Below, in pieces: positions 1-64,000 of a stretch of 64,000 nucleotides of DNA (the stretch's first letter is position 1; every line of letters begins with the position of its first letter). This DNA is from Moritella sp. PE36. GTDB taxonomy: Bacteria; Pseudomonadota; Gammaproteobacteria; Enterobacterales; Moritellaceae. The stretch spans positions 1 through 64,000 of the forward strand of contig NZ_ABCQ01000010.1 in assembly GCF_000170855.1 (NCBI RefSeq). The letters are read 5' to 3'. The notes beneath the pieces were generated by a model. It searched no databases. It saw nothing but the letters and a program-made list of their open reading frames with translations, and was not told where the DNA came from. A program made the translations under genes and the position numbers.

Positions 1-345
1 GTTGTTATTGTGGAACCTACATTGGCATCGATTCGTAGCACCAATCAGTTATTGGCAAAATTAGACGCGTTACCTTCAACACGTACATTAGTGGTGCTTA
101 ATCATACCAAGCCTGAGTCTTCATCTTTGATTACCGCCAAGGATGTGGCGACTACTCTGGATTGTAAATTGGATGCGGAAATTCCTTATGCGCCAGCAGA
201 TATGCGCGCGGGTAACTCGTTGGGTGTGTTAGCGATTAACCAAAAAAGTCGCAATGCAAAAGCATTGAAAAAACTCGTCAACTTAATTAGTGGCCAAGCT
301 CAAATAGCAAAACCAAGCTTGTTCAGCTGGCGTAAGGGGGCATAA
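1..345 (+). CDS. tadZ: TadZ/CpaE-like pilus assembly protein, C-terminal part (5' truncated by window)
   Basis: The reading frame is open from base 1 (Val-Val-Ile-Val-Glu-Pro-Thr), so the gene begins before the window and only about 114 C-terminal residues are visible. The fragment fits the end of a TadZ/CpaE ParA-like ATPase, which positions the Flp pilus machine at a cell pole. It has a V-V-L-N-H nucleotide-base-type segment and ends in the usual short basic tail. Its stop overlaps the tadA start by one base (TAATG), so the two are translationally coupled. The Walker A part lies outside the window. The assignment rests partly on synteny with tadA-G downstream. Confidence 0.75.
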   Translation, partial: VVIVEPTLASIRSTNQLLAKLDALPSTRTLVVLNHTKPESSSLITAKDVATTLDCKLDAEIPYAPADMRAGNSLGVLAINQKSRNAKALKKLVNLISGQAQIAKPSLFSWRKGA

Positions 346-1703
346 TGTTTGGATCTAGTATAACCACCTCGACGCCTATAACTGAATCTGCATTGACACT
401 CTCATTATCAACGCCTGCTACGGATGTGAGTTCAGCAAGCAGTATTGAAGAGCAGCGCTTTCGGTCCATTCAACAAGAGATCATGACGATCATTGCGCCA
501 GCTGTTGTTGTTACCTTAAGTCCGGAAGAGCTAGAGGTTCGTACATTTGCAGCGGTTGGGGATATTGCAACACGTCAGCAATTTCCAATTGGCGGGATTG
601 AACAACGCCAGATTAGTCAGCGTCTGGTCGATGAGATGCTTGGCCTCGGTCCTTTGCAGGTGTTGATGGATGATCCTGAGATCACCGATATTATGGTTAA
701 TGGACATACCGAAGTCTTTGTTGAGTATCGCGGTAAAGTAAAGCGTGCAGATGTCAGCTTTCGAGATGAAGAACATGTGTTGAACTTGGCCAGGCGTATA
801 GTCAGTCGAATTGGCCGTCGTGTTGATGAAACTACGCCTATGGTCGATGCGCGCTTGCCAAACGGTAGTCGAGTCAATGTACTTATCCCACCGCTGGCAT
901 TAAACGGTACGTGTATTTCTATTCGTAAATTTAATGATCAAAAACACAGTTTAGAACAGCTTGCTGCATTGGGCGCTATGTCAACAGAGATGGCGAGTGT
1001 GCTGAATATTATTGCTCGTTCACGTGTTAATGTATTGATCTCGGGCGGTACGGGTGCGGGTAAAACGACCTTATTGAATGCGTTGTCATTTGGAATATCA
1101 CCAGATGAGCGGATTATCACTATTGAAGATGCAGCTGAATTGAAACTACAACAGCCTCATGTGGTGAGTATCGAAACACGACCAGCAAGTGTGGAAGGTG
1201 TTGCAGCAATCGGTCAACGTGAACTGTTACGTAATGCACTACGAATGCGCCCTGATCGTATTATCTTAGGCGAGGTCCGTGGTGCCGAAGCGTTTGATAT
1301 GATGCAAGCGATGAATACGGGTCATGATGGTTCGATGTCAACGCTTCATGCTAACTCACCTCATGACGCCTTAATTCGCTTGGAAAATATGTTATTGATG
1401 GCAGAAGTAAATCTGCCTATATCGGCATTACGTCGTCAAATCGCCAGTACCTTAGAGGTCATTGTGCAAGTGGAACGTATGCGAGATGGTAAGCGTCGTG
1501 TAGTAAACATTACCGAAGTTGTCGGCCTTGAAGGTGATCAGTATCTTACCCATGATCTATTTCATTTTGATTATCAGCACATGGATGTTAATGGCGATCT
1601 TGTTGGGCAATTCTTATCGACAAAAATATTACCCCGGTTTAGTGAAAAAGCCAGTTATTACCAACTTGAATCGCAGTTAAAGCAAGCGCTAGGAGTGCAA
1701 TGA
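345..1703 (+). CDS. tadA: TadA/CpaF secretion ATPase of the Flp pilus
   Basis: This hexameric ATPase of the type II/IV secretion superfamily powers Flp pilus assembly at the cytoplasmic face. The 452 residues hold an N-terminal all-helical region, then the Walker A motif GGTGAGKTT at residues 234-242. An Asp-box-like segment (ITIEDAAEL), the Walker B region (ILGEVRG) and a His-box stretch (MSTLHANSP) follow. Length and motif order are normal for CpaF. The N-terminal 45 residues are Ser/Thr-rich and look variable. It starts inside the tadZ stop and its end overlaps the tadB start (ATGATG), so it sits within a polycistronic unit. Confidence 0.95.
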
Positions 1704-2635
1704 TGCCAGTGATTATAATTGGTTTCTCGTTATTTTTGGTGTTAATCGTGAGTAGTTGTAAAGTGCTGCAATATCAGCGGCAACGGCTCGTATTAAAGCG
1801 TCGATTAAATTTAGTTTCCGGCGTTAATTCGACAGCGAATATGGCTAGTTCTAGCTTGTTTATTTGGCAGCAGAAAACAGGACCGTTGATGGAATATGGG
1901 TTGCAGATGCAATCTCGTATTGATTCGCTTTTTGATCGTAAAACTAAGCGTTGGTTATTGATAATCTTGGCTGTTGTCGTGCTTGGCATTTGGTTTTTCA
2001 TACCATTTTTTTCATCTCTAGTGAGAATGATGATTATTGCGATTGCTTTTCCTGTCGTTCTTGGGGGGAGTTATTGGCTGATGCGTACACGTCAACATCG
2101 TGAATTTGACGCCGCGTTTACCCAAGTGCTGGGGCAAATGTCCCGTGCGGTTTCGGCTGGTATTTCGGTACCGCAAGCCATTGCGCAGATTGCTGATTAT
2201 CAGCAGGGGATGCTAGGCCGAGAGTTTAGTTTGATCCGAGATAAATTAGAAATTGGTATTGGCTTAAAGCAAGCGCTGAATCAAGCCAGTATTCGTTTGC
2301 CCTATGTTAGTTTTCACTTTTTTAGTGTCGCGCTGATATTAAATGAAGAGAACGGCGGTCAACTTAGAGAAGTGCTACATAGCCTGAGCCGTACTGTGCA
2401 TGACAATGCCGCAATTAAAATGAAGATAAGAAGTTTAACTGCCGAGCCTCGTATGACTGCGGCAATTTTAGCAAGTTTACCGATATTACTTATTGGCGTT
2501 ATGTATTTCAAAAACCCGAGTGCTTTTATTACCTTAACGCAAAGTCCAAGAGGTCATTTGGTTTTGGGGTATGTGGTGACCAGTATGGCGCTTGGTATGG
2601 CTATTATCCATTTGTTAACGAAGGTGCGCGCTTAA
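1700..2635 (+). CDS. tadB: TadB, inner-membrane platform protein of the Flp pilus
   Basis: TadB is one of the paired GspF-like polytopic proteins forming the inner-membrane platform for the TadA motor. The 311-residue protein begins with one membrane segment, has two close hydrophobic segments near residues 93-130, a cytoplasmic T2SSF-type helical domain (Q-A-I-A-Q-I-A-D region) and two C-terminal membrane segments (about 252-310). The start overlaps the tadA end, and the stop (TAATG) overlaps the tadC start. The family is assigned by topology and by its place between tadA and tadC. Confidence 0.92.
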   Translation: MMPVIIIGFSLFLVLIVSSCKVLQYQRQRLVLKRRLNLVSGVNSTANMASSSLFIWQQKTGPLMEYGLQMQSRIDSLFDRKTKRWLLIILAVVVLGIWFFIPFFSSLVRMMIIAIAFPVVLGGSYWLMRTRQHREFDAAFTQVLGQMSRAVSAGISVPQAIAQIADYQQGMLGREFSLIRDKLEIGIGLKQALNQASIRLPYVSFHFFSVALILNEENGGQLREVLHSLSRTVHDNAAIKMKIRSLTAEPRMTAAILASLPILLIGVMYFKNPSAFITLTQSPRGHLVLGYVVTSMALGMAIIHLLTKVRA

Positions 2636-3519
2636 TGACTTTATCTTTATGGATTGCTGTCGCGTTACTTATCACAGGAGCTGTGATTGCGTTGATGTTT
2701 AATGGTCAGGCTCAACGTCGAGAATTGCTGTTGCAGCGTTTGACGTTGGTATCGGTTGAACAGAGCCGCAGATTTACTCATTTACCTCAAGCAGAGTCCA
2801 CATCCAGTTTATGGCCGCGTTTAAACGTTGCGCCTGATATCTCGATGTTATTGGTGAAGGCGGGTTTTCATGGACCGCGAGCAGGTGCTTATTTTTTACT
2901 GAGCAAAATAAGCGTGATGTTAATCAGTGGGTTGGCTTGGCAATGGTATGTCGATTTTGACTTAGATAAATTTGTGTTAGCTAAAACCTTAGTGTTCGCT
3001 ATTTCAGGTGGTTTACTGGCAGAGCATTGGCTGAAATGGCGGGCGAGGACTGTCAATTATCGTATTGCTCTAGCCTTACCTGATGCATTAGATTTGATGG
3101 TTATTTGTGTTGAATCAGGTTTGACTTTAGAAGCGGTATTCCAACGTGTAGGTCATGAGATGACGGCCGTTTCACCTGAGTTATCGCGTGAATGGTTAAT
3201 TACCGAAGCGGAGTTACGTTTATTAGATTCTCGTTTAACCGCATTGAATAACTTAGCCAAGCGTACAGATTTAGTTGAAGTTGAAAACATGGTTATTGCA
3301 TTGTCTCAAGCAGAAAAATACGGCAGTAAAATAGCCCCAACGATGCGTCTGATTGCCAGTGACAGTCGCCAATATCAATATCTTCGTTTAGAAGAAAAAG
3401 TCGGCAAGATCCCTGCGAAAATGTCATTACCTGTAGTGGTGTTAATCATGCTTCCAGTAGTGGTACTGATTGTTGCGCCCACTATTATCGCCTTATTAGA
3501 CAGCATAGGAGGATTGTAA
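2635..3519 (+). CDS. tadC: TadC, inner-membrane platform protein of the Flp pilus
   Basis: This is the second T2SSF-domain platform protein, a partner of TadB. The 294 residues include an N-terminal membrane helix, two membrane helices around residues 80-130, a signature cytoplasmic segment (A-L-P-D-A-L-D-L-M-V-I-C-V-E-S-G-L) and a long hydrophobic C-terminal helix (about 262-290). The A-L-P-D-x-L-D-L-M-V-x-x-V-E-x-G block is highly typical of TadC. It directly follows tadB with a one-base overlap and precedes the TadD lipoprotein gene by two bases. Confidence 0.93.
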   Translation: MTLSLWIAVALLITGAVIALMFNGQAQRRELLLQRLTLVSVEQSRRFTHLPQAESTSSLWPRLNVAPDISMLLVKAGFHGPRAGAYFLLSKISVMLISGLAWQWYVDFDLDKFVLAKTLVFAISGGLLAEHWLKWRARTVNYRIALALPDALDLMVICVESGLTLEAVFQRVGHEMTAVSPELSREWLITEAELRLLDSRLTALNNLAKRTDLVEVENMVIALSQAEKYGSKIAPTMRLIASDSRQYQYLRLEEKVGKIPAKMSLPVVVLIMLPVVVLIVAPTIIALLDSIGGL

Positions 3520-3521
3520 TC

Positions 3522-4385
3522 ATGGCCTTAGCATTAATAAAAACAGTATTAACAAACATGATGTTTAAAAAATCGTTACCACAGCTGTTATTAATCTGTG
3601 GGGTTGTAGCCTTGACGGGGTGTAGTTCTCATCAAGCCAATATAACCGAAGATATGAAAACTGATCGTGGACTCGCACAGCTTGCACTCGAGAGTGGCCG
3701 ACCAGAGAGTGCGATTAGTATTTATCGTAACCAACTGAAAATGCAGCCAAATGATATCTCATTATTGCTGGATTTAGGCTCGGCTTACAACCAAATATCT
3801 GAGTTTGATTTAGCGTTACACCACCTTAAAAAGGCGCAATATTTGCTACTTAGTGACGCGGGTGAATTGAATGAATCAAGTAACTCGGATGAGTCGAGTG
3901 AAATTCGTGGGCAGATATTACGTGAAAAAGGCAATGCACAACAAGGGTTAGGGCAAGTGAAACCTGCATTAGCTGATTTAAAACAGGCAGTAGCATTGTT
4001 GCCTGATGATGCGAAAGCATTAAATAGTTTAGGTGTTAATTATGCGTTATTTAAAGATTATGGCCATGCCAGGACGGCGTTTATTGGGGCGTTAGCCAAT
4101 GAACCAGAGAATCTAGAATACCGTAACAACTTAGCCTTGGCTTGGATCTTAGATGGTCAGCCGCAGCAGGGTATCGATGTGCTTTATTCACACTATGCAC
4201 GTGGTAATTCAACATCTAAAAGTCGTCAAAATTTAGCGTTAGCATTTGCCATGAAAGGGGATCTTGACGCGGCCAAAGCGATTGCCAAACAAGATCTGAC
4301 TAAAGCCGAACTGGAAAATAATGTAACCTATTATCAACAATTTCAGCCGCTACAACTACTGCCGTTACAGCAGGTTAAGCAATGA
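3522..4385 (+). CDS. tadD: TadD-like TPR lipoprotein of the Flp pilus system
   Basis: TadD is an outer-membrane-associated TPR lipoprotein needed for secretin (RcpA) assembly or stability in tad systems. A lipobox (L-T-G-C, Cys near residue 34) follows a hydrophobic signal peptide. The remainder shows several TPR-like helix pairs (for example A-L-A-D-L-K-Q-A-V-A-L-L-P-D-D-A-K-A-L-N-S-L-G-V-N-Y). A shorter start at the Met about 12 codons in (MMFKK) would give a more usual lipoprotein signal, so the annotated start is uncertain. The end overlaps tadE by four bases. Confidence 0.88.
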   Translation: MALALIKTVLTNMMFKKSLPQLLLICGVVALTGCSSHQANITEDMKTDRGLAQLALESGRPESAISIYRNQLKMQPNDISLLLDLGSAYNQISEFDLALHHLKKAQYLLLSDAGELNESSNSDESSEIRGQILREKGNAQQGLGQVKPALADLKQAVALLPDDAKALNSLGVNYALFKDYGHARTAFIGALANEPENLEYRNNLALAWILDGQPQQGIDVLYSHYARGNSTSKSRQNLALAFAMKGDLDAAKAIAKQDLTKAELENNVTYYQQFQPLQLLPLQQVKQ

Positions 4386-4870
4386 CAATTCGTAACAAAA
4401 TGAATTGTAGCCAAGTAAAGCGGAGTCAGCGAGGCAGTGTCAGTATTGAGTTTGCGGTGACTATTTTACCGTTTTTTGTATTGCTGTTAGCACTCATCGA
4501 AATAAGCCGTTTTATGATGGTGAGCAGTGTTATTGATGTGGCGCTCACTTCTGCCGCTCGACAGTTGGTGGTAACAAGTGCAGGTGAAGATCTGACCAGC
4601 AAATTACAACTAACCTTGTCTGAACTAGATTTACCCTTACTTGATAGCAACAAGGTCACAGTTGAGGCTCGCTACTACACATCTTTAACGTCGCTTGCAG
4701 ATGGTTCGGGATTAGAAGATTTTCAGCAACAAGACTTTGCGGAATTCACGCTGGTATACCCTTACCAAGCGCTATTTATTTCAGGTCAGATTGATAGCTT
4801 TAGCCGTTTAACTAGCTTTAAACGCACGATCTTAGTTTCGTTAGAGGGGAGTGATAGCTATGTTAATTAA
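4382..4870 (+). CDS. tadE: TadE-like pseudopilin
   Basis: A minor pilin-like protein of the Flp pilus, probably processed by the TadV prepilin peptidase. The 162 residues begin with a basic stretch followed by R-G-S-V-S-I-E-F-A-V and a hydrophobic helix. This is the classic TadE pattern of Gly, a hydrophobic stretch and Glu at the position equivalent to +5 of type IV prepilins. The rest is a small extracytoplasmic domain. It overlaps tadD by four bases and runs eleven bases into tadF when the latter is started at its ATG. Confidence 0.88.
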   Translation: MTIRNKMNCSQVKRSQRGSVSIEFAVTILPFFVLLLALIEISRFMMVSSVIDVALTSAARQLVVTSAGEDLTSKLQLTLSELDLPLLDSNKVTVEARYYTSLTSLADGSGLEDFQQQDFAEFTLVYPYQALFISGQIDSFSRLTSFKRTILVSLEGSDSYVN

Positions 4871-5477
4871 ATCTAATATGCGCACGTTACAGCGAGGCAG
4901 CAGCGTTATTGAATTACCTGTGATCACATTTTTCATGGTCATTTTGGTGTTATTTATAGTGAGAATAAATCAAGGCATTAGCCAAAAAAATCAACTCGAT
5001 AACTTGGCTTATTCACTCACATCTATTGTTGCTTGTGAACGATGTGACAATACCATGCTTGTGTCGGGCTCTGGCTCCTCTACACCAACAGTAAAGATTA
5101 TTTCGACCGAGCTTGCTGATTATTTACTGCTGGTTGCGCAACGCCATTTCAATACTTTGATTGAGGATTCCTCAGCAGAAATTGGACTTCATGTTGAGCA
5201 AGTGGTGTTTGATTCGTCAACACAGAAATCACGATTATATGATATTAACGCTGGTGCGGAATGCTTATCGAGGCAACGGCTATTGTCCTTAACTGATTTA
5301 TCTCCAATTGGCACGACTCCAGGCTTAAATGCAGGTCAGCATGCTGAACTATTTCAAGTCACTCTTTGTATTAAAGGAATGAGTAGTATTGCGGAGGATT
5401 TCACGCCCTTATTTTTACTCCGTTTTAGTGACAGTTTTTATCAGAGCTCTGCGTTATTAATCGGGCGTGCACTATGA
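4860..5477 (+). CDS. tadF: TadF-like minor pseudopilin
   Basis: The protein starts M-L-I-K-S-N-M-R-T-L-Q-R-G-S-S-V-I-E-L and continues with a single hydrophobic helix. This is the prepilin-like Gly...Glu pattern of TadE/TadF proteins. A GTG nine bases upstream could be used, but the purine-rich GAGGGGA at 4844-4850 is spaced correctly for the ATG at 4860. The ectodomain has conserved-looking cysteines (C-E-R-C and later Cys residues) that may form disulfides. TadF works with TadE and TadG in pilus or adhesion functions. The call is by position plus N-terminal motif. Confidence 0.8.
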   Translation: MLIKSNMRTLQRGSSVIELPVITFFMVILVLFIVRINQGISQKNQLDNLAYSLTSIVACERCDNTMLVSGSGSSTPTVKIISTELADYLLLVAQRHFNTLIEDSSAEIGLHVEQVVFDSSTQKSRLYDINAGAECLSRQRLLSLTDLSPIGTTPGLNAGQHAELFQVTLCIKGMSSIAEDFTPLFLLRFSDSFYQSSALLIGRAL

Positions 5478-6682
5478 GTGTAATACAGCGTCAACGTGGT
5501 GCGATAACGTTAACATTCACCTTTATGTTGCCTGCGATAGTGAGTTTATTAGCCATTACGGTGTTTTTTGCTATGTACAGCCAAGTTGTTATTCGAGCAG
5601 GGCAAGCGGCTGATTCAGCAGTACTTGCTTGTGCTTATCAGCAAAACGACACAGGAGTGGTAACAGAGGGTATTTTGGATTATTACCGACCGAATTTCGT
5701 GCTACCGGAATTGAATAAAAGCGTCAAGTTAAACAGCAATAATGGCTGTCAGATCTCGGCGCAATATAGATTTGAACCTGCGATGGTGAACGCGCTGCCC
5801 GTTGCGATTGATAGTGATACTGAGGTTGTATCAAACAGTCAGTCAAGCGCTAAGTTGGTTCAGAATGTGAATGTGAATGGGATTCAAAATCCGGTAGATT
5901 TCTCTCTGGTTCTGGATATCTCAGGCTCGATGACATGGCATTTACCTGAGTTGAAAAAAATTATTACCGATGTAATCAGCGATATCGTTCCAAGTAGTAA
6001 TCAGGTTCGTTTTTCAATTGTGCCGTTTCAAACGGGAGTTGGTGTGAGCGGTGCGCCTTGGTTACTTAGCTCTGAAGCAAGTCCTAAGTGTGTGGATGGT
6101 CTGGTGTATAGAAACGGCAATTTAGATGCGGATAAAACTGTGCAGTCGTTAAATTATTCGTCAGACCGTTTGGATTTTAACGAAGTAACGCCGGGTCGTT
6201 GGTTAGACCGCTGTAGCGAGACTTCATTTATTTTACCACTGACAAACAACCTTAATCGTGTCATTCGCTACGTCGAGTCATTAGATACGAGTGGTGGCAG
6301 TACCGCGTCTTATCAAGGATTTATTTGGGGCGTTCGCACACTGACTGATCAATGGCAAAAAGAGTGGCAAGTCACACCTGTGCAATCATCATCCCTGACT
6401 CAGCGTTTGATCTTGTTTACTGATGGTGATGATAACCGACGAGATTATTTCAATGACTTAATGAGTGCTGGCTTGTGTGATGTGATCCAGCAAGATCTTA
6501 ATATTCAAGTTAGCTTTATTGGTTTTGGGGTGTCGGCAGATCGCATCAAGCAATTTAAGCAATGCGCAGGCAGGAATGGATCCGTGTTTGATGCTAACAA
6601 TACGGCTGAGTTAGCGGATTATTTTGAGGATGCAATCAATATCAATATTGAAACCAAGGTACGGATTGTACTGGGTGAGTAG
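5474..6682 (+). CDS. tadG: TadG-like protein with von Willebrand factor A domain
   Basis: The N terminus (R-Q-R-G-A-I-T-L-T-F-T-F and a hydrophobic helix, residues 8-38) matches the Flp/TadG pilin-like N-terminal region. From about residue 140 there is a vWA domain with an intact MIDAS motif D-I-S-G-S (Asp148, Ser150, Ser152) and the later T-D-G-D segment. Such TadG proteins are thought to act as adhesive or anchoring components. It overlaps tadF by four bases and is the last tad gene here. About 70 bases separate it from the next operon, with no obvious terminator. Confidence 0.88.
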   Translation: MSVIQRQRGAITLTFTFMLPAIVSLLAITVFFAMYSQVVIRAGQAADSAVLACAYQQNDTGVVTEGILDYYRPNFVLPELNKSVKLNSNNGCQISAQYRFEPAMVNALPVAIDSDTEVVSNSQSSAKLVQNVNVNGIQNPVDFSLVLDISGSMTWHLPELKKIITDVISDIVPSSNQVRFSIVPFQTGVGVSGAPWLLSSEASPKCVDGLVYRNGNLDADKTVQSLNYSSDRLDFNEVTPGRWLDRCSETSFILPLTNNLNRVIRYVESLDTSGGSTASYQGFIWGVRTLTDQWQKEWQVTPVQSSSLTQRLILFTDGDDNRRDYFNDLMSAGLCDVIQQDLNIQVSFIGFGVSADRIKQFKQCAGRNGSVFDANNTAELADYFEDAININIETKVRIVLGE

Positions 6683-6754
6683 AAATTAAGTCTTGTTCCG
6701 TTGTTTTATAAATCAGTTTAAAAATTAGTTAAATTAATTGTATTAGAGGTAGTT

Positions 6755-7219
6755 ATGTTTAAAAAATGGCTTGTGGTGTTCACATTATTGTTGTCTAGCC
6801 AAGCGTACGCTTATCAACGAGGCGAAATGCTTTCTGCAGCTGCTCAGCAGCAACTCGGGTTAAACCCCAATCGAGTGTCGTTAATTGATTTCTTTGCTGA
6901 GTGGTGCGTGTCTTGCCGTGCTGAATTACCTGAAGTGAATCAGTTAGTGCCGTCATTACATGCATTAGGGGTTGATGTTGTTGGTGTCGATGTCGATGAG
7001 GACGTGGCTGCAGGTATTGCGTTTCAACAATCGCTTGGATTGAACTTCCGTGTTGTTAATGATGCAAAGCAAACCTTGGTTGATGATTTTCAACCTATTG
7101 GTATGCCAGCGCTGTATTACATTTATCAAGGCCAAGTTTTAAAGGTGCGTTATGGCGCTATCAATCATATCGGTGATGTGATCATGAGTGATTTGAAAGG
7201 GATGGGGTTAGGTCAATGA
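6755..7219 (+). CDS. Periplasmic thioredoxin-like protein (CVSC active site)
   Basis: A signal peptide (MFKKWLVVFTLLLSSQAYA) is followed by a thioredoxin fold of about 130 residues. The redox motif W-C-V-S-C has Cys51 and Cys54, and the cis-Pro segment I-G-M-P-A-L-Y appears later. A TlpA/DsbE-type thiol reductase in the periplasm is likely, probably re-reduced by the DsbD encoded at the end of the same operon. It opens a five-gene unit. Its TGA stop overlaps the ATG of the next gene (ATGA), indicating coupling. The in vivo substrate is unknown; the neighbouring Cys-containing GGGGCGCN protein is an obvious candidate (inference). Confidence 0.88.
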   Translation: MFKKWLVVFTLLLSSQAYAYQRGEMLSAAAQQQLGLNPNRVSLIDFFAEWCVSCRAELPEVNQLVPSLHALGVDVVGVDVDEDVAAGIAFQQSLGLNFRVVNDAKQTLVDDFQPIGMPALYYIYQGQVLKVRYGAINHIGDVIMSDLKGMGLGQ

Positions 7220-7950
7220 AATCCTATTCACAGTTAACTTTATTGTCTTCTTCGTTGTTATTAGCCAGTTTTGGTTTGCAAGCTGCAGTAATCCAAATGA
7301 CAGAGTCAGTTTCTAGTGTTACTTATCAAGGGCTGCAGGCTATAACGGAAGTATTACCCGTGTCTAGTAAACCTGTAACAGATACTAAGCCGGTAGCTGA
7401 AACATCTGCGATCATTACAGCCCCTGTTGTGAAGGACGTAAGGAAGCTGCCAGCGTCAAAGCCTGAATTATTGATAGTTGAGTCGGCAGAGAAACCTGAA
7501 AGTAAAGTTAAGCAGGTTCCCATTATTCTTCCTTTGCCATTGAAGATAACGCCAGCAGTTCATGCGACTATTGATGTGCCAACGGTGCCAATTCAACCAT
7601 TGTCGGCGCTTTCGGTTACTCAACCTGCAGCTATAGCAACGGTAACGCATGCAACTATACCAAGTGTTATGCCAACAGTCATATCGGTTCAGCCTGTATT
7701 GAATATATCGGCATTAGTCACACCTGCGAGTAATGAAGTATATGAAGAACCGTCATTATTATCGGCTATTAGTGACTGGTTTAGCGTGAAGCCAGTGAAA
7801 CCTTGGCAAAAGGGCACTCTGGCGAAAAAGGCGATGAAACCCGGTGGTGAAGTACCTGAGTTTGATGTGTTCTCTGAAAAAGTGTTTGCTTATAAGCAAG
7901 GCTCGATTGGCGGTAATGGTGTTGGTGGTGGCGGCTGTGGTTGTAACTAA
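7216..7950 (+). CDS. DUF4266-like exported protein with C-terminal GGGGCGCN tail
   Basis: The 244-residue protein has a signal peptide (cleavage probably after L-Q-A near residue 23) and a long low-complexity Pro/Val/Thr/Ala-rich stretch (about 45-175). A conserved C-terminal module contains K-P-W-Q-K-G-T-L-A-K-K-A-M (195-207) and a glycine-rich tail ending G-G-N-G-V-G-G-G-G-C-G-C-N (232-244). As I recall the family, the C-terminal module matches DUF4266, normally a short (about 70-residue) protein found beside thioredoxin, DUF3570 and ApbE genes. Here it carries a large proline-rich spacer. The only cysteines are the two in the tail. Function is unknown; a redox or metal-linked role in the envelope is inference. 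Confidence 0.75.
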   Translation: MKSYSQLTLLSSSLLLASFGLQAAVIQMTESVSSVTYQGLQAITEVLPVSSKPVTDTKPVAETSAIITAPVVKDVRKLPASKPELLIVESAEKPESKVKQVPIILPLPLKITPAVHATIDVPTVPIQPLSALSVTQPAAIATVTHATIPSVMPTVISVQPVLNISALVTPASNEVYEEPSLLSAISDWFSVKPVKPWQKGTLAKKAMKPGGEVPEFDVFSEKVFAYKQGSIGGNGVGGGGCGCN

Positions 7951-8056
7951 AAGCACCTTGTATAGCGCATAAATAAACGCTGGTTATATCGTAAGTGATT
8001 TATAAGGAATAGCTGATAAATCACGGTTGTAATTAATTAATGATGAATGATAAATA

Positions 8057-9262
8057 ATGAATATAAAATTACCTTTAACCTTACTTGGTCTTGTTGCTGG
8101 TTCAGTATCCGCGGCCGATCATATTTCTATACACCACATGAGTTTTGAAGAATACGGTGATAAAATTAATGCCGGTGATAATCTTCTGTCATTAGAAAAG
8201 AATATTGGTTTAGATTGGACCATTACCGCCGAATTGGGCTACGACACGGTATCTGGTGCGTCACCTGCTTGGGTTGCGACTACACCGCCATCTGGATCGC
8301 ATGATCAAATTACGCAAGATGCACAGGACATGACCTCGGAAGTGATTCGTGCGGGTTATGACCCTTATCGTGACAATTACGAGATACGCCCTGTTGAGTT
8401 AGAGGATACTCGTTATTCTGCGGCAACAAATGTGACCTTCCGTGATAAAGACCGAGATGAATGGACCGTCGGCGTGAACTACTCGCAAGAGGAAGATTAC
8501 AAAAGCATGGGCGCCAATGCGAAAGTATTAATCTATACGGATAGCAGTAAAAACCGTTCGTTTAGCCTTGGTGGTTCTATTCTTTCTGATCAGACATTGG
8601 CATTTCAGGAATATCAAAATGGCGGTAATAGTCAGCAATGGGAAGACATTTTCACATCAAGCATGGAAGTCGGGATGTCACAAGTATTCACCCCTAATTT
8701 GTATGCGACCTTTACGGCTTATGGCGGTTATAAAAGTGGTTATTTGAGTAATCATTATCTTACTGTGTTACGTGAAGTAGATATTGATGGCGATGGCAGT
8801 ATTGGTGATGATGAAGTGTTTTTAGGCCAAGATTCACGCCCTGATATACGACTGTCTGGCGGGGTGAACTTACAAACCTTTTACAGTGTGAGTGACCGTG
8901 TTGTGGTGCGCCCGCGTTATAAATTCTTCGCCGATGATTGGGGCGTAATGTCACATCAACTGGGTGGCAAAATGAGTGTCAAAGTCACTGACTGGTTAAC
9001 GCTTGCGCCGGGTTATTTTTGGTATACCCAGCAAGGTGCTAATTTCTTCATTGATCCGAAAGCGGCAGACCCAACATTCGCTTCAACAGGTTATGCCACT
9101 TCGGATATTCGCTTAGGTGATTTTAATGCCAATGCCTTTGAACTGGGAGCAAGCCTTAAGCTATCAGCTAAATGGCGAGTGAATGCTTTAGCTGCTTATT
9201 ATGAGCAGAGTAATGGTTATGCCAGTCGCTGGTGGGCTGTCGGGGTAACATATGACTATTAA
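8057..9262 (+). CDS. DUF3570-family outer-membrane-type beta-barrel protein
   Basis: After a signal peptide (ending V-S-A-A near residue 20) the protein is rich in alternating amphipathic strands and ends in an aromatic strand (W-A-V-G-V-T-Y-D-Y), as in outer-membrane beta-barrels. Early in the mature part lies Y-D-T-V-S-G-A-S-P (Asp63 to Ser69), conserved in DUF3570 as I recall. It closely resembles the D-x-x-[ST]-G-A-[ST] sites flavinylated by ApbE in NqrC/RnfG. A D-x-D-G-D-G-S loop near residue 242 resembles a calcium-binding segment. The apbE-like gene overlaps its 3' end by eleven bases. The function of the family is not established. Confidence 0.8.
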   Translation: MNIKLPLTLLGLVAGSVSAADHISIHHMSFEEYGDKINAGDNLLSLEKNIGLDWTITAELGYDTVSGASPAWVATTPPSGSHDQITQDAQDMTSEVIRAGYDPYRDNYEIRPVELEDTRYSAATNVTFRDKDRDEWTVGVNYSQEEDYKSMGANAKVLIYTDSSKNRSFSLGGSILSDQTLAFQEYQNGGNSQQWEDIFTSSMEVGMSQVFTPNLYATFTAYGGYKSGYLSNHYLTVLREVDIDGDGSIGDDEVFLGQDSRPDIRLSGGVNLQTFYSVSDRVVVRPRYKFFADDWGVMSHQLGGKMSVKVTDWLTLAPGYFWYTQQGANFFIDPKAADPTFASTGYATSDIRLGDFNANAFELGASLKLSAKWRVNALAAYYEQSNGYASRWWAVGVTYDY

Positions 9263-10127
9263 GCACGCTTATGTACATCGTTTTATGGCAATGACAGTCC
9301 CTTGTGAAGTGACCTTGATTGCCTCGGACGCAGCGGGATTAGCACGGAATATTGAAGCAAATACACGCCGCTTAGAGGCAAAGTTTAACTTCTATTCTGA
9401 TACTTCAATGTTAACGAAAGCGATTAATCAACGCAGTGGTAAACGTGTGGTTATCGATGCTGAAACCCGAGATATTTTAACTAAGGTACGTGAATATAGT
9501 ATTGCGACGCAGGGGATCTTTGACATCACGGTTGGTACAGTCAAAACGTTATTGCAAAGCAGTGCGAAAACGCGTGAACAGGTCTACCAAGGTGCTGCTC
9601 CTTATATGGGATTAGCGGCATGGGATATAGAAGATAATATCTTGATTATGCATTTCCCTATTACACAATTGGATCTCGGTGGCGTGATTAAAGAAGTCGC
9701 CGTTGATCAGGCAATGGCAATTGTAGAGCAAGCGAGTAGTGGTGCGCTAATTAACTTTGGTGGCGATGTTCGCGCGTCGGGCTGTAAAGTGGATGGTAGT
9801 GATTTTGTGGTGGGGGTTGTTAACCCTCATCAACAGACGCAAGCGTTGTTTGCCTTACCACTGCGTAATCAGGCGCTGACAACATCCGCGCATTATGCAA
9901 GGCGACAACAGTTTTCAGACCAAGAAAGTTCTCATATTCTCGCGTCACAAGATACTCACCAGCAGGTTATTTCAGTGACGGTTGTTGCTGATAGCGCATT
10001 ACAAGCTGGGATCATAAGCACAGCATTAACGATTAACCCTCGCTTAACGGTTCCCGAAGAGATTGGGTTTGCATTAGTTGATGAGCAGTTGAATGTTCAT
10101 CAAAATACGGATTTTTTATTATCATGA
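9252..10127 (+). CDS. ApbE-family FAD:protein FMN transferase-like protein
   Basis: ApbE enzymes move FMN from FAD onto Thr/Ser of target proteins. Family blocks are visible: G-I-F-D-I-T-V-G (88-95), L-G-G-V-I-K (142-147), I-N-F-G-G-D-V (167-173) and a C-terminal S-V-T-V-V-A-D-S-A. Two things are odd. The usual A-D-A-x-[SA]-T-A segment reads Q-A-G-I-I-S-T-A (251-258), so the Mg-binding Asp seems to be replaced by Gly253. There is also no recognisable signal peptide, although targets in this operon are exported. It overlaps the upstream gene by eleven bases and dsbD by four (ATGA). It may be a divergent active subfamily or a non-catalytic paralogue. Confidence 0.82.
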   Translation: MTIKHAYVHRFMAMTVPCEVTLIASDAAGLARNIEANTRRLEAKFNFYSDTSMLTKAINQRSGKRVVIDAETRDILTKVREYSIATQGIFDITVGTVKTLLQSSAKTREQVYQGAAPYMGLAAWDIEDNILIMHFPITQLDLGGVIKEVAVDQAMAIVEQASSGALINFGGDVRASGCKVDGSDFVVGVVNPHQQTQALFALPLRNQALTTSAHYARRQQFSDQESSHILASQDTHQQVISVTVVADSALQAGIISTALTINPRLTVPEEIGFALVDEQLNVHQNTDFLLS

Positions 10128-12001
10128 AGTTACTTTTTAAATTAAATGATGCAATGAAGCAGCTATGTATCATGTTGCTACTGTTAACCAGTATTAGCAC
10201 TATTGCTCAGACTCAAACTAGCAGTAATACTGAATCTGAATTCCTCACGGTTAATCAAGCCTTTCCATTTTCATCACAAATATTAAGCGCTGAAGATGGC
10301 AATAAATTGGTATTAACGTTTGCCACAGAGAAGGGTTATTACCTTTATCACAAGCGTTTTTCGTTTAAGGTCGTAGATGGCGATGTCAACTTAGCTAAAC
10401 CACAATTTTCAGTCATCGCAGAACAAAAACAAGATCCTAATTTTGGTTTAGTGAAGGTTTATCATCAACCGTTAACAGTTACCTTGCCGTTTACGGGAAG
10501 TGGCAGTGTTAAGGTCCGCTACCAAGGGTGTGCTGACAGTGGTTTATGTTATTTACCCCAGCGCAAAGTGATTGAACTTGACGCTAAGGTGACCAACATT
10601 CCGGTAATGCAGTCTGTTGTTGAACCTATCAGTCCTGTTTCAAGCCAATTACTTAATGTGACAACGGCGTCAGCGAATGACAGTCAAAGTTTAGCGAGTA
10701 TGTTAGCGGGGGCTGGACGAACACAAGCCTTGTTACTTTTCTTCGTGCTTGGTTTAGGGCTTGCTTTCACCCCCTGTGTATTGCCGATGATCCCTATTTT
10801 ATCGAGCATCATTGGTGGTCAAGGTTCTGGCATGACGGGCTGGAAAGGTTTCTATATTTCGGTAGCATATGTGCTGGGAATGGCCTCAAGCTATGCACTG
10901 ATTGGCGTGTTAATGGCGACGGTTGGGCAGGGCGTTAATATACAAGCTGCGATGCAACAAACCTGGTTGTTAGTGATATTTTCGGGTTTATTTGTATTGT
11001 TAGCGCTGGCGATGTTTGGTGTTTATGAGTTGCAATTACCATCGCGTTTACAGGTCGCATTGAATAACCAATCGCAACGTTTAACGGGTGGTAAGACGAT
11101 AACGGTATTTATGATGGGCGCTATTTCAGCCTTGGTGGTTTCGCCCTGTGTATCAGCGCCACTTGCGGGTGCATTATTGTATGTTTCTACCACTCAAGAC
11201 TGGTTGTTTGGTGGTGGTGTATTGTTCGTGATGGCATTAGGCATGGGCGTACCCTTGGTGATAATCGGTACGTCGGGTGGTAAATTCTTACCAAGCAGCG
11301 GCCCTTGGATGGTCCGTGTTAAACAAGGGTTTGGCGTGATGCTACTGGCGATCGCTATCTTACTTATCAGCCGGTTTGCTGCTCCGAGTGTGACACTAGG
11401 CTTGTGGGCATTGCTTATGATTAGCTGTGCAATGTACATCAATAATATCACGAATATACAAGCAAGTCGTTTGTGGTTACGACACGTCGTGGTATTCGTA
11501 TCCTTGGTTTACGGCGCTATGTTACTTGTGGGCATGATGACAGGAGCCGATGATATAGCCGATCCGTTGCAGCATATCACTCAGCGCAGCGTTATTAGCC
11601 CAGGCGCAGAACAAGGCTCATCGCCGCTGTTTATGAAAACAGCGTCGGTGCAAACTATCGATAATGCGATCAATAACCTGCAAGCGCCCAAAGTCGTGAC
11701 CATGGTAGATCTCTACGCTGACTGGTGTACATCGTGTAAAGTGATGGACAAACAGGTGTTTTCAGACCCAAGTGTCGAAACTGCAATGACTGCAATCAAT
11801 GCGCTTAAATTTGATATTACTGACAATACCAAACCGCAATCAGAATGGATGGCGAAATCGAAGTTATTTGGACCGCCAAGTATGTTGTTCTTTGATGGTA
11901 ACGGTAATGAAATGGAGCAATTACGCGTTGTTGGTGAGATGGATAAACAACAATTTTTAGCACACCTTAAATTGGTCGCTGAAGCGGTTCCGTTAAGTTA
12001 A
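10124..12001 (+). CDS. dsbD: DsbD, thiol:disulfide interchange protein (full length)
   Basis: DsbD carries electrons from cytoplasmic thioredoxin across the inner membrane to periplasmic thiol reductases. All three modules are present. A signal peptide and N-terminal alpha domain have Cys136 and Cys142 (G-C-A-D-S-G-L-C-Y-L-P). An eight-helix membrane domain has Cys218 (T-P-C-V-L-P-M) and Cys342 (S-P-C-V-S-A-P). A C-terminal thioredoxin domain has W-C-T-S-C (Cys535, Cys538). It is the last gene of the five-gene redox operon, coupled to the apbE-like gene by ATGA and followed by a terminator. A likely client is the CVSC thioredoxin at the head of the operon. Confidence 0.95.
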   Translation: MKLLFKLNDAMKQLCIMLLLLTSISTIAQTQTSSNTESEFLTVNQAFPFSSQILSAEDGNKLVLTFATEKGYYLYHKRFSFKVVDGDVNLAKPQFSVIAEQKQDPNFGLVKVYHQPLTVTLPFTGSGSVKVRYQGCADSGLCYLPQRKVIELDAKVTNIPVMQSVVEPISPVSSQLLNVTTASANDSQSLASMLAGAGRTQALLLFFVLGLGLAFTPCVLPMIPILSSIIGGQGSGMTGWKGFYISVAYVLGMASSYALIGVLMATVGQGVNIQAAMQQTWLLVIFSGLFVLLALAMFGVYELQLPSRLQVALNNQSQRLTGGKTITVFMMGAISALVVSPCVSAPLAGALLYVSTTQDWLFGGGVLFVMALGMGVPLVIIGTSGGKFLPSSGPWMVRVKQGFGVMLLAIAILLISRFAAPSVTLGLWALLMISCAMYINNITNIQASRLWLRHVVVFVSLVYGAMLLVGMMTGADDIADPLQHITQRSVISPGAEQGSSPLFMKTASVQTIDNAINNLQAPKVVTMVDLYADWCTSCKVMDKQVFSDPSVETAMTAINALKFDITDNTKPQSEWMAKSKLFGPPSMLFFDGNGNEMEQLRVVGEMDKQQFLAHLKLVAEAVPLS

Positions 12002-12030
12002 TTCAATTCAAGTGCCCAGCGTTATAAATT

Positions 12031-12068
12031 AATGCAGGGGGGCGTCGTCATCCTCCCAGCATTTTTTT
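12031..12068 (+). terminator. Rho-independent terminator after dsbD
   Basis: AATGC pairs with GCATT, then after one A-A mismatch GGGGGG pairs with CCTCCC (one G-T pair). The hairpin is followed by a run of seven T. It lies 30 bases past the dsbD stop and ends the thioredoxin-to-dsbD operon. Confidence 0.8.
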
Positions 12069-12126
12069 GTTGTGACCTGCTAAATGTTTGGAGGGGTTTA
12101 ACATGTTATTATTTCAAAATAATTGT

Positions 12127-13683
12127 TTAAATAAGATTTTTAAACAAGCTTGTCCCGCCTTTAAATACGCGCTTAAATTGTGCTGACGCGCTGGTATTGC
12201 CCCCCTCTAAACGCTGCCGATTACGTTGCACGTTAATGCTTGCATCGACATTATTGGCAATCAGTTGTTCTAGACTTTCCTGTCCCCACGTCTTCGAGTC
12301 AGTTGAAAACGAAGTCGGGATGATCGTATCGAAGCCAAGTAACTTTTGGTTGTACTCAATGGCTTTGTTAATCGTCATCACTTTTGCTGAATCAGATTGG
12401 GTTAAATCATACGGTGGTGACCATTCAGATGACGGTTTTAACTTATCAACTTGGTTTAAAATCCCGGTGATCACGGGCTTCTTTCGATGCAAGTTATCTT
12501 TATGCGCGTAAAATTCATCTAAGCTAAGCATGAATTGACGATCAAGCTGTCGTGATGATTGGTTGGCTTTTAGCACCCACAACACCATATCCGCATTGGT
12601 TACATGCTTAAGCACTGTTTTGTTGGTCTGTTCATTACCATCAAGGCCGGGCAAATCAACCAAGTTTAGTACTTCAATATCACTAACAGCACAGCTATAA
12701 ACATGTACTTCGCTGGTGGAGGGCAGGGCGCTTACTTCTGCGTCAAGCGCCCCTTTTATGGTGTTGATAAGCGACGACTTACCGGCACTGATTTGTCCGA
12801 TCACTGCAATCCGTAAGGGTTCCAGTTGTTCTGGCTGACGGCTTTCATCTTCAACTGCGATCGTGCTTTTGTTAATATCGCTTTCTTCAATGGAAAAACG
12901 ACCACTGTATAAATCAATTGCAACCGCGGCGACTTCTTGCAGAAACGCTCTTTTCATATTGAGCTGTAAATTGGCTCCGACATTCCCAGCCATATCTCCG
13001 AGTAACTTGTTACGCACTTCTTTGGCTATCGCTGCAGCAGGATTGATGAACTGATAAACCCGATAAGCTTTACTGAGTACGCCAGCGGCTTGCTTGCCGG
13101 TTGCAATTTTATCTTGATGGTTATAGGCGAATTTTAAATGAGAGACTTTAATGTTTTCGACAAAGGGCACGTTCTTTTTGAGAATTGCGCGATAGCGGCG
13201 ACTCACTTCTTCCAATAGTTTTAACCCGTCAGTGACCGAAAATTGCAGATTACCACGGGAAAACTCTTCGGCGGTGGTATTCGCTATAACAAGACCGTGT
13301 GTTTTTAACGATCCCCATGCATCATCTTCGGCAAGTTGTGCTTCAATCTGTTGGTTAAGACGTTGCCAAATTGAATTTTCGGCATCAGACCAATCGGCAG
13401 AGGCTGTCACTAAGCTGTCTTCAGGTACACTGTTTTCAGGCATTCGCAATTCAGCTATTTTCACTTGGGCTTTTTGACGTAATAGTAGCAGCGGGATATA
13501 AGAGAGCAGGAATGTAGCGACTAATACAATCGCAAACTCCAGAGTATAGCCATATTGAATAATGGCATATAAACCAAAACCACACAGTACCAGTACAGGC
13601 AGGAATACCGCTAATGTCAGCACTGTGGTTACACCTGCCGAGAGGTTATTTAACTGTGTCAGGCTGTTCTTAACGCGTTTCAC
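12127..13683 (-). CDS. Membrane-associated dynamin/Era-like GTPase
   Basis: The 518-residue protein has two hydrophobic helices (about 17-45 and 47-68), a long helical middle region and a C-terminal G domain. Walker A is G-Q-I-S-A-G-K-S (296-303), followed by D-L-P-G-L-D-G (G3) and N-Q-V-D-K (G4). The start is a GTG inside the end of the upstream 365-residue GTPase gene (14-base overlap), so the two are probably co-translated. Related proteins are annotated only as GTPase or YcjX/YcjF-like. A membrane-stress or trafficking role is speculation. No promoter is visible between the two genes. Confidence 0.8.
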   Translation of the reverse strand: MKRVKNSLTQLNNLSAGVTTVLTLAVFLPVLVLCGFGLYAIIQYGYTLEFAIVLVATFLLSYIPLLLLRQKAQVKIAELRMPENSVPEDSLVTASADWSDAENSIWQRLNQQIEAQLAEDDAWGSLKTHGLVIANTTAEEFSRGNLQFSVTDGLKLLEEVSRRYRAILKKNVPFVENIKVSHLKFAYNHQDKIATGKQAAGVLSKAYRVYQFINPAAAIAKEVRNKLLGDMAGNVGANLQLNMKRAFLQEVAAVAIDLYSGRFSIEESDINKSTIAVEDESRQPEQLEPLRIAVIGQISAGKSSLINTIKGALDAEVSALPSTSEVHVYSCAVSDIEVLNLVDLPGLDGNEQTNKTVLKHVTNADMVLWVLKANQSSRQLDRQFMLSLDEFYAHKDNLHRKKPVITGILNQVDKLKPSSEWSPPYDLTQSDSAKVMTINKAIEYNQKLLGFDTIIPTSFSTDSKTWGQESLEQLIANNVDASINVQRNRQRLEGGNTSASAQFKRVFKGGTSLFKNLI

Positions 13684-14767
13684 TTTTCGCTACCTCTTTA
13701 ATATTTGCTAGGGCGTCTTTGTATATCGTTTGCATGTCCTGATTCGATACAACTTCGCCTTTGCTCTTATGATACATGTATTTGCACGCTGCACGGCCAA
13801 TGGCATAGGTAGATGCAAAGCTAATCACTGCCGCGGATGCACTACCTATGGTTTGCCCGTAAGCAGGGATTAATTTGACTAATTGGCGAATACCGAACTT
13901 AGATGCATATTGGAAAGCAAAACCCGACCCTAACGTGCCGATAAATTCTGCAAATGCTTGTTTATCCCAATCGACACCGTATTGGTTGGCTAAACTGTGT
14001 AGCATTTTTGCTTGGATACTCGGCACGGCAACCAAACCAACCGCCGGAATTGCATCTGCTGCGCCAGCAGAACCCGCATACCAGAGTACTTCTGTTTTTA
14101 ATGTTTGAAAATTAGCACCTTCGGTATCGGCATGTTGCTGCTGGTGATTAAACTGTTGGATAATCGGTAATAATGCCGTTAGCTTGTCTTTTAACGTTGA
14201 AATGCCAAATGTATCGCCGTTAACGAGTTCGAAGTCGACCTCGACGTGCGGAATTTCACCACCCCATACTTTTTCGAACTGTTGTTGATTGTATTGCACC
14301 GTTTTAGCTTGCTCATCAGCACTGAGTTGCTTAACTGCGGTATGGATGACTAAGATCTGCTTGATTGAATTTTGTTTTTTAATCTTCTTTAGTGCGTTAA
14401 TGACATCACTTTGTTCAGGTTCTTCTGCTTTGGCAATGACAAGTAAAGCATGGCCTTGTCGCGCACTGATTTTAATATCGTCAGCAGGATCGTAATCCGC
14501 TTCTGATAACCCTCGGGTATCAAGAAAACGCAGTAACGGCGTCGCTTTAGGATAGCTATACGCGTGTGATGTCATGGTACAAGGCTCGAATCCATTACCG
14601 ACTTCAACATCACTATCACCCGTGATCGCTTGGATTAATGATGATTTACCTGCGCCCGTTTTACCCAATAACCATAATGTTGGTAAATGGATATTTTGAT
14701 ACTCGAATGCTTTGGATATATTTGGGTTTTCACTAGGGTTAAAGAATTCTTTAATGGCATCAAACAT
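13670..14767 (-). CDS. GTPase with C-terminal DUF697 (YcjF-like) domain
   Basis: An N-terminal G domain has Walker A G-K-T-G-A-G-K-S (35-42) and L-D-T-R-G-L as G3. At the G4 position the sequence reads I-H-T-A-V-K-Q, which departs from the canonical [NT]-K-x-D. The C-terminal half (about 220-330) resembles DUF697, with Gly/Ala-rich helices (A-D-A-I-P-A-V-G-L-V-A-V-P) that may insert in or lie on the membrane. It is upstream of, and overlaps, the 518-residue GTPase gene. The pair presumably forms a heteromeric GTPase (inference from coupling). Its substrate is unknown. Confidence 0.8.
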   Translation of the reverse strand: MFDAIKEFFNPSENPNISKAFEYQNIHLPTLWLLGKTGAGKSSLIQAITGDSDVEVGNGFEPCTMTSHAYSYPKATPLLRFLDTRGLSEADYDPADDIKISARQGHALLVIAKAEEPEQSDVINALKKIKKQNSIKQILVIHTAVKQLSADEQAKTVQYNQQQFEKVWGGEIPHVEVDFELVNGDTFGISTLKDKLTALLPIIQQFNHQQQHADTEGANFQTLKTEVLWYAGSAGAADAIPAVGLVAVPSIQAKMLHSLANQYGVDWDKQAFAEFIGTLGSGFAFQYASKFGIRQLVKLIPAYGQTIGSASAAVISFASTYAIGRAACKYMYHKSKGEVVSNQDMQTIYKDALANIKEVAKSETR

Positions 14768-15195
14768 GACTTAATAGCTCTTTGTGTTAATGGTGAAAGA
14801 TATTGATGAAAACGATGAGCGAAAATAAACATACAAGAAATAGACGCTATAACCAAGCGTTGCGGATAATACAAATGTCCAGTCATATCATTCTATGATG
14901 TCACCGACAATTAATGCATATGCAATGTTGGACCACATGATTATAACCAATATGATTGGCGATAGTGCTGCACCTAGCATTTTATTATGACTTCGTTAAT
15001 GATAAAAACTGCAATATTAATAACTTTTGTTATTTATTCATATTGTGTTTTAAACAATTATTTAGAATATGACATAAACCTCGAGTCATTTATCTACAAC
15101 ATGGTTGCTTATGCTTAGTTAATGAAATAGAGGTATATCCTTCCTAATATGTTCAGTTTTATAATGATTATTCTAGTTTCAAAAGGACAATCGCC
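14768..15195. other. 428-base divergent intergenic region
   Basis: AT-rich spacer between the minus-strand GTPase operon and the plus-strand GAF-GGDEF gene. It should contain both promoters. I see no convincing operator, RNA gene or conserved reading frame. An AAAGGAC ribosome-binding site precedes the ATG at 15196. Confidence 0.5.
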
Positions 15196-16176
15196 ATGTT
15201 TGATAGTCAATCTTGTTTATCTCGTGCACAGCAAAGTATTATTGATCTCGATAAGTGGCAGCAAACTGTTGATCTTATTGCTGAATTGTTTGATTCGGCA
15301 TGTGGTGCGATTGTTCAATTACGTAAAGATGAATTTAACGTGGTGGTTGCGAGTCAAAATGAAGACAGCTTTCTGTCTCGTGATGTGACGTGGCCATGGG
15401 ACATAAATAGCTTTTGTCGAAAGATTGTCGAAACCAAGCAAGAACTGAATATTCAACAGGCTAAATCTGACGCTTACTGGAAACTATCTCCACCTGTAGT
15501 TGAGGGTAAGATACGTTCTTATTGTGGTTTACCCATTTTTTGGCCTTCCGGTCAACTATTTGGCACTATTTGTATCATTGATACCAAAGAAACTGAGTAT
15601 TCACCAACGCTGATTAAGCTACTTGAACAGTTTTGTCGTTTGATCACTGCGGATTTACAAATGCTGCATGATTATGAAGCGATCCATGATTTGGCGTTAA
15701 CGGATGAATTAACGGGTCTTAATAATCGCAGAGGGCTGTCATTTCTTGGTGAGCAACGCATTAAAGACGCACGACGTGCAAAGCAAACTATAGGGATTGT
15801 TTATCTTGATATTGATAATTTAAAGCAAATTAATGATAAGCAAGGTCATCAAGTGGGTGATCAATGTATTATCACCCTTGCTAATGTGCTAAAAGAAAAT
15901 GGTCGAGAAAGTGATATTATTGCGCGTATCGGCGGTGATGAGTTTATTATTATGACGTCGTTTAATGATGAAAGTATTCACGACGTACAATTAGAGGCGC
16001 TTTGTTCTCGCATATTAGAATGCTATAACCTTGCGGCGTCAGAATACGATGTCGGTGAAATAACATCGATTAGTTATGGTTATCAAACATTTGATTATGA
16101 GCGAACGACAGTGCTTGAAGACATGATTGCGCAAGCTGATCGACTTATGTATCGAAATAAAAACAGTAAACGTTAA
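15196..16176 (+). CDS. GAF-GGDEF diguanylate cyclase
   Basis: A soluble 326-residue protein. The N-terminal GAF-like sensor (about 15-155; L-P-I-F-W-P-S-G-Q-L-F-G-T-I-C-I-I-D) is followed by a GGDEF domain with D-E-L-T-G-L-N-N-R-R-G and R-I-G-G-D-E-F. The R-E-S-D motif five residues before GGDEF is an intact inhibitory I-site, so an active, product-inhibited c-di-GMP synthase is expected. The ATG at 15196 has a good ribosome-binding site (AAAGGAC). The GAF ligand is unknown. It is one of three GGDEF proteins in the window. Confidence 0.92.
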   Translation: MFDSQSCLSRAQQSIIDLDKWQQTVDLIAELFDSACGAIVQLRKDEFNVVVASQNEDSFLSRDVTWPWDINSFCRKIVETKQELNIQQAKSDAYWKLSPPVVEGKIRSYCGLPIFWPSGQLFGTICIIDTKETEYSPTLIKLLEQFCRLITADLQMLHDYEAIHDLALTDELTGLNNRRGLSFLGEQRIKDARRAKQTIGIVYLDIDNLKQINDKQGHQVGDQCIITLANVLKENGRESDIIARIGGDEFIIMTSFNDESIHDVQLEALCSRILECYNLAASEYDVGEITSISYGYQTFDYERTTVLEDMIAQADRLMYRNKNSKR

Positions 16177-16291
16177 ATTATCCCGTAAACTCTCGCTTCG
16201 TGTTAGAATGCACGCCAATATCCAACTGTTACTTATTCCAATCCTAACAGTTTACCTATTTTACTTATTTATCAAACACCTGAGATTACAA

Positions 16292-17506
16292 ATGCCATTT
16301 TCTAAGTTTGGATTAAACAAATTAATTACCCAAGCAGTAGCTGAGTTAGGCTACGAGCAACCTACGCCGATTCAACAAAAAGCAATTCCTGCGATTTTAT
16401 CGGGCAAAAACCTGATTGCCGCTGCGCAAACCGGTACAGGTAAAACTGCAAGTTTTGTATTACCACTATTACAAATGTTCAGCCACAAACACACACTACG
16501 TGCGAAGCGTATTCGTGCGCTGATCTTAACTCCAACACGTGAATTGGCAATTCAGGTAGCAGAAAACGTTGAGCAATACGGTAAACATTTACACCTAACA
16601 TCAATGGCGATGTACGGTGGTGTTGATATGGACCCACAAAAACAACGCCTCATTGAAGGTGTTGATATTCTGGTTGCGACGCCTGGTCGTTTACTCGATA
16701 TGGCACATCAACGTGCGCTTCACTTTGACGAACTCGAAGTATTAGTTATCGATGAAGCGGACAGAATGTTAGATATGGGTTTTGTTAACGATATCAACAA
16801 AATCATCGAGCGTTTACCGCAAGAACGTCAAAACTTACTGTTTTCGGCAACGTTATCGAACAAAGTACGTTTCTTAGCAAAAACTGCTATTAACTACGCG
16901 CTGGAAATTTCGATTGAACCAGAAAATACAACTGCACCAGAAATTGACCAGTGGTTAACTGTTGTAGATAAAGATGTGAAATCGGCATTGCTTAGCCACA
17001 TGATTATTGAAAATGACTGGAAGCAAGCGTTAATCTTTATTGAAACAAAACGTGGTGCGGCTAAGTTAGTAAGTCAACTTGAAAAACGTGGCATTAAAGC
17101 AGAATCATTCCACAGTGGTCGTAGCCAAGCGATGCGTGAGCAGTTATTAGCAGAATTTAAAGCCGGTGAACTAAGCTTTCTTGTTGCGACTGGTGTTGCT
17201 TCTCGTGGTATTGATATTGATGATTTAGACCGCGTAGTAAACTACGATCTACCTGAAGAACAGGCTGATTATGTTCACCGTATTGGTCGTACTGGCCGTG
17301 CTGGTGCATCCGGTGAAGCGATTTCATTCGTTTCTCGTGATGATTTCCGTAACTTATGTGCTATCGAACAATTGCTAGACCATGTTATCGAACGTAAAGA
17401 AGTTGAAGGTTTTGAAGCGAAAGTTGGTATCCCTGACTCTATCTTAGGTTATGTACCAAAACGTTCTCAACCACCACGTCGCCGCCGCCCAGCGAAGAAA
17501 AAATAA
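16292..17506 (+). CDS. rhlE: DEAD-box RNA helicase, RhlE type
   Basis: An ATP-dependent RNA helicase of 404 residues. Motifs run Q (F-x-x-L...P-T-P-I-Q), A-Q-T-G-T-G-K-T (I), P-T-R-E-L (Ia), D-E-A-D (II), S-A-T (III) and H-R-I-G-R-T-G-R-A-G (VI). It ends in a short basic tail (R-R-R-R-P-A-K-K-K). I start it at ATG 16292 (M-P-F-S-K-F-G-L), the conserved family N terminus. An upstream in-frame start would add 55 residues unlike the family and overlap the preceding gene. No clear Shine-Dalgarno precedes this ATG. RhlE proteins act in ribosome maturation and RNA decay, especially in the cold. Confidence 0.93.
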   Translation: MPFSKFGLNKLITQAVAELGYEQPTPIQQKAIPAILSGKNLIAAAQTGTGKTASFVLPLLQMFSHKHTLRAKRIRALILTPTRELAIQVAENVEQYGKHLHLTSMAMYGGVDMDPQKQRLIEGVDILVATPGRLLDMAHQRALHFDELEVLVIDEADRMLDMGFVNDINKIIERLPQERQNLLFSATLSNKVRFLAKTAINYALEISIEPENTTAPEIDQWLTVVDKDVKSALLSHMIIENDWKQALIFIETKRGAAKLVSQLEKRGIKAESFHSGRSQAMREQLLAEFKAGELSFLVATGVASRGIDIDDLDRVVNYDLPEEQADYVHRIGRTGRAGASGEAISFVSRDDFRNLCAIEQLLDHVIERKEVEGFEAKVGIPDSILGYVPKRSQPPRRRRPAKKK

Positions 17507-17545
17507 CTGTTCGGTAAGAATGGATAGTATTAATAAATGAATTGT

Positions 17546-17570
17546 AGCGACTCACTTGAGTCGCTTTTTT
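17546..17570 (+). terminator. Rho-independent terminator after rhlE
   Basis: AGCGACTC pairs with GAGTCGCT around a four-base ACTT loop, followed by a T run to 17570. It lies 40 bases after the rhlE stop. Confidence 0.9.
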
Positions 17571-17677
17571 GTGCCTGTAATAATGTGTAATACATATTGT
17601 TATGGAAATTGGATATATTAACTGCAACGGGAAATCATAGATAGCATGCTAGTTTAGAGTTATAGCGGAGAAGTAAA

Positions 17678-18031
17678 ATGGGTAGACCAGTCGATATGAC
17701 GGTAAATAACTTTACGGGTAAAACATTGGTATTAATTGGCATTGATGTTGAGCACGGTAAATTTACTGAAGCGCCACCAAAAGAGATAATATTCTCGCAA
17801 GCATGGGCGTGCGCAAGCAAATCAGATACGATGATGGGGCCTAAGGGCAGTGCAACCTATGCAGCCCAGGATCGAAGTTTTCAAGTTGAATTTTCTTGGG
17901 ATCATGCCTACGGCAGCTCTAGCAGTTCTTACCAGGTTAGCCCAAGATCCAATGAGAGTGTGTTGTATGACATAAAGGGTGTTTTTACAGGGCATAAGCA
18001 GAGTATCCAATTTCAGTTAATGCCAGTGTGA
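17678..18031 (+). CDS. Small aegerolysin/actinoporin-like beta-sandwich protein (putative)
   Basis: The 117-residue protein has no signal peptide. It starts M-T-V-N-N-F-T-G-K-T-L and has a central G-P-K-G-S-A-T-Y followed by V-E-F-S-W-D-H-A-Y-G-S-S-S-S-S-Y-Q-V. The overall pattern (small all-beta protein, a Gly-rich strand leading into F-x-W-D-x-x-Y-G) resembles aegerolysin-type lipid-binding proteins. The similarity is from memory of the motif only and is weak. AGCGGAGAAG provides a ribosome-binding site. It stands alone between rhlE and the giant kinase gene. It could equally be an uncharacterised beta-sandwich protein with another role. Confidence 0.45.
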   Translation: MGRPVDMTVNNFTGKTLVLIGIDVEHGKFTEAPPKEIIFSQAWACASKSDTMMGPKGSATYAAQDRSFQVEFSWDHAYGSSSSSYQVSPRSNESVLYDIKGVFTGHKQSIQFQLMPV

Positions 18032-18342
18032 TAAAACAGCTAGGTTAGTATCAGTTAGCTCTTTCTGCTCTTGCGTTTGTTTATGGCTAATAGGGTTTAA
18101 GATTATTCATGGTCGACGTTTAGAATGTTACTCCATAGGTGGTACTGTATTACGGTATTATCAGATTTTCTGTTTTTGTGAAGTTAAATAATAAGCAGAA
18201 TAAACTGTTGTTTGGCGTGATTTTTGATTTAAATGCTAAATACTAGACTATTCAATGCTTTATATGGTTTTGATATTGTTCGTGTAGGTTTTGTGACGTA
18301 ATATTTGTTTTTAACACATAGTCCTAGAATATACATACTATC
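18032..18342. other. 311-base intergenic region
   Basis: AT-rich region between the aegerolysin-like gene and the kinase gene. I see no clear terminator, operator or reading frame. It presumably carries the kinase promoter. Confidence 0.4.
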
Positions 18343-21300
18343 ATGCTTAACTCTATAAAAAATCCTGATGCGCTAGCTAAACAATTTAATTCGAGTGCTT
18401 ATGAGTTGCTTGAAAAAATCGGTGAAGGCGGCTTTGGTTGCGTTTATCGGGCTAAACAGCTCAATACAGGCCAAAGTGTCGCGATCAAATTTTTGTCGAT
18501 CAGTGCTGAGTTTGATGATGCGAAAAAGCAGCGTTATATAGAACGTTTTCAACGTGAAACTCAACTCGTCGGTCTATTGCAACATCCTAATATCGTACGT
18601 TTATTAGATAAAGTTCATTGTGGTGAATTACTTTATGCGGTATTTGAATATGTTGATGGAAAAACATTAAAGCAAACCTTGATCGAGTCTGGTGCCTTAT
18701 CTCCGGTGGAAACCGTTGAAGTTATGTCGCAGGTACTGGATGCGTTAGCGCACGCTCATAAGCAAGGCGTGATCCACCGAGATATTAAACCAGCCAATAT
18801 TATGCTAACCAAATCCGGGGCAAAAACGCATGCCAAGGTATTAGATTTTGGCATTGGGACCCTGATCAGCGAAGCGCGTCAACTTGATTATAAAAGTATT
18901 ACCTTGACGCAAGAAACCTTAGGTACGCCTTCTTATAGTGCACCGGAACAGCTTAGGGGAGAGCCGCCGACATTAAAGACTGATCTTTATGTTTGGGGCT
19001 TGGTATTCATTGAATGTTTAACCGGTCAACCCGCAATCACAGGCTCCAATCTTGCGTCTATATTTCATAAGCAGCTGAGCCAAGAAAATGTGCCTCTGCC
19101 AGCCGCCATTGTCGGTCATCCTATCGCGGCGCTGCTTCGACGAGTACTGCAGAAAAAAGCACATGAACGCAGTGTTAATGCTGCTGCATTATACAAAGAT
19201 CTCATCCATATTAACCTCTCTAATTTGGTTGGTGAACTCGTTTCCCGAAAAGAACAGAACAGGCTATCAGATAGAAAATTACTACCAATGGATTGTGATG
19301 AGACGCTGATCAATAACAATGCTATTTATTATACAGGGCTTACTGAACGCAAGCAGATCACGGCATTAAGTATTTTTTTAAGCGCACGCTCGGTGACCGA
19401 TAACCCGATCGATCATGAAGTCGTTGATGCATTGCATCGAGACCAAAAAAATCAATGTCTAGATACTGCGATCCGCTATGGAGCATGTCATGTGGGTAGC
19501 TTAGGCGACAGCTTATTATTTTATTTTGGGTATCCAATGGTGAGTGATAATGATGTCCGTCTCTGCGCGCGCACGGCTCTGGATATTATTAGTAATTTAA
19601 ATAAGCGTAATGCCTTGCTAAGAACTAGTCAAGGTATTGAAATGGAGATCCGCATTGGTATGCACACTGGGTTAGTGACGAGCTATGCCGATGCTACACC
19701 AGAAGGTGATACGCCAAATATTGCGATGCAACTTGCACGTATGGCTGACGGTGAGCAGATACTGTGTTCAGATGTTAGCCGTGATTTGTTGAAAAGTTAT
19801 ATCGAATTCGAACCTGCGCAAGCCTGCATGTTGGGCGTGGGTCGTGTGGAAACACAGCTGTTCCGTTTACTCGCCGAACGTCAGGTTGAAGCATTTGGTT
19901 TTTTACGCAGTAGCCAGAAAAATTACGCATTTATTGGGCGTGAACAGGAACTTGAACAACTTTCAGAACTGTTAAATGATAGTGAACAAAATACGACTAA
20001 CTTAGTGCATGTTTGCGGTGAGGCTGGCATCGGTAAATCTAGGCTGGTATTTGAGCTGAGACATACAGCCCTGAAAATGCGTCACCATATAGCTCAGTGC
20101 TTGCCTGAACATAAAAATAATGCCCTCTATCCGATACTAAAAATATTGAAATATCGTTATTCATTAAATGATATAGCTCCTCAAGTTGCATTACAGCGCT
20201 TAACTCAGGCCATGCAGACGATGGAGTTAAGAACCCTAGAAAACAACACGCTTGAGGAGAAAAACCAAGGTTTTTCGGTACTCTGTAGCTGGCTTAATTT
20301 ACCTTTGGACGGCAGCTTACCGCTTAGTGATATGGTCCCTGAAGTACAAAAGAAATTGCTATTTTCGACCTTGATAGCCTTGCTCGCGGATGAAAAAATC
20401 AGTGATGGACAATGTGACCTAGAGAGTGCTGTCAAACAACGAAATTTGTTTATTTTTGAAGATCTACACTGGGCAGACCCAACCAGTTTAGAGTTCATTG
20501 CTGAATTTGTTACGGTACTAAAATCCACAAGTGATGTTGTTATTAGTACATCTCGTAAAGCGTTACCGGTATCGTTAGAACAATTGGGTTTTGACTCTAT
20601 AACACTACATAAGCTAACTACGGCAGCGACGGTCAAATTTATCCTCGCATTGTTTGATGATGAAACAGTGTCGGAAAATGTGCTGGATGTATTAATAGCG
20701 CGTACTGATGGTATCCCGCTATTTATTGAAGAATTGGCTAATATGCTGAAACAAAAAGAGCTAGTACACAAACTTAATGGCGTAATTGATTTTGTGAACC
20801 CTGATAAGCTTGATAAAGTGCCAAATAGCTTACGGGATTCTTTACAGCAAAAACTTGATGGTTTGCTTTATGCTAAAGAGACAGCTCAATTAGCAGCGAC
20901 TATAGGCCGTGAATTTGATTATGAGCTGTTGGTTGCCGCTTCTCATTACGGTGAAAGTCAGGTGCAGAATGATCTGAATGAATTGCTTGATGCTGAGATC
21001 ATTTATCTGCAACGTAAAGTCGCGGGCGATAGTTATATTTTCAAGCATGCGTTAGTGAAGGATGCCGCGTATGACAGTCAAACACAATCGGCAACGCTAG
21101 AGTCGCACAAAAAAATTGTCTATATATTGGAACAAGGGCAATCGGAGATAATCAAGAAAACCCCGTTGATTTATATTGATCATCTTTTTGACTCCGGTAA
21201 TGCAGTTAAGGCATTTGAACAATCTGTGAACATAGGTACAGCGCTGTCGATTGACGGCCATTTTATTTATGCCATGAATATGATTGAACACTCGCTGAAT

Positions 21301-22293
21301 AATTTACATCGTATTGTTGAGGACGATAGACCGACATGCGAGGCTGACTTACGTTTAACTTATAGTATGTTGTTAATGACAGTGAAAGGCTTTGGCTCTG
21401 AAGACTATAAAAGAAATATCGCCAAGATAGATAAACTGCCACTGGAAAAATTAGATTCAGAAAGACAATGTTCAATTTACTTTAGTCTGATGATCAATTA
21501 CGCGGTACTAACTCAATTACCACAGGGGTTAATGAAATATAACGAACTGGATAAGTTAGTGACCATACCTGAACATTTCACGGCGTTAATTCATTTTGTG
21601 AATGCGCTTATACTTCATTCTTCGGGAGACGCTCCCCAAGCGTACCAAGAATATAGCTTGGCAAAATATAAATATAACCAAGTTAGTGAGTCTAATTTGG
21701 TTGCTTGTAAGGATAATTACCGAAGACATGTCCCTTATGATCTGTTGAGTGCCTTACATTCACATCATGCGTTAGCGTTATTAGAGAGGGATGAGCTCGA
21801 GAGCAGCAATCTTATACTGGCTAAGCAAGAATTAGATCTCGCCTATGATGCGGCTAATGATTCTCAAGACCCACATACCCTTGCGTTCTTTTATTTCCAC
21901 CGTGCTCAATTTGCGTATTACATGAAAGATTTTAAATCGATGAAAAAGTATGCGCTACGTTCGCAAGAAATTGCCAGCAAAAACAATATCGTTACCTGGA
22001 AATCAATGTCAACGTTTCTACTCGGCTGGGTATTAGTTAATGTTGAGGGAAAACAGCATGGTTTAGAATTAATGGATGCGGGTTATATAGAATGGTCTAG
22101 CGCGGGTGCTATTTCTCATCGCGCTTGGATGCAGGCATTAATGGCTCAGAGTTACGCGAAATTAGACCAACGTGAACAAAGTACAACCTTGATGACCTCT
22201 GCATTAGCGCAGCTCGAGTGTGATGGTGAAAAACGTTTTGCATTCGATATTCTGGCTATTCAAAAGAGTCTCTCTGACCCCCTTTTTAGTTAA
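18343..22293 (+). CDS. Giant Ser/Thr protein kinase - cyclase-like - AAA ATPase - TPR signalling protein
   Basis: The 1316-residue protein starts with a Hanks-type kinase (about 18-290): G-E-G-G-F-G-C-V-Y, V-A-I-K, H-R-D-I-K-P-A-N and D-F-G are all intact. Residues about 340-515 resemble a class III nucleotide cyclase domain (V-G-S-L-G-D-S-L-L-F-Y-F-G and R-I-G-M-H-T-G-L-V). The first metal-binding Asp region reads L-S-I-F-L-S-A-R, so catalysis is doubtful. An AAA/STAND ATPase follows with F-I-G-R-E, Walker A G-E-A-G-I-G-K-S near 560 and L-H-W-A-D-P. A long helical TPR-like tail comes last. No transmembrane segment is seen. It probably phosphorylates partners such as the FHA regulator at 25948 (inference). 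Confidence 0.88.
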   Translation: MLNSIKNPDALAKQFNSSAYELLEKIGEGGFGCVYRAKQLNTGQSVAIKFLSISAEFDDAKKQRYIERFQRETQLVGLLQHPNIVRLLDKVHCGELLYAVFEYVDGKTLKQTLIESGALSPVETVEVMSQVLDALAHAHKQGVIHRDIKPANIMLTKSGAKTHAKVLDFGIGTLISEARQLDYKSITLTQETLGTPSYSAPEQLRGEPPTLKTDLYVWGLVFIECLTGQPAITGSNLASIFHKQLSQENVPLPAAIVGHPIAALLRRVLQKKAHERSVNAAALYKDLIHINLSNLVGELVSRKEQNRLSDRKLLPMDCDETLINNNAIYYTGLTERKQITALSIFLSARSVTDNPIDHEVVDALHRDQKNQCLDTAIRYGACHVGSLGDSLLFYFGYPMVSDNDVRLCARTALDIISNLNKRNALLRTSQGIEMEIRIGMHTGLVTSYADATPEGDTPNIAMQLARMADGEQILCSDVSRDLLKSYIEFEPAQACMLGVGRVETQLFRLLAERQVEAFGFLRSSQKNYAFIGREQELEQLSELLNDSEQNTTNLVHVCGEAGIGKSRLVFELRHTALKMRHHIAQCLPEHKNNALYPILKILKYRYSLNDIAPQVALQRLTQAMQTMELRTLENNTLEEKNQGFSVLCSWLNLPLDGSLPLSDMVPEVQKKLLFSTLIALLADEKISDGQCDLESAVKQRNLFIFEDLHWADPTSLEFIAEFVTVLKSTSDVVISTSRKALPVSLEQLGFDSITLHKLTTAATVKFILALFDDETVSENVLDVLIARTDGIPLFIEELANMLKQKELVHKLNGVIDFVNPDKLDKVPNSLRDSLQQKLDGLLYAKETAQLAATIGREFDYELLVAASHYGESQVQNDLNELLDAEIIYLQRKVAGDSYIFKHALVKDAAYDSQTQSATLESHKKIVYILEQGQSEIIKKTPLIYIDHLFDSGNAVKAFEQSVNIGTALSIDGHFIYAMNMIEHSLNNLHRIVEDDRPTCEADLRLTYSMLLMTVKGFGSEDYKRNIAKIDKLPLEKLDSERQCSIYFSLMINYAVLTQLPQGLMKYNELDKLVTIPEHFTALIHFVNALILHSSGDAPQAYQEYSLAKYKYNQVSESNLVACKDNYRRHVPYDLLSALHSHHALALLERDELESSNLILAKQELDLAYDAANDSQDPHTLAFFYFHRAQFAYYMKDFKSMKKYALRSQEIASKNNIVTWKSMSTFLLGWVLVNVEGKQHGLELMDAGYIEWSSAGAISHRAWMQALMAQSYAKLDQREQSTTLMTSALAQLECDGEKRFAFDILAIQKSLSDPLFS

Positions 22294-22311
22294 ATCCACC
22301 CTGTTTATGTA

Positions 22312-22359
22312 ATAAGGCGTAATATTATTTCTTAGTAAATAAGATAATCTACGCCTTAT
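22312..22359. repeat. 10-bp perfect inverted repeat downstream of the kinase gene
   Basis: ATAAGGCGTA (22312-22321) and TACGCCTTAT (22350-22359) enclose an AT-rich loop that can partly pair with itself. There is no T run directly after it, so it is only a possible terminator or RNA-stability hairpin for the kinase mRNA. Confidence 0.5.
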
Positions 22360-22438
22360 CCTGTTATATACACTTTATTTGATCACTGTTTAACATGTTC
22401 AATATTATTCTAATGAAGAAAGGAAATTTAAGTTTTAT

Positions 22439-23944
22439 ATGGATGTCTTGATAAATGATAAGAAAAAACAACTAATTATAGGTGCTGTTGTTTTGCTTCT
22501 ATGTTTTTATAGTGCGATCGCAAACTCATATACTAATGATAATAATACGGCTACGAATGATGCGTTAATTAATCAATTACCGACCACTACATCCTGTCCC
22601 GGTTATCAGAATATCAGTAATAAACCATTTTCAATTCTTGCTTGTTTTGCCGCGACATTAGGCAATAATCGAACCAACCAAACTTTGATCCGTGATGCTT
22701 ATCGACAGTTTCATGCGCTTAACTGGCCTGTCGATGGGGATACAATTGGCTTGCCTAATTATGCTTTAAAAAGTTCGGAACAGGCTGATACCTTCCCTGT
22801 GTGGCAATCATGGCCAACGACTCACCAGGTGAAATATACGGATATAAATAATTGGGATGAGAATGATTTTACCATTCCTACATCATGTGGTTATTTATTT
22901 GAGAAAACGTCTCAGGGGAAAGGCTCTAAATATACAGCCTTTATTAAGCAATATCCGACAGTGCCTCGAGGACCTAAAATAGAAGTATTAACGAATGCTG
23001 TGAATCCGCAAAATGATATTGTTGTTGATATTAATGCGCAGGCAGTCAGGTATCAAGTGTATATGAATAAACCGGCTTTTGAATTTTCAAAAGGGTTATC
23101 TTCATCAGTAACTGATGACATAAATTATCCGGTTGCTAAAGGAGTTTCTGAACAGTACGGCATCACACAAAGTGCCGTACGAGGAGCCATCTTCATTAAA
23201 GCGGCCTGGAAAGTATTACAGCCTGAAGAATTTGCTAATTACCATAAGTCGTTCGCAGTGGTTACGTCGGAAACAGCGGATGGAATGGAAATATGTGAAC
23301 TTAACGTTGTAGGCCTATCGGCAATGCATATAGTAAATAAAAATAATCCTAAAAACATTGGTTCACCTGGGTCTAGCGCTAACGAAACTAATAAGTGGAG
23401 CTGGGCAACGTATGAATTTGTTGGGAATGCTCCTTCGTACACCTTTACTGAGGATGGTATCGAAGAATTAACAGAGAATAGTATCAAACCTACATTAGGT
23501 AACTCTTGGGCCTTTTTTAAGCAGGATTGGACTGGATTACGAAAAGTGTGTGTGAATGAAAAGGGCCTGTGGCAGCAAAATTTATCCTCATGTCCAATCA
23601 ATAAAAATGGTTGTGGGAAGGAAGAACCTTGCGAAAAAAGTACCATAGTTTTACATCCTTCTGAGCAGGACGTCAAAAATCTAACCAGTTACAACAATGC
23701 CACAATGCGGGAACTTAAAAATAGTGTATGGAAAAATTACCGCATAATTAATAATCAGTGGTCAGATATGGGATATGTAAAGCCAGAAAAACTTGAAAAT
23801 CCAATATTGGAAGCCTTCAGTAAAAAAAGAACGAGCTGTAGCGGTTGCCATAAACGTGCCAATAAAGCGAAGTTTAACGATTTTATTTTTTCGGAAAGAA
23901 TAAAAGATGTGTTTACTGGAACTAAGATTAATTTATCAAATTAG
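22439..23944 (+). CDS. Exported protein with one cytochrome-type CxxCH motif, unrecognised family
   Basis: A 501-residue protein with an N-terminal signal or anchor helix (about 11-28) and a large domain I do not recognise. A C-terminal C-S-G-C-H motif (S-C-S-G-C-H-K-R-A-N) could bind haem c covalently. Other cysteines come in pairs (for example C-G-K-E-E-P-C), suggesting a disulfide-bonded extracytoplasmic protein. The segment from the first Cys (C-P-G-Y-Q-N) through the N-W-P-V-D-G and P-V-W-Q-S-W-P blocks looks conserved. AGGAAA upstream serves as ribosome-binding site. It may be a secreted monohaem cytochrome or an enzyme with a haem tail; function is unknown. Confidence 0.65.
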   Translation: MDVLINDKKKQLIIGAVVLLLCFYSAIANSYTNDNNTATNDALINQLPTTTSCPGYQNISNKPFSILACFAATLGNNRTNQTLIRDAYRQFHALNWPVDGDTIGLPNYALKSSEQADTFPVWQSWPTTHQVKYTDINNWDENDFTIPTSCGYLFEKTSQGKGSKYTAFIKQYPTVPRGPKIEVLTNAVNPQNDIVVDINAQAVRYQVYMNKPAFEFSKGLSSSVTDDINYPVAKGVSEQYGITQSAVRGAIFIKAAWKVLQPEEFANYHKSFAVVTSETADGMEICELNVVGLSAMHIVNKNNPKNIGSPGSSANETNKWSWATYEFVGNAPSYTFTEDGIEELTENSIKPTLGNSWAFFKQDWTGLRKVCVNEKGLWQQNLSSCPINKNGCGKEEPCEKSTIVLHPSEQDVKNLTSYNNATMRELKNSVWKNYRIINNQWSDMGYVKPEKLENPILEAFSKKRTSCSGCHKRANKAKFNDFIFSERIKDVFTGTKINLSN

Positions 23945-23997
23945 TCACAAAAAAATAATAAATAAGTCATAAAACTAAAAAATAAGGAAGAGAGTAA

Positions 23998-24699
23998 ATG
24001 CCAAATACTACAGATATAGAGAAGTTATTTTTATTTCGCGATCAATTTTGCTGTATTCAATTAATCGTTGCTATGGTTAGCGACAATGAATTGCAAATTA
24101 CTACTAGTTCTATCTATCCGGGTATTTCGGGCGAGGGCGATAATAAAGCAAAATTAAAAGCAAAGTTGAAAGATTTATATTATTTACCTAACTCGGTTAT
24201 TCAGCTTGCAGAGTCTAATGTGTTACTCGATCTTGTCGATCGTTATCTTGACGAACCAAGTAAATTATCAAGTGTCGTGATGAGCGACGATTTTGCATCA
24301 TTATTGGTTGATGTTACGGGCAGTCTAGATGCTGAGCCACGACTTAAACTATTGTTAGGTAATGCGAACTACCGCTGTGCTTTTTCAAATACAGATAATC
24401 TTGATTTTGTTGAGCAAACTCAGCTGGCAGATAAAGATGTTACGATCCTCAGCAGTACTGAACAAGGTAAGTTAGCGTTATTAATCCATGCAATTGCATC
24501 TGACAAAGCGGTACGTGATGACGTTATCGCTTGTACACAAAAAAGTGAAATTGTAACTATATTAAGCTCTATTAAGCTAGCTAATGCGCAGTGTATCTCA
24601 ATGCAAACTGCAGGTATTATTGGCGACTATTTAAGTTGTAATGATGTTAACGGATTAACAACTTTCCTTGGTAGTAATACTTATAAAGCATCTTGGTAA
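23998..24699 (+). CDS. Hypothetical cytoplasmic protein, unrecognised
   Basis: The 233-residue protein has no signal peptide or membrane segment and has an acidic, Leu/Ser-rich helical character. I cannot assign a family. A strong ribosome-binding site (AAGGAAGAGAG) precedes the ATG. It lies 53 bases after the CxxCH protein gene and is followed by a strong terminator at 24785-24828, so the two may be one transcript. Five cysteines are scattered through it (two adjacent near residue 18), with no metal-binding spacing that I recognise. It could be an accessory factor of the kinase/FHA neighbourhood (inference from position only). Confidence 0.55.
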   Translation: MPNTTDIEKLFLFRDQFCCIQLIVAMVSDNELQITTSSIYPGISGEGDNKAKLKAKLKDLYYLPNSVIQLAESNVLLDLVDRYLDEPSKLSSVVMSDDFASLLVDVTGSLDAEPRLKLLLGNANYRCAFSNTDNLDFVEQTQLADKDVTILSSTEQGKLALLIHAIASDKAVRDDVIACTQKSEIVTILSSIKLANAQCISMQTAGIIGDYLSCNDVNGLTTFLGSNTYKASW

Positions 24700-24784
24700 T
24701 ACATTCAACTTACTGTCATTTTATTGTGAAAGAGCAAGTCGTCACGATATAAATTTGGCATGCTTTACTTCATAAAATAAGTGT

Positions 24785-24828
24785 AATATTACAACTTATT
24801 ACAAGTGTAATAAGTTGTAATATTTTTT
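24785..24828 (+). terminator. Perfect 19-bp inverted repeat with T run, strong terminator
   Basis: The arms 24785-24803 and 24806-24824 are exact reverse complements, giving in practice an 18-bp stem with a 4-base loop. The run TTTTTT follows at 24823-24828. It terminates the unit ending with the 233-residue hypothetical gene. The arms are unusually long and AT-rich for a terminator. Confidence 0.8.
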
Positions 24829-25000
24829 AGCTCTTAAAAAGGATAATCTGGATCTAGATTGTTTACTAATACACAGTTTGCCTTTTAGCAAGTTGTATAA
24901 TAGAAACAGTGACGAGCCCCGTTATTATTTTAATAATAACTTGAGGAAGGTCAGATATTTTATATTGCTGACTTGGAAACATAAGTTGGTGATAATAACA

Positions 25001-25918
25001 ATGACAGCACACACTCGGTTACTTCATAAGTTATTTAATTTTAGCCTCACATATCCGCGATTGTTCAATATGCGGTTCAAACCCAAAGCAGCCGACAAAG
25101 CCTGCATCGATTTGGCGAATAAATTGCAGTCCAGTCTGGATCCTGAAGTATTATTAGCTATTTTCAAGCAGAGTCTCAGCGAATATATCCCTATCTGCAA
25201 TCTGGCGTTTCAAACTGAAAATTGCATTTTTACAACAGAAATGTTGGCTCCCGGTAATACTAGCTTACAGTTCGATTTGTCTGATGACGGTTATACTTTG
25301 GGTCAATTAGAGTGTGATTTAGAACAAAGCCTGACGATAGCACAGCAAACGTTATTAACCTTGTTATCTAAAGTGTTAGTCTATCCGTTACGCAATGCGC
25401 TGGAATATCAGAAAGTGAAATTGCTGGCATTTCAAGACAGCTTGACGGGGTTAGCTAACAGAAATCAATTTGAACACTGCTATCAACAATTAGCTGTAAG
25501 TAGCTATAAAAAACAAGTGAATTTCTCACTACTTATAATTGATCTTGATGGTTTTAAACGGGTTAACGATAAACACGGTCACCAAACCGGGGACCTTGTG
25601 TTGGCCAATTTTGCGCAGCTATTATTACAGTTCAGCAGTGAACGTGCACAGATATTTCGATTCGCTGGAGATGAGTTTACTATTTTGATCAATGATGCAG
25701 ATAAACATTTCATCTCATGTTTTGCGCAGGAGATTAAACATGCGGTAGCTAGAAATAGTTCATTAGCTAAATTTAAGCTATCTTGCAGTATCGGCAGTGC
25801 CAAGTTTCAGAGTCATGACACATTGGATAGCTTGTTTGCCCGCGCGGATAAAGCTTTATATCGAGCGAAAGGAAAGGGGCGAAATTGTGTTGAATTGGCG
25901 CCCTGCACAGAACTGTAA
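25001..25918 (+). CDS. GGDEF-domain protein with variant AGDEF signature
   Basis: An N-terminal domain of about 135 residues without recognised motif precedes a GGDEF domain with D-S-L-T-G-L-A-N-R-N and F-R-F-A-G-D-E-F. The first Gly of GGDEF is Ala. Some AGDEF cyclases are active, so activity cannot be excluded. No RxxD I-site is present (S-E-R-A at that position). I start at the ATG at 25001 (306 residues). An upstream TTG at 24878 would add 41 residues without a ribosome-binding site. It lies 30 bases before the FHA-regulator gene and may be co-transcribed with it. Confidence 0.85.
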   Translation: MTAHTRLLHKLFNFSLTYPRLFNMRFKPKAADKACIDLANKLQSSLDPEVLLAIFKQSLSEYIPICNLAFQTENCIFTTEMLAPGNTSLQFDLSDDGYTLGQLECDLEQSLTIAQQTLLTLLSKVLVYPLRNALEYQKVKLLAFQDSLTGLANRNQFEHCYQQLAVSSYKKQVNFSLLIIDLDGFKRVNDKHGHQTGDLVLANFAQLLLQFSSERAQIFRFAGDEFTILINDADKHFISCFAQEIKHAVARNSSLAKFKLSCSIGSAKFQSHDTLDSLFARADKALYRAKGKGRNCVELAPCTEL

Positions 25919-25947
25919 ATGTAACAGATACGACTAAATAATTATAG

Positions 25948-26916
25948 ATGGAGTTGCTTATGGCAAAAATTATTAATCTTAATACCGAAGAGCAAGTCAC
26001 TTTAATGCTACAGCATCTCTTTGGTCGGCACCCTAATTCTTCGCACACCTTATTGTTTTCACCCGATGCTTCTCGAATGCATGCAACTATTTTTTGGGAT
26101 CGCGGTATGTGGGTACTGCAAGATTCCAGCAGTAATGGTACTTATGTTAATGGTAAACTGATTCATCGAGGTAGTGCTCACCATTTACATCTGGGTGACC
26201 TGATTAATTTCGCCAGCCTGTCCGGTGATACATGGCGTATTGTTGATCTGTCTCCGCCAAATAGCTTGTTAATACCAGTGACGCCTGGATTACCGACTGT
26301 GGTGCTGAAAGATTTAACAGTATTACCGAATGAAGACCAGCCAGAGAATACGTTATACATATCGGCCAGTGGTCACTGGGTATGCGAAAGTGAATCTGGT
26401 GTATCTGTGCTTAAAACCGGAGATTTGGTCGGTAGCCGAGAACAAGCGTGGCGTTTTATTGAAGCCAGTGCCACTGCGGAAACCTTGCATAACGATGTTT
26501 TGGTTCTTGCAACGGTAGAACAAACATCAATACAATTTGTGGTTAGTCAAAATGAAGAACATGTTGCGATGAAACTCATCATGGGTGAGCAGGAATACGA
26601 TTTAGGACAACGTAATCATCACTATTTATTGTTAATTCTAGCTCGAAAACGTCTGGAAGACATAGCTCAAGGGCTGAGAGCAAGTGAGCAAGGCTGGATT
26701 GATAAAGAGTTACTGAGCAAGATGCTGGGACAGAGTGAAAACCATATAAATATTCAAATATATCGTTTTCGCAAGCAGATTGTTAAGTTATTGTCTAACT
26801 CGACTCGTTTACCGCAGGCTATTGAACGACGAACAAGAGAAATCCGCTTTGCTTATGACAACGTAGAGATCACTGGTGGTGCTGAGTTCATAGCAGTTAA
26901 AAGTAAAACTGTTTGA
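25948..26916 (+). CDS. FHA-domain protein with C-terminal winged-helix DNA-binding domain
   Basis: Residues about 20-100 form a forkhead-associated phosphothreonine-binding domain: G-R-H, S-R-M-H-A-T-I and S-S-N-G-T-Y-V-N-G are the classic FHA signatures. The C-terminal third (about 215-290; L-L-L-I-L-A-R-K-R ... L-S-K-M-L-G ... I-N-I-Q-I-Y-R-F-R-K-Q-I) reads like an OmpR/SARP-type winged helix. This suggests a transcription regulator that docks on a phosphorylated partner. The Ser/Thr kinase at 18343 is the obvious candidate (inference). The start has a weak ribosome-binding site (ATGGAG). A shorter start at the Met five codons in (M-A-K-I-I-N) is equally possible. Confidence 0.85.
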   Translation: MELLMAKIINLNTEEQVTLMLQHLFGRHPNSSHTLLFSPDASRMHATIFWDRGMWVLQDSSSNGTYVNGKLIHRGSAHHLHLGDLINFASLSGDTWRIVDLSPPNSLLIPVTPGLPTVVLKDLTVLPNEDQPENTLYISASGHWVCESESGVSVLKTGDLVGSREQAWRFIEASATAETLHNDVLVLATVEQTSIQFVVSQNEEHVAMKLIMGEQEYDLGQRNHHYLLLILARKRLEDIAQGLRASEQGWIDKELLSKMLGQSENHINIQIYRFRKQIVKLLSNSTRLPQAIERRTREIRFAYDNVEITGGAEFIAVKSKTV

Positions 26917-27071
26917 TGAATAATTACTGAGCTAAAGAGCAATTAGTTTGGTAATAGAGAGGGTATAAGCGCTAAAATATAAATAACCAGCGGGTGGTTT
27001 AATCCTGCCTGTTGCGGTATCAGTACCTTGCCTAGAGAATAGGGGGGCAGGGCGAAGTTCACTGATTTATG

Positions 27072-28412
27072 CTAGTGAGCACTAGTACAAATCTCACTGT
27101 GGTAAATACAAACTCGATTACGACCTTCATTTTTAGCTTGATACAACATCTGATCGCCATGTTTAAGTACTTCATCGAAGTCTTCTTGTAACGACTCTGG
27201 CGGTACTAGGCCAAAACTTGCAGTCACTGGGATAGATTGCCCGCCAAACTCAATTGGCAACTTCGCTATCTCAGCGCGTATGCGTTCGGTCAGATTAATG
27301 GCCCCAACCTCGGAGACTCCAACCAGTAACGCACAAAATTCTTCCCCTCCTATGCGACCGATTATATCTTCACATCGGGTATGCTGCTGTAATACTGCAG
27401 CCACAGAGATTAAAACCTGGTCGCCTGCTGGATGCCCATAAGTATCATTGATCTGCTTGAATGTATCCAAGTCTATCATTAGCAGCGCATAGGGACGTTT
27501 ATATCGCAGCCATTCTGCATGCCTTTTCTCTGCTTGATCCATAAAGCTACGACGGTTAGGGATACCGGTCATTACATCTGTTGTGGCTAAATGCTCAGCA
27601 CGGGCCAGCGCAACCTCTAACTCTTTAGTTCGTACTTGTACACGATCTTCCAATTCTTGATTAAGGGTTTCCAATGCACTACGAGTTTGCTGTAATTCCA
27701 AAAAATAGGTTCGTGCCTGTACAAGACGTTGAAAGATTGATTCACCTAAAGCAGTCAGCTCATCACGCTGTTCACGTCTTGGTGGCGCTCGCCGCCAGCC
27801 TACGGGGTTATCGGGATCAATCCGCTCAACCCAATTGGCATAATTACGAATAGGTCGTGCCAGTGTTATATAGAATAGCGCTAGCAGGGCAGCAGCTAAA
27901 ATCAGCGTTTTTACCAGCTCACCAACAGCAATATACTGAATTCGCTTAAAAAAGACTTGTCGTGCTGGTAAGGGGTCAATATTCAATTTTAAATGTCCGA
28001 CAAGATCATTTTTGTGAAAGAGTGGTATAACTTCTACTCTTGTTGGGCCAAATAAAAATGATAGAGTATCTAACCAGCATTCTGATACAGCAGGTCTGCT
28101 GTGTTGACTTAGCACAGTACCTGTAAAGGTTTCAATAGTGGCTTCCACGATCAAGGGCTGACTTACCAGTCCCTCGGATACTACGTCAGCCAAGTCTGTG
28201 CTCAGTGTCCACAGTGATTCTGCCGCTACTGCGGATGAAGATGTTATCACCCTCTGTAACTGCTGTTCGATCCGACGTTGTTCACTTTGATATTCGAAAA
28301 ATAATAATATCAGCGCCATCAAAAAACCAACCAGCAAAGCTATGCCGACGGTCATGTAAGCCTGGCGAACGGCCAATCCTCGACCAAAATCTATTGTAGA
28401 TTTAGTACTCAT
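27072..28412 (-). CDS. Membrane-bound diguanylate cyclase (HAMP-like/coiled coil-GGDEF)
   Basis: The 446-residue protein has a membrane helix near the N terminus (V-G-I-A-L-L-V-G-F-L-M-A-L-I-L-L-F), a periplasmic loop of about 110 residues, a second membrane helix, a coiled-coil linker and a GGDEF domain. The signature R-I-G-G-E-E-F and the I-site R-C-E-D are both intact, so it should be active and product-inhibited. I start it at ATG 28412, because this overlaps the stop of the upstream binding-protein gene as ATGA. A longer frame upstream lies wholly inside that gene. It probably receives its signal from that periplasmic protein (inference). Confidence 0.9.
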   Translation of the reverse strand: MSTKSTIDFGRGLAVRQAYMTVGIALLVGFLMALILLFFEYQSEQRRIEQQLQRVITSSSAVAAESLWTLSTDLADVVSEGLVSQPLIVEATIETFTGTVLSQHSRPAVSECWLDTLSFLFGPTRVEVIPLFHKNDLVGHLKLNIDPLPARQVFFKRIQYIAVGELVKTLILAAALLALFYITLARPIRNYANWVERIDPDNPVGWRRAPPRREQRDELTALGESIFQRLVQARTYFLELQQTRSALETLNQELEDRVQVRTKELEVALARAEHLATTDVMTGIPNRRSFMDQAEKRHAEWLRYKRPYALLMIDLDTFKQINDTYGHPAGDQVLISVAAVLQQHTRCEDIIGRIGGEEFCALLVGVSEVGAINLTERIRAEIAKLPIEFGGQSIPVTASFGLVPPESLQEDFDEVLKHGDQMLYQAKNEGRNRVCIYHSEICTSAH

Positions 28413-29512
28413 TTTCGTATTGGCTCTTGCTGAGACTGAAGTAGCTTGGTTAATGTAAACGGATAGCGAGTTAATTTGGTTGAATGGGTTAAAGAAAAGT
28501 TTTTGAAAGGAATACGAGACCACTGCTGATTGCCAAAATGTGCTAGGTAGTCAGACGCATTGGCTTGGTTAATGGCTGTCATGGGGAAGTGAACCTCTGC
28601 AGAAATGGCATTAAAATCGTGCCCCTGTACATAATCATAAAGCATCACCATAGCCCAAGCGCCCGCAAGAAAGTGGCCGCCGTGGGTTAACGTCATTTCG
28701 CCATTCATGACATGCTTAATGGCGTCTTGAGACCAGTTTAGTCCTGAAACCTGTACATCAATACCGGGTTTCAAGCCTGCTTCACGAATGGCTTTGATAG
28801 CGCCCAAACCAATGTCATCATTAGCCGCCCAAACAGCCCCTAATGGTTGTCCGCTTTGCAACCACAAGCGCGTTCGTTTATACGCTTCATCACCTGACCA
28901 GTTAACTGAAATACGACGCTGTTCTTTCAACACCGGGAAGTCATTTAAGGCGCGATCTAAACCCTTAAGTCTTGCCAGTGAAGCCGGCGTATTATTGTCA
29001 CCAGCCAGAGTTAGCAAGGCGATTGATGGCGGATTATTTTCCTGTCTCGTATTATGGGTTAAAGACTCTGCCATTTCGTATCCGGCGTTTTCATTGTCAG
29101 GCGTGAGGCTACCCAGCCAGTTTTTCAGCTGCTCGCGAGGTGCGCCGTAGATGTCGCGTTGCTGTTGAGTCAAACTATTCAACAGCATTAAGGTCGGAAT
29201 ACTAGCCTTATCCGCTAATGCCAGCAAGCGCGCCCCTTGCTGATATTCGTTAACCAGTATTAAGAAATCAGGCTTGTCAGCTCGCGCGATGACGCTCTCT
29301 GCATTGCGAACCATCTTTGCCCATTGGCGATCGGCGTACAGAACTTCTAACTCAAAACCCAATTGTTCGGCAGCAGAGCTCATCGTACCAGTTACGGCGT
29401 GCCAAAAACCTTGATCAGCATGCCCAGGGCTAATGAAGACCACCTTATGTGACGCGGCATTAACTGTTGGTACAAACATTAGGAGTAGAAAAAAAAGTTG
29501 GCGCCTGAACAT
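28409..29512 (-). CDS. Periplasmic sugar-type solute-binding protein, likely sensor subunit
   Basis: From M-F-R-R-Q-L-F-F-L-L-L-M-F-V-P-T-V-N-A the gene encodes a clear signal peptide and then a type I periplasmic binding fold (family of ribose and LuxP-like proteins; F-I-S-P-G-H-A-D-Q-G-F-W, A-A-N-D-D-I-G-L-G-A). There is no ABC permease or ATPase gene nearby. Instead it overlaps a diguanylate cyclase gene by four bases, so it is likely a ligand sensor like LuxP is to LuxQ. The frame extends upstream to another ATG at 29560, but the shorter start gives the better signal peptide. The ligand is unknown. Confidence 0.82.
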   Translation of the reverse strand: MFRRQLFFLLLMFVPTVNAASHKVVFISPGHADQGFWHAVTGTMSSAAEQLGFELEVLYADRQWAKMVRNAESVIARADKPDFLILVNEYQQGARLLALADKASIPTLMLLNSLTQQQRDIYGAPREQLKNWLGSLTPDNENAGYEMAESLTHNTRQENNPPSIALLTLAGDNNTPASLARLKGLDRALNDFPVLKEQRRISVNWSGDEAYKRTRLWLQSGQPLGAVWAANDDIGLGAIKAIREAGLKPGIDVQVSGLNWSQDAIKHVMNGEMTLTHGGHFLAGAWAMVMLYDYVQGHDFNAISAEVHFPMTAINQANASDYLAHFGNQQWSRIPFKNFSLTHSTKLTRYPFTLTKLLQSQQEPIRK

Positions 29513-29851
29513 GCTCAGGGCTGGGGATACAATTAATAACACTACATAAGCTTCCTGCATTAACGTAATATGCTAAATAATTCGATATTACCTAGTATAA
29601 TTGCAGTATTTACCTTTTATTAAATTGGTATTCTGCACTCTTAATTAGGCATGTTCGCTGATAGTACCGATAAAATAATTATGATAGATATAAATATTAA
29701 TCGCATACTAACAATATCTAATATCATGTCAATATAGTATCTGTCACGTACGGCTAGTCCAAGCGTTTAAAATACCACTATTATTAATCTAACGACGTGG
29801 CATGAGCGTCATCTTAACCACTTTGCAAGCGCAGATAGCTAAGGAGTAAGC

Positions 29852-30520
29852 GTGTCATTAACCATCGAGTATCTTAATCATCAGATCACCGATGGTCATG
29901 GGCAGCGACAATTGCTGTCTGATCTAAGCTTAACTGTGGGGCAAGGTGAATGCATTGGTTTGATGGGGGACAGTGGCAGCGGTAAAACCACGTTACTTAA
30001 CCTCATCGCCGGACTAGAGCCGATACAGCAAGGCCAGATCATCCTCGCAGGGGTGGCGCTGGCACAAGCGAGTGAGCAGCAGCTGAGTGAGCTGAGAAAA
30101 AAACAGTTGGGGATAATTTTTCAACAATATAATTTATTATCGAGTTTGTCGGTTCAAGATAATATCGCTTTTAGCGCTCGTTTGGCTGATCGCTACGATG
30201 CATCTCTGTGCACTGCACTGGCGCGACAGCTAGATATTCAAGCCTTATTAAATCAATATCCTTTGACTCTTTCTGGTGGCGAAATGCAACGCGTGGCGAT
30301 TGCCAGGGCAATGAGTGCCCAACCTAAATTACTGCTTGCTGATGAGCCGACCGGTAATCTGGATGATAACAATAGTATTTGTGTGGTGGAGTTGTTGGTC
30401 AAGTTAGCTAAATCTCACGGTACCGCACTTGTGCTGGTTACGCATAGCCACAATGTTGCGGCGAAAATGGATAAGATCTATCAATTAGCAGATGGTCAGC
30501 TAACCTTAGTTAACAAATAA
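29852..30520 (+). CDS. ABC transporter ATP-binding protein, LolD/MacB type
   Basis: The 222-residue ATPase has Walker A G-D-S-G-S-G-K-T, Q-loop (I-F-Q-Q-Y-N-L-L), signature L-S-G-G-E-M-Q-R and Walker B L-L-L-A-D-E-P-T-G-N-L-D, with the H-loop V-T-H. The motif spelling is of the LolD/FtsE/MacB group, which works with FtsX-type permeases for lipoprotein or envelope export rather than import. AAGGAG ahead of the GTG start is a strong ribosome-binding site. It is the first gene of a three-gene unit with an FtsX-type permease and an AttH-like lipoprotein. Confidence 0.93.
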   Translation: MSLTIEYLNHQITDGHGQRQLLSDLSLTVGQGECIGLMGDSGSGKTTLLNLIAGLEPIQQGQIILAGVALAQASEQQLSELRKKQLGIIFQQYNLLSSLSVQDNIAFSARLADRYDASLCTALARQLDIQALLNQYPLTLSGGEMQRVAIARAMSAQPKLLLADEPTGNLDDNNSICVVELLVKLAKSHGTALVLVTHSHNVAAKMDKIYQLADGQLTLVNK

Positions 30521-30584
30521 CAAATAACAAAAACAGAAATAGAGCTTATCGAGTTGGTTAGTCTACCCAAGGGTGATAGAGACG

Positions 30585-33035
30585 ATGACGGATAGTAATA
30601 CTATTAGTTTCATCCGCAGATTAGATCGGCAAGAATTGTGGCTGGTATTACGAACCCAGATTGCAGAATATAATCACCATCGTTTGTTACATTTGGGCTT
30701 TATTTTCAGTTTAGCCATAGCGACCAGTACCTTGTTATGCATTCTGGTCTTAAATCATGCCAGTAAGCTGCAGTATCACCAAGCTAACGCTCAGTTAACC
30801 AGTCCTATCGGTTTTTATATTGTCGCCGAGCAAGGTGGACGAGTGACTAAAAGTGACTTTGCTAACTTGCGCAGGCAGGGTTTTACGCAAATCACCCCGG
30901 TATTAACGTTCCGAAAACATCTGGCTAATGGCAAACGACTGAAGTTTGTTGCGATTGATATGCTCGCGCTAAGTATTGCTAACCCCGCGCAATATAATCA
31001 CCAAGCAGTGTTACTGACTAAAGCACATCTGGCGTCACTGGCGATAGATGTCGATATAGATCCAGGTGTTAAATCTGAATTATCCTTGGCTGACAATACC
31101 GTTATTCCGATTGTTTTAACCACAAGCGAACAATGGGGCAGAGTTGCATTAGTTGATATTGCACTCGCTTGGCAGTTATTTCCCCAGCAGATTGATTTTA
31201 GCGCGTTAATGGTTGCGCCATTATCAGAACAACACAAGCAAGATTTAGAGTCTGCATTACCCACACATTTGTCTCTCAACGAGCCGTGGTCATATCAAGA
31301 GCGTAGTGGGTTTGCTGATGCGCTGCACCTTAACTTGATGGCATTAGCTGTATTAGGATTTATTGTCAGTATGTTCATTGCGTTTCAGGCGGGAGAGCAG
31401 GCTTGGCATAAACGTGCAGAATTAGCGATGCAGTTACGTTTGCTGGGGGTTGCGTTAAACACGATCAAACTAGCGATGCTGCTTGAAGCTTTATTTCTGG
31501 TGCTGGTTGCCAGTATTGTCGGGGTATTGATTGCAGTTGCTTTGGTTACTGTGTTGTTACCCTTGCTGGGTCTTACGTTTAGCCAGCTTTATTCACTGAA
31601 TATGAGTGGTCACTTTACTTGGCAGTGGCGATACGCGTTATGGGCGCTGCTTATTTCATCTGTTGCAGTATTACTGGCATTAATCAAGCAATTCAAACGC
31701 ATCAGTACTGCCCATGTCACGTTATCAGCAAGCGAAGTAACCGTGCGGTTTCCTCGACGGGCAACCTTGGCTGTCGCGGTTAGCTTATTGCTGCTATTTA
31801 GCTGGTGGCCAGAGCATAGTTGGTATCAAATAATGCTTAAATACGGCATGTTATTGATCGCCAGTGTGGCGCTGTTACCGCATTTTTTACAAGGATTATT
31901 ATGTCTAAGTGGGATTTGTTTTAAGTTTTTGGGGTTACATTATTTTCAGTTAAATGCTTTCCGGATGGATTACATTGTTAAAGATGCCAGCAACCAGATT
32001 GGACGGCGTTATTTACCCTTGGCTGCTTTCTATCTGGCGTTAACGACAAGTATTGCCGCAGCCTTAATGGTACACAGCTTTGAGGGGTCGTTTGTGCGTT
32101 TTCTCGACCAGCAATTAAGTGCCGATCTGTTGATCCGCTATCATCCGGGTCAAAAACAATCGGTGGAAACTTGGTTGCAGAATAATCGTGATATCGATGA
32201 ATACATTCTCCATCAACACACTTGGGCAAAGAGTGCGGATGATTCGGTTAAAGTGTCCAGTTATCAGTCCTCACGGCAGATTGACTCACTATTATTAAAG
32301 TCGTCGTCAATCAAAGCCACACCGGGATGTTTTATTAATGAACAACTCGCGCTCAAACGACAATTGGTTGTTGATCAAGTCATTAACCTTCGCCAGGGTG
32401 AACAGCAATACAGCTGCTATATTCAGGGTATCTATTATGAATACGGCTATCCAGGATTTTCGTTGACGTTAGATACCCAGCAAGCAAATTCGTTATTTTC
32501 TGGTTGGGTTTATAGTGGCTTCGGCGTGTATTTTAACCCGGGTTCCGTTATTGATAAGCATGTTGTGAGCAGGGCTCTGGGGTTGGCCGATGATCAAATA
32601 TATGAACCAGCACAAGTAAAAAAAATAGCGCTGGAAGTCTTTGCCCAGACCTTTGTACTTACTCGGTTGATCGCGGTTATATTACTGGTGATTGCTTGTT
32701 TTGGTTTGTTCTTATCGGCTAATGGTTTAGAGCTGGCGCGTAAAGCCGATTTGTACATTTTGAGTAGTTTGGGTTATAGCAAGCGCGAGCTGTTTGTTCA
32801 TATGCTGATGCAATGGTGCTTACTTACGGTTGGCTGTGTGTTGTTAAGTTGGCCTATCGCAACGATACTGGCTAATGCACTGGTGAGTCAGGCACTACCG
32901 GCTTCTTTTGGTTGGTCAATGCCATTGATGTTTAATGTGGGTTCCTTTGCCATTAGCAGCATATTCGGACTATTATTTTTGCTGCCAGCGCTCAGTATCC
33001 CGCTGTTCAAATTGAACTTAAGGAGCGACAGATGA
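30585..33035 (+). CDS. FtsX-type ABC transporter permease (duplicated)
   Basis: An 816-residue membrane protein with two FtsX-like halves. The first has a membrane segment near residue 40, a periplasmic domain, then three segments (about 250-370). The second repeats the pattern with C-terminal segments around 690-810. This is the layout of AttF/AttG-like or lipoprotein-release permeases, where one chain forms the whole membrane part. The ATG at 30585 is preferred over a GTG four codons upstream, but neither has a strong ribosome-binding site. The end overlaps the next gene's ATG by four bases. Confidence 0.88.
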   Translation: MTDSNTISFIRRLDRQELWLVLRTQIAEYNHHRLLHLGFIFSLAIATSTLLCILVLNHASKLQYHQANAQLTSPIGFYIVAEQGGRVTKSDFANLRRQGFTQITPVLTFRKHLANGKRLKFVAIDMLALSIANPAQYNHQAVLLTKAHLASLAIDVDIDPGVKSELSLADNTVIPIVLTTSEQWGRVALVDIALAWQLFPQQIDFSALMVAPLSEQHKQDLESALPTHLSLNEPWSYQERSGFADALHLNLMALAVLGFIVSMFIAFQAGEQAWHKRAELAMQLRLLGVALNTIKLAMLLEALFLVLVASIVGVLIAVALVTVLLPLLGLTFSQLYSLNMSGHFTWQWRYALWALLISSVAVLLALIKQFKRISTAHVTLSASEVTVRFPRRATLAVAVSLLLLFSWWPEHSWYQIMLKYGMLLIASVALLPHFLQGLLCLSGICFKFLGLHYFQLNAFRMDYIVKDASNQIGRRYLPLAAFYLALTTSIAAALMVHSFEGSFVRFLDQQLSADLLIRYHPGQKQSVETWLQNNRDIDEYILHQHTWAKSADDSVKVSSYQSSRQIDSLLLKSSSIKATPGCFINEQLALKRQLVVDQVINLRQGEQQYSCYIQGIYYEYGYPGFSLTLDTQQANSLFSGWVYSGFGVYFNPGSVIDKHVVSRALGLADDQIYEPAQVKKIALEVFAQTFVLTRLIAVILLVIACFGLFLSANGLELARKADLYILSSLGYSKRELFVHMLMQWCLLTVGCVLLSWPIATILANALVSQALPASFGWSMPLMFNVGSFAISSIFGLLFLLPALSIPLFKLNLRSDR

Positions 33036-34120
33036 AATCACGTAAATTTTTAAAATTGTTTGTGTTTTTAGTCTTAGTCGTATTGTTATTATTGTCTTGT
33101 GAGCAGCAAGTTGAAATGTCTTCTGAGTCGAATCGAAATCTGCTTAAAGTTGAAGATAATGGACAGCAGTATACGCAAGCATCACCAGAAAACAGACTTA
33201 GTTTTCCTCGAGCACATTCGCCACATAAAGACTATCATCATGAATGGTGGTACTTAACGGCTAATCTAAAGACTGACACCGGAATACGTTTTGCTACGCA
33301 GTGGACGTTATTCCGAACTGCAGTTAATCAAGCGCAATGGTACTTTGCTCATGGTGCATTAGCAGATACTAAGGTACATCTTGCGGCTTTTCGTCAGGGT
33401 CGGGAAGAATTTGCCAATGTGACTATTACTGAACAACCTTTTAGCGCAGCCATTGATGATTGGTTATGGCAGTCGTTTGCGGCATTATTACCTGCACAGC
33501 TTAATTATGGTTCTGCGCGCACTGATAATGAAGCGTGGCAGGTTAAATTATCGCTAGTGACTGCGAGTCCATTTTTTCTGCAAGGCGAGCAGGGTTATAG
33601 TAAAAAACATCAAGATGACGCGATCGCTAGCCATTATTATTCTCAGCCCTTTATTGATGTAAAAGGTGAAATATTATGGCAAGGACAATGGCTAAATGTG
33701 ACGGGTTCAGCTTGGTTTGACCGAGAATGGGGTTCGGCAATACTCGCGCAAGATCAACAAGGCTGGGACTGGTTCTCACTGCGTTTGTCAGCGGATGAAG
33801 CGCTAATGATTTACCGTATTCGTTCTTCTGAGCAGGATTTTGTCTATGGCAGTTTGATGCACAGGAATGGCGATATTGATATTCTTGATGCGGACAATAT
33901 TAAGTTGGTAAGTCATATTAACGATACGCTAGATTATCCCTATGCGTTTGACTTACAAGTGGATAAATCAAGTATTGGTTTAAATGTCGACCTACAAGTT
34001 GCGGTAGTTAATCAGCAGCAGATCATGCGTTTTGGTATTGAGTATTTTGAGGGTATGGTAAGTTTTACAGGTTCTCATGACGGAGAAGGATTTGTGGAAA
34101 TGACGGGTTATGTAAACTAA
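33032..34120 (+). CDS. AttH/CrtC-like lipoprotein (lipocalin-like hydrolase family)
   Basis: A lipoprotein signal with L-L-S-C (Cys23) precedes a domain with the family signature H-K-D-Y-H-H-E-W-W-Y-L-T. Later W-F-D-R-E-W-G-S-A and G-W-D-W-F-S-L are typical of the AttH/carotenoid 1,2-hydratase-related fold (double lipocalin-like). In many proteobacteria this protein is encoded with an ABC ATPase and FtsX-like permease (attEFGH arrangement), as here. The substrate is not known. The stop is followed 70 bases later by the stop of a convergent gene. Confidence 0.88.
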   Translation: MKSRKFLKLFVFLVLVVLLLLSCEQQVEMSSESNRNLLKVEDNGQQYTQASPENRLSFPRAHSPHKDYHHEWWYLTANLKTDTGIRFATQWTLFRTAVNQAQWYFAHGALADTKVHLAAFRQGREEFANVTITEQPFSAAIDDWLWQSFAALLPAQLNYGSARTDNEAWQVKLSLVTASPFFLQGEQGYSKKHQDDAIASHYYSQPFIDVKGEILWQGQWLNVTGSAWFDREWGSAILAQDQQGWDWFSLRLSADEALMIYRIRSSEQDFVYGSLMHRNGDIDILDADNIKLVSHINDTLDYPYAFDLQVDKSSIGLNVDLQVAVVNQQQIMRFGIEYFEGMVSFTGSHDGEGFVEMTGYVN

Positions 34121-34130
34121 TGAACAATGA

Positions 34131-34173
34131 AGCCCATTGCAGCCCACTGTCGAAAATCTAGTCGCAATGGGCT
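34131..34173. terminator. Hairpin between convergent genes (putative terminator)
   Basis: AGCCCATTGC (34131-34140) pairs perfectly with GCAATGGGCT (34164-34173) across a 23-base loop. It sits in the short gap between the convergent AttH-like and M50 protease genes. There is no clear T run, so a terminator role is tentative. Confidence 0.45.
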
Positions 34174-34190
34174 GGTGGCACCGCGGGTAA

Positions 34191-35291
34191 TTAGCTTTGT
34201 AATATCTGCAGTGGCAGGGACAGTAACTCATCGCCCATACCGGCAAAGTACCAAATCACGCCAATAAGCGCGCCGACTGTTGCCACATACCAGATAGCGG
34301 AAAACAGCTGCCCGTATTTGTCGAGGGGTAATAGATGGCTTTGGTGACGGCCACGCCATTCAAATACGATCTCGACGCTACCAATTAACAGCATGAAGCC
34401 AAGCAGGGCCAAGCCTAAGCTATAGCTGATGAATATCCCGGCCACGGCCCCTGCGATACAAGCAACTAGGCCTACGACGCTGTTCATCGAAAAGCTAATG
34501 CTTTTGAGGATGTGGCCACCATCGAGCGGTAAAATCGGTAACAGGTTAAATAGATTCAGCAAGGCGTTAAAGCTGGCCAGTCCGGCAAAGAATATTTCTC
34601 CTGTTAGCCAGTAGGCGACCAGAGACAACAGCGACATGAGCAAGCCAAAGGTGGGACCCATAATCGAGATCACCACATCTTGCCAGCGGGTATTAATCTT
34701 ATCATCGCCTAATGCCAAACCGCCCATAAACGGGATCAGGTAAATGCCTTTGGTTTTCATACCAAAGTATTTCATGGCTTTAACATGGCCGTATTCATGA
34801 AACACCAGACAAGCAATTAAAGCGAGGGCAAACTCCCATGAAAATAGCCATGAATAAGCCGCCAGACTGGCACCGACCAGTACTACCTTGATAACCTTGG
34901 CACTCTTCAATAACTTTAACGCCAGCGAGCCTAAGCCAATTAAGCTAAATTTTTTCTTTACGGTAACCGGATGTTGTGGGGTTTGCCGTTCAATATCTTT
35001 GGTGTCGCGCTGACCTTGGTTAATTAGCTGTTCATTAACATACAAGGCATAGTCTATTTTAAAGGGTTGCCAGAGCAGTTCGGTGGTGAGCTTGATGAGG
35101 ATGCTGGCTGGTGTCTGCGCATCACCGCTGTGCTGGCTGAGTTCAAATTCATGGGTTTTACTGCCCTCATTGTCACTCGAGGCGTTGATCACCGACACTA
35201 GTTTGTCGTCCCAAAATACTTGTTGCCAGCCCGCTAGCGAGCCTTCTAGGCGCAGCGATTTGCCAAGGCAGTCAATGTTTAATAATTCCAA
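34191..35291 (-). CDS. Site-2-protease-family (M50) membrane metalloprotease
   Basis: The N-terminal 110 residues are soluble. A membrane core of about five helices follows, with the zinc motif H-E-Y-G-H in a helix (L-V-F-H-E-Y-G-H-V-K-A-M) and the second metal-site motif L-P-L-D-G-G-H downstream. These mark an M50 intramembrane protease, which cuts membrane-bound substrates. No PDZ domain is visible, and the substrate is unknown. The gene stands alone on the minus strand, convergent with the ABC/AttH unit. Confidence 0.88.
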   Translation of the reverse strand: MELLNIDCLGKSLRLEGSLAGWQQVFWDDKLVSVINASSDNEGSKTHEFELSQHSGDAQTPASILIKLTTELLWQPFKIDYALYVNEQLINQGQRDTKDIERQTPQHPVTVKKKFSLIGLGSLALKLLKSAKVIKVVLVGASLAAYSWLFSWEFALALIACLVFHEYGHVKAMKYFGMKTKGIYLIPFMGGLALGDDKINTRWQDVVISIMGPTFGLLMSLLSLVAYWLTGEIFFAGLASFNALLNLFNLLPILPLDGGHILKSISFSMNSVVGLVACIAGAVAGIFISYSLGLALLGFMLLIGSVEIVFEWRGRHQSHLLPLDKYGQLFSAIWYVATVGALIGVIWYFAGMGDELLSLPLQILQS

Positions 35292-35735
35292 GTTAAGCCT
35301 TTATATTTATGCGGCCGTGATGCCGATTCATAGAGTAATAGAGTAATAGAGTTTAAGTTACTGTCATCACAGTGTGTTTGCCGATGGCAGAGTATAGCAA
35401 AAAGTAGCGCAAAGAGAAAAACGCGATAACAGTACCTGTTCAATGGATTTACTCGACGCTATTTACTCGACGTTATTGGTACGTGAGGAATATTTTTCTC
35501 ATCGGGTTGCTGGCCTTTTGGTCATGTCTTTTGCAATGGTTGTAGGATTAGATTGCAGGCTTAGGTTGGAGGTTGTGAACTTATCTGATGAAAGGTCAAA
35601 GTAAGCAGAAATGCGGCGTACCGCACGAGAATAATCATCAATAGTCGCTGGCCGTTTACCTTACCCTCATAAATTGGTAAAGTGTTGTTCATAAAGAGTA
35701 TTAAAGCGTTAAGCATCGCAAGGATAAATCTGAAG
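35292..35735. other. 444-base intergenic region with short tandem repeats
   Basis: Divergent spacer between the M50 protease and tagO-like genes. It holds an AGAGTAAT-type repeat at about 35332-35352 and a 14-base tandem duplication (ATTTACTCGACGCT then ATTTACTCGACGTT, 35447-35474). No gene or known operator is seen. Confidence 0.5.
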
Positions 35736-36332
35736 ATGATGAGACAAATTTTACTGGTAGCAGGCTCACTGTTGTTGGCTGCAAACTCGAGCGCTGCAAT
35801 AAATGAAAAAGAATATGCTAAATGCGCTATCGTTGAAGGGGATCAGGCTAGACTTGAGTGCTTTGATAATTTGGCCGTCGCTAAAAAACTTAATGTTCGT
35901 CAAGTTAAACCAGCATCGTTCGTGGGTAAAGGAAAGTGGTATGTATCCGTAGATGGTAATTCTAAGGCTGTTACATTGACTTTGAATGCTGATTCTGGAA
36001 AAAACCGATGGGGTAAACCGGTTTACCTGGTTGCAAGGTGTAAAAATAATACAACAGATCTCTATATTGGCTGGAACGACTATCTTGGTCGCGAAGCCTC
36101 GGTTCTGACTCAAGTCGGTACTAATAAGGCAATTACTCAAAGCTGGAGTCTGTCTACTGACAAAAATACCACATATCACAACGAGCCAATTGCTTTCATA
36201 AAAGAGCTGCTTGATTCACCGAAGTTAGTGACTCAAGTAACGTTGTACAATGAACGCTCAGTTACAGCGATTTTCAATACCGCTGGTTTAGAAAATATCA
36301 TCAAGCCGCTTAGAGAAAGCTGTGGCTGGTAG
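35736..36332 (+). CDS. TagO/VasI-like type VI secretion-associated protein (orphan)
   Basis: From the double Met at 35736 there is a signal peptide (M-R-Q-I-L-L-V-A-G-S-L-L-L-A-A-N-S-S-A) and a mature protein. It begins with a Cys-containing K-C-A-I-V...R-L-E-C-F-D segment and ends in L-x-x-I-I-K-P-L-R-E-S-C-G-W. This start/end pattern, plus P-I-A-F-I-K-E-L and V-T-A-I-F-N-T-A-G-L, matches the VasI/TagO family encoded in type VI secretion clusters. No other T6SS gene is nearby, so it is an orphan copy here. A start 18 codons upstream is possible but would spoil the signal peptide. Confidence 0.78.
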   Translation: MMRQILLVAGSLLLAANSSAAINEKEYAKCAIVEGDQARLECFDNLAVAKKLNVRQVKPASFVGKGKWYVSVDGNSKAVTLTLNADSGKNRWGKPVYLVARCKNNTTDLYIGWNDYLGREASVLTQVGTNKAITQSWSLSTDKNTTYHNEPIAFIKELLDSPKLVTQVTLYNERSVTAIFNTAGLENIIKPLRESCGW

Positions 36333-36340
36333 TTTTTAAC

Positions 36341-36362
36341 AATACCAATACCAATACCAATA
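36341..36362. repeat. Short AATACC tandem repeat
   Basis: Three and a half copies of AATACC (AATACCAATACCAATACC then AATA) lie just after the tagO-like stop. It is a simple microrepeat, too short to be a CRISPR or mobile element. Confidence 0.7.
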
Positions 36363-36523
36363 AAAATAGGTGTCGCGCAGCCGACATCTATTCGGGTATT
36401 GAAAAGGCTCGAAGCCATCTTTATAGAGTAAATAATGAATTCAGTTTGGCGAGTTACACTTAACCATTCAGTTGGAAGTCTGCTACGGTTAATAACTAAA
36501 ATTTATTACGTATAGATGTTGAG

Positions 36524-37911
36524 CTATCGTGAAAGCAAAGTAAGTAACCTCTTTAATACGATATCCATTTCACCTTCCGTATATCCACAAAAACCGAGAA
36601 TGAATCCATTGTAATCAAGATTACGCATTGTAGATTCTGATAGGGGCTCTAACGCAATGCCCACCTCTTTTGCACGCAGTGCTACTTCAGTATCTTTCAA
36701 CGTGTTATTAAGATGAAAAATTAGCTGCATACCGGCAGGGTGATCCTGTACATGACCGAAGTGACTAAATTTTTTAGAGAGCTCGTTTACTAGAAATTTT
36801 CGACGTTCATTATAAATTTTTCTAACTCGTCTCAAGTGTCGATAAAATTCGCCTGAATCGATGAATTCCGAAAGAGGTTGCTGTGGCATTAACCCGGCCT
36901 TCAAACCATAATCATTCATAGTTCTACGGATGAGGGCCACTAGTGAGTTAGGGGCGATGATGTAACCTAATCTCAAAGTGTTAGAGAAAATCTTAGAAAA
37001 ACTACCGACGTATATTGTACGATTTAATTTGTCAAAACCCGCCATAGCAGGAATAGGGCGACCAGAATATCGAAACTCACTGTCGTAATCATCTTCTATG
37101 ATCCAAGCGTGGTTGGTATTGGCCCAATGGATGTAGTCCAATCTACGTTGTGGCGACATAGCCCCACCGAGTGGATATTGATGTGAAGGAGTGAGTACAA
37201 CAACACGCGGTTTGGTTTTTTTTTCAGGTAATACAGCACCATTTTTATCAATATCCAAATAGACAGGAATTAAACCCTGGCTTGTCACAAAACGTGATAT
37301 TGGTTTATACCCAGGATCTTCATTCCAACCGTTTGACCTACCTTTGTTAACATACGAAACAAATATTCAGTGCGTCTGTCGCCCCGTCGTAATATAACTG
37401 TTGTGGAGAGCCTTGAGGCACGCCACTCATTAACATGATTAGCGATCGTTTTTCGAAGTGCAAAATTACCAAAGATATCAGCGCCTGTTAACATTGATTC
37501 AGGGTTAGTTCTACATACTCGCGCGACACTTTTTGCCCAATGTCGGTAAGGAAATAAACGCATGTCCGGCTGGCTTGGGGTAAGTGGCATCAGTGTAGGT
37601 ACGCATTCTGTAGCTTGAATACTATCATTGCTGGTATGGGGTAGTTCAACTGCTCCAATTGAGCAAATTGTGTAACCTGCACCTACTTTTCCTTCCAAAT
37701 AACCTTCGGCTACAAGCTGCTCGTATGCAGTTACAACTGTTGAACGGGATACAGTTAAGTCTTCAGCCAGCACACGAGTTGCTGGTAATACAATGCCTTT
37801 TTTTAAAGTACCTGAATGTGCAAGCTTTCTTACTACCTCGCAGAGTTGTTCAAATATAGGGGTATCTCTAGATCTGTCGATGATGAAATAAGAACTTAGA
37901 TTTTTAGTCAC
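36524..37911 (-). pseudogene. MocR-family regulator (GntR HTH + aminotransferase), frameshifted
   Basis: The first half (36524 side is C-terminal) starts at 37911 with a GntR winged helix (T-P-I-F-E-Q-L...L-P-A-T-R-V-L-A-E-D-L-T-V-S-R-S-T-V). The aminotransferase-like part continues to S-F-S-K-I-F-S, with the PLP lysine, and L-R-L-G-Y. The frame is broken. Adding one base at each of four points between 37323 and 37393 restores a continuous family-like stretch reading V-I-I-T-T-G-A-T-D-A-L-N then G-N-E-D-P-G-Y-K-P. All other residues look intact, so this is a very recent lesion or sequencing error. It is divergent from the ferredoxin-reductase and PaiB-like genes, which it probably regulates. 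Confidence 0.85.
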
Positions 37912-37934
37912 ATTGGTATGCTCATTTTTGACAT

Positions 37935-37960
37935 TATTGGCTCTTTTAAGTAGACCAATA
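37935..37960. promoter_or_regulatory. Inverted repeat in the MocR/reductase divergent region (putative operator)
   Basis: TATTGG (37935-37940) and CCAATA (37955-37960) form an inverted repeat with a 14-base spacer, just upstream of the MocR gene and in the promoter region shared with the divergent reductase gene. MocR regulators usually bind close to their own start, so it is a candidate site. The repeat is short and may be chance. Confidence 0.35.
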
Positions 37961-38057
37961 GTATAGCAAAATAATCATACGAAAATGAAGAGTTATACAG
38001 TATCAGGTATCTTAAAATTTATGATAATTGGAATGTATTACACATAGGTGGCTGATT

Positions 38058-39137
38058 ATGAATGAAACATTTAAAAGTTTTACAATTTTAAAAAAGCACA
38101 AGGAAAGTACGTTAGTTACGTCATTTCACTTGACTCCTACGGATGGTAGTTCGCTCTGGGATGCGGAGCCAGGACAGTATTTGACGCTACGGATCCCTAC
38201 AGGTACTGGTTTTGTTTTAAGATCTTATTCAATTTCAGGAGACGTCGAAAATCTTCAGAGTTATCGGATCAGCGTAAAACGAGAAACCGCAAATGTTGAC
38301 TGGGAAGGTGCTTTAGATGGCATAGGTTCATGCTGGCTTCACGATCTAGCAAAAATAGGAGATGAAATAGATATTTCAGCTCCTCGAGGACAGTTCGTAC
38401 TAGATAATAACAGCGTTCGACCAATTGTGCTTCTTTCAGCTGGCGTTGGCCTAACGCCTCTGGTTTCAATGCTCCACAGTTTGAAAAAACGTGAAAATGA
38501 TGTCTGGTTTATTCACGTATGTGACAACAGCGATGTTCATGCTTTTAAGAGCGAAGTTAACAATATTGCAGTTGAGTCTCTCGGCCGTATTCGTACACAT
38601 CTGATATATAGACACCCAACTCATCAAGACGAAGAGTTAGGTTTATTTGATAGTCAAGATGTTATAGACCGTCAGTTAATTCAAAGTTTGTTGCCACTGG
38701 ATGATTATGACCTCTATCTTTGCGGCACTGAATCATTTATGAGCGCAATGTTTCAGTTGTTTAGAAGCATTGGTTTACCAACTGAGAGAATTTTTTATGA
38801 ATTCTTCGGCAAAGCCAAAACTTTTAAAACTATCGCTTCTGAATCTAAGCCGGATTTGCCTGTTTTGACAAATGAACAAGAAGGCTTCGAAGTCGTCTTT
38901 GCTAATTCAGGTAGTAATGTTAGATGGGTTAATGATTCAAATTCACTATTAGATTTGGCTGAGCAATCGGGACTAACACCTGAATATAGTTGTCGCGATG
39001 GGATTTGTGGTAGTTGTACCTGTGATCTTATTGAAGGTTTTGTTGAATATAACGAAGAGCCTTTAAATCCAGTGCCTGAAGGACAAATATTGCTCTGTTG
39101 CTCATCACCAAAGAGCAGAGTTGTTCTGGGAATATAG
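38058..39137 (+). CDS. FAD/NAD(P) oxidoreductase fused to a C-terminal 2Fe-2S ferredoxin
   Basis: A 359-residue flavodoxin-reductase-like protein. The FAD-binding domain (R-S-Y-S-I-S-G) is followed by an NAD-binding domain (L-S-A-G-V-G-L-T-P-L-V-S-M-L). A plant-type ferredoxin comes last, with C-R-D-G-I-C-G-S-C and a distal L-L-C-C. This order matches haemoglobin-reductase/vanillate-demethylase-type reductases that feed electrons to an oxygenase or nitric-oxide enzyme. No oxygenase gene is adjacent, so the partner is unknown. I start at ATG 38058 with an AGGTGG ribosome-binding site rather than ten codons upstream. It is followed 39 bases later by the PaiB-like gene. Confidence 0.88.
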   Translation: MNETFKSFTILKKHKESTLVTSFHLTPTDGSSLWDAEPGQYLTLRIPTGTGFVLRSYSISGDVENLQSYRISVKRETANVDWEGALDGIGSCWLHDLAKIGDEIDISAPRGQFVLDNNSVRPIVLLSAGVGLTPLVSMLHSLKKRENDVWFIHVCDNSDVHAFKSEVNNIAVESLGRIRTHLIYRHPTHQDEELGLFDSQDVIDRQLIQSLLPLDDYDLYLCGTESFMSAMFQLFRSIGLPTERIFYEFFGKAKTFKTIASESKPDLPVLTNEQEGFEVVFANSGSNVRWVNDSNSLLDLAEQSGLTPEYSCRDGICGSCTCDLIEGFVEYNEEPLNPVPEGQILLCCSSPKSRVVLGI

Positions 39138-39176
39138 AAATACAAAATTAAACAGTGTTATTTAGAGGAATAAATT

Positions 39177-39812
39177 ATGTTACAACCACCAGTTTTTCGT
39201 GAAGATCGAATTGAAATCATGCATGACATGATGCATAAAAATCCCTTTGCAAGTCTGATTTCAATGCAAGAGGGTGACATAGTCGCTGATCACATTCCTT
39301 TGGTAATTCATCCTGAATTATCTGCAAAAGGAAACCTACGGGGTCACATTACACTTGGCAACCCCATTGTAAAAAATCTTGATCATACAACTGAAGTACT
39401 TGTTATGTTTCGAGGCCCACACCATTACATCACACCGTCATGGTATCCATCAAAAAAAGAGCATGACAAAGTTGTTCCTACTTGGAACTACATTATGGTT
39501 CATGCTCGAGGGAAAGTTAAGCTACACAAAAATGCTGATTGGATTCTTGCGCATTTAACAGAACTAACACGCCGCAATGAAAAGGGGCGTGATGAACCGT
39601 GGGAGGTTTCGGATGCACCGAGTGATTTTATTAAGCGTCAATTACGCGCTATTGTCGGCATCGAGATTGAAATTTCAAGTTTGCAAGGTATCTGGAAAAC
39701 AAGCCAAAACAAGACGTTGGAAGATAATAAAGGTGTTTGTGAAGGGCTGAAGAAGGAGTCGTCAACAGAGGCCAGCGTAATGGTAACTTGTGTTGAAAAA
39801 ACGAGAAACTAA
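39177..39812 (+). CDS. PaiB-like FMN-binding split-barrel protein
   Basis: The 211-residue protein matches the FMN-binding/negative-regulator PaiB family: M-L-Q-P-P-V-F-R-E-D at the N terminus, N-P-F-A-S-L-I-S, then G-P-H-H-Y-I-T-P-S-W-Y-P-S-K and V-P-T-W-N-Y. PaiB-like proteins often sit beside MocR regulators, as here. GAGGAA ahead of the ATG is a good ribosome-binding site. The C-terminal 25 residues (after S-Q-N-K-T) are Lys/Glu-rich and likely disordered. It shares a transcript with the upstream reductase and ends before a strong bidirectional terminator. Confidence 0.88.
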   Translation: MLQPPVFREDRIEIMHDMMHKNPFASLISMQEGDIVADHIPLVIHPELSAKGNLRGHITLGNPIVKNLDHTTEVLVMFRGPHHYITPSWYPSKKEHDKVVPTWNYIMVHARGKVKLHKNADWILAHLTELTRRNEKGRDEPWEVSDAPSDFIKRQLRAIVGIEIEISSLQGIWKTSQNKTLEDNKGVCEGLKKESSTEASVMVTCVEKTRN

Positions 39813-39897
39813 CAGAGTTGGTTACATTGCATATTAATGTAATCTGATGAAGCATGAGTTTTTTGAAAAAAAATGACGTTGCTGAAACGAATATTTT

Positions 39898-39933
39898 AAA
39901 AAGCACACGCTTATATTCAAGTGTGTGCTTTTT
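39898..39933. terminator. Strong bidirectional terminator after the PaiB-like gene
   Basis: AAAAAGCACAC (39898-39908) pairs with GTGTGCTTTTT (39923-39933). The stem extends inward by four more pairs around an ATATTC loop. The A run on one side and T run on the other make it work in either direction. Confidence 0.88.
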
Positions 39934-39988
39934 GCGTAATTTATCCATAGTTTCTATAATGAGAACCATATACTTTACAGCCTAAACT

Positions 39989-40225
39989 CTAAGCCAATTT
40001 TGTCCAGCAGCGGCTTAGTTCAGTCACATGTTGCTCATGACAGTTCGCGATACATTTACTCATGTCCAATAGGCCGTATATCGATGATTTTATATCAATA
40101 TCAAAAAAGCCCCGTAGTAGGGAGGCAATTTTGAGGAGGTGGCACAAACTCCATTTAGAGCGTCGTTGCCAATAACGGTAAGGGTTCAACTCCGAATCAA
40201 AGAAACTACAGCCATCAAGAATACG
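39989..40225 (-). other. Unrecognised small reading frame, likely remnant; contains repeat copy A
   Basis: This 78-codon open frame on the minus strand has no ATG start (stop codon at 40226-40228) and encodes R-I-L-D-G-C-S-F-F-D-S-E-L-N-P-Y-R-Y-W and later G-F-F-D-I-D-I-K-S-S-I-Y-G-L-L-D-M. The second segment recurs, diverged, at 46989-47040 (G-F-L-D-L-E-I-K-S-S-I-Y-G-L-L-N-M), and most nucleotide changes are conservative in this frame. It therefore looks like the tail of a once-coding gene or repeated element. I do not recognise the family. Confidence 0.4.
40061..40112. repeat. 52-bp direct repeat, copy A
   Basis: It matches 46989-47040 in the same orientation at 45 of 52 positions. Shared core: CAATAGGCCGTATATCGA. 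The two copies lie about 6.9 kb apart and bracket the MFS/soxR/prtV segment. Confidence 0.8.
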
Positions 40226-40245
40226 CTATGAATACTGAATACTGA

Positions 40246-41457
40246 CTAGTGACCGATAATTTGCTCTTGATTTAGAGGCATTTTAATATTTGAATGCTGT
40301 TTTAAGTGCAGCATTATCACCCCCGCGATCAGCAATACTATCCCGATAATAATAAAACCCAAGGCCGTGAGTTGTAAGTAACTTAACAGCGCAATAACGA
40401 CGTAACTCAAACTTTGCGCTAGGGTAGAAAACAGTTTTAATCCACCTTCAACGCGTCCTCTTTCTTCCATCGCTATGACATGATGCATCTTATTGGTTCT
40501 CGCAATACGATTATATGAATTGAAAAAGCCAAGGACAATAGTAAGTAATATAATCAAAGTAGGGGACAGGTAAGAGCCCATCACAAGAAGTAAGATCGCC
40601 ATCACTAGAATTGAAACTATCATGGCATTGTCATGATCATAACGCCTTAACAGGTGAGCAATTAACAATCCACTGAGTAACGCCCCTAGACCATAACTCA
40701 TTTTCCATGTCGCAAACCAACTACCACTAATGCCTTGTTCAGCGAAATAGATAGGGACAAGTTTTACCAGAAAGGTCAATACTGGATAAGACAAGCAAGA
40801 TAATGCCAAAAATGTATAGAATCGTTTTTGTTTAGAAAATATGCTTTTGCTTGCTACAAGCTGTTTAAAGAATGCCTCTTTTAAGGATGGACGGAACTGG
40901 CGCTGGTAAGGGGTCGCGATATAACATAAGCCAGACAGGAATGAAGCGAATACAGCTAAAAAGGAAAATTCAAGCATTGACCAGTGTTCAAGTAAAATGA
41001 TCCCTAATGCGCCGGCACCAAGTGTGGTGACTTGCATCACAACTTCTTGATAACTGGATATTTTTGCGTATTCATCCTGACGATAGTTTTCTTGCGTGAA
41101 AGCATTATTACAACTCCAGGCTAAATCATTACTTAACCAAAAGATTAACTGCGCAAAAGCCAAAAGCCAGTGAGACTGAATACCGTTGTAATAAGTAATG
41201 AACACCATCAATGCGGTAGCTGCTTGTATTAACTGCATGAATATCAGAATCTTTTTTCTAGAATAGCGATCTATCGAAGTGGCAAAAAAGGGTGTGAAAA
41301 CAAATGATACAGAGGTACAAACTAATGCCGTAATCGCCACGAACATACCCATACCTTCTTCTGAAAGCATGATCCACGGTAACGCCATCATAAACATCCC
41401 AGACGAAATACCATCAAAAAATCGCGCGAATAGATAGGGGACCGTTCTATTTCTCAT
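40246..41457 (-). CDS. MFS transporter, probably SoxR-controlled efflux pump
   Basis: A 12-helix major facilitator of about 403 residues (T-P-F-F-A-T-S-I-D-R-Y-S-R-K-K in the loop 2-3 motif). I start it at ATG 41457 (M-R-N-R-T-V-P-Y-L), which has GGAG six bases upstream. Earlier ATGs at 41469 and 41478 are in frame. It is transcribed away from soxR through a shared promoter with a SoxR box at 41520-41537. It is therefore probably induced by redox-cycling compounds and exports them (inference). No sign of truncation. Confidence 0.85.
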   Translation of the reverse strand: MRNRTVPYLFARFFDGISSGMFMMALPWIMLSEEGMGMFVAITALVCTSVSFVFTPFFATSIDRYSRKKILIFMQLIQAATALMVFITYYNGIQSHWLLAFAQLIFWLSNDLAWSCNNAFTQENYRQDEYAKISSYQEVVMQVTTLGAGALGIILLEHWSMLEFSFLAVFASFLSGLCYIATPYQRQFRPSLKEAFFKQLVASKSIFSKQKRFYTFLALSCLSYPVLTFLVKLVPIYFAEQGISGSWFATWKMSYGLGALLSGLLIAHLLRRYDHDNAMIVSILVMAILLLVMGSYLSPTLIILLTIVLGFFNSYNRIARTNKMHHVIAMEERGRVEGGLKLFSTLAQSLSYVVIALLSYLQLTALGFIIIGIVLLIAGVIMLHLKQHSNIKMPLNQEQIIGH

Positions 41458-41510
41458 ATTATGCTCCATGCTTTTCATTATTATTTATTATAAATATTTT
41501 ATTTAGTGCT

Positions 41511-41541
41511 AGTCTAATACCTCAAGTTATGTTGAGGTAAA
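41511..41541 (-). promoter_or_regulatory. SoxR box within a MerR-type promoter (19-bp spacer)
   Basis: CCTCAAGTTATGTTGAGG at 41520-41537 nearly matches the known SoxR operator CCTCAAGTTAACTTGAGG. On the minus strand TTTACC (41541-41536) and TAGACT (41516-41511) form -35/-10 elements separated by 19 bases, the over-long spacing activated by MerR-family proteins. The box lies in that spacer, reading toward the MFS gene. soxR itself starts 47 bases on the other side. Confidence 0.9.
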
Positions 41542-41584
41542 GCGATATTTTCATAGGCTTATATAAAATAACAGGGAGAGTTAG

Positions 41585-42028
41585 ATGGAAATGAGTGTTG
41601 GGCAAGTAGCCAAAAGGGCAGTTGTTAAAGTATCAACCTTGCATTTTTATGAGCAGAAAGGGCTTATTCAAAGTTGGCGTAACACGGGTAATCAGCGCCG
41701 TTATGATCGCAGTGTGTTAAGGCGAATTGCAGTAATTAAAATGGCGCAAAAATTGGGTATGTCTTTGCAAGAAATTACACTTGCACTGTCGCATTTACCC
41801 AAAGATAACGCCCCCACTGAAGAAGAGTGGAGAGTGATGGCTAATGTGTGGAAGTTACAGTTGGACGAACGTATTAACCGTTTACAAACCTTAAGAGATG
41901 AGCTTGATGAATGCATAGGTTGTGGATGCTTATCTATCAATAAGTGCAGACTTAGAAACCCACAAGACATATTAGCTCAGACAGGGAAAGGCGCGGTGTT
42001 ATGGGAAAGTAGCGATTTAACCCAATAG
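41585..42028 (+). CDS. soxR: SoxR, redox-sensing MerR-family regulator
   Basis: A 147-residue MerR-type regulator. An N-terminal winged helix (V-S-T-L-H-F-Y-E-Q-K-G-L-I) is followed by a dimerisation helix. The [2Fe-2S] motif C-I-G-C-G-C-L-S-I-N-K-C has Cys110, Cys113, Cys115 and Cys121, exactly the CX2CXCX5C of SoxR, followed by R-N-P-Q-D. Oxidation of the cluster by redox-cycling drugs would activate the divergent MFS gene through the box at 41520. AGGGAGAG provides the ribosome-binding site. Confidence 0.95.
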   Translation: MEMSVGQVAKRAVVKVSTLHFYEQKGLIQSWRNTGNQRRYDRSVLRRIAVIKMAQKLGMSLQEITLALSHLPKDNAPTEEEWRVMANVWKLQLDERINRLQTLRDELDECIGCGCLSINKCRLRNPQDILAQTGKGAVLWESSDLTQ

Positions 42029-42783
42029 CGTATTCGAATGATAGGAAAATGATACATAACTGTTGTGGGATAAAATGTATCAGGAATTCTGATCGTCGTT
42101 GTTTGCAACACTAGTGGCGTTAAATTACATTCAATCGCTGTACGCGATTGAGACAAAAGCCGAACCAGTCTTGTATCAATTTCATGAATGGCTAAGCAAA
42201 AGTGCAACAACAGTCACCCCACCACCTGCTTTTTATTTCAAGCTTTCATCGAACTTCAATATTGCTGACGTTTGAAAAAAATACATACCAATACAATAGA
42301 TAGCAAACATTTTCAAAATGTAACCTTTGAATATTCTCGAGCATTAGAGTATGTGTCAATACAGGAAAAAATATCATTATAAGACTCTAATTTAGTGTAA
42401 CCCAATATATCATTAACTCGTTCTTTATCTTGTTACAGAGTTAAAATTCAGTCATATCAGCCATTATTCCTTCTCCTCCCTTTTATTTTTAAATATCCCA
42501 TGTTCGGACTGATAATACCCAAATTGATAATTTATATTTTTGATACATGATATCGCCTGTGAATATATATTAAGTGACTAATAATCAATCAGTTTAAGGC
42601 ATGTTTATGATTGCAGAATTATGTATTTAAGTGATGAAAATATTTAAAATGTGAGGTATGCACGAATTACTTCTATTACTTTTGGGTTACATCTCAAGTT
42701 TGGTTTATTTATTTTGCAATAAATTTCATTAGTAATAACTTAACGAAACCTTTACAAACAATTTACAAATCAAGAGTGGTTAA
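42029..42783. other. 755-base intergenic region without a recognised gene
   Basis: A long AT-rich stretch between soxR and the propeptide-like gene. It contains a perfect 8-bp inverted repeat (TCAATCGC at 42131-42138, GCGATTGA at 42144-42151), a possible operator or hairpin. I see no RNA gene, intact reading frame or insertion sequence. It presumably holds the promoter of the propeptide/protease pair. Confidence 0.5.
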
Positions 42784-43122
42784 ATGAAAATAGTCTTTTG
42801 TTTGGCGATGTCGCTTATTAGTCATTTAGTGTTTGCCTCTGTTCCTGCGGATGAAAGTGAAAGGTTACTCGGTGCCTTGATAGCCAGAGGCGTCATTTGC
42901 GAAGGCCTTAATCGCGATCAACAACAAAAGGCTTTAGCAATATATTTACAGCGTAAACAGCGTCATAACAGCATGAATAAACCGAGTAATCTAAAGCATT
43001 CGGTGTATCCCGACCACGATGTTCCTAACGTTAATACTGCTAACGACTTACATGCAGAAATGCCTAATTCGGAGCCTGCAAATTCGAATGAAAAAAATAC
43101 CTGCATTCTACCGCCCGAATAA
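42784..43122 (+). CDS. Small exported protein resembling the PrtV N-terminal propeptide
   Basis: The 112-residue protein has a signal peptide (M-K-I-V-F-C-L-A-M-S-L-I-S-H-L-V-F-A). Residues 26-61 (E-R-L-L-G-A-L-I-A-R-G-V-I...A-L-A-I-Y-L-Q-R-K-Q-R-H) align without gaps to residues 36-71 of the protease encoded 111 bases downstream (D-K-L-A-E-M-L-V-R-R-G-L-L...A-V-K-S-Y-L-A-H-K-I-K-H). The rest is a polar, Asn/Pro-rich tail. It looks like a free-standing copy of the protease propeptide, perhaps a chaperone or inhibitor. Identity is low and the function is inference. The two cysteines of the mature part are at about positions 39 and 108. Confidence 0.6.
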   Translation: MKIVFCLAMSLISHLVFASVPADESERLLGALIARGVICEGLNRDQQQKALAIYLQRKQRHNSMNKPSNLKHSVYPDHDVPNVNTANDLHAEMPNSEPANSNEKNTCILPPE

Positions 43123-43233
43123 TCCCGGTTGAGAATACTCATAAGGAATCAATCAACATGTTTGCTGATCCTCATTAACAGGTTCTGCGGAGTGTGGTGA
43201 TATTAAAATGGAAAATAATAACAAGGAAATATA

Positions 43234-45993
43234 ATGAAAAAACTCAAACATACATTGGTTGCGACAGCGATAATCAGTTTACTTGGTGTCAATGCTGTGC
43301 ATGCGAAAACCCCAGTAGACTTGGGGGTGGTTAATGAAGATAAGTTGGCCGAAATGCTGGTTCGCAGGGGATTACTTGATGATTCAGCGTCATTACAGGA
43401 AAGGTCAGATGCAGTAAAAAGCTATTTAGCTCATAAGATAAAACATGGATTTAGTGGTGATGCTCAATTTGGGAAGCAAGCTAAATTTCATCAAAGTCGC
43501 ATTATTAATGTTATCGAAAAACAGCAGGGTTTTAAAAAATCGAGTGTCTTTACGCTGGAAATCACGAATAAGCGCACCGATAAAGTATTGGCAATTTTGG
43601 TCGATTTCCCCGACCTACCATGGGATGATAATCGGCTGACTGAAAAGCATACGTCGATGCTTTACCCTAGTTATTCACCTACGCATTATCAGGATCTATT
43701 ATTCTCAGATACTGGTTATACCGGACCGAAAGGCAATAATTTGATCTCTATGCGTCAATATTACGAGCAAGAGTCAGGAGATAGTTACAGTGTTTCGGGT
43801 CAAGCTACAGGTTGGTATACAGCGGAGAATAATGCAGCTTATTACGGAGGCAACTCTGCGACAACCGACAATGACAAAAATGCTCAAGCGTTAGTGCGCG
43901 AGGCGTTGGCACAGCTCGCTAAAGATCCGAGTGTGAATTTGGCCGACTATGATATCGAAGATCGTTATGACTTTGACGGTGACGGTAACTTCCGTGAACC
44001 AGATGGCGTTATCGATCATCTCATGGTCTTTCATGCCTCTGTTGGGGAAGAAGCGGGTGGTGGTGTACTGGGTCCTGATGCGATTTGGTCACACCGCTTT
44101 AATCTTGGTCAGCCATATGTACTTGAAGGTACGACAAGTTCTGTGCCAGAACAATTTAATGGTAACTATGCAGCGTTTGATTATACGATCCAACCAATAG
44201 ACGCCGCAGCAGGGGTTTGTGCACATGAATATGGTCACGATTTAGGCCTGCCTGATGAGTATGATACTCAGTATAGCGGCGCTGGCGAACCTGTTTCTTA
44301 TTGGTCAATCATGTCTTCTGGTAGTTGGGCTGGGAAAATTGGTGGAACCCAACCGACAGCATTCAGCTCATGGGCTAAAACGTTCTTGCAAACTGCAATC
44401 GGTGGCCGCTGGATCAATGATGAGCGATTGTCTATTGAAGAGCTAAAAGAAAAAGATTTATTCTTTACCTTGTTCCAAACTACAGATAACGATCGCCCTA
44501 ATATGGTACGCATTGACTTACCGATGAAGAAAAGCGAAGGATTGAAACCGTTCGAAGGGACGGCTCAGTTCCATTCCGAACAGGGTGACGGCCTGAACAA
44601 TTCGATGAGCAGAAGCTTAGATATACCAGTGGCAGATGTCGTTAAACTGGAATTTAAAGCTTGGTATCAAATAGAAAAGGATTATGACTTTGCCCGAGTG
44701 CTGATTAACGGTAAACCAATCACAGGTAATATTACGACTCTGGACGATCCGCTTAATACTGGTTTAGCACCAGCTATTGGTGGTGAATCTGATGGTTGGA
44801 TCGATGCTGAATTCGATCTGTCGGCTTACGCGGGACAAACTGTTACGCTTGGTTTTGATTACATCACGGATGGTGGTCTGGCAATGAAAGGACTGTTCCT
44901 TGATAACATTGCTCTGGTTAGTGATGGTGAACGTACCCTGATTGATGATGCTGAATCAACGTCGACGTTTGTTCTTAATGGCTTTAAGACCAACACAGGT
45001 TTTTACGAGTCTAACCACTATTACTTACTACAGTGGCGTAGTCATAACGACGTTGATGAAGGCTTGAAAAATATTAAACGTATGGGTCAGTTAGTGACTT
45101 TCGAACCAGGATTGATTATTTGGTACGTTGATGATTCATTTAAGGATAACGCGGTAGGTAAACATCCTGGTCAGGGTTGGCTTGGTATTTTAGATGCTGA
45201 TCAGAACGCGCTATTATGGACGGATACTGGTCTCCCTGCACAAACTCGTTTTCAAGTTCGTGATGCAGCTTTCTCGTTACATGATCAAACTGAGTTTAGT
45301 TTGACTGCTCGTGATGGTAATGTATTGGAAGATAGTAATCTTGAGGCCAATGGTCATTTTGCTGATAATCAAGATTACAGTTTGCCACAAGCTCCGGATT
45401 CAGGGCGTATCGTGACCGAATATGGTCTTGTTATTGATATACTGAAGCAGGCTGAAAACAACGAATACGGTGTTCTAAAAGTTTCTTATTCAGAGGCGCC
45501 AAATGTTGCACCTCAAGCTATATTTGACTTTGTTGTTGACGGACTAGAGGTTACTGCTACAAACAGAAGTACAGATAGTGATGGTCAGATTGCTAACTAT
45601 CTATGGGATTTTGGCAACGGTCAGATCAGTGATGAAAATTCACCTGCGTGGACGTATACTGAAGGCGGCAGTTACACGGTAACCCTGACGGTAACTGATA
45701 ATGATGGCGTAACAGCGACAGTATCTGAGACAATTGAGGTTGTTTCTCCAAATGTTGAACCTGAAGTTGATGCGAAATACATTCACTTAGGTCGTCTGGT
45801 GACATTATGGTCAACCAGTACTGACAGTGATGGCCGTATTGTTGATACCGAATGGCAATTACCGAATGGCAAGACTAAGCATGGTCGTCTTATTACGGCA
45901 ATGTTTCCTTCATACGGTCATCATGTTGTGACATTGAAGATAATCGATAATGATGGTGCTGTTGTCAGCAAGGTTATTAACGTTAAAATATAA
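43234..45993 (+). CDS. prtV: PrtV-like secreted M6 metalloprotease (immune inhibitor A) with two PKD domains
   Basis: The 919-residue secreted protease has a signal peptide (to A-V-H-A, residue 24), a helical propeptide (about 32-105) and an M6 catalytic domain. Its zinc motif is H-E-Y-G-H at 331-335, followed by L-P-D-E-Y-D and an S-I-M-S-S-G-S-W Met-turn. A lectin-like domain and two PKD domains (about 755-840 and 845-919) follow; the first has the typical W-D-F-G-N-G. Length and domain order match Vibrio cholerae PrtV. It probably degrades host or environmental proteins. AAGGAAAT precedes the start. It is co-oriented with the propeptide-like gene. Confidence 0.93.
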   Translation: MKKLKHTLVATAIISLLGVNAVHAKTPVDLGVVNEDKLAEMLVRRGLLDDSASLQERSDAVKSYLAHKIKHGFSGDAQFGKQAKFHQSRIINVIEKQQGFKKSSVFTLEITNKRTDKVLAILVDFPDLPWDDNRLTEKHTSMLYPSYSPTHYQDLLFSDTGYTGPKGNNLISMRQYYEQESGDSYSVSGQATGWYTAENNAAYYGGNSATTDNDKNAQALVREALAQLAKDPSVNLADYDIEDRYDFDGDGNFREPDGVIDHLMVFHASVGEEAGGGVLGPDAIWSHRFNLGQPYVLEGTTSSVPEQFNGNYAAFDYTIQPIDAAAGVCAHEYGHDLGLPDEYDTQYSGAGEPVSYWSIMSSGSWAGKIGGTQPTAFSSWAKTFLQTAIGGRWINDERLSIEELKEKDLFFTLFQTTDNDRPNMVRIDLPMKKSEGLKPFEGTAQFHSEQGDGLNNSMSRSLDIPVADVVKLEFKAWYQIEKDYDFARVLINGKPITGNITTLDDPLNTGLAPAIGGESDGWIDAEFDLSAYAGQTVTLGFDYITDGGLAMKGLFLDNIALVSDGERTLIDDAESTSTFVLNGFKTNTGFYESNHYYLLQWRSHNDVDEGLKNIKRMGQLVTFEPGLIIWYVDDSFKDNAVGKHPGQGWLGILDADQNALLWTDTGLPAQTRFQVRDAAFSLHDQTEFSLTARDGNVLEDSNLEANGHFADNQDYSLPQAPDSGRIVTEYGLVIDILKQAENNEYGVLKVSYSEAPNVAPQAIFDFVVDGLEVTATNRSTDSDGQIANYLWDFGNGQISDENSPAWTYTEGGSYTVTLTVTDNDGVTATVSETIEVVSPNVEPEVDAKYIHLGRLVTLWSTSTDSDGRIVDTEWQLPNGKTKHGRLITAMFPSYGHHVVTLKIIDNDGAVVSKVINVKI

Positions 45994-46030
45994 ATGTCAT
46001 AAAAGATGAGTTAAAACGCCCTTTGTGGGT

Positions 46031-46063
46031 AATGCCGTTCACTTAAGGTGAACGGCATTTTTT
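46031..46063 (+). terminator. Rho-independent terminator after prtV
   Basis: AATGCCGTTCAC (46031-46042) pairs exactly with GTGAACGGCATT (46048-46059) around TTAAG, followed by more T. It lies 38 bases after the prtV stop. It also marks the edge of the IS6 remnant beyond. Confidence 0.92.
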
Positions 46064-46272
46064 CTTTTCACTTTTCGATGGCTTGGTTCGACAATATTGT
46101 TGAGATATTTTACTGCGAATACTTCAATCATAGAAAGCATATATCCAGACAACCAAAGGCGAATGTTGATAGTGTCTAGCGCGGCGGCATTCGCACCACT
46201 CTTATCAATAACGACTTTACTTGGTAACACACTACTAAGGATCGCTTTATCAAAGAATGCCCGTGCGGCGGT
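46060..46272 (-). mobile_element. IS6-family transposase remnant
   Basis: Read on the minus strand, about 70 codons resemble the middle of an IS6-family DDE transposase: A-R-A-F-F-D-K-A-I then K-V-V-I-D-K-S-G-A-N-A-A-A-L, with the second catalytic Asp. V-K-Y-L-N-N-I-V-E-P-S-H-R-K-V-K-R-K follows, carrying the catalytic Glu. Two stops interrupt the frame just upstream, and neither the N terminus nor the C-terminal part is present. The element is dead and truncated. No terminal inverted repeats were found. Confidence 0.8.
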
Positions 46273-46380
46273 TCATCACGTTTTATTTTTCTAAATCTGG
46301 CTTCAAGTTGTGATGCATGCTTTACCACCCAACGCTTTGATTTATATAGTCAACTTTGCGACTCAACCTTAGTAATTACC

Positions 46381-46790
46381 TTATGCGATGTGGCTAATAG
46401 TTATACACGAAATGGAATGCAGCAATTGCAGTAAACCTGAAGCCGTTAGGATTAAACCATACTCAATTTGTTATCCTTGCTGCTACTCTTTGGTGTGAAA
46501 AAGAACAAACCAGTCCTTCCCAAGCTAAAATATCGGCCTTAACAAGTATTGATAAAATGACGTTGTCTAAAGCCTTGAAAAGATTAGTTGAAAATAAATT
46601 GGTAATAAAAAGTAAAGCACTAAATGATTCACGAAGTTTTGTTTTAAAACTATCTGAAACAGGCAAAGACTTAACTCTGCAAGCAATTAGTGTTGTTGAA
46701 GAAATTGATGATAAGGTTTTCGGTTCATTAGGAACTGCAAAGAAAGAAAAGTTTCTGTCTTTGATTTTGGAATTTAATCGTTTCAACTAA
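46381..46790 (+). pseudogene. MarR-family regulator remnant
   Basis: From about 46439 the frame encodes L-K-P-L-G-L-N-H-T-Q-F-V-I-L-A, then D-K-M-T-L-S-K-A-L-K-R-L-V-E-N-K-L-V and S-F-V-L-K-L-S-E-T-G-K-D-L. This is a MarR winged helix (wing and recognition helix). The expected N-terminal helix (D-V-A-N-S-Y-T-R) appears only in another frame upstream, so a frameshift near 46411 separates it, and no start codon precedes the main frame. It is therefore a decayed gene. An internal Met at 46557 would give only half the domain. Confidence 0.6.
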
Positions 46791-47284
46791 AAGTCAGGCA
46801 TCATATTTCATGTTTGTTGCGCAACCGGCGCATAGCTGCTGTGATCCAGCCTTGGTTAGATTAGATATTATGCAAGGATGCTCTTCCTCCTATAGTGACT
46901 TGTATCCCATATTACAAAAGTATTAGAAATACGCATTAGAGAGGACTTTTTGCCTGAATAGTGAAATGACACTGCGCATTATCACCTTCATGTTCAATAG
47001 GCCGTATATCGACGATTTTATTTCTAGATCAAGAAAGCCTCCAATGAGCCATTACAATTGTAAAAAATAGATTAAGTAGCGGCAAACCTCACCTTAAATG
47101 AATAAGTTTCAATGTCCTGTAACATGGCGCCATGTTATTCTAATTTTTCAATCTATGCTCTGATTCATAAGTGGGGGTAGAATATTGTAGTTATTGTAAT
47201 CTGCTGATTCTAGATGATAACAACTGGAATGAATACATCGTATTTAATTACTTTAACTGGATGATAGCGCCAAGGATGTTGTGT
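46791..47284. other. 494-base intergenic region with repeat copy B
   Basis: Between the MarR remnant and the chemotaxis gene there is no intact gene. The region includes the diverged direct repeat at 46989-47040 and AT-rich sequence that should contain the chemoreceptor promoter. Confidence 0.5.
46989..47040. repeat. 52-bp direct repeat, copy B
   Basis: It matches 40061-40112 at 45 of 52 positions in the same orientation. On the minus strand it encodes G-F-L-D-L-E-I-K-S-S-I-Y-G-L-L-N-M, parallel to copy A. A stop codon lies shortly upstream in this frame, so this copy is broken. Confidence 0.8.
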
Positions 47285-48847
47285 ATGAAAAATTTAATAT
47301 TAATAACGGTATTCATAATGTTTGCGATCGCAGGCATAACAAGTATCACCTCTACCTCTTATATATCCAATCAAAAAATTGATGAAATTATATTAAAAAA
47401 ATCCCAAGCAAAGGCTGAAGTAATTGCTAAAAACGTCGAGTATGTATTACAAAAATCTTCCCAGCCATTGGTTGATTTGCAAGAGTTAGTACTGTCACTT
47501 TCAGAGCGTTCAGATATTATCTACGCGATTTTCATAGACCGAAAAATTCAAGCCGTTGCACATAGCGATATAAACAAGTTAAATAAGATCTATAAAGATA
47601 GCTACACCATGGAGGGAGCAGGGAAAGGAGAGCAAAAATTCTCTAAATGGTATGCGGATGTGCAAAAAATGTGGGTGTACGACATAATGGTCCCCGTTTA
47701 TGATAAGAATGGTGAGCTATTGGGTGCTTTTGATATAGGTATCCCAATTTCAGAAGTAGATGATGCTGTCGCAGACATTGTGCTTACTCAGTTAATCGCA
47801 ATCACCGCCATCTTTCTGATATGTGCCTGCGTGTTGATGTGGCTACTGGGTCGATTTTTCAAACCGCTTGCTGGCTTGCAACAGGCATTAGAAGATATAT
47901 CAAAAGGCGATGGAGACCTTACCGTTAGATTACCTGTACAAGGAACAGATGAAATAGCCCATATTTCTAAAGCATTCAATATTTTTGTGGGTAATATTAA
48001 TGAAATAATTTCCAAAGTAGTAGATACGGGGTTAGGTATAGGTCGTTCAGCGACTGAACTTCGCAGTCAGTCTCAGCTTGGATTATCAAGAGGTCAAGCG
48101 CAAAGCGAGCGCACGTTATTAGTAGCAACTTCAATAAATGAAATGATCGCGACTATTAATGAAATATCGCAAAATGCTGCGGGTGCAGCAAATTCAGCTA
48201 ATGGTGCAAATAGCGAAACTCAATCTGGGCGTAAAACATTACAAGACTCATCTAATACCATCAATAACCTTGGTGATGAAATGAATAACATGTCATCAGT
48301 TATCACATCATTAGCGGGAAAAACACAGTCAATCGGGTCCATACTCGACGTTATAAGAGGTGTTTCAGAGCAGACTAATCTCCTTGCACTCAACGCCGCA
48401 ATTGAAGCTGCCCGAGCAGGTGAGGCTGGCCGAGGTTTTGCTGTCGTCGCAGATGAAGTCAGAAATCTTGCTACTAAAACTGCACAGTCAACCGATGAAA
48501 TTCAAAGTATGATTAATCAGTTGCAGCATGAGGCAAAAAATGCGGTAGAGGCGATGGAGAGTAGCCGATCTTTAACAGAAGAAGGTACAAGAACCACCGC
48601 TCAAGCTCTGGAAGTTATCGAAAACATATCAGTGCAAGTAATTACTATCCTTGATATGAATACCCAAGTCGCAACAGCTACCGAAGAGCAATCTTGTGTA
48701 GCAAATGAAATCAATATCAATATGGATTTGGTAAATAACTCTGTTCAAGAAGGCTTGATCGCTAGCCAGGAGCTAGAAGCTTCTAGTAAAACCCTGGAGC
48801 AACTTGCTCAAACTTTAGATCTTCATGTAGGCTCATTCAAAATATAA
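47285..48847 (+). CDS. Methyl-accepting chemotaxis protein
   Basis: A 520-residue chemoreceptor. It has an N-terminal membrane helix ([18 protein letters not shown]), a periplasmic single-Cache-sized sensor (about 130 residues), a second membrane helix ([15 protein letters not shown]), HAMP and a signalling domain. The conserved hairpin tip is [25 protein letters not shown] start at ATG 47285 with AAGGA upstream. The frame is open for 38 more codons, but these would not be a membrane signal. The ligand is unknown. No C-terminal CheR-docking pentapeptide is seen. Confidence 0.92.
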
Positions 48848-48889
48848 TATAGAAGGCTTCTAATTCTAGGGACTCTTTATTATGTTCAA

Positions 48890-48920
48890 ATAGTGAGTGT
48901 GACGACGTCACGCTCACTAT
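48890..48920. terminator. Hairpin between the convergent mcp and oleD genes
   Basis: The arms 48890-48903 and 48907-48920 form a 14-pair stem with one T-G pair and a GAC loop. It lies in the 125-base gap between convergent genes, so it probably terminates or protects transcripts from both sides. T runs are short. Confidence 0.6.
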
Positions 48921-48972
48921 CCAATTAACCTTTCAGCAATCATCCTAAACTCAGCCTATTGGCTTAACACGA

Positions 48973-50040
48973 TCAAACTTTAATGTATCTTGACAAGGAA
49001 ACTCTCAGGCGCTGCATACCTTCGTCAATAGAGACCAGAGGTTGGTAACCCAGATCCGCTTTAGCTGCGCTGATATCAAAGTAATGGCTGGTCGATAATT
49101 GGCGTGCGACAAAACGCGTCATCATCGGCTCTTGGGTCTTGCCAAGCCACAGATATATCTTCTCCAGTACGGTGCCGACTATGTAGGCCAGTAGTGCTGG
49201 TACGCGTTTTGTTACAGGTGGTAAATCGGCACAATCAAGTATTTTATTGAGCATACAGGCCATCGTGATCGGTTGATCATTACTGACAAAGTAACTATTA
49301 CCGGCGCAACTTGGCGTAGGGTCTGCGAGTCTTAGCGCCGCCAGAATATGAGCATAGGCGGCATTGTCGATGTAGATAGTATCAACCAGTTTATCCTCTT
49401 TACCGACTAATTTTAATCGACCGAGTTTGGCTCGGGCAATGACGCGTGGTACCAGATGCGGATCACCGGGCCCCCAAATTAAATGTGGCCTTATGGCTAC
49501 GGTTTTGAGCCTATCGCTATTCGCGGCCAGTATCATTTGCTCGGCCAGCGCTTTGGATTGCGCATAATAATTTAAGAATGATTGGGCGTAAGGTTGCGAT
49601 TCATTGATCCCAGCCTCGTCTTCGCCCGTAAATGTCACACTCGGGGTGCTGGTATATACTAAGCGCTCGATAGCCAGTGACTGACTGGCCTGAATGATAT
49701 TGGCAGACCCTTCCACATTAGGGCGATAATAATCAGCTTGCGAACCCCATACACCCGCTTTGGATGCGACATGAAAGACCAGATCACAGTCCTTCATCGC
49801 CGCGGTGAGCGCCGACAAATCACAGATGTCGCCCTGTACCATGTTGATACCTAGCTTCGATAAATGCGGATAATGGCCACGGGCGAACCCGGTTACTTTA
49901 ATACCGGCGGCAATTAATGCCAGGCAGATGCTAGTCCCTAAAAAACCACCAGCACCCGTGACAAACGCATGTTTGGTGGTCGCGGCTAATGCAGTAAGGG
50001 CGCGCTGTTCAACGGGCGGGCGCGAGCTGAAATTCGTCAT
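48973..50040 (-). CDS. oleD: OleD, NAD(P)-dependent 2-alkyl-3-ketoacid reductase
   Basis: OleD reduces the 2-alkyl-3-keto acid made by OleA to the beta-hydroxy acid, which OleC converts to a beta-lactone. It is an extended short-chain dehydrogenase of 355 residues. The Rossmann motif is T-G-A-G-G-F-L-G (about 29-36), and Y-Y-A-Q-S-K (Y-x3-K) is the catalytic pair. The last gene of the oleABCD cluster, 25 bases after oleC, on the minus strand. Gene order and the presence of all four members fix the assignment. Confidence 0.92.
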   Translation of the reverse strand: MTNFSSRPPVEQRALTALAATTKHAFVTGAGGFLGTSICLALIAAGIKVTGFARGHYPHLSKLGINMVQGDICDLSALTAAMKDCDLVFHVASKAGVWGSQADYYRPNVEGSANIIQASQSLAIERLVYTSTPSVTFTGEDEAGINESQPYAQSFLNYYAQSKALAEQMILAANSDRLKTVAIRPHLIWGPGDPHLVPRVIARAKLGRLKLVGKEDKLVDTIYIDNAAYAHILAALRLADPTPSCAGNSYFVSNDQPITMACMLNKILDCADLPPVTKRVPALLAYIVGTVLEKIYLWLGKTQEPMMTRFVARQLSTSHYFDISAAKADLGYQPLVSIDEGMQRLRVSLSRYIKV

Positions 50041-50065
50041 ATTTAGACCTTGTTTTGGAATACTG

Positions 50066-51802
50066 TTAACGATTATAAGGTGCTTGTTTTTGCGCCCAAA
50101 CCGCTAGTTTTTCACGAAATATTTTGGCATTGTGGCGAATATCAACAGGAAAATCAGAGTGAATTAAAAATGCCTTGATCGTGGATGTTTGCTGATGTTT
50201 ATTGCCAATCGCGTTAAGTTCGTTAAATAACTGCTCAGTAGAGATGACAGCATCATTTTCTAATTCGACACACAGTAAGGGTATAGTTTCACCCTGGTAT
50301 TGGATCCCCACCAGTGCGGTACGTTTCACTTGCTCATGGGTATTAAATATACGCTCACAAGGGATCGAAAAATAGCGTTGACTCGGCGTGGCGACACTGT
50401 GGGCTTTACGGCCACACATCCATAACTGGCCCTGTTCATCTAAATATCCCAGATCCCCCATGCGGTGTCGAAACACTGGCTGTGACTCAGTGCTCGTTGG
50501 ATCTTTGATCTTGGCGTGTTGGGTGGCGACGTCGCGGCGATAATAGCGCTGACTGACCACTTGTCCTTTCACGACGATCTCACCAATTTGTTGGGTTGGT
50601 AAGGTTAAGTCATCATCCCAATCTGCAATAACATCTTCGCAGATCGCAATAATGGCGATCTCAACATCTTTGATTGGCTGGCCAACGCAGATCCCGCCAC
50701 CGTTATCTGTGATCTCTTGCATGGTTAGCAGTGCTTTACTGCCAATCTTAGTGAGGGGTAATGACTCTGTTGCACCGTAAGAATTCCATACTTCTACATC
50801 GGTTTTAAGCAAGCGAGTAAAGCGTGAAATTGACGATAAGGTTGCCGGAGCACCAGCAGAGATCACGCGTTTCAAGCTGGTTAATATCTGCGGTTGATCG
50901 TGTTTGCAGCCTGCTTGACCAAGGATCTCGATTAATGCCGGATTAGCAAACAGGTTAGTGCACTGGTATTTTTCAATGGCAGCAAAGATAAAGTCCGGAT
51001 TGGCGGTTATCGGTTTGCTGGCATCCATATCTGGAATAATTGACGCCATGCCCAGCGCCGGACCAAATAGCGAGAATAGCGGAAAGGTACTGAGATCCCT
51101 TTCTCCGGGGTTGATACCGTAATCATCGCGGAGTGCTTGTATTTGCCCTTCAAACATTTGGTGACTGTAAACAACACCTTTAGGCACGCCAGTACTGCCA
51201 CTGGTGAATAATATGGCGCACAAGTCACTGTTATCAAATAGCGCGATAGGATACGGCTTAATCGGCTCATCTTGCTGTTTATTGACGGTTAAATTGGCAC
51301 GATAATCGGTTAATAAACGCAGTAAGCTCATTTGCCCAGTCAGGCGAGACAGTATTTCACAACCGCCGACGGTAAGACTAAATCGCACACTGTCTTTACC
51401 CCAGCCAAACAATTTTCGCGCGATATGGGCTTTGGGAATACCAATGAAAGCATCGGGAGCCGATTCACTAAAACATTGTTTGAGATTGCGGATCCCCATT
51501 CCTGGATCAACCAAGATCGGCACGATACCGGCTTTAAATAATGCAAAGGTCAAGACAAAGAAATCGATGCTTGGCGTGACCATTAACACAGCTTTCATCC
51601 CACGTGTTATGCCATAAGCATTTAGCGCATAGGCGAGCTCATCACTTTGCTGATCAAGTGACGCTAAATTAATCTCGTCATAAACCAATTGCCCTTTACG
51701 ACTCTGCTGTACAGCTACCGCGAGCGAGTCGGGGGTCGCGAATGCGGCGTGAGAGAGGTGGCGACAGAAATTTATCGCCTCTGACGTTGCGTTAATGGTC
51801 AT
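50066..51802 (-). CDS. oleC: OleC, AMP-dependent beta-lactone synthetase
   Basis: OleC activates the 2-alkyl-3-hydroxy acid with ATP and closes it to a beta-lactone. The AMP-binding motif [12 protein letters not shown] is intact, as are W-N-S-Y-G-A-T-E and the hinge region [10 protein letters not shown] start at ATG 51802 (578 residues). A TTG at 51811 overlaps the oleB stop and is an alternative. The gene directly follows oleB and precedes oleD. Confidence 0.93.
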
Positions 51803-51807
51803 ACAAC

Positions 51808-52701
51808 TCAACGCTTATCGGTCATGAAGTCGGTGATCAATTCAATGACTTCATCACTGGCGTCTTCCAGAATATAATGACCACAGTCATCAAATTCATT
51901 CACTTGCGCGTGCGGCATGCGTTGTTTCCATTGTGCTAAAAAGTGTTTATCAAACACAAAATCTTTTAATCCCCAGCAGATCAGGGTTGGCACAGTCGAA
52001 AACTTAGCCAGACTATCGCCAATATCTGTGACTAACTGGTAATTGCGGTCTTCAGGTTTTAATGGAATGTCCTGCACAAAACGTAAGGTGGAAATACGGT
52101 TACGCCAAGAGTTAAAAGGCGATACATAAGCACGGCGAACATCTCGGCTCATGGCTTTGCGACGTACGCCAACAATTGACGCGATGGATGAAAAGGCATT
52201 AAAACCGCGTACTAAAAACGTGCCGACAACGGTATTACGACAGATCCATAATGGCAGTGGGAACGCTTTTGATAACGGTAGATGAAACGCCGCGGTATTT
52301 AAGATCACCAAGCGTTTGATCCGTTCTGGATGTCGCGCCGCGTAACCCATACCTATCATGCCACCCCAGTCGTGAACGACTAAGGTGATGTTTTCTTTAA
52401 TATCCAGATGCTCAAGTAATGCTTCCAGATCATCAATTCGGCTGGTTAAGGTATAGTCGTAATCGTTATCATCGGGCTTATCAGACAGACCGCAACCAAT
52501 ATGGTCGGGTACAATACACTGATAATTGGTACTTAATGCCGAGACCAGATTACGATAATAAAACGACCAACTCGGGTTACCGTGAACCATGACAACTGGC
52601 TCTCCGGTTCCTTCATTGAGGTAATGATATTGCTGACCATTACGGTCAAGGTAATTACGTTTAAATGGGAATAATTTATCTAACATATTTGAAGTATCCA
52701 A
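51808..52701 (-). CDS. oleB: OleB, beta-lactone decarboxylase (alpha/beta-hydrolase)
   Basis: OleB turns the beta-lactone into the final cis-olefin and CO2. It belongs to the haloalkane-dehalogenase-like alpha/beta-hydrolases. H-G-N-P-S-W-S (40-46) is the oxyanion segment, V-V-H-D-W-G-G carries the nucleophile Asp111, and D-C-G-H-Y near residue 280 carries the catalytic His. The gene begins one base after oleA ends, so the two are co-translated. As in Shewanella-type clusters, OleB is separate from OleC rather than fused. Confidence 0.93.
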
Positions 52702-52702
52702 G

Positions 52703-53752
52703 TTACCACTTTAATCCAAGCATCATACAATTTAAGCCACTGCCTATTCCTAAGAAGCTCACGTTGTCACCTTTCTTCAAAAAGCCTTCTTCGTCGGCCA
52801 TCGCTGCGGTCACCGGCAGTGATACTGTGCCCATGTTCCCCAGGTATTTGAAGGTCGGAAATTCTTTTTCAACTGGAATATTTAAGGCGGTTAACACTTT
52901 CTTTTGGTTGGCTGCGCCCACCTGATGACAAATCACTTTATTGACATCTTCGGGTGTCCATTGGCGTTGCTCTAAAAATTGCTGCCAGGTTTCTTGCGCC
53001 AGTGATACGCCTTCTTTAAGCAATTTGACTGCGTCGGTACGCATATATTCACGGTATAACTGCGTATCGATTTCTTTCAATCCCCACTGGCATAGGTCGT
53101 GATGTTCAGGCGCAGATAAGTGCGTGGCCCCTAGTAATTGGTGATTGTGAGACCCAGCTAAATTTAAGCTGCCATCGGTAAGTAAAATAGCTACTGCGCC
53201 AGAACCGCCGGTCAAGGTTGCCAGTGATGTGGCGTAGTTTCTGATGGTCGGATCGGCTAACATATCATCGATAGTCACATCAACAATGTGACGTGCAGAT
53301 TCACAAGAAACCACTAAACCAGCTTTGATCTGGCCCAATTCGATGCGGTTGGCGATATCTAACATGCCGGACAAGGCCCCTAAACAGGCATTACTAATGT
53401 CATAAATGGCGGTGTTATTAGATACGCCCAGTTTTGCGGCGATACGGCAGGCGGTTGCTGGTTCGTGCTGATCACGGCAGACTCCGGTATATACCACAGC
53501 GCCGATGTCGCTGACATTGATGCCAGTTTCATCTAGGGCTTTTTGTGCAGCAATTAACGCGCCATCAGATAACATGTAGTCTTTTGGCCACCAGCGACGT
53601 TGGGTAATACCAGTTAGTGCGGCAAGTTGGCCCACAGGAATACGCAGCTTTTGATATAAAGGCGCTAGGCGAAGCTCCAGTGCTGTACTTGTTATGATCT
53701 CTGGAGCTAGTTCATAGGTCAGGCTATTAATAAAAACGCGGTTATATTTCAT
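52703..53752 (-). CDS. oleA: OleA, thiolase-fold long-chain acyl-CoA condensing enzyme
   Basis: OleA joins two long-chain acyl-CoAs head-to-head, the first step of long-chain olefin synthesis. The 349-residue protein resembles FabH. Nucleophile Cys123 is in I-S-N-A-C-L-G-A, and Glu97 lies 26 residues before it, the same spacing as the catalytic Glu117/Cys143 of Xanthomonas OleA. The later C-H-Q-V-G-A-A-N and N-M-G-T-V-S hold the His and Asn of the thiolase site. It heads the minus-strand oleABCD operon. Confidence 0.93.
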   Translation of the reverse strand: MKYNRVFINSLTYELAPEIITSTALELRLAPLYQKLRIPVGQLAALTGITQRRWWPKDYMLSDGALIAAQKALDETGINVSDIGAVVYTGVCRDQHEPATACRIAAKLGVSNNTAIYDISNACLGALSGMLDIANRIELGQIKAGLVVSCESARHIVDVTIDDMLADPTIRNYATSLATLTGGSGAVAILLTDGSLNLAGSHNHQLLGATHLSAPEHHDLCQWGLKEIDTQLYREYMRTDAVKLLKEGVSLAQETWQQFLEQRQWTPEDVNKVICHQVGAANQKKVLTALNIPVEKEFPTFKYLGNMGTVSLPVTAAMADEEGFLKKGDNVSFLGIGSGLNCMMLGLKW

Positions 53753-53861
53753 GGGTAGGTTATTTTGCTCAATTAGTGAGGCGAATTATCGCCTTATTTT
53801 AATTACATAAATTACGTTAACGTTATTTGAGCAAGAAAGCGGTGCAGATTCAACTAAAAGT

Positions 53862-55085
53862 TTATTTAGAGTCATGCGAGTGTAAGACTAAAATAGGGTT
53901 TATTTTTATATACCTATGTCGGCTATGCGTTAATATCAGCGCAATAGCTAAACCTGTGAGTAGATAGAAGATCCCCAAACTTGTCTGATTGTTGATCAAA
54001 TGTTTGATTAAAAAACCGCCGACCAGTCCGGCAAGACACATCTGTACCGATCCCGATAATGCCGACACCGCACCGACTTGTTTACTGTGTGGCGAGAGTA
54101 ACATGCTTATCGACAATGGGAAGCTGATCCCTTGTGCAATGGCGAGTAGGGTAAAACCAAAGATAAGGTTGACTAGCGACATGTCATTAAAGACTAACCA
54201 ACAGCCTGCGATCATCATGATACTTGAGGCGAGATACATCAGTTGATTGGTGGTAAAGCGTTTATTTAATCGATTTAACAGCAAACTACCCACTAGCAGC
54301 CCGGCAGACGGGATGATCATCACTTCACCATAATCAGCGGCACTGAGTTTTAACCCTTCCTGTAATAAAAAGGGCAGTAGTGACACAGAGACTAGACTCG
54401 CTAAGTAACCGATCCAGTTATAGCTTGCTGATGAAATGACTTGGTAGTTTCTTGATAAATGCCAATAACCACGGAGTGTTTCTTTTAGTTTAAATTTTGT
54501 TACTGCATGAGGCAGTGTTTCAGGCAGGATAAAGTAGCCCAAGGTGAAAATAGCCAATAAATAAACTAATACAAAGCTAAACACGGATTGCCAGCCAAAA
54601 TGCCATGCTACCCAGCCGCCAACAACAGGCGAGAGAATCGGTAATATGGATGCCGTTATTGACATATAAGACAGCGCTTGTGTTAACTGACTACCACTGT
54701 AACTGTCGCGGATCACACTGCGACCTAATACCGATGCACTACCTGCGCCTAAACCTTGTAATAACCGACCGGCAATCAGAGCGGTATAACTGTCTGGTAA
54801 TAACACACACATGAGGGTACCAGCCAAATAAATACCTTGACCGAGTAAAAATACCGGGCGCCGACCGATAGCATCAGACAAAGGGCCATAAAAAAGTTGT
54901 GATAATCCAAACCCGAGTAAAAACAGGGTGACAAGCTGCTGTACGTCGGCTTGAGAGACTCCCAGATCACGGCTTATTAATGGCAATGAAGGCAGATAAA
55001 TACTGACACCGACTTGTCCTGTAGCAATGATCATCATGGCCAACGCAAGTGGGATTTTGTTAAATTTGGTTTTATTTATATTCAT
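53862..55085 (-). CDS. Bcr/CflA-type multidrug MFS transporter
   Basis: A 12-helix drug/H+ antiporter of about 407 residues. The family motif in loop 2-3 is G-P-L-S-D-A-I-G-R-R-P-V, with V-G-V-S-I-Y-L-P-S-L-P and the helix 5 motif (P-I-L-S-P-V-V-G-G-W-V-A) typical of Bcr/CflA. ATG 55085 is preferred (M-N-I-N-K-T), though ATG at 55100 is in frame. It is divergent from a LysR regulator gene, which probably controls it. The next gene downstream on this strand is oleA's neighbour region, with no visible coupling. Confidence 0.9.
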   Translation of the reverse strand: MNINKTKFNKIPLALAMMIIATGQVGVSIYLPSLPLISRDLGVSQADVQQLVTLFLLGFGLSQLFYGPLSDAIGRRPVFLLGQGIYLAGTLMCVLLPDSYTALIAGRLLQGLGAGSASVLGRSVIRDSYSGSQLTQALSYMSITASILPILSPVVGGWVAWHFGWQSVFSFVLVYLLAIFTLGYFILPETLPHAVTKFKLKETLRGYWHLSRNYQVISSASYNWIGYLASLVSVSLLPFLLQEGLKLSAADYGEVMIIPSAGLLVGSLLLNRLNKRFTTNQLMYLASSIMMIAGCWLVFNDMSLVNLIFGFTLLAIAQGISFPLSISMLLSPHSKQVGAVSALSGSVQMCLAGLVGGFLIKHLINNQTSLGIFYLLTGLAIALILTHSRHRYIKINPILVLHSHDSK

Positions 55086-55220
55086 GTAGTGAGTGTACAT
55101 TAGTGCTATATAAATGATAATGGCTATAATTGGAACATCATTAAGTCTAATTAGGACTTAATGATGCTTGCGAATTTGTATAGTATATTTGTGTCAGTAT
55201 GTAAAACAAATGGGAGACTT

Positions 55221-56135
55221 ATGGATTGGATCATGTGTGTACGCAGTTATATTAAGGTGGTTGAGGAAGGTAGCTTTAACGGCGCGGCTTATCAGCTTAA
55301 TACGACAGGCTCTGCGATCAGTAAACGCATCAACTGGTTAGAAGATAAAGTTGGCGTGCAGTTACTTAAGCGAACCACGCGATCATTAGACCAAACAGAA
55401 GCGGGTCAGTTATTTTATCAGCGATCCAGATTGCAACTTGATCAATGGATGTCGCTGGTGGACGAGGCGCGTTCAATTAATCAAACACCTACTGGGATAT
55501 TAAAGATTGGCGCGACGACCGCTGTTGGTTCTAAGTTCATCATTAAATACCTCAATGACTTTTTACTGATGTATCCAAAAATTAAAATACAACTGCTGAC
55601 AACATCTCCTGGGCAAATGCCTGAAGCTTACGTTGATGTATTTATTAGCCGGGATTTAGAACAATTAAATACCCACAGTTATAAAGCCATTGAGTTGTTT
55701 AAAAATGACGCTAAGTTTTTTGCGTCCCCAGACTATATCGAAAAATACGGTAAGCCTGAAAGTATTGCTGATCTTGAATCGCATAACATGCTCATCTGGG
55801 GTGAAAGACCGATACGAGAAGTGAAACTCTCAACGGGCAATCGTATTACTCTGCGAGGAAATTTTGCCACGACTAATCCTGAAGCTTTATATTACGGGGC
55901 AAAATGCGGTATGGGCGTATTACTCGCCAGTCAAAAAATGCTTGAAGACTTGACCGAGGTGGGGGATCTGATTCCGGTATTACCTGAACTCTCTGTCGAC
56001 CATGGTTCTGTGTGTGCTTATTACCCAACGCTTGATTATGAGCATACCCGTACTCAGTTGTTTATTAAATATCTAAAAGAACGAATACGAAATCAGGAAT
56101 TAAATTCGGTGGATCCTGCTATTTTGCAGTGTTAA
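55221..56135 (+). CDS. LysR-family transcriptional regulator
   Basis: A 304-residue regulator with an N-terminal LysR helix-turn-helix (F-N-G-A-A-Y-Q-L-N-T-T-G-S-A-I-S-K-R-I-N-W-L-E) and a C-terminal effector-binding domain (L-K-I-G-A-T-T-A-V-G-S-K-F). I start at ATG 55221 with a GGGAGA ribosome-binding site. The frame is open for 20 more codons. It is divergent from the Bcr/CflA pump across about 135 bases, the usual layout for a LysR-type regulator and its target. The effector is unknown. Confidence 0.92.
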   Translation: MDWIMCVRSYIKVVEEGSFNGAAYQLNTTGSAISKRINWLEDKVGVQLLKRTTRSLDQTEAGQLFYQRSRLQLDQWMSLVDEARSINQTPTGILKIGATTAVGSKFIIKYLNDFLLMYPKIKIQLLTTSPGQMPEAYVDVFISRDLEQLNTHSYKAIELFKNDAKFFASPDYIEKYGKPESIADLESHNMLIWGERPIREVKLSTGNRITLRGNFATTNPEALYYGAKCGMGVLLASQKMLEDLTEVGDLIPVLPELSVDHGSVCAYYPTLDYEHTRTQLFIKYLKERIRNQELNSVDPAILQC

Positions 56136-56240
56136 AAGTTGTATAAATATGTTTTGGTGGCCTTTTAGTTTCAGGTGTTTGGAGTAGTCGATGTTTCATG
56201 CTAATAATATCTTTTTTGTGGTATTAAGGAATATATACTT

Positions 56241-57650
56241 ATGTCAGATAGTTCATCACGTTATTCATCCCTTGCACTTGTTAAAGAAATTGAGTCACCA
56301 GAAAATCCTGGAGGACTAGAAAAGCGTGTTGCATTGATACCGAGTGATGTAGGTCAACTTGTCCAATCTGGTATTAAAGTTTATGTTGAGCATGGTGCTG
56401 GCGACGGGGTTGGTTTTAGTGATGACGAATATGTAAAAAATAACGCTATCATGCAAACGGCAGAACAAATTTATGTCAATAAATCACTGATCATAAAATT
56501 CAAAGGCCCTGCGCTTGCCTCTGTAGAGCAAATGAGTGAAGGCTGTACGTTATTCTGTATGGCTCATTTTAGTTCTTACCCAGATCGCGCTAAATTACTG
56601 CAAGATAGACGTATTAATGTGATTGCGATGGAAGATATTTGTGAGTCTCCTAAGCATGAACCCGATCATAAGATCCTTGCTCGTGTGGCGATGAATGCCG
56701 CATTAACCCCTTTTATCAATGCTCAAACTATCGGTGACTTGCAAGTTCGAGTTATCGGTTGGAGTGAACGACTACGCGGTGGTATTAAGCGCGCAGGAAA
56801 TCGTTCTCCAGCTTCATTGCAGGTCATTCAACCAACACTTGCATTTGACGAACTTGATGCTGTAGGCCCTAATGCATTGTATTTCTATGACAGTCAGAGT
56901 TTTAACGATAAGCAAGACATATTGCTACAGCTACACAATGCGGGTACCCATCTTTTTGATTTGAGTGAATTTGAGCGTGAACACGGACAACAAGCAATGT
57001 CAGCTTACCGAGACAGTCACCCACCGCAAAAATTTGGTTTACGTCGTATCCAGTGTTTACACGAAACGGGTCAAGCTGGTGCCAGATATGGCTTGTCGTT
57101 ATTGAAAGAGCATAAACCGTCTGTGGATGTCGCGAACATCAAAGCGGTGATCCTTGGTTATGGTAATGTGGGACAGGGTGCTCTGGATGAATTGCATCAA
57201 CAAGGTGTCAAAAATATCCATGTATTAGGTCGCGCTCAAACAGCCAAAGAGAGCATCGGCTATTGGCTAAAAGATGCTGATATCGTGGTGAATGGTGCTG
57301 AACAGCCTGCTGAGCTTAGAGGCAAGAATTTTTTAATCAGTAATCAGGATGTGAAAACGTTAATACCTGAAAATTCGGTTGTTATCGATTTAGTCGGTGG
57401 CAGTGCGACTAACCGTAGTCCGGTAGAGCCTGTGATCAGCTGTAGTTTCTTAACTCAGCCTTACTTTATTCAAGACGGCGTGTTGATCTCATCCTTATGG
57501 GGTTGGCCTATGATGGGCATGATGCGTGAAACGGCTATTCGCTATTCAGGTCAAATCACCGATGTATTGATTGGTCGTGAAAAATTGATTGATGGGCTAG
57601 ATAAGCTAACACCGGGTGTAAAAATCGCTCTGGTTTGTGGTCCTTTTTAA
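56241..57650 (+). CDS. Alanine dehydrogenase/transhydrogenase-family protein (saccharopine-dehydrogenase-like)
   Basis: The 469-residue protein has the AlaDH/PNT N-terminal signature (L-V-K-E-I-E-S-P-E...E-K-R-V-A-L-I-P-S-D-V-G-Q-L). Its NAD-binding domain holds V-I-L-G-Y-G-N-V-G-Q-G-A near residue 305. An insert around residues 165-270 makes it longer than alanine dehydrogenase (about 370), as in the lysine-2-oxoglutarate-reductase-like group. I cannot name the substrate. The gene is solitary and ends at a hairpin (57658-57676) shared with the convergent I9-like gene. Confidence 0.78.
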   Translation: MSDSSSRYSSLALVKEIESPENPGGLEKRVALIPSDVGQLVQSGIKVYVEHGAGDGVGFSDDEYVKNNAIMQTAEQIYVNKSLIIKFKGPALASVEQMSEGCTLFCMAHFSSYPDRAKLLQDRRINVIAMEDICESPKHEPDHKILARVAMNAALTPFINAQTIGDLQVRVIGWSERLRGGIKRAGNRSPASLQVIQPTLAFDELDAVGPNALYFYDSQSFNDKQDILLQLHNAGTHLFDLSEFEREHGQQAMSAYRDSHPPQKFGLRRIQCLHETGQAGARYGLSLLKEHKPSVDVANIKAVILGYGNVGQGALDELHQQGVKNIHVLGRAQTAKESIGYWLKDADIVVNGAEQPAELRGKNFLISNQDVKTLIPENSVVIDLVGGSATNRSPVEPVISCSFLTQPYFIQDGVLISSLWGWPMMGMMRETAIRYSGQITDVLIGREKLIDGLDKLTPGVKIALVCGPF

Positions 57651-57657
57651 TCACAAC

Positions 57658-57676
57658 GCCCCACGCATGGTGGGGC
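57658..57676. terminator. Short hairpin between convergent genes
   Basis: GCCCCAC (57658-57664) pairs with GTGGGGC (57670-57676) around GCATG. It lies between the dehydrogenase stop and the I9-like stop and is followed by TGATTATTATT. It probably terminates the plus-strand gene. Confidence 0.6.
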
Positions 57677-57682
57677 TGATTA

Positions 57683-58036
57683 TTATTGTGAATAAAAACT
57701 GCGTGTTGGCTCTAGTTCAACATATTCAATAACAGTATTTTCAACCAATTCCTGAATGGACTGCTTATTTGCAAATACAATCAGTATGTTACGCGTTGGT
57801 ATCACATCAACGATAGCGAGTTCATGTTTCTTCACTAGTGCTGTCGCTGCGTCTTCGCCTCCCTTTTGGTATTTCACATAATACCGATTCAACCTGTTTT
57901 CCTTTGTCATGTCGATTATGTTTGTTGACTCTGTCACTGGTGTGGACTGATGTGAATAACTCACCGGGACCACGAGTACCAGAGCCAAGCAAATACTGAG
58001 ATATCGAATTTTAAAACGAGTCCCTTGTTTTGCCAT
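57683..58036 (-). CDS. Stand-alone inhibitor I9/subtilase propeptide-like protein
   Basis: The 117-residue protein has a signal peptide (to about V-S-Y-S-H) and an I9-type fold: R-Y-Y-V-K-Y-Q-K-G-G early and I-E-Y-V-E-L-E-P-T-R-S-F at the end. The same two blocks occur in the prodomain of the adjacent subtilase (K-Y-I-V-K-F-K and V-E-Y-V-E-F-D-P-P-R-F). Free I9 proteins can fold or inhibit subtilases in trans. The gene lies nine bases after the protease stop on the same strand, so the two are co-transcribed. It probably controls that enzyme (inference). Confidence 0.8.
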   Translation of the reverse strand: MAKQGTRFKIRYLSICLALVLVVPVSYSHQSTPVTESTNIIDMTKENRLNRYYVKYQKGGEDAATALVKKHELAIVDVIPTRNILIVFANKQSIQELVENTVIEYVELEPTRSFYSQ

Positions 58037-58045
58037 AATGGCTCC

Positions 58046-60406
58046 TTATTGGAAGTTTAATCCCCAGCCTTCTAGGCTCCCTGTATCTTGACTGCTCGTA
58101 TCGACGATCTTTAATTGCCAACGACCCTTTGATTCATTGCCTGAGAAGTCAACATCATAAGTTGTATTTAGATTTCTATCTGAACCACCGCTATTGTTGT
58201 GCAGTATAGCCTTGGTACCTGTTGGTGACGTCAATGTTACTTTTAAATCACCAATGTAGCTGTGTTTGATATCTAGCTGAATATTCACCATTCCTGCATC
58301 ACCAATACGTTTAACATCGATGTTACTGACTACGCCGAAAGATGAATTATCTGGGATAACGACTCTTGTACTATTGGCATAATCTGTCGCACCGTTAGCA
58401 TTTTTATAAGTCGCGGTCAGTGACGCACCATCGTACTTTTCGTAGCCATAGACAAGCACTTGGTATTGGCCTGTTTGAACGTTATCAATACTACAAACTT
58501 CACTATTTCCTTCAGTCCAAGAGCGACAATCATAATCCTTTGTTGTTGGCAAACCGTTAAACAACACGTAAAGGTCTGCATCACCTGAGCCTCCACCCAT
58601 GGTGAACGTTAATGCCGTTGCATTAGCAGGAACGTCAATATTATAAAGAGTGCTTGAACGACTGCCACCTGAAATTGGCGATTTTGCTATGCCGTTTTCC
58701 AATCTCATGTCACCGTTATTATTACCTCCGTCTGGACCATCACAACTTACATCTAGATAGTCATTTGCCGCTGTCGCATTAATCAATCCATAGCCGGTTC
58801 TGTTGTCTCGACCTACAACATCTATATCCGTTGCTGATGCTTTTAATGCAGAGCGAATCTGTGTTGCACTACATTGAGGGTGATAGCTCCAAACAAGACC
58901 CGCGACACCTACTGCATGTGGTGTCGCCATAGAGGTCCCATTATAATATTGATAGTCTTCACCTGTCGTTGTAGACACCGTGACGTCTTGTTCTAGCATT
59001 GCTGATAGTTCAAGGCCAAGGGCTCTATCGACTGAAACCGAAACGATTGGATAAGTATTGTTGTCATCTAATACAAACGGGTTTTGCAGACCAGATAAGG
59101 CATCATTACTATAGATTATAGCGGCTTGGGCGCCTGCGTTATGACAAGCTTTTACAGGATCAATTTCTGGTCGATAACCAGTACGTTGATTCTCAATACG
59201 CTCAGTTAGACAAACTTTCCCTGTCATGTCACCACAGTTATAACGGTTGTCTGAAATATCGCAGCGTGCGAGTTGCCCTGTATAAGAACCAGCAACAGGA
59301 CTCGACTGATAATTGCCTGTGCCATCAAGCGTTTTGCGGTTGTGCGGAACAATGCCACGGTCAAAATAGCGTTGGCCGTTAATCACAATATCAGACAGGA
59401 CACCTTCGCCAACGGTGACTGTTGATAGAATTGCAACCCCTGGTGCTGCCACTTCAACTTGATCAGTGGCTTGGGAGAATGCGGCGTGGTTGTTTTGATT
59501 ATCTACCGCTGCAATTGACATAACAGAATCGTATGAAGCAGGATAACTGTGTGCGGTGTTCCCAGAATTGCCAGCAGCGGCAATAAGCAGGACACCATTA
59601 TCAGATAGTTCTTGTAGCGCATCACGTTCAGTTCGACTCGACTGACTGCCGCCTAAGCTCATATTGACGACATTGGCACCGTTCAGCGCACAGGTATCAA
59701 TTGCTTTGACTAGACTGGATGAATAACCCCAACCAGATTCATTGAATACTTTCACAATATGTAAGTTTACATTTTGATTTGGCATTACACCTACAACACC
59801 ATCACCATTGGCTATCGCAGCGATGGTGCCCGCAACATGAGTGCCATGAGCATTATGATTACCTGGAGCGTTCCAACTACCGGTGCCGCTATCATTGGTG
59901 CCTGAGACCTGATTGCCGCTTAGGTCATTGTGAGTAAGATCGTAACCTGAATCGATAATGCAAATAGTCCGATTTCCGGTATTACTGTCGTTTAAGCCTG
60001 CAGCATTAATCGCTCCTTGTCCCCAAGGAATGGACTCACTTAATAAAAAACGAGGCGGGTCGAATTCTACATATTCAACGTCAGTATTAAGCTGTAAATT
60101 CGCAAGTGCTTGCGGTTCAATCTCGACACTATAAAGCGGTTTACTTCCGAGTTTCTCCACTTTTTTAGCGTTTACTCGTTCGAGAATTGATTCTTGAAGT
60201 AGCTTGGCGCCCCAAACGGGATTGAGCCCCATCATAGAAGGCGCATCAACGCTGGTTTCTTTGAATTTAACGATGTATTTTATCGGTAAATCGAGTTCAT
60301 CAAACTGAGGGAAAGCATTTGCATAGCTAATTCCTAAGGTTGAAATAGCTGTCGCTATTGCCATTGAGTTTAATAATTTATTGTTTTTATTGAGTTTGTT
60401 TTTCAT
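58046..60406 (-). CDS. Secreted subtilisin-like S8 protease with PA, pre-peptidase and P domains
   Basis: The 786-residue exported protease has a signal peptide, an I9 prodomain (about 40-118) and a catalytic domain with triad Asp152 (I-I-D-S-G-Y-D), His187 (N-A-H-G-T-H) and Ser492 (N-G-T-S-M-A-T-P). A PA domain (about 350-470) is inserted before the Ser. A PPC-type domain (about 570-670; G-D-A-D-L-Y-V) and a P/proprotein-convertase domain (about 690-786; H-S-Y-I-G-D-L-K-V-T-L) follow. A Fur-box-like palindrome lies about 155 bases upstream, so iron regulation is likely. It is co-transcribed with the I9-like gene. Confidence 0.93.
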   Translation of the reverse strand: MKNKLNKNNKLLNSMAIATAISTLGISYANAFPQFDELDLPIKYIVKFKETSVDAPSMMGLNPVWGAKLLQESILERVNAKKVEKLGSKPLYSVEIEPQALANLQLNTDVEYVEFDPPRFLLSESIPWGQGAINAAGLNDSNTGNRTICIIDSGYDLTHNDLSGNQVSGTNDSGTGSWNAPGNHNAHGTHVAGTIAAIANGDGVVGVMPNQNVNLHIVKVFNESGWGYSSSLVKAIDTCALNGANVVNMSLGGSQSSRTERDALQELSDNGVLLIAAAGNSGNTAHSYPASYDSVMSIAAVDNQNNHAAFSQATDQVEVAAPGVAILSTVTVGEGVLSDIVINGQRYFDRGIVPHNRKTLDGTGNYQSSPVAGSYTGQLARCDISDNRYNCGDMTGKVCLTERIENQRTGYRPEIDPVKACHNAGAQAAIIYSNDALSGLQNPFVLDDNNTYPIVSVSVDRALGLELSAMLEQDVTVSTTTGEDYQYYNGTSMATPHAVGVAGLVWSYHPQCSATQIRSALKASATDIDVVGRDNRTGYGLINATAANDYLDVSCDGPDGGNNNGDMRLENGIAKSPISGGSRSSTLYNIDVPANATALTFTMGGGSGDADLYVLFNGLPTTKDYDCRSWTEGNSEVCSIDNVQTGQYQVLVYGYEKYDGASLTATYKNANGATDYANSTRVVIPDNSSFGVVSNIDVKRIGDAGMVNIQLDIKHSYIGDLKVTLTSPTGTKAILHNNSGGSDRNLNTTYDVDFSGNESKGRWQLKIVDTSSQDTGSLEGWGLNFQ

Positions 60407-60836
60407 GTTGCCCGGTTCCTTATTGAGCGAGAATTATTACCTGCTGCAAAATGGTCGCAATACTTTCCTATTCGACTTGCAGAACCTGAGTTATAGAATT
60501 ATAAAGTTAAATTATCAATGATGAGCATCATTTTAAGCGAGCGTAATCGCATTAAATGGAAATGAAAATGATTTTCATTGACATGTCGTGTGCCTATTTA
60601 TTAGTATTTGTTCTTTGTGTGTTTATTGATCATGTCGATTTGGTTTCTTTTCTAGTATGTGGCTGATTTAAGTGTAAAAATAATTAGAAGGGAATTGTGA
60701 TTCTGGTTGAATGTTGATCAAGTGAGGGGCTGGTTATTTTAGTGGGACGTTAGAATGTGAGGAGGGGGATTATGATTAGAGGAGAGCACGTATCCCTAAG
60801 TATTGACAGGTGATACGTACTTGTTTATCCGTTTAT
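60407..60836. other. 430-base intergenic region upstream of the subtilase gene
   Basis: AT-rich spacer between two minus-strand genes. It contains the Fur-box-like palindrome at 60561-60579. Nothing else is recognised, and no reading frame is supported. Confidence 0.5.
60561..60579. promoter_or_regulatory. Perfect 19-bp Fur-box-like palindrome
   Basis: AATGAAAATGATTTTCATT has exactly complementary 9-base arms (AATGAAAAT / ATTTTCATT) around one central base. It matches the 19-bp Fur consensus closely. It lies about 155 bases upstream of the minus-strand subtilase gene; the gene to the right ends here, so the subtilase/I9 pair is the likely target. Confidence 0.75.
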
Positions 60837-62684
60837 CTAGCAGTCACTGCCATAACGCTGCGTAATATAAATCTCAAAATCATCGCATAATTGACCATCC
60901 GAAATGTTATTATCAGCGATAGTCTCTGCACCATCAACAATGCTAATTTTGGCATTTAAAGCCGCAGGTTCAGTTCGTTTTCGCGCGAGTGCTGCGCTGA
61001 TCTTTTCTTGCTCTTGTAGCCAAGCCTGCTCACTGGTTTTATTGCAAGTATCTGCAAGGTAAGCTGCAGAGAAACCTTCACCGGTTAAACTCCGTAATGT
61101 TGCATCGTGGCTGATACTGTTACCCGGTTTCCAGTAATGCTCGGCCAGTAACGGACCAATTTCAGGATTATCCGTTAAGTAGCCAAATTTATTGATAAAG
61201 TAAGCACGAGTTTGATAAACCGCCATGTGCGCGAGTAGATAGCCTTGGTAAGAACAAGCAGCCTCTTGCGACAATAAGTGCGGTACGGCCAACAATGGAC
61301 GTGGACTTGCTGCTAATCCTAAGATACGTTGTTCAGTATCACGGGCAAGCTGAGTCAAGTATTCAGGCGTTAGTAAGTCCTCATCACAGCTATAAACCGC
61401 CCACTCAAAATAAGGCACCACTAAGATACTGCGTTCTTGATACGCTTTAAACGGCTGTTTTGCGGCAATTAATGCTTGGATAACTGCATCTGGCACCACT
61501 TCACCATCCGCGTTATAAGCATATTGTTTTAACCAATCACCGTCGTTTAATAAACTGTCACAGAACATAGATTGCGTTTCTGCATATGCCATAGAGGTTG
61601 GTGCAAATTCTTGTGAGAAACACGGAGAGTTTAATTTAATATTGGCAAAGTGCGCCGCATGGCCCCCTTCATGGAACAAGGTATTGATGCCATCATAACC
61701 ACTGCCGATTTGGTCTGGTTTAGCGTTACTGGTGAAATTGATTTTACCGGCTTGCCACTTATCTTCAGCATAAAACGATGGGATAGGGCCGTGGCAGAAA
61801 CCATTTTGATATTTACCCGGTCGGTCTAATAAATCCAGGGTCATGTCGGCTTGTGAGTAATCGATATTCAGGCGACCGAATGATTCAATCCAGCGACGTA
61901 ATGATTTTGAGAACGGCACGTAAGGGTCAAGTTGACGTGCGGCATCACCGGCATACATAAAGCTAAAGTTATGGCCTTGAACCGCTCTGTCGCCTTTAGT
62001 TTTGGCTAAGTTTTGGATGCTGTTTTGGTTTTGTTCACGTGTACGTAATTCAAAATCATCCAAAATAGTGAACAATTGCTCTGGTGTCATCTGTTCGGTT
62101 TTATTGACTTTGTAATCAAAGAAGTTACGAAAACCTTGTTGGCGAGCAAAATCGTTACGCTGCTTAACCAGGTCGATATAACCGTTATTTAGCACCCATT
62201 GTTCAAGGTCTAATAATGCTTGATGTGCTGATTGACGTACACCTTCATTATTACTGGTGCGAATATTAGCGGCTAGTACGGTGAGAGAGGCTTGCTGTTT
62301 GTCCCCATTCTCATCATTACAATACATCAGATAATCTTGGCGCTTGGTAAATAATACCGACTCACTGCGTATCAAGGCGGCCATTTTATCTCGGCCTTCG
62401 GCGCTTTCAATTGCATTGGCATCGAAAAAGGCTAACCAACCTTTGAGTCCTTGTACTAGATCATCATCTTCATCGGTTAACTGTAATAGTACGTCAAGGT
62501 TACAACGTGTCGCTTTAATATGACTTGGGTCTGAGATAAATGCACTGAGCTTAGCTTCGGCAGCGGCAAAGCCTTCATGGTCATCGCTGGTGCCCATGTA
62601 AGTTTGCCAGAATAGGTCTTCTTTGCGGCGGTGTAGCGCTAAATAATCATCATTGAGTTGATTAAAATAATCTTGTGGGTTCAA
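60837..62684 (-). CDS. M3-like oligopeptidase
   Basis: The 615-residue cytoplasmic-looking protein (no signal peptide) has the zinc motif H-E-G-G-H (in L-F-H-E-G-G-H-A-A-H-F, near residue 340), with the third ligand Glu expected downstream. The domain shape, with a long helical N terminus and P-S-F-Y-A-E-D-K-W before the active site, fits the M3/M2-type oligopeptidases. These digest short peptides in the cytoplasm. The gene stands alone. The start is an ATG with an AAGGAG ribosome-binding site. Confidence 0.85.
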   Translation of the reverse strand: MNPQDYFNQLNDDYLALHRRKEDLFWQTYMGTSDDHEGFAAAEAKLSAFISDPSHIKATRCNLDVLLQLTDEDDDLVQGLKGWLAFFDANAIESAEGRDKMAALIRSESVLFTKRQDYLMYCNDENGDKQQASLTVLAANIRTSNNEGVRQSAHQALLDLEQWVLNNGYIDLVKQRNDFARQQGFRNFFDYKVNKTEQMTPEQLFTILDDFELRTREQNQNSIQNLAKTKGDRAVQGHNFSFMYAGDAARQLDPYVPFSKSLRRWIESFGRLNIDYSQADMTLDLLDRPGKYQNGFCHGPIPSFYAEDKWQAGKINFTSNAKPDQIGSGYDGINTLFHEGGHAAHFANIKLNSPCFSQEFAPTSMAYAETQSMFCDSLLNDGDWLKQYAYNADGEVVPDAVIQALIAAKQPFKAYQERSILVVPYFEWAVYSCDEDLLTPEYLTQLARDTEQRILGLAASPRPLLAVPHLLSQEAACSYQGYLLAHMAVYQTRAYFINKFGYLTDNPEIGPLLAEHYWKPGNSISHDATLRSLTGEGFSAAYLADTCNKTSEQAWLQEQEKISAALARKRTEPAALNAKISIVDGAETIADNNISDGQLCDDFEIYITQRYGSDC

Positions 62685-62979
62685 AACATCTCCTTGTTAA
62701 AATAGCGTATTACGGTGATAGTACATGTGATGCACTGAATGAATGCATACGCTAATTTACTTTTTATTTAAAATGAAGTAAAAAATACGACTAAATAAAC
62801 ATCCAATGGTTGGCTGTATGTCACACTTTCCGTAAAGCGGGTAACTGTGTGCTGTATTTACACCTTATATACTTTTTTTGGGGAATTATTTAACGCTTAT
62901 CTTGTCCCTTATAAATAAAGCCAATACACTTCTAACCTTATAAATAATATATATTATTAATAACATTTTTAGGACCACT
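62685..62979. other. 295-base divergent intergenic region
   Basis: Divergent spacer between the oligopeptidase and the membrane-protein gene. It is AT-rich, with no recognised operator or RNA gene. An AGGA sequence precedes the ATG at 62980. Confidence 0.4.
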
Positions 62980-63993
62980 ATGTATACAGATGAAGACCTT
63001 AACAGTGCGGTAGATAAAGGTATTTTTACTGCTTCGTCCGTTGATGAGTTTCGACGTGACCAATTGTTAACCAAGCACGTGACGATAGCTGATGAAGAAA
63101 ATATTCGTTTAATCGGTGGATTTAACGATATATTCATCGTTATTGCTTGTGCGCTACTCTTGTTTTCATCACTTTGGGCGGTCAAAACGATTGATCCGCG
63201 TTTAGGTTTAGCCACGTTTGCCGTGTTGTCATGGGCGCTTGCCGAATTCTTTGTGCTGAAGAGAAAGATGGCATTTCCCGCGATTATGTTACTGCTCGCT
63301 TTCATTGGTGGGGTGTTTAACTTATCAATGGAAGTATTTTCTACGCTCGGTGAGCAAGCTGTTATTGCTGCGACTGGCGCATCCGTTATTGCGGCTTATT
63401 GTCACTGGCGTCGTTTCCGTGTGCCAATCACGATCGCAGTTGGTACGGCAGCCACAGCAGGCTTCATTGTCTCTTCTTTCGTATCGACCTTTACCACGCC
63501 AGAGATGATCAATGTATTAACTGATTGGATACTTGTGGTGATATTTGCGTGCGGTATTTCCACCTTCCTGTTCGCAATGTACTGGGATGCTTCGGATCGT
63601 GAACGTGTGACGAGCCGTACCGATACGGCGTTCTGGCTGCACTTATTATCAGCACCTTTAATTATTCATCCGATATTTCTCGGTGTCGGGATTTTGAATG
63701 GTGAGGAAAGTATCAGCAGTATTGCGATTATTATTACCTTGTACTTATTGATGTCATTAGTGTCTATTATTATCGATCGCCGTGCCTTTATGGTGTCATC
63801 ACTGGTGTACGTATTGTATGCATTATCAAGCTTGATGAGTATGTATGGCGATGTCGGTACTAATTTTGCGATGACAGGTGTCGCAATCGGTGCTGCTCTG
63901 TTATTACTGTCAGCGTTATGGCATCCGGTTCGCGGCTTGATTGTGACGGTATTACCTAACGCAGTGAAACAACTGGTACCCGATGCTAAGTAG
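62980..63993 (+). CDS. Multi-pass membrane protein, unrecognised (DUF2157-like N terminus)
   Basis: The 337-residue protein has a soluble N-terminal 45 residues (Y-T-D-E-D-L-N-S-A-V-D-K-G-I-F-T) and then roughly ten hydrophobic helices with short loops. The beginning resembles the start of DUF2157-type membrane proteins, but I cannot assign a function. It is divergent from the M3-like oligopeptidase gene. The stop is at the extreme end of the window and no downstream context is visible. Confidence 0.7.
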   Translation: MYTDEDLNSAVDKGIFTASSVDEFRRDQLLTKHVTIADEENIRLIGGFNDIFIVIACALLLFSSLWAVKTIDPRLGLATFAVLSWALAEFFVLKRKMAFPAIMLLLAFIGGVFNLSMEVFSTLGEQAVIAATGASVIAAYCHWRRFRVPITIAVGTAATAGFIVSSFVSTFTTPEMINVLTDWILVVIFACGISTFLFAMYWDASDRERVTSRTDTAFWLHLLSAPLIIHPIFLGVGILNGEESISSIAIIITLYLLMSLVSIIIDRRAFMVSSLVYVLYALSSLMSMYGDVGTNFAMTGVAIGAALLLLSALWHPVRGLIVTVLPNAVKQLVPDAK

Positions 63994-64000
63994 GTAAACA

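Follow-up and report, generated by a model that had tools for sequence, protein, structure and literature searches.

The window analysed here, a stretch of 64,000 nucleotides from Moritella sp. PE36, raises the question of why five genes for thiol and flavin chemistry are lined up on the forward strand at 6755–12001, and which cellular machinery they serve. They encode a periplasmic ResA/TlpA-like thioredoxin (Trx) with a CVSC motif (6755..7219, 154 aa; PF00578, 3.4e-11; best solved relatives ResA), a long-form DUF4266 protein (7216..7950, 244 aa; PF14086, 1.1e-16 at residues 194-244), a DUF3570 outer-membrane barrel with 16 predicted strands (8057..9262, 401 aa; PF12094, 1.9e-78), an ApbE-like FMN transferase without a signal peptide (9252..10127, 291 aa; PF02424, 2.1e-40) and DsbD (10124..12001, 625 aa; NF001419, 2.2e-172, over the cut-off). 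A preliminary description had treated these genes as one set, which was borne out: an ORF check of the window found the five frames at the positions given there, the claimed overlaps measure 4 (Trx/DUF4266), 11 (DUF3570/ApbE) and 4 (ApbE/DsbD) bases, and the gap ahead of the DUF3570 gene, put at about 105 bases, is 106. The same five-gene order is found again in other genera. A terminator-like hairpin just 3' of dsbD (12037..12056, forward strand) is a consensus match only (the region holds eight sites of this kind, where shuffled sequence averages 6.2), and Rfam gave no match in window 1–16000 at gathering scores. The CXXCH haem motif is absent from all five proteins in a motif scan, so the set contains no known surface reductase.

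The genes ahead of the set, tadZ to tadG at window 1–6682, encode a Tad (type IVc, Flp) pilus, and the set forms the 3' end of their operon. On the same strand, the 3' part of a cpaE-like tadZ, truncated by the contig start (1..345, open frame of 114 aa), is followed by the tadA/cpaF ATPase gene (345..1703; TIGR03819, 7.8e-102, 340.9 bits, under the curated cut-off of 373), tadB (1700..2635; PF00482 T2SSF, 8.6e-22), tadC (2635..3519; PF00482 T2SSF, 9.7e-15), tadD for a TPR lipoprotein (3522..4385; PF13432 TPR_16, 1.8e-11; lipobox-like N-terminus by eye), tadE (4382..4870; PF07811 TadE, 1.3e-08), tadF (4851..5477; PF16964 TadF, 7.8e-29) and tadG (5474..6682; PF00092 VWA, 2.8e-07). The components by which a Tad locus is recognised, namely the TadA ATPase, TadB/TadC, TadE, TadF and a VWA-containing TadG, are all found in the window. 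The contig begins inside tadZ, and the Flp pilin, RcpC, secretin and CpaD genes are taken from the relative Moritella G008 (locus L164), where Flp, RcpC/CpaB, secretin, CpaD and TadZ lie upstream and the intact tadZ homologue (L164 11426-12253) directly precedes tadA. Most tad genes overlap or abut, continuing into the five-gene set. Between the stop of tadG and the start of Trx lie 72 bases in the window; over 45 measured loci (four of them duplicate records) this distance ranges from -128 to +92 nt, by longest frames; a consensus scan found no forward-strand sigma-70-like promoter from 5400 to 10676. The preliminary description had overlooked these neighbouring tad genes.

The linkage was surveyed in an order-level sample of 295 genomes, with DUF3570 loci fetched at the order level (60), at the class level (20) and as named loci (38). 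In the order sample, whose 13 linked genomes represent only three families and include nine Moritella, DUF3570 lies within 20 kb of all 13 TadA of the window subtype versus 0 of the 101 other TadA listed; TadG matches above 230 bits are limited to the same 13 genomes, and no Tad locus of the window subtype lacking the set was found among the 295. Tad genes stand beside DUF3570 in 13 of the 60 order loci (those of the window type), in none of the 20 class loci and in 34 of the 38 named loci, five of which repeat order loci; the named loci place the link in Moritella, Vibrio, Photobacterium, Colwellia, Pseudoalteromonas, Marinobacterium and two further lineages. For comparison, 18 of the 101 listed other Tad loci were fetched with up to 20 kb upstream, two of them ending at contig ends, and none of the five genes was detected in any of them (tblastn, E up to 1e-4). 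The redox set of the window occupies the position behind tadG that belongs, in 12 of these 18 loci, to a protein of 198-228 aa. Mirror-tree distances among TadC, TadF, TadG, Trx, DUF3570, ApbE and DsbD (29 loci) correlate at r 0.90-0.97, which fits joint inheritance but mostly tracks the species tree and was not counted as support.

The idea of a shared pathway had been made to depend on DUF3570 usually being accompanied by ApbE and DsbD. For ApbE this holds, as it is common near DUF3570 (38/60 order and 16/20 class loci); for DsbD it fails (15/60 and 3/20), which makes this protein an optional companion of the DUF3570 family. DsbD is present in 26 of the 34 named Tad-linked loci, while seven of the 34 hold Trx, DUF4266, DUF3570 and ApbE with no DsbD within 5 kb (one, L153, is a short contig), so another donor must serve there. 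A regular presence of DsbD is confined to one part of the Tad-linked branch. That the window carries a dedicated DsbD copy, as had been supposed, is supported by counts in whole genomes: among 11 chosen genomes of the family of Vibrio, two DsbDs occur in 3/3 with the set and one in 8/8 without it (E up to 1e-30), a twelfth genome, from another family, having the set with a single DsbD. Within Moritella, all nine genomes with the set possess a full DsbD, which is absent from the two without it. That the set's DsbD is the ordinary housekeeping copy was rejected for the Vibrio family on these counts. In Moritella, the housekeeping DsbD site seems to be reduced to a lone N-terminal domain. The window protein contains DsbD_N (5.1e-25) and DsbD_TM (4.9e-83) and scores 574.6 bits against the NCBIfam protein-disulfide reductase DsbD (cut-off 330), and three cysteine pairs are seen by eye at what we take to be the DsbD positions. 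On inspection by eye, the N-terminus of Trx resembles a signal peptide. The DUF4266 protein, whose length varies from 152 to 485 aa in Tad-linked relatives, is secreted, judging from its sequence, and mostly disordered in its model (mean pLDDT 53.5); it has no lipobox by eye, a linker predicted to be disordered and a CXC at its C-terminal end, GGGGCGCN.

The assignment of the DUF3570 protein to outer-membrane barrels, also made in the preliminary description, is upheld by PF12094, by an AlphaFold2 model with 16 strands (pLDDT 79.5, pTM 0.77) and by the matches of this model to outer-membrane barrels in Foldseek and VIA-align; at the sequence level, no relative among solved barrels was found at E up to 0.1. 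A single SGAS flavinylation motif (residues 66-69; 8252..8263, forward strand) lies near the outer end of strand 3 in the model. The links after odd strands are 4, 33, 2, 13, 35, 4, 29 and 4 long and those after even strands 3, 5, 6, 2, 4, 4 and 4, so that the motif, being on the long-loop side, is predicted by the usual rule to be extracellular. A long loop includes the EF-hand-like stretch DIDGDGSIGDDE (residues 242-253; 8780..8815, forward strand), where EF-hand models match weakly over residues 236-254 (E 0.1 and 0.14). Among 115 loci, SGA[ST] and ApbE occur together in 85 and are both missing in 14, the motif occurs alone in 12 and ApbE alone in four, and these last four were counted against the relay proposed below. 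Flavinylation of a DUF3570 protein by its ApbE has been shown experimentally in Chlorobium luteolum (PMC8238504).

The ApbE of the set has neither an N-terminal signal peptide nor a lipobox in a hydropathy test, in which the two canonical lipoprotein ApbEs of the same genome, both with signal peptide and lipobox, served as controls; if it was among the four exported proteins of the preliminary description, it does not belong there. The absence of the signal peptide had been overlooked. Gly replaces the canonical metal-ligand Asp in 93 of 94 aligned ApbEs from DUF3570 loci, the window protein included; the metal-ligand role is that of D280 in E. coli ApbE (PMC4767422), with which the window Gly was equated by our own mapping. 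Further changes turn MGT into M[AT]xPC and KG into KE, and the conserved K, D and GGD motifs are kept. The lack of a signal peptide, together with Gly in place of the metal-ligand Asp, suggests that FMN is probably joined to DUF3570 ahead of export; if ApbE acts there, a flavinylated chain would have to pass SecYEG, a point that counts against the relay proposed below.

A large lipoprotein, a divergent lipoprotein neighbour and Flp accompany the Tad genes in all seven Tad-linked loci with about 20 kb upstream. The Lcl_C domain is present in the three large lipoproteins scanned (L164, L168, L150) and a poly-Asp stretch in six of the seven divergent ones; among the 18 other Tad loci, the divergent lipoprotein was found in none and the large one gave a single weak match (42 bits). 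Since the kit belongs to a Tad locus in which a large Lcl_C-domain lipoprotein is accompanied, as a rule, by a poly-Asp one, it is probably active while the cell sits on a surface or particle. An attachment machine seems to have taken in a redox kit that was known but unexplained. The best explanation, to which we assign a probability of about one half, is that the distal genes of the Tad operon form an envelope electron relay, coupled to attachment, from DsbD through Trx and DUF4266 to the FMN barrel and an external acceptor; we infer the electron flow and the acceptor. In such a relay, cytosolic ApbE would modify the DUF3570 precursor with FMN at its SGAS serine prior to Sec export, DsbD would hand electrons to the CVSC thioredoxin, and this would reduce the DUF4266 CxC, whose Gly-rich tail would go into the barrel from the periplasmic side and reduce the FMN; the reduced FMN would give its electrons to an acceptor beyond the outer membrane. 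Window-type DUF3570 has no cysteine (14/14), so the step from DUF4266 to FMN is without precedent in the evidence considered here. More tentatively, the locus may encode a Tad machine with its own outer-membrane electron outlet, in which Flp pili and the Lcl_C lipoprotein grip a particle, a cytochrome-free thiol-to-flavin wire discharges onto the bound surface or molecules, and the barrel, supplied with FMN by a distinct subfamily of signal-less ApbEs while still in the cytoplasm, goes through SecYEG in its flavinylated form.

Some of the same evidence can be read otherwise. The kit might provide disulfide quality control for the pilus: DsbD and Trx would correct disulfide bonds in TadF, TadG and the large surface lipoproteins, with the flavin barrel as sink or source of the electrons. 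In favour of this, TadG has six widely conserved cysteines (each in 37 to 45 of 45 sequences), TadF two invariant ones (35/35) and, in the seven loci, the large lipoproteins 8-11 and the divergent ones 5-8; however, the protein at the TadG position in the 18 other Tad loci has 4-8 cysteines although none of the five genes was detected there, so a Tad pilus can do without the kit, and 67 of the 80 DUF3570 loci from order and class show no tad genes within the stretch fetched. The former observation weakens the case for disulfide folding dedicated to Tad, and we consider this role unlikely. Rather less credence is given to metal handling, by which the relay would serve metal uptake or detoxification, not attachment, through the reduction of Fe(III) or some other metal at the cell surface: the VIT1 iron transporter reported in 25 DUF3570 clusters (PMC8238504), the poly-Asp lipoproteins and the Met/His-rich regions fused at four class-level DUF3570 loci point that way, but acidic and Met/His-rich stretches name no particular metal, and no metal transporter was recognised among the window genes beside the set, nor in the recurrent neighbour families of type A, the latter judged mostly by eye.

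It is very improbable that the signal-less ApbE is not the flavin transferase of DUF3570, and that one of the two genomic lipoprotein ApbEs modifies the barrel or none does. The presence of these canonical enzymes and the loss of the Asp mapped to D280 would agree with this, but the same changes recur in 93 of 94 aligned ApbEs with the other motif residues retained, and SGA[ST] and ApbE co-occur, which argues for conservation, not decay; functional cytosolic ApbEs are, moreover, already known. We regard as least probable a neutral neighbourhood, with the set placed after tadG by chance. Nothing specific favours it, beyond the fact that the association could reflect one inheritance each in Moritella and Vibrio; against it, tad genes adjoin the set in eight named lineages, with short same-strand gaps in all six that are measurable, and TadA subtype and set match one to one in the order sample.

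If the attachment-coupled relay holds, flavinylation before export would mean a new sequence of steps in the making of an outer-membrane flavoprotein, and a cytochrome-free electron route across the outer membrane would join the few kinds known. The signal-less ApbE raises the general question of whether a protein can be flavinylated before export. For DUF3570 systems, the cofactor has been shown and the job is not settled (PMC8238504); the Tad link offers a concrete setting, attachment, in culturable bacteria, for probing it.

Clusters of DsbD, thioredoxin, DUF4266, DUF3570 and ApbE were described by Méheust et al. 2021 (PMC8238504); the same paper reports that a DUF3570 is flavinylated and contains a model in which DsbD feeds the system, so the earlier statement that the role is not described does not stand. 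The gene combination is already known; the Tad linkage and the signal-less, Gly-bearing ApbE are additions of this analysis. The words "pilus" and "pili" do not occur in the main text of that paper; a tad pilus is reported in piezophilic Colwellia and strain GAB14E (PMC7542103), and the words thioredoxin, DsbD, flavin and DUF are absent from the main text of that report. In the open-licence literature, no paper linking the set to Tad or showing pre-export flavinylation was found. Like the DsbD systems of Méheust et al. (PMC8238504), the window set comprises DsbD, an exported Trx-like protein, DUF4266 with a C-terminal CXC, DUF3570 with at least one [S/T]GA[S/T] motif and ApbE. Unlike them, it is embedded in a Tad operon, its DUF4266 protein is long and has no lipobox by eye, its DUF3570 carries one SGAS where two conserved motifs are reported, its Trx matches PF00578/PF00085 where PF13899 is named, and its ApbE has no signal (PMC8238504). 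Its pilus part resembles Tad/Flp (type IVc) loci, with TadA-G in the window and the remaining components upstream in Moritella G008. The ApbE shares the PF02424 family and the K, D and GGD motifs with canonical ApbE/Ftp flavin transferases and departs from them in the missing signal peptide, the M[AT]xPC and KE changes and Gly for the metal-ligand Asp. BcsC and PelB are 16-stranded exopolysaccharide channels; compared with these, the DUF3570 barrel has 8-11% identity and, instead of a TPR scaffold, a flavin site.

The five genes proposed in the preliminary description, at 6755-12001 of the window (plus strand), were all confirmed, and Pfam and NCBIfam matches back every assignment: a thioredoxin (Trx), a DUF4266 protein, a DUF3570 protein, an ApbE-like protein and DsbD. 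Among 38 DUF3570 loci from named organisms, the closest relatives of the window DUF3570 are those of Moritella (89-94% identity), followed by the next genus at 70-71%. The protein also has an EF-hand-like calcium-binding loop (8780-8815) inside a long loop of this DUF3570 type. The statement that the role of the set is not described does not hold for the set itself, since the combination was published in 2021. The accessible part of that paper (PMC8238504) reports 285 DsbD-containing clusters across 275 genomes, with ApbE, DUF3570 (227), Trx-like proteins (183) and DUF4266 (221) as the usual partners, as well as a further 316 clusters without DsbD; according to its authors, the function is still uncertain.

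In the window, the set follows genes of a Tad (type IVc, Flp) pilus: the 3' part of tadZ, tadA, tadB, tadC, tadD, tadE, tadF and tadG occupy 1-6682 and end 72 bases upstream of Trx. In a relative (G008), flp, rcpC, the secretin gene, cpaD and tadZ lie ahead of the remaining tad genes. Searching 295 genomes sampled from the order for TadA (E-value cut-off 1e-60, no more than five candidates scored in each) yielded a list of 114 matches, which form two groups separated by a gap, 13 scoring at least 554 bits and 101 at most 467. Among the matches listed, DUF3570 lies within 20 kb of all 13 high-scoring TadA genes versus 0 of the 101 low-scoring ones. The 13 genomes comprise nine Moritella, three of the family of Vibrio and one of another family (f11), and a strong TadG match (>230 bits) is confined to them within this sample. 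In genome G153, whose TadA match, at the edge of a different contig, was placed in the group of 101, tad genes adjoin DUF3570 on a short contig (L024). Tad genes are present in 34 of the 38 named loci (five of which duplicate loci of the order sample), 26 of the 34 having DsbD within 5 kb; they were not found in L157-L159, Betaproteobacteria by title, and L147 starts too near DUF3570 to judge. Two GTPase-like genes face the operon on the minus strand (12127-14767), the one at 12127-13683 matching MMR_HSR1 and dynamin; both adjoin the operon in six other Moritella genomes too.

Seven stretches of about 20 kb upstream of the tad genes (four Moritella, two of the Vibrio family, one f11) all contain Flp, a large lipoprotein and a divergent lipoprotein neighbour. 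The Lcl_C domain (PF07603) was present in all three large lipoproteins scanned (L164, L168, L150). The divergent lipoproteins (L164 2768-4801, minus strand, and its relatives) show a CxDxNxNxxC-like motif where they were read; six of the seven, L165 being the exception, carry a poly-Asp stretch, and the two scanned matched no Pfam family. In 18 comparison Tad loci drawn from the 101 low-scoring matches, each covered over 12-20 kb on the upstream side of tadA and 13-14 kb on its downstream side, tblastn at an E-value cut-off of 1e-4 found none of the five genes and no divergent lipoprotein; a single one, L217, matched the large lipoprotein weakly, at 42 bits.

DUF3570 was found in 75 of the 295 genomes, at 103 places. 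Three kinds can be told apart among the loci fetched (60 of these places, 20 class-level places selected by hand out of a longer list, the 38 named loci and six at the phylum level). Type A is the Tad-linked type of the window, with a DUF4266 of 154-290 aa in the order sample and 152-485 aa in named relatives. In type B, DUF4266 is shorter (69-121 aa as longest frames in the order sample), with a lipobox in most cases by eye, and ApbE is usual. The genome of the window has a second set of this type with no adjoining DsbD (contig C72, L003 5055-8149, minus strand), consisting of a TlpA-like CTPC protein, a 70-aa DUF4266 lipoprotein, DUF3570 and ApbE. Type C (L052-L071) comprises Trx, DUF4266 and DUF3570; a same-strand ApbE is missing in 18 of these 20 loci and the SGA[ST] flavinylation motif in 13, and a protein family of about 900 aa recurs in 18, the one member scanned giving a hydrazine-synthase-alpha match and weak cytochrome c matches. 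A swap of flavin for haem is possible in these loci. Tandem SGA[ST]-type motifs occur near the DUF3570 N-terminus in L054 (5923-7182, three) and L057 (5344-6603, two), each with ApbE in the vicinity. DUF3570 in L102-L105 is part of a fusion protein of 895-917 aa whose second, C-terminal region is rich in Met and His and by eye resembles another barrel. Within 5 kb of DUF3570 on the same strand, ApbE occurs in 38/60 order, 16/20 class-level and 37/38 named loci, and DsbD in 15/60, 3/20 and 28/38, part of the absences being due to contig ends (e.g. L024, L043, L154).

The set-linked DsbD is an extra copy in the genomes of the Vibrio family examined: among 11 hand-picked genomes, all three with the set have two DsbDs and all eight without it have one. 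The f11 genome G044, which carries the set, encodes just one DsbD. Of 11 Moritella genomes, a full DsbD is found only in the nine with the set, and all 11 have an additional frame of 156-164 aa matching the DsbD N-terminal domain alone, which looks like a housekeeping dsbD shrunk to a single domain; at the one locus inspected (L099 1447-1905, Moritella G010) it adjoins a gene that by eye is FxsA-like. The genome of the window encodes two other DsbD_TM proteins, which are longer than that of the set and ScsB-like.

Three motifs depart from the canonical sequence in an alignment of 94 ApbEs from DUF3570 loci, of which four are duplicate records: MGT gives way to M[AT]xPC or a close variant (92 have the Cys), 93 have KE in place of KG, and in 93 the Asp of TAD is a Gly; the exception, canonical in these motifs, is the ApbE of L062, on the opposite strand of a type C locus. 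Matched by motif, this Asp aligns with D280 in the E. coli enzyme Ftp, a residue that binds the metal according to the accessible part of PMC4767422, and our guess is that the Glu of KE stands in for it. Signal peptides were judged by a 12-residue hydropathy test. A hydrophobic stretch precedes the motif in two of 90 distinct ApbEs, L062 and L148, that of L148 falling in an over-long frame, inside DUF3570. Hydropathy of at least 2.0 within the first 45 residues was reached by 3/96 ApbEs, 49/50 DsbDs, 94/116 Trx and 95/119 DUF4266 proteins, and by just 42/120 DUF3570 proteins, whose frames often begin too early. By eye, no hydrophobic N-terminus was seen in five more ApbEs at the phylum level. 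The two canonical ApbEs of the window's own genome carry lipobox signals.

The genes, their order and linkage, the motifs, the fold class and the missing signal are read directly from sequence or model. From these we infer every electron step, its direction and the acceptor; the tad genes and the set would be co-transcribed, FMN would be attached to DUF3570 in the cytosol, and the set would be used during attachment. As rival readings, the association of Tad with the set may also serve pilus folding or metal chemistry. Flavinylation of a DUF3570 has been demonstrated outside this analysis: in the accessible part of PMC8238504, the Chlorobium luteolum protein was flavinylated in E. coli on co-expression with its ApbE. 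Because this pair was produced by a strategy "similar" to one using signal-truncated proteins and the DUF3570 was found mostly in the pellet, modification of an unexported chain is chemically possible; that it occurs in nature we infer. The accessible part of the ApbE review PMC12052999, which makes no mention of DUF3570, records that periplasmic location mattered for classic ApbE and that cytosolic ApbEs exist, serving soluble fumarate reductases.
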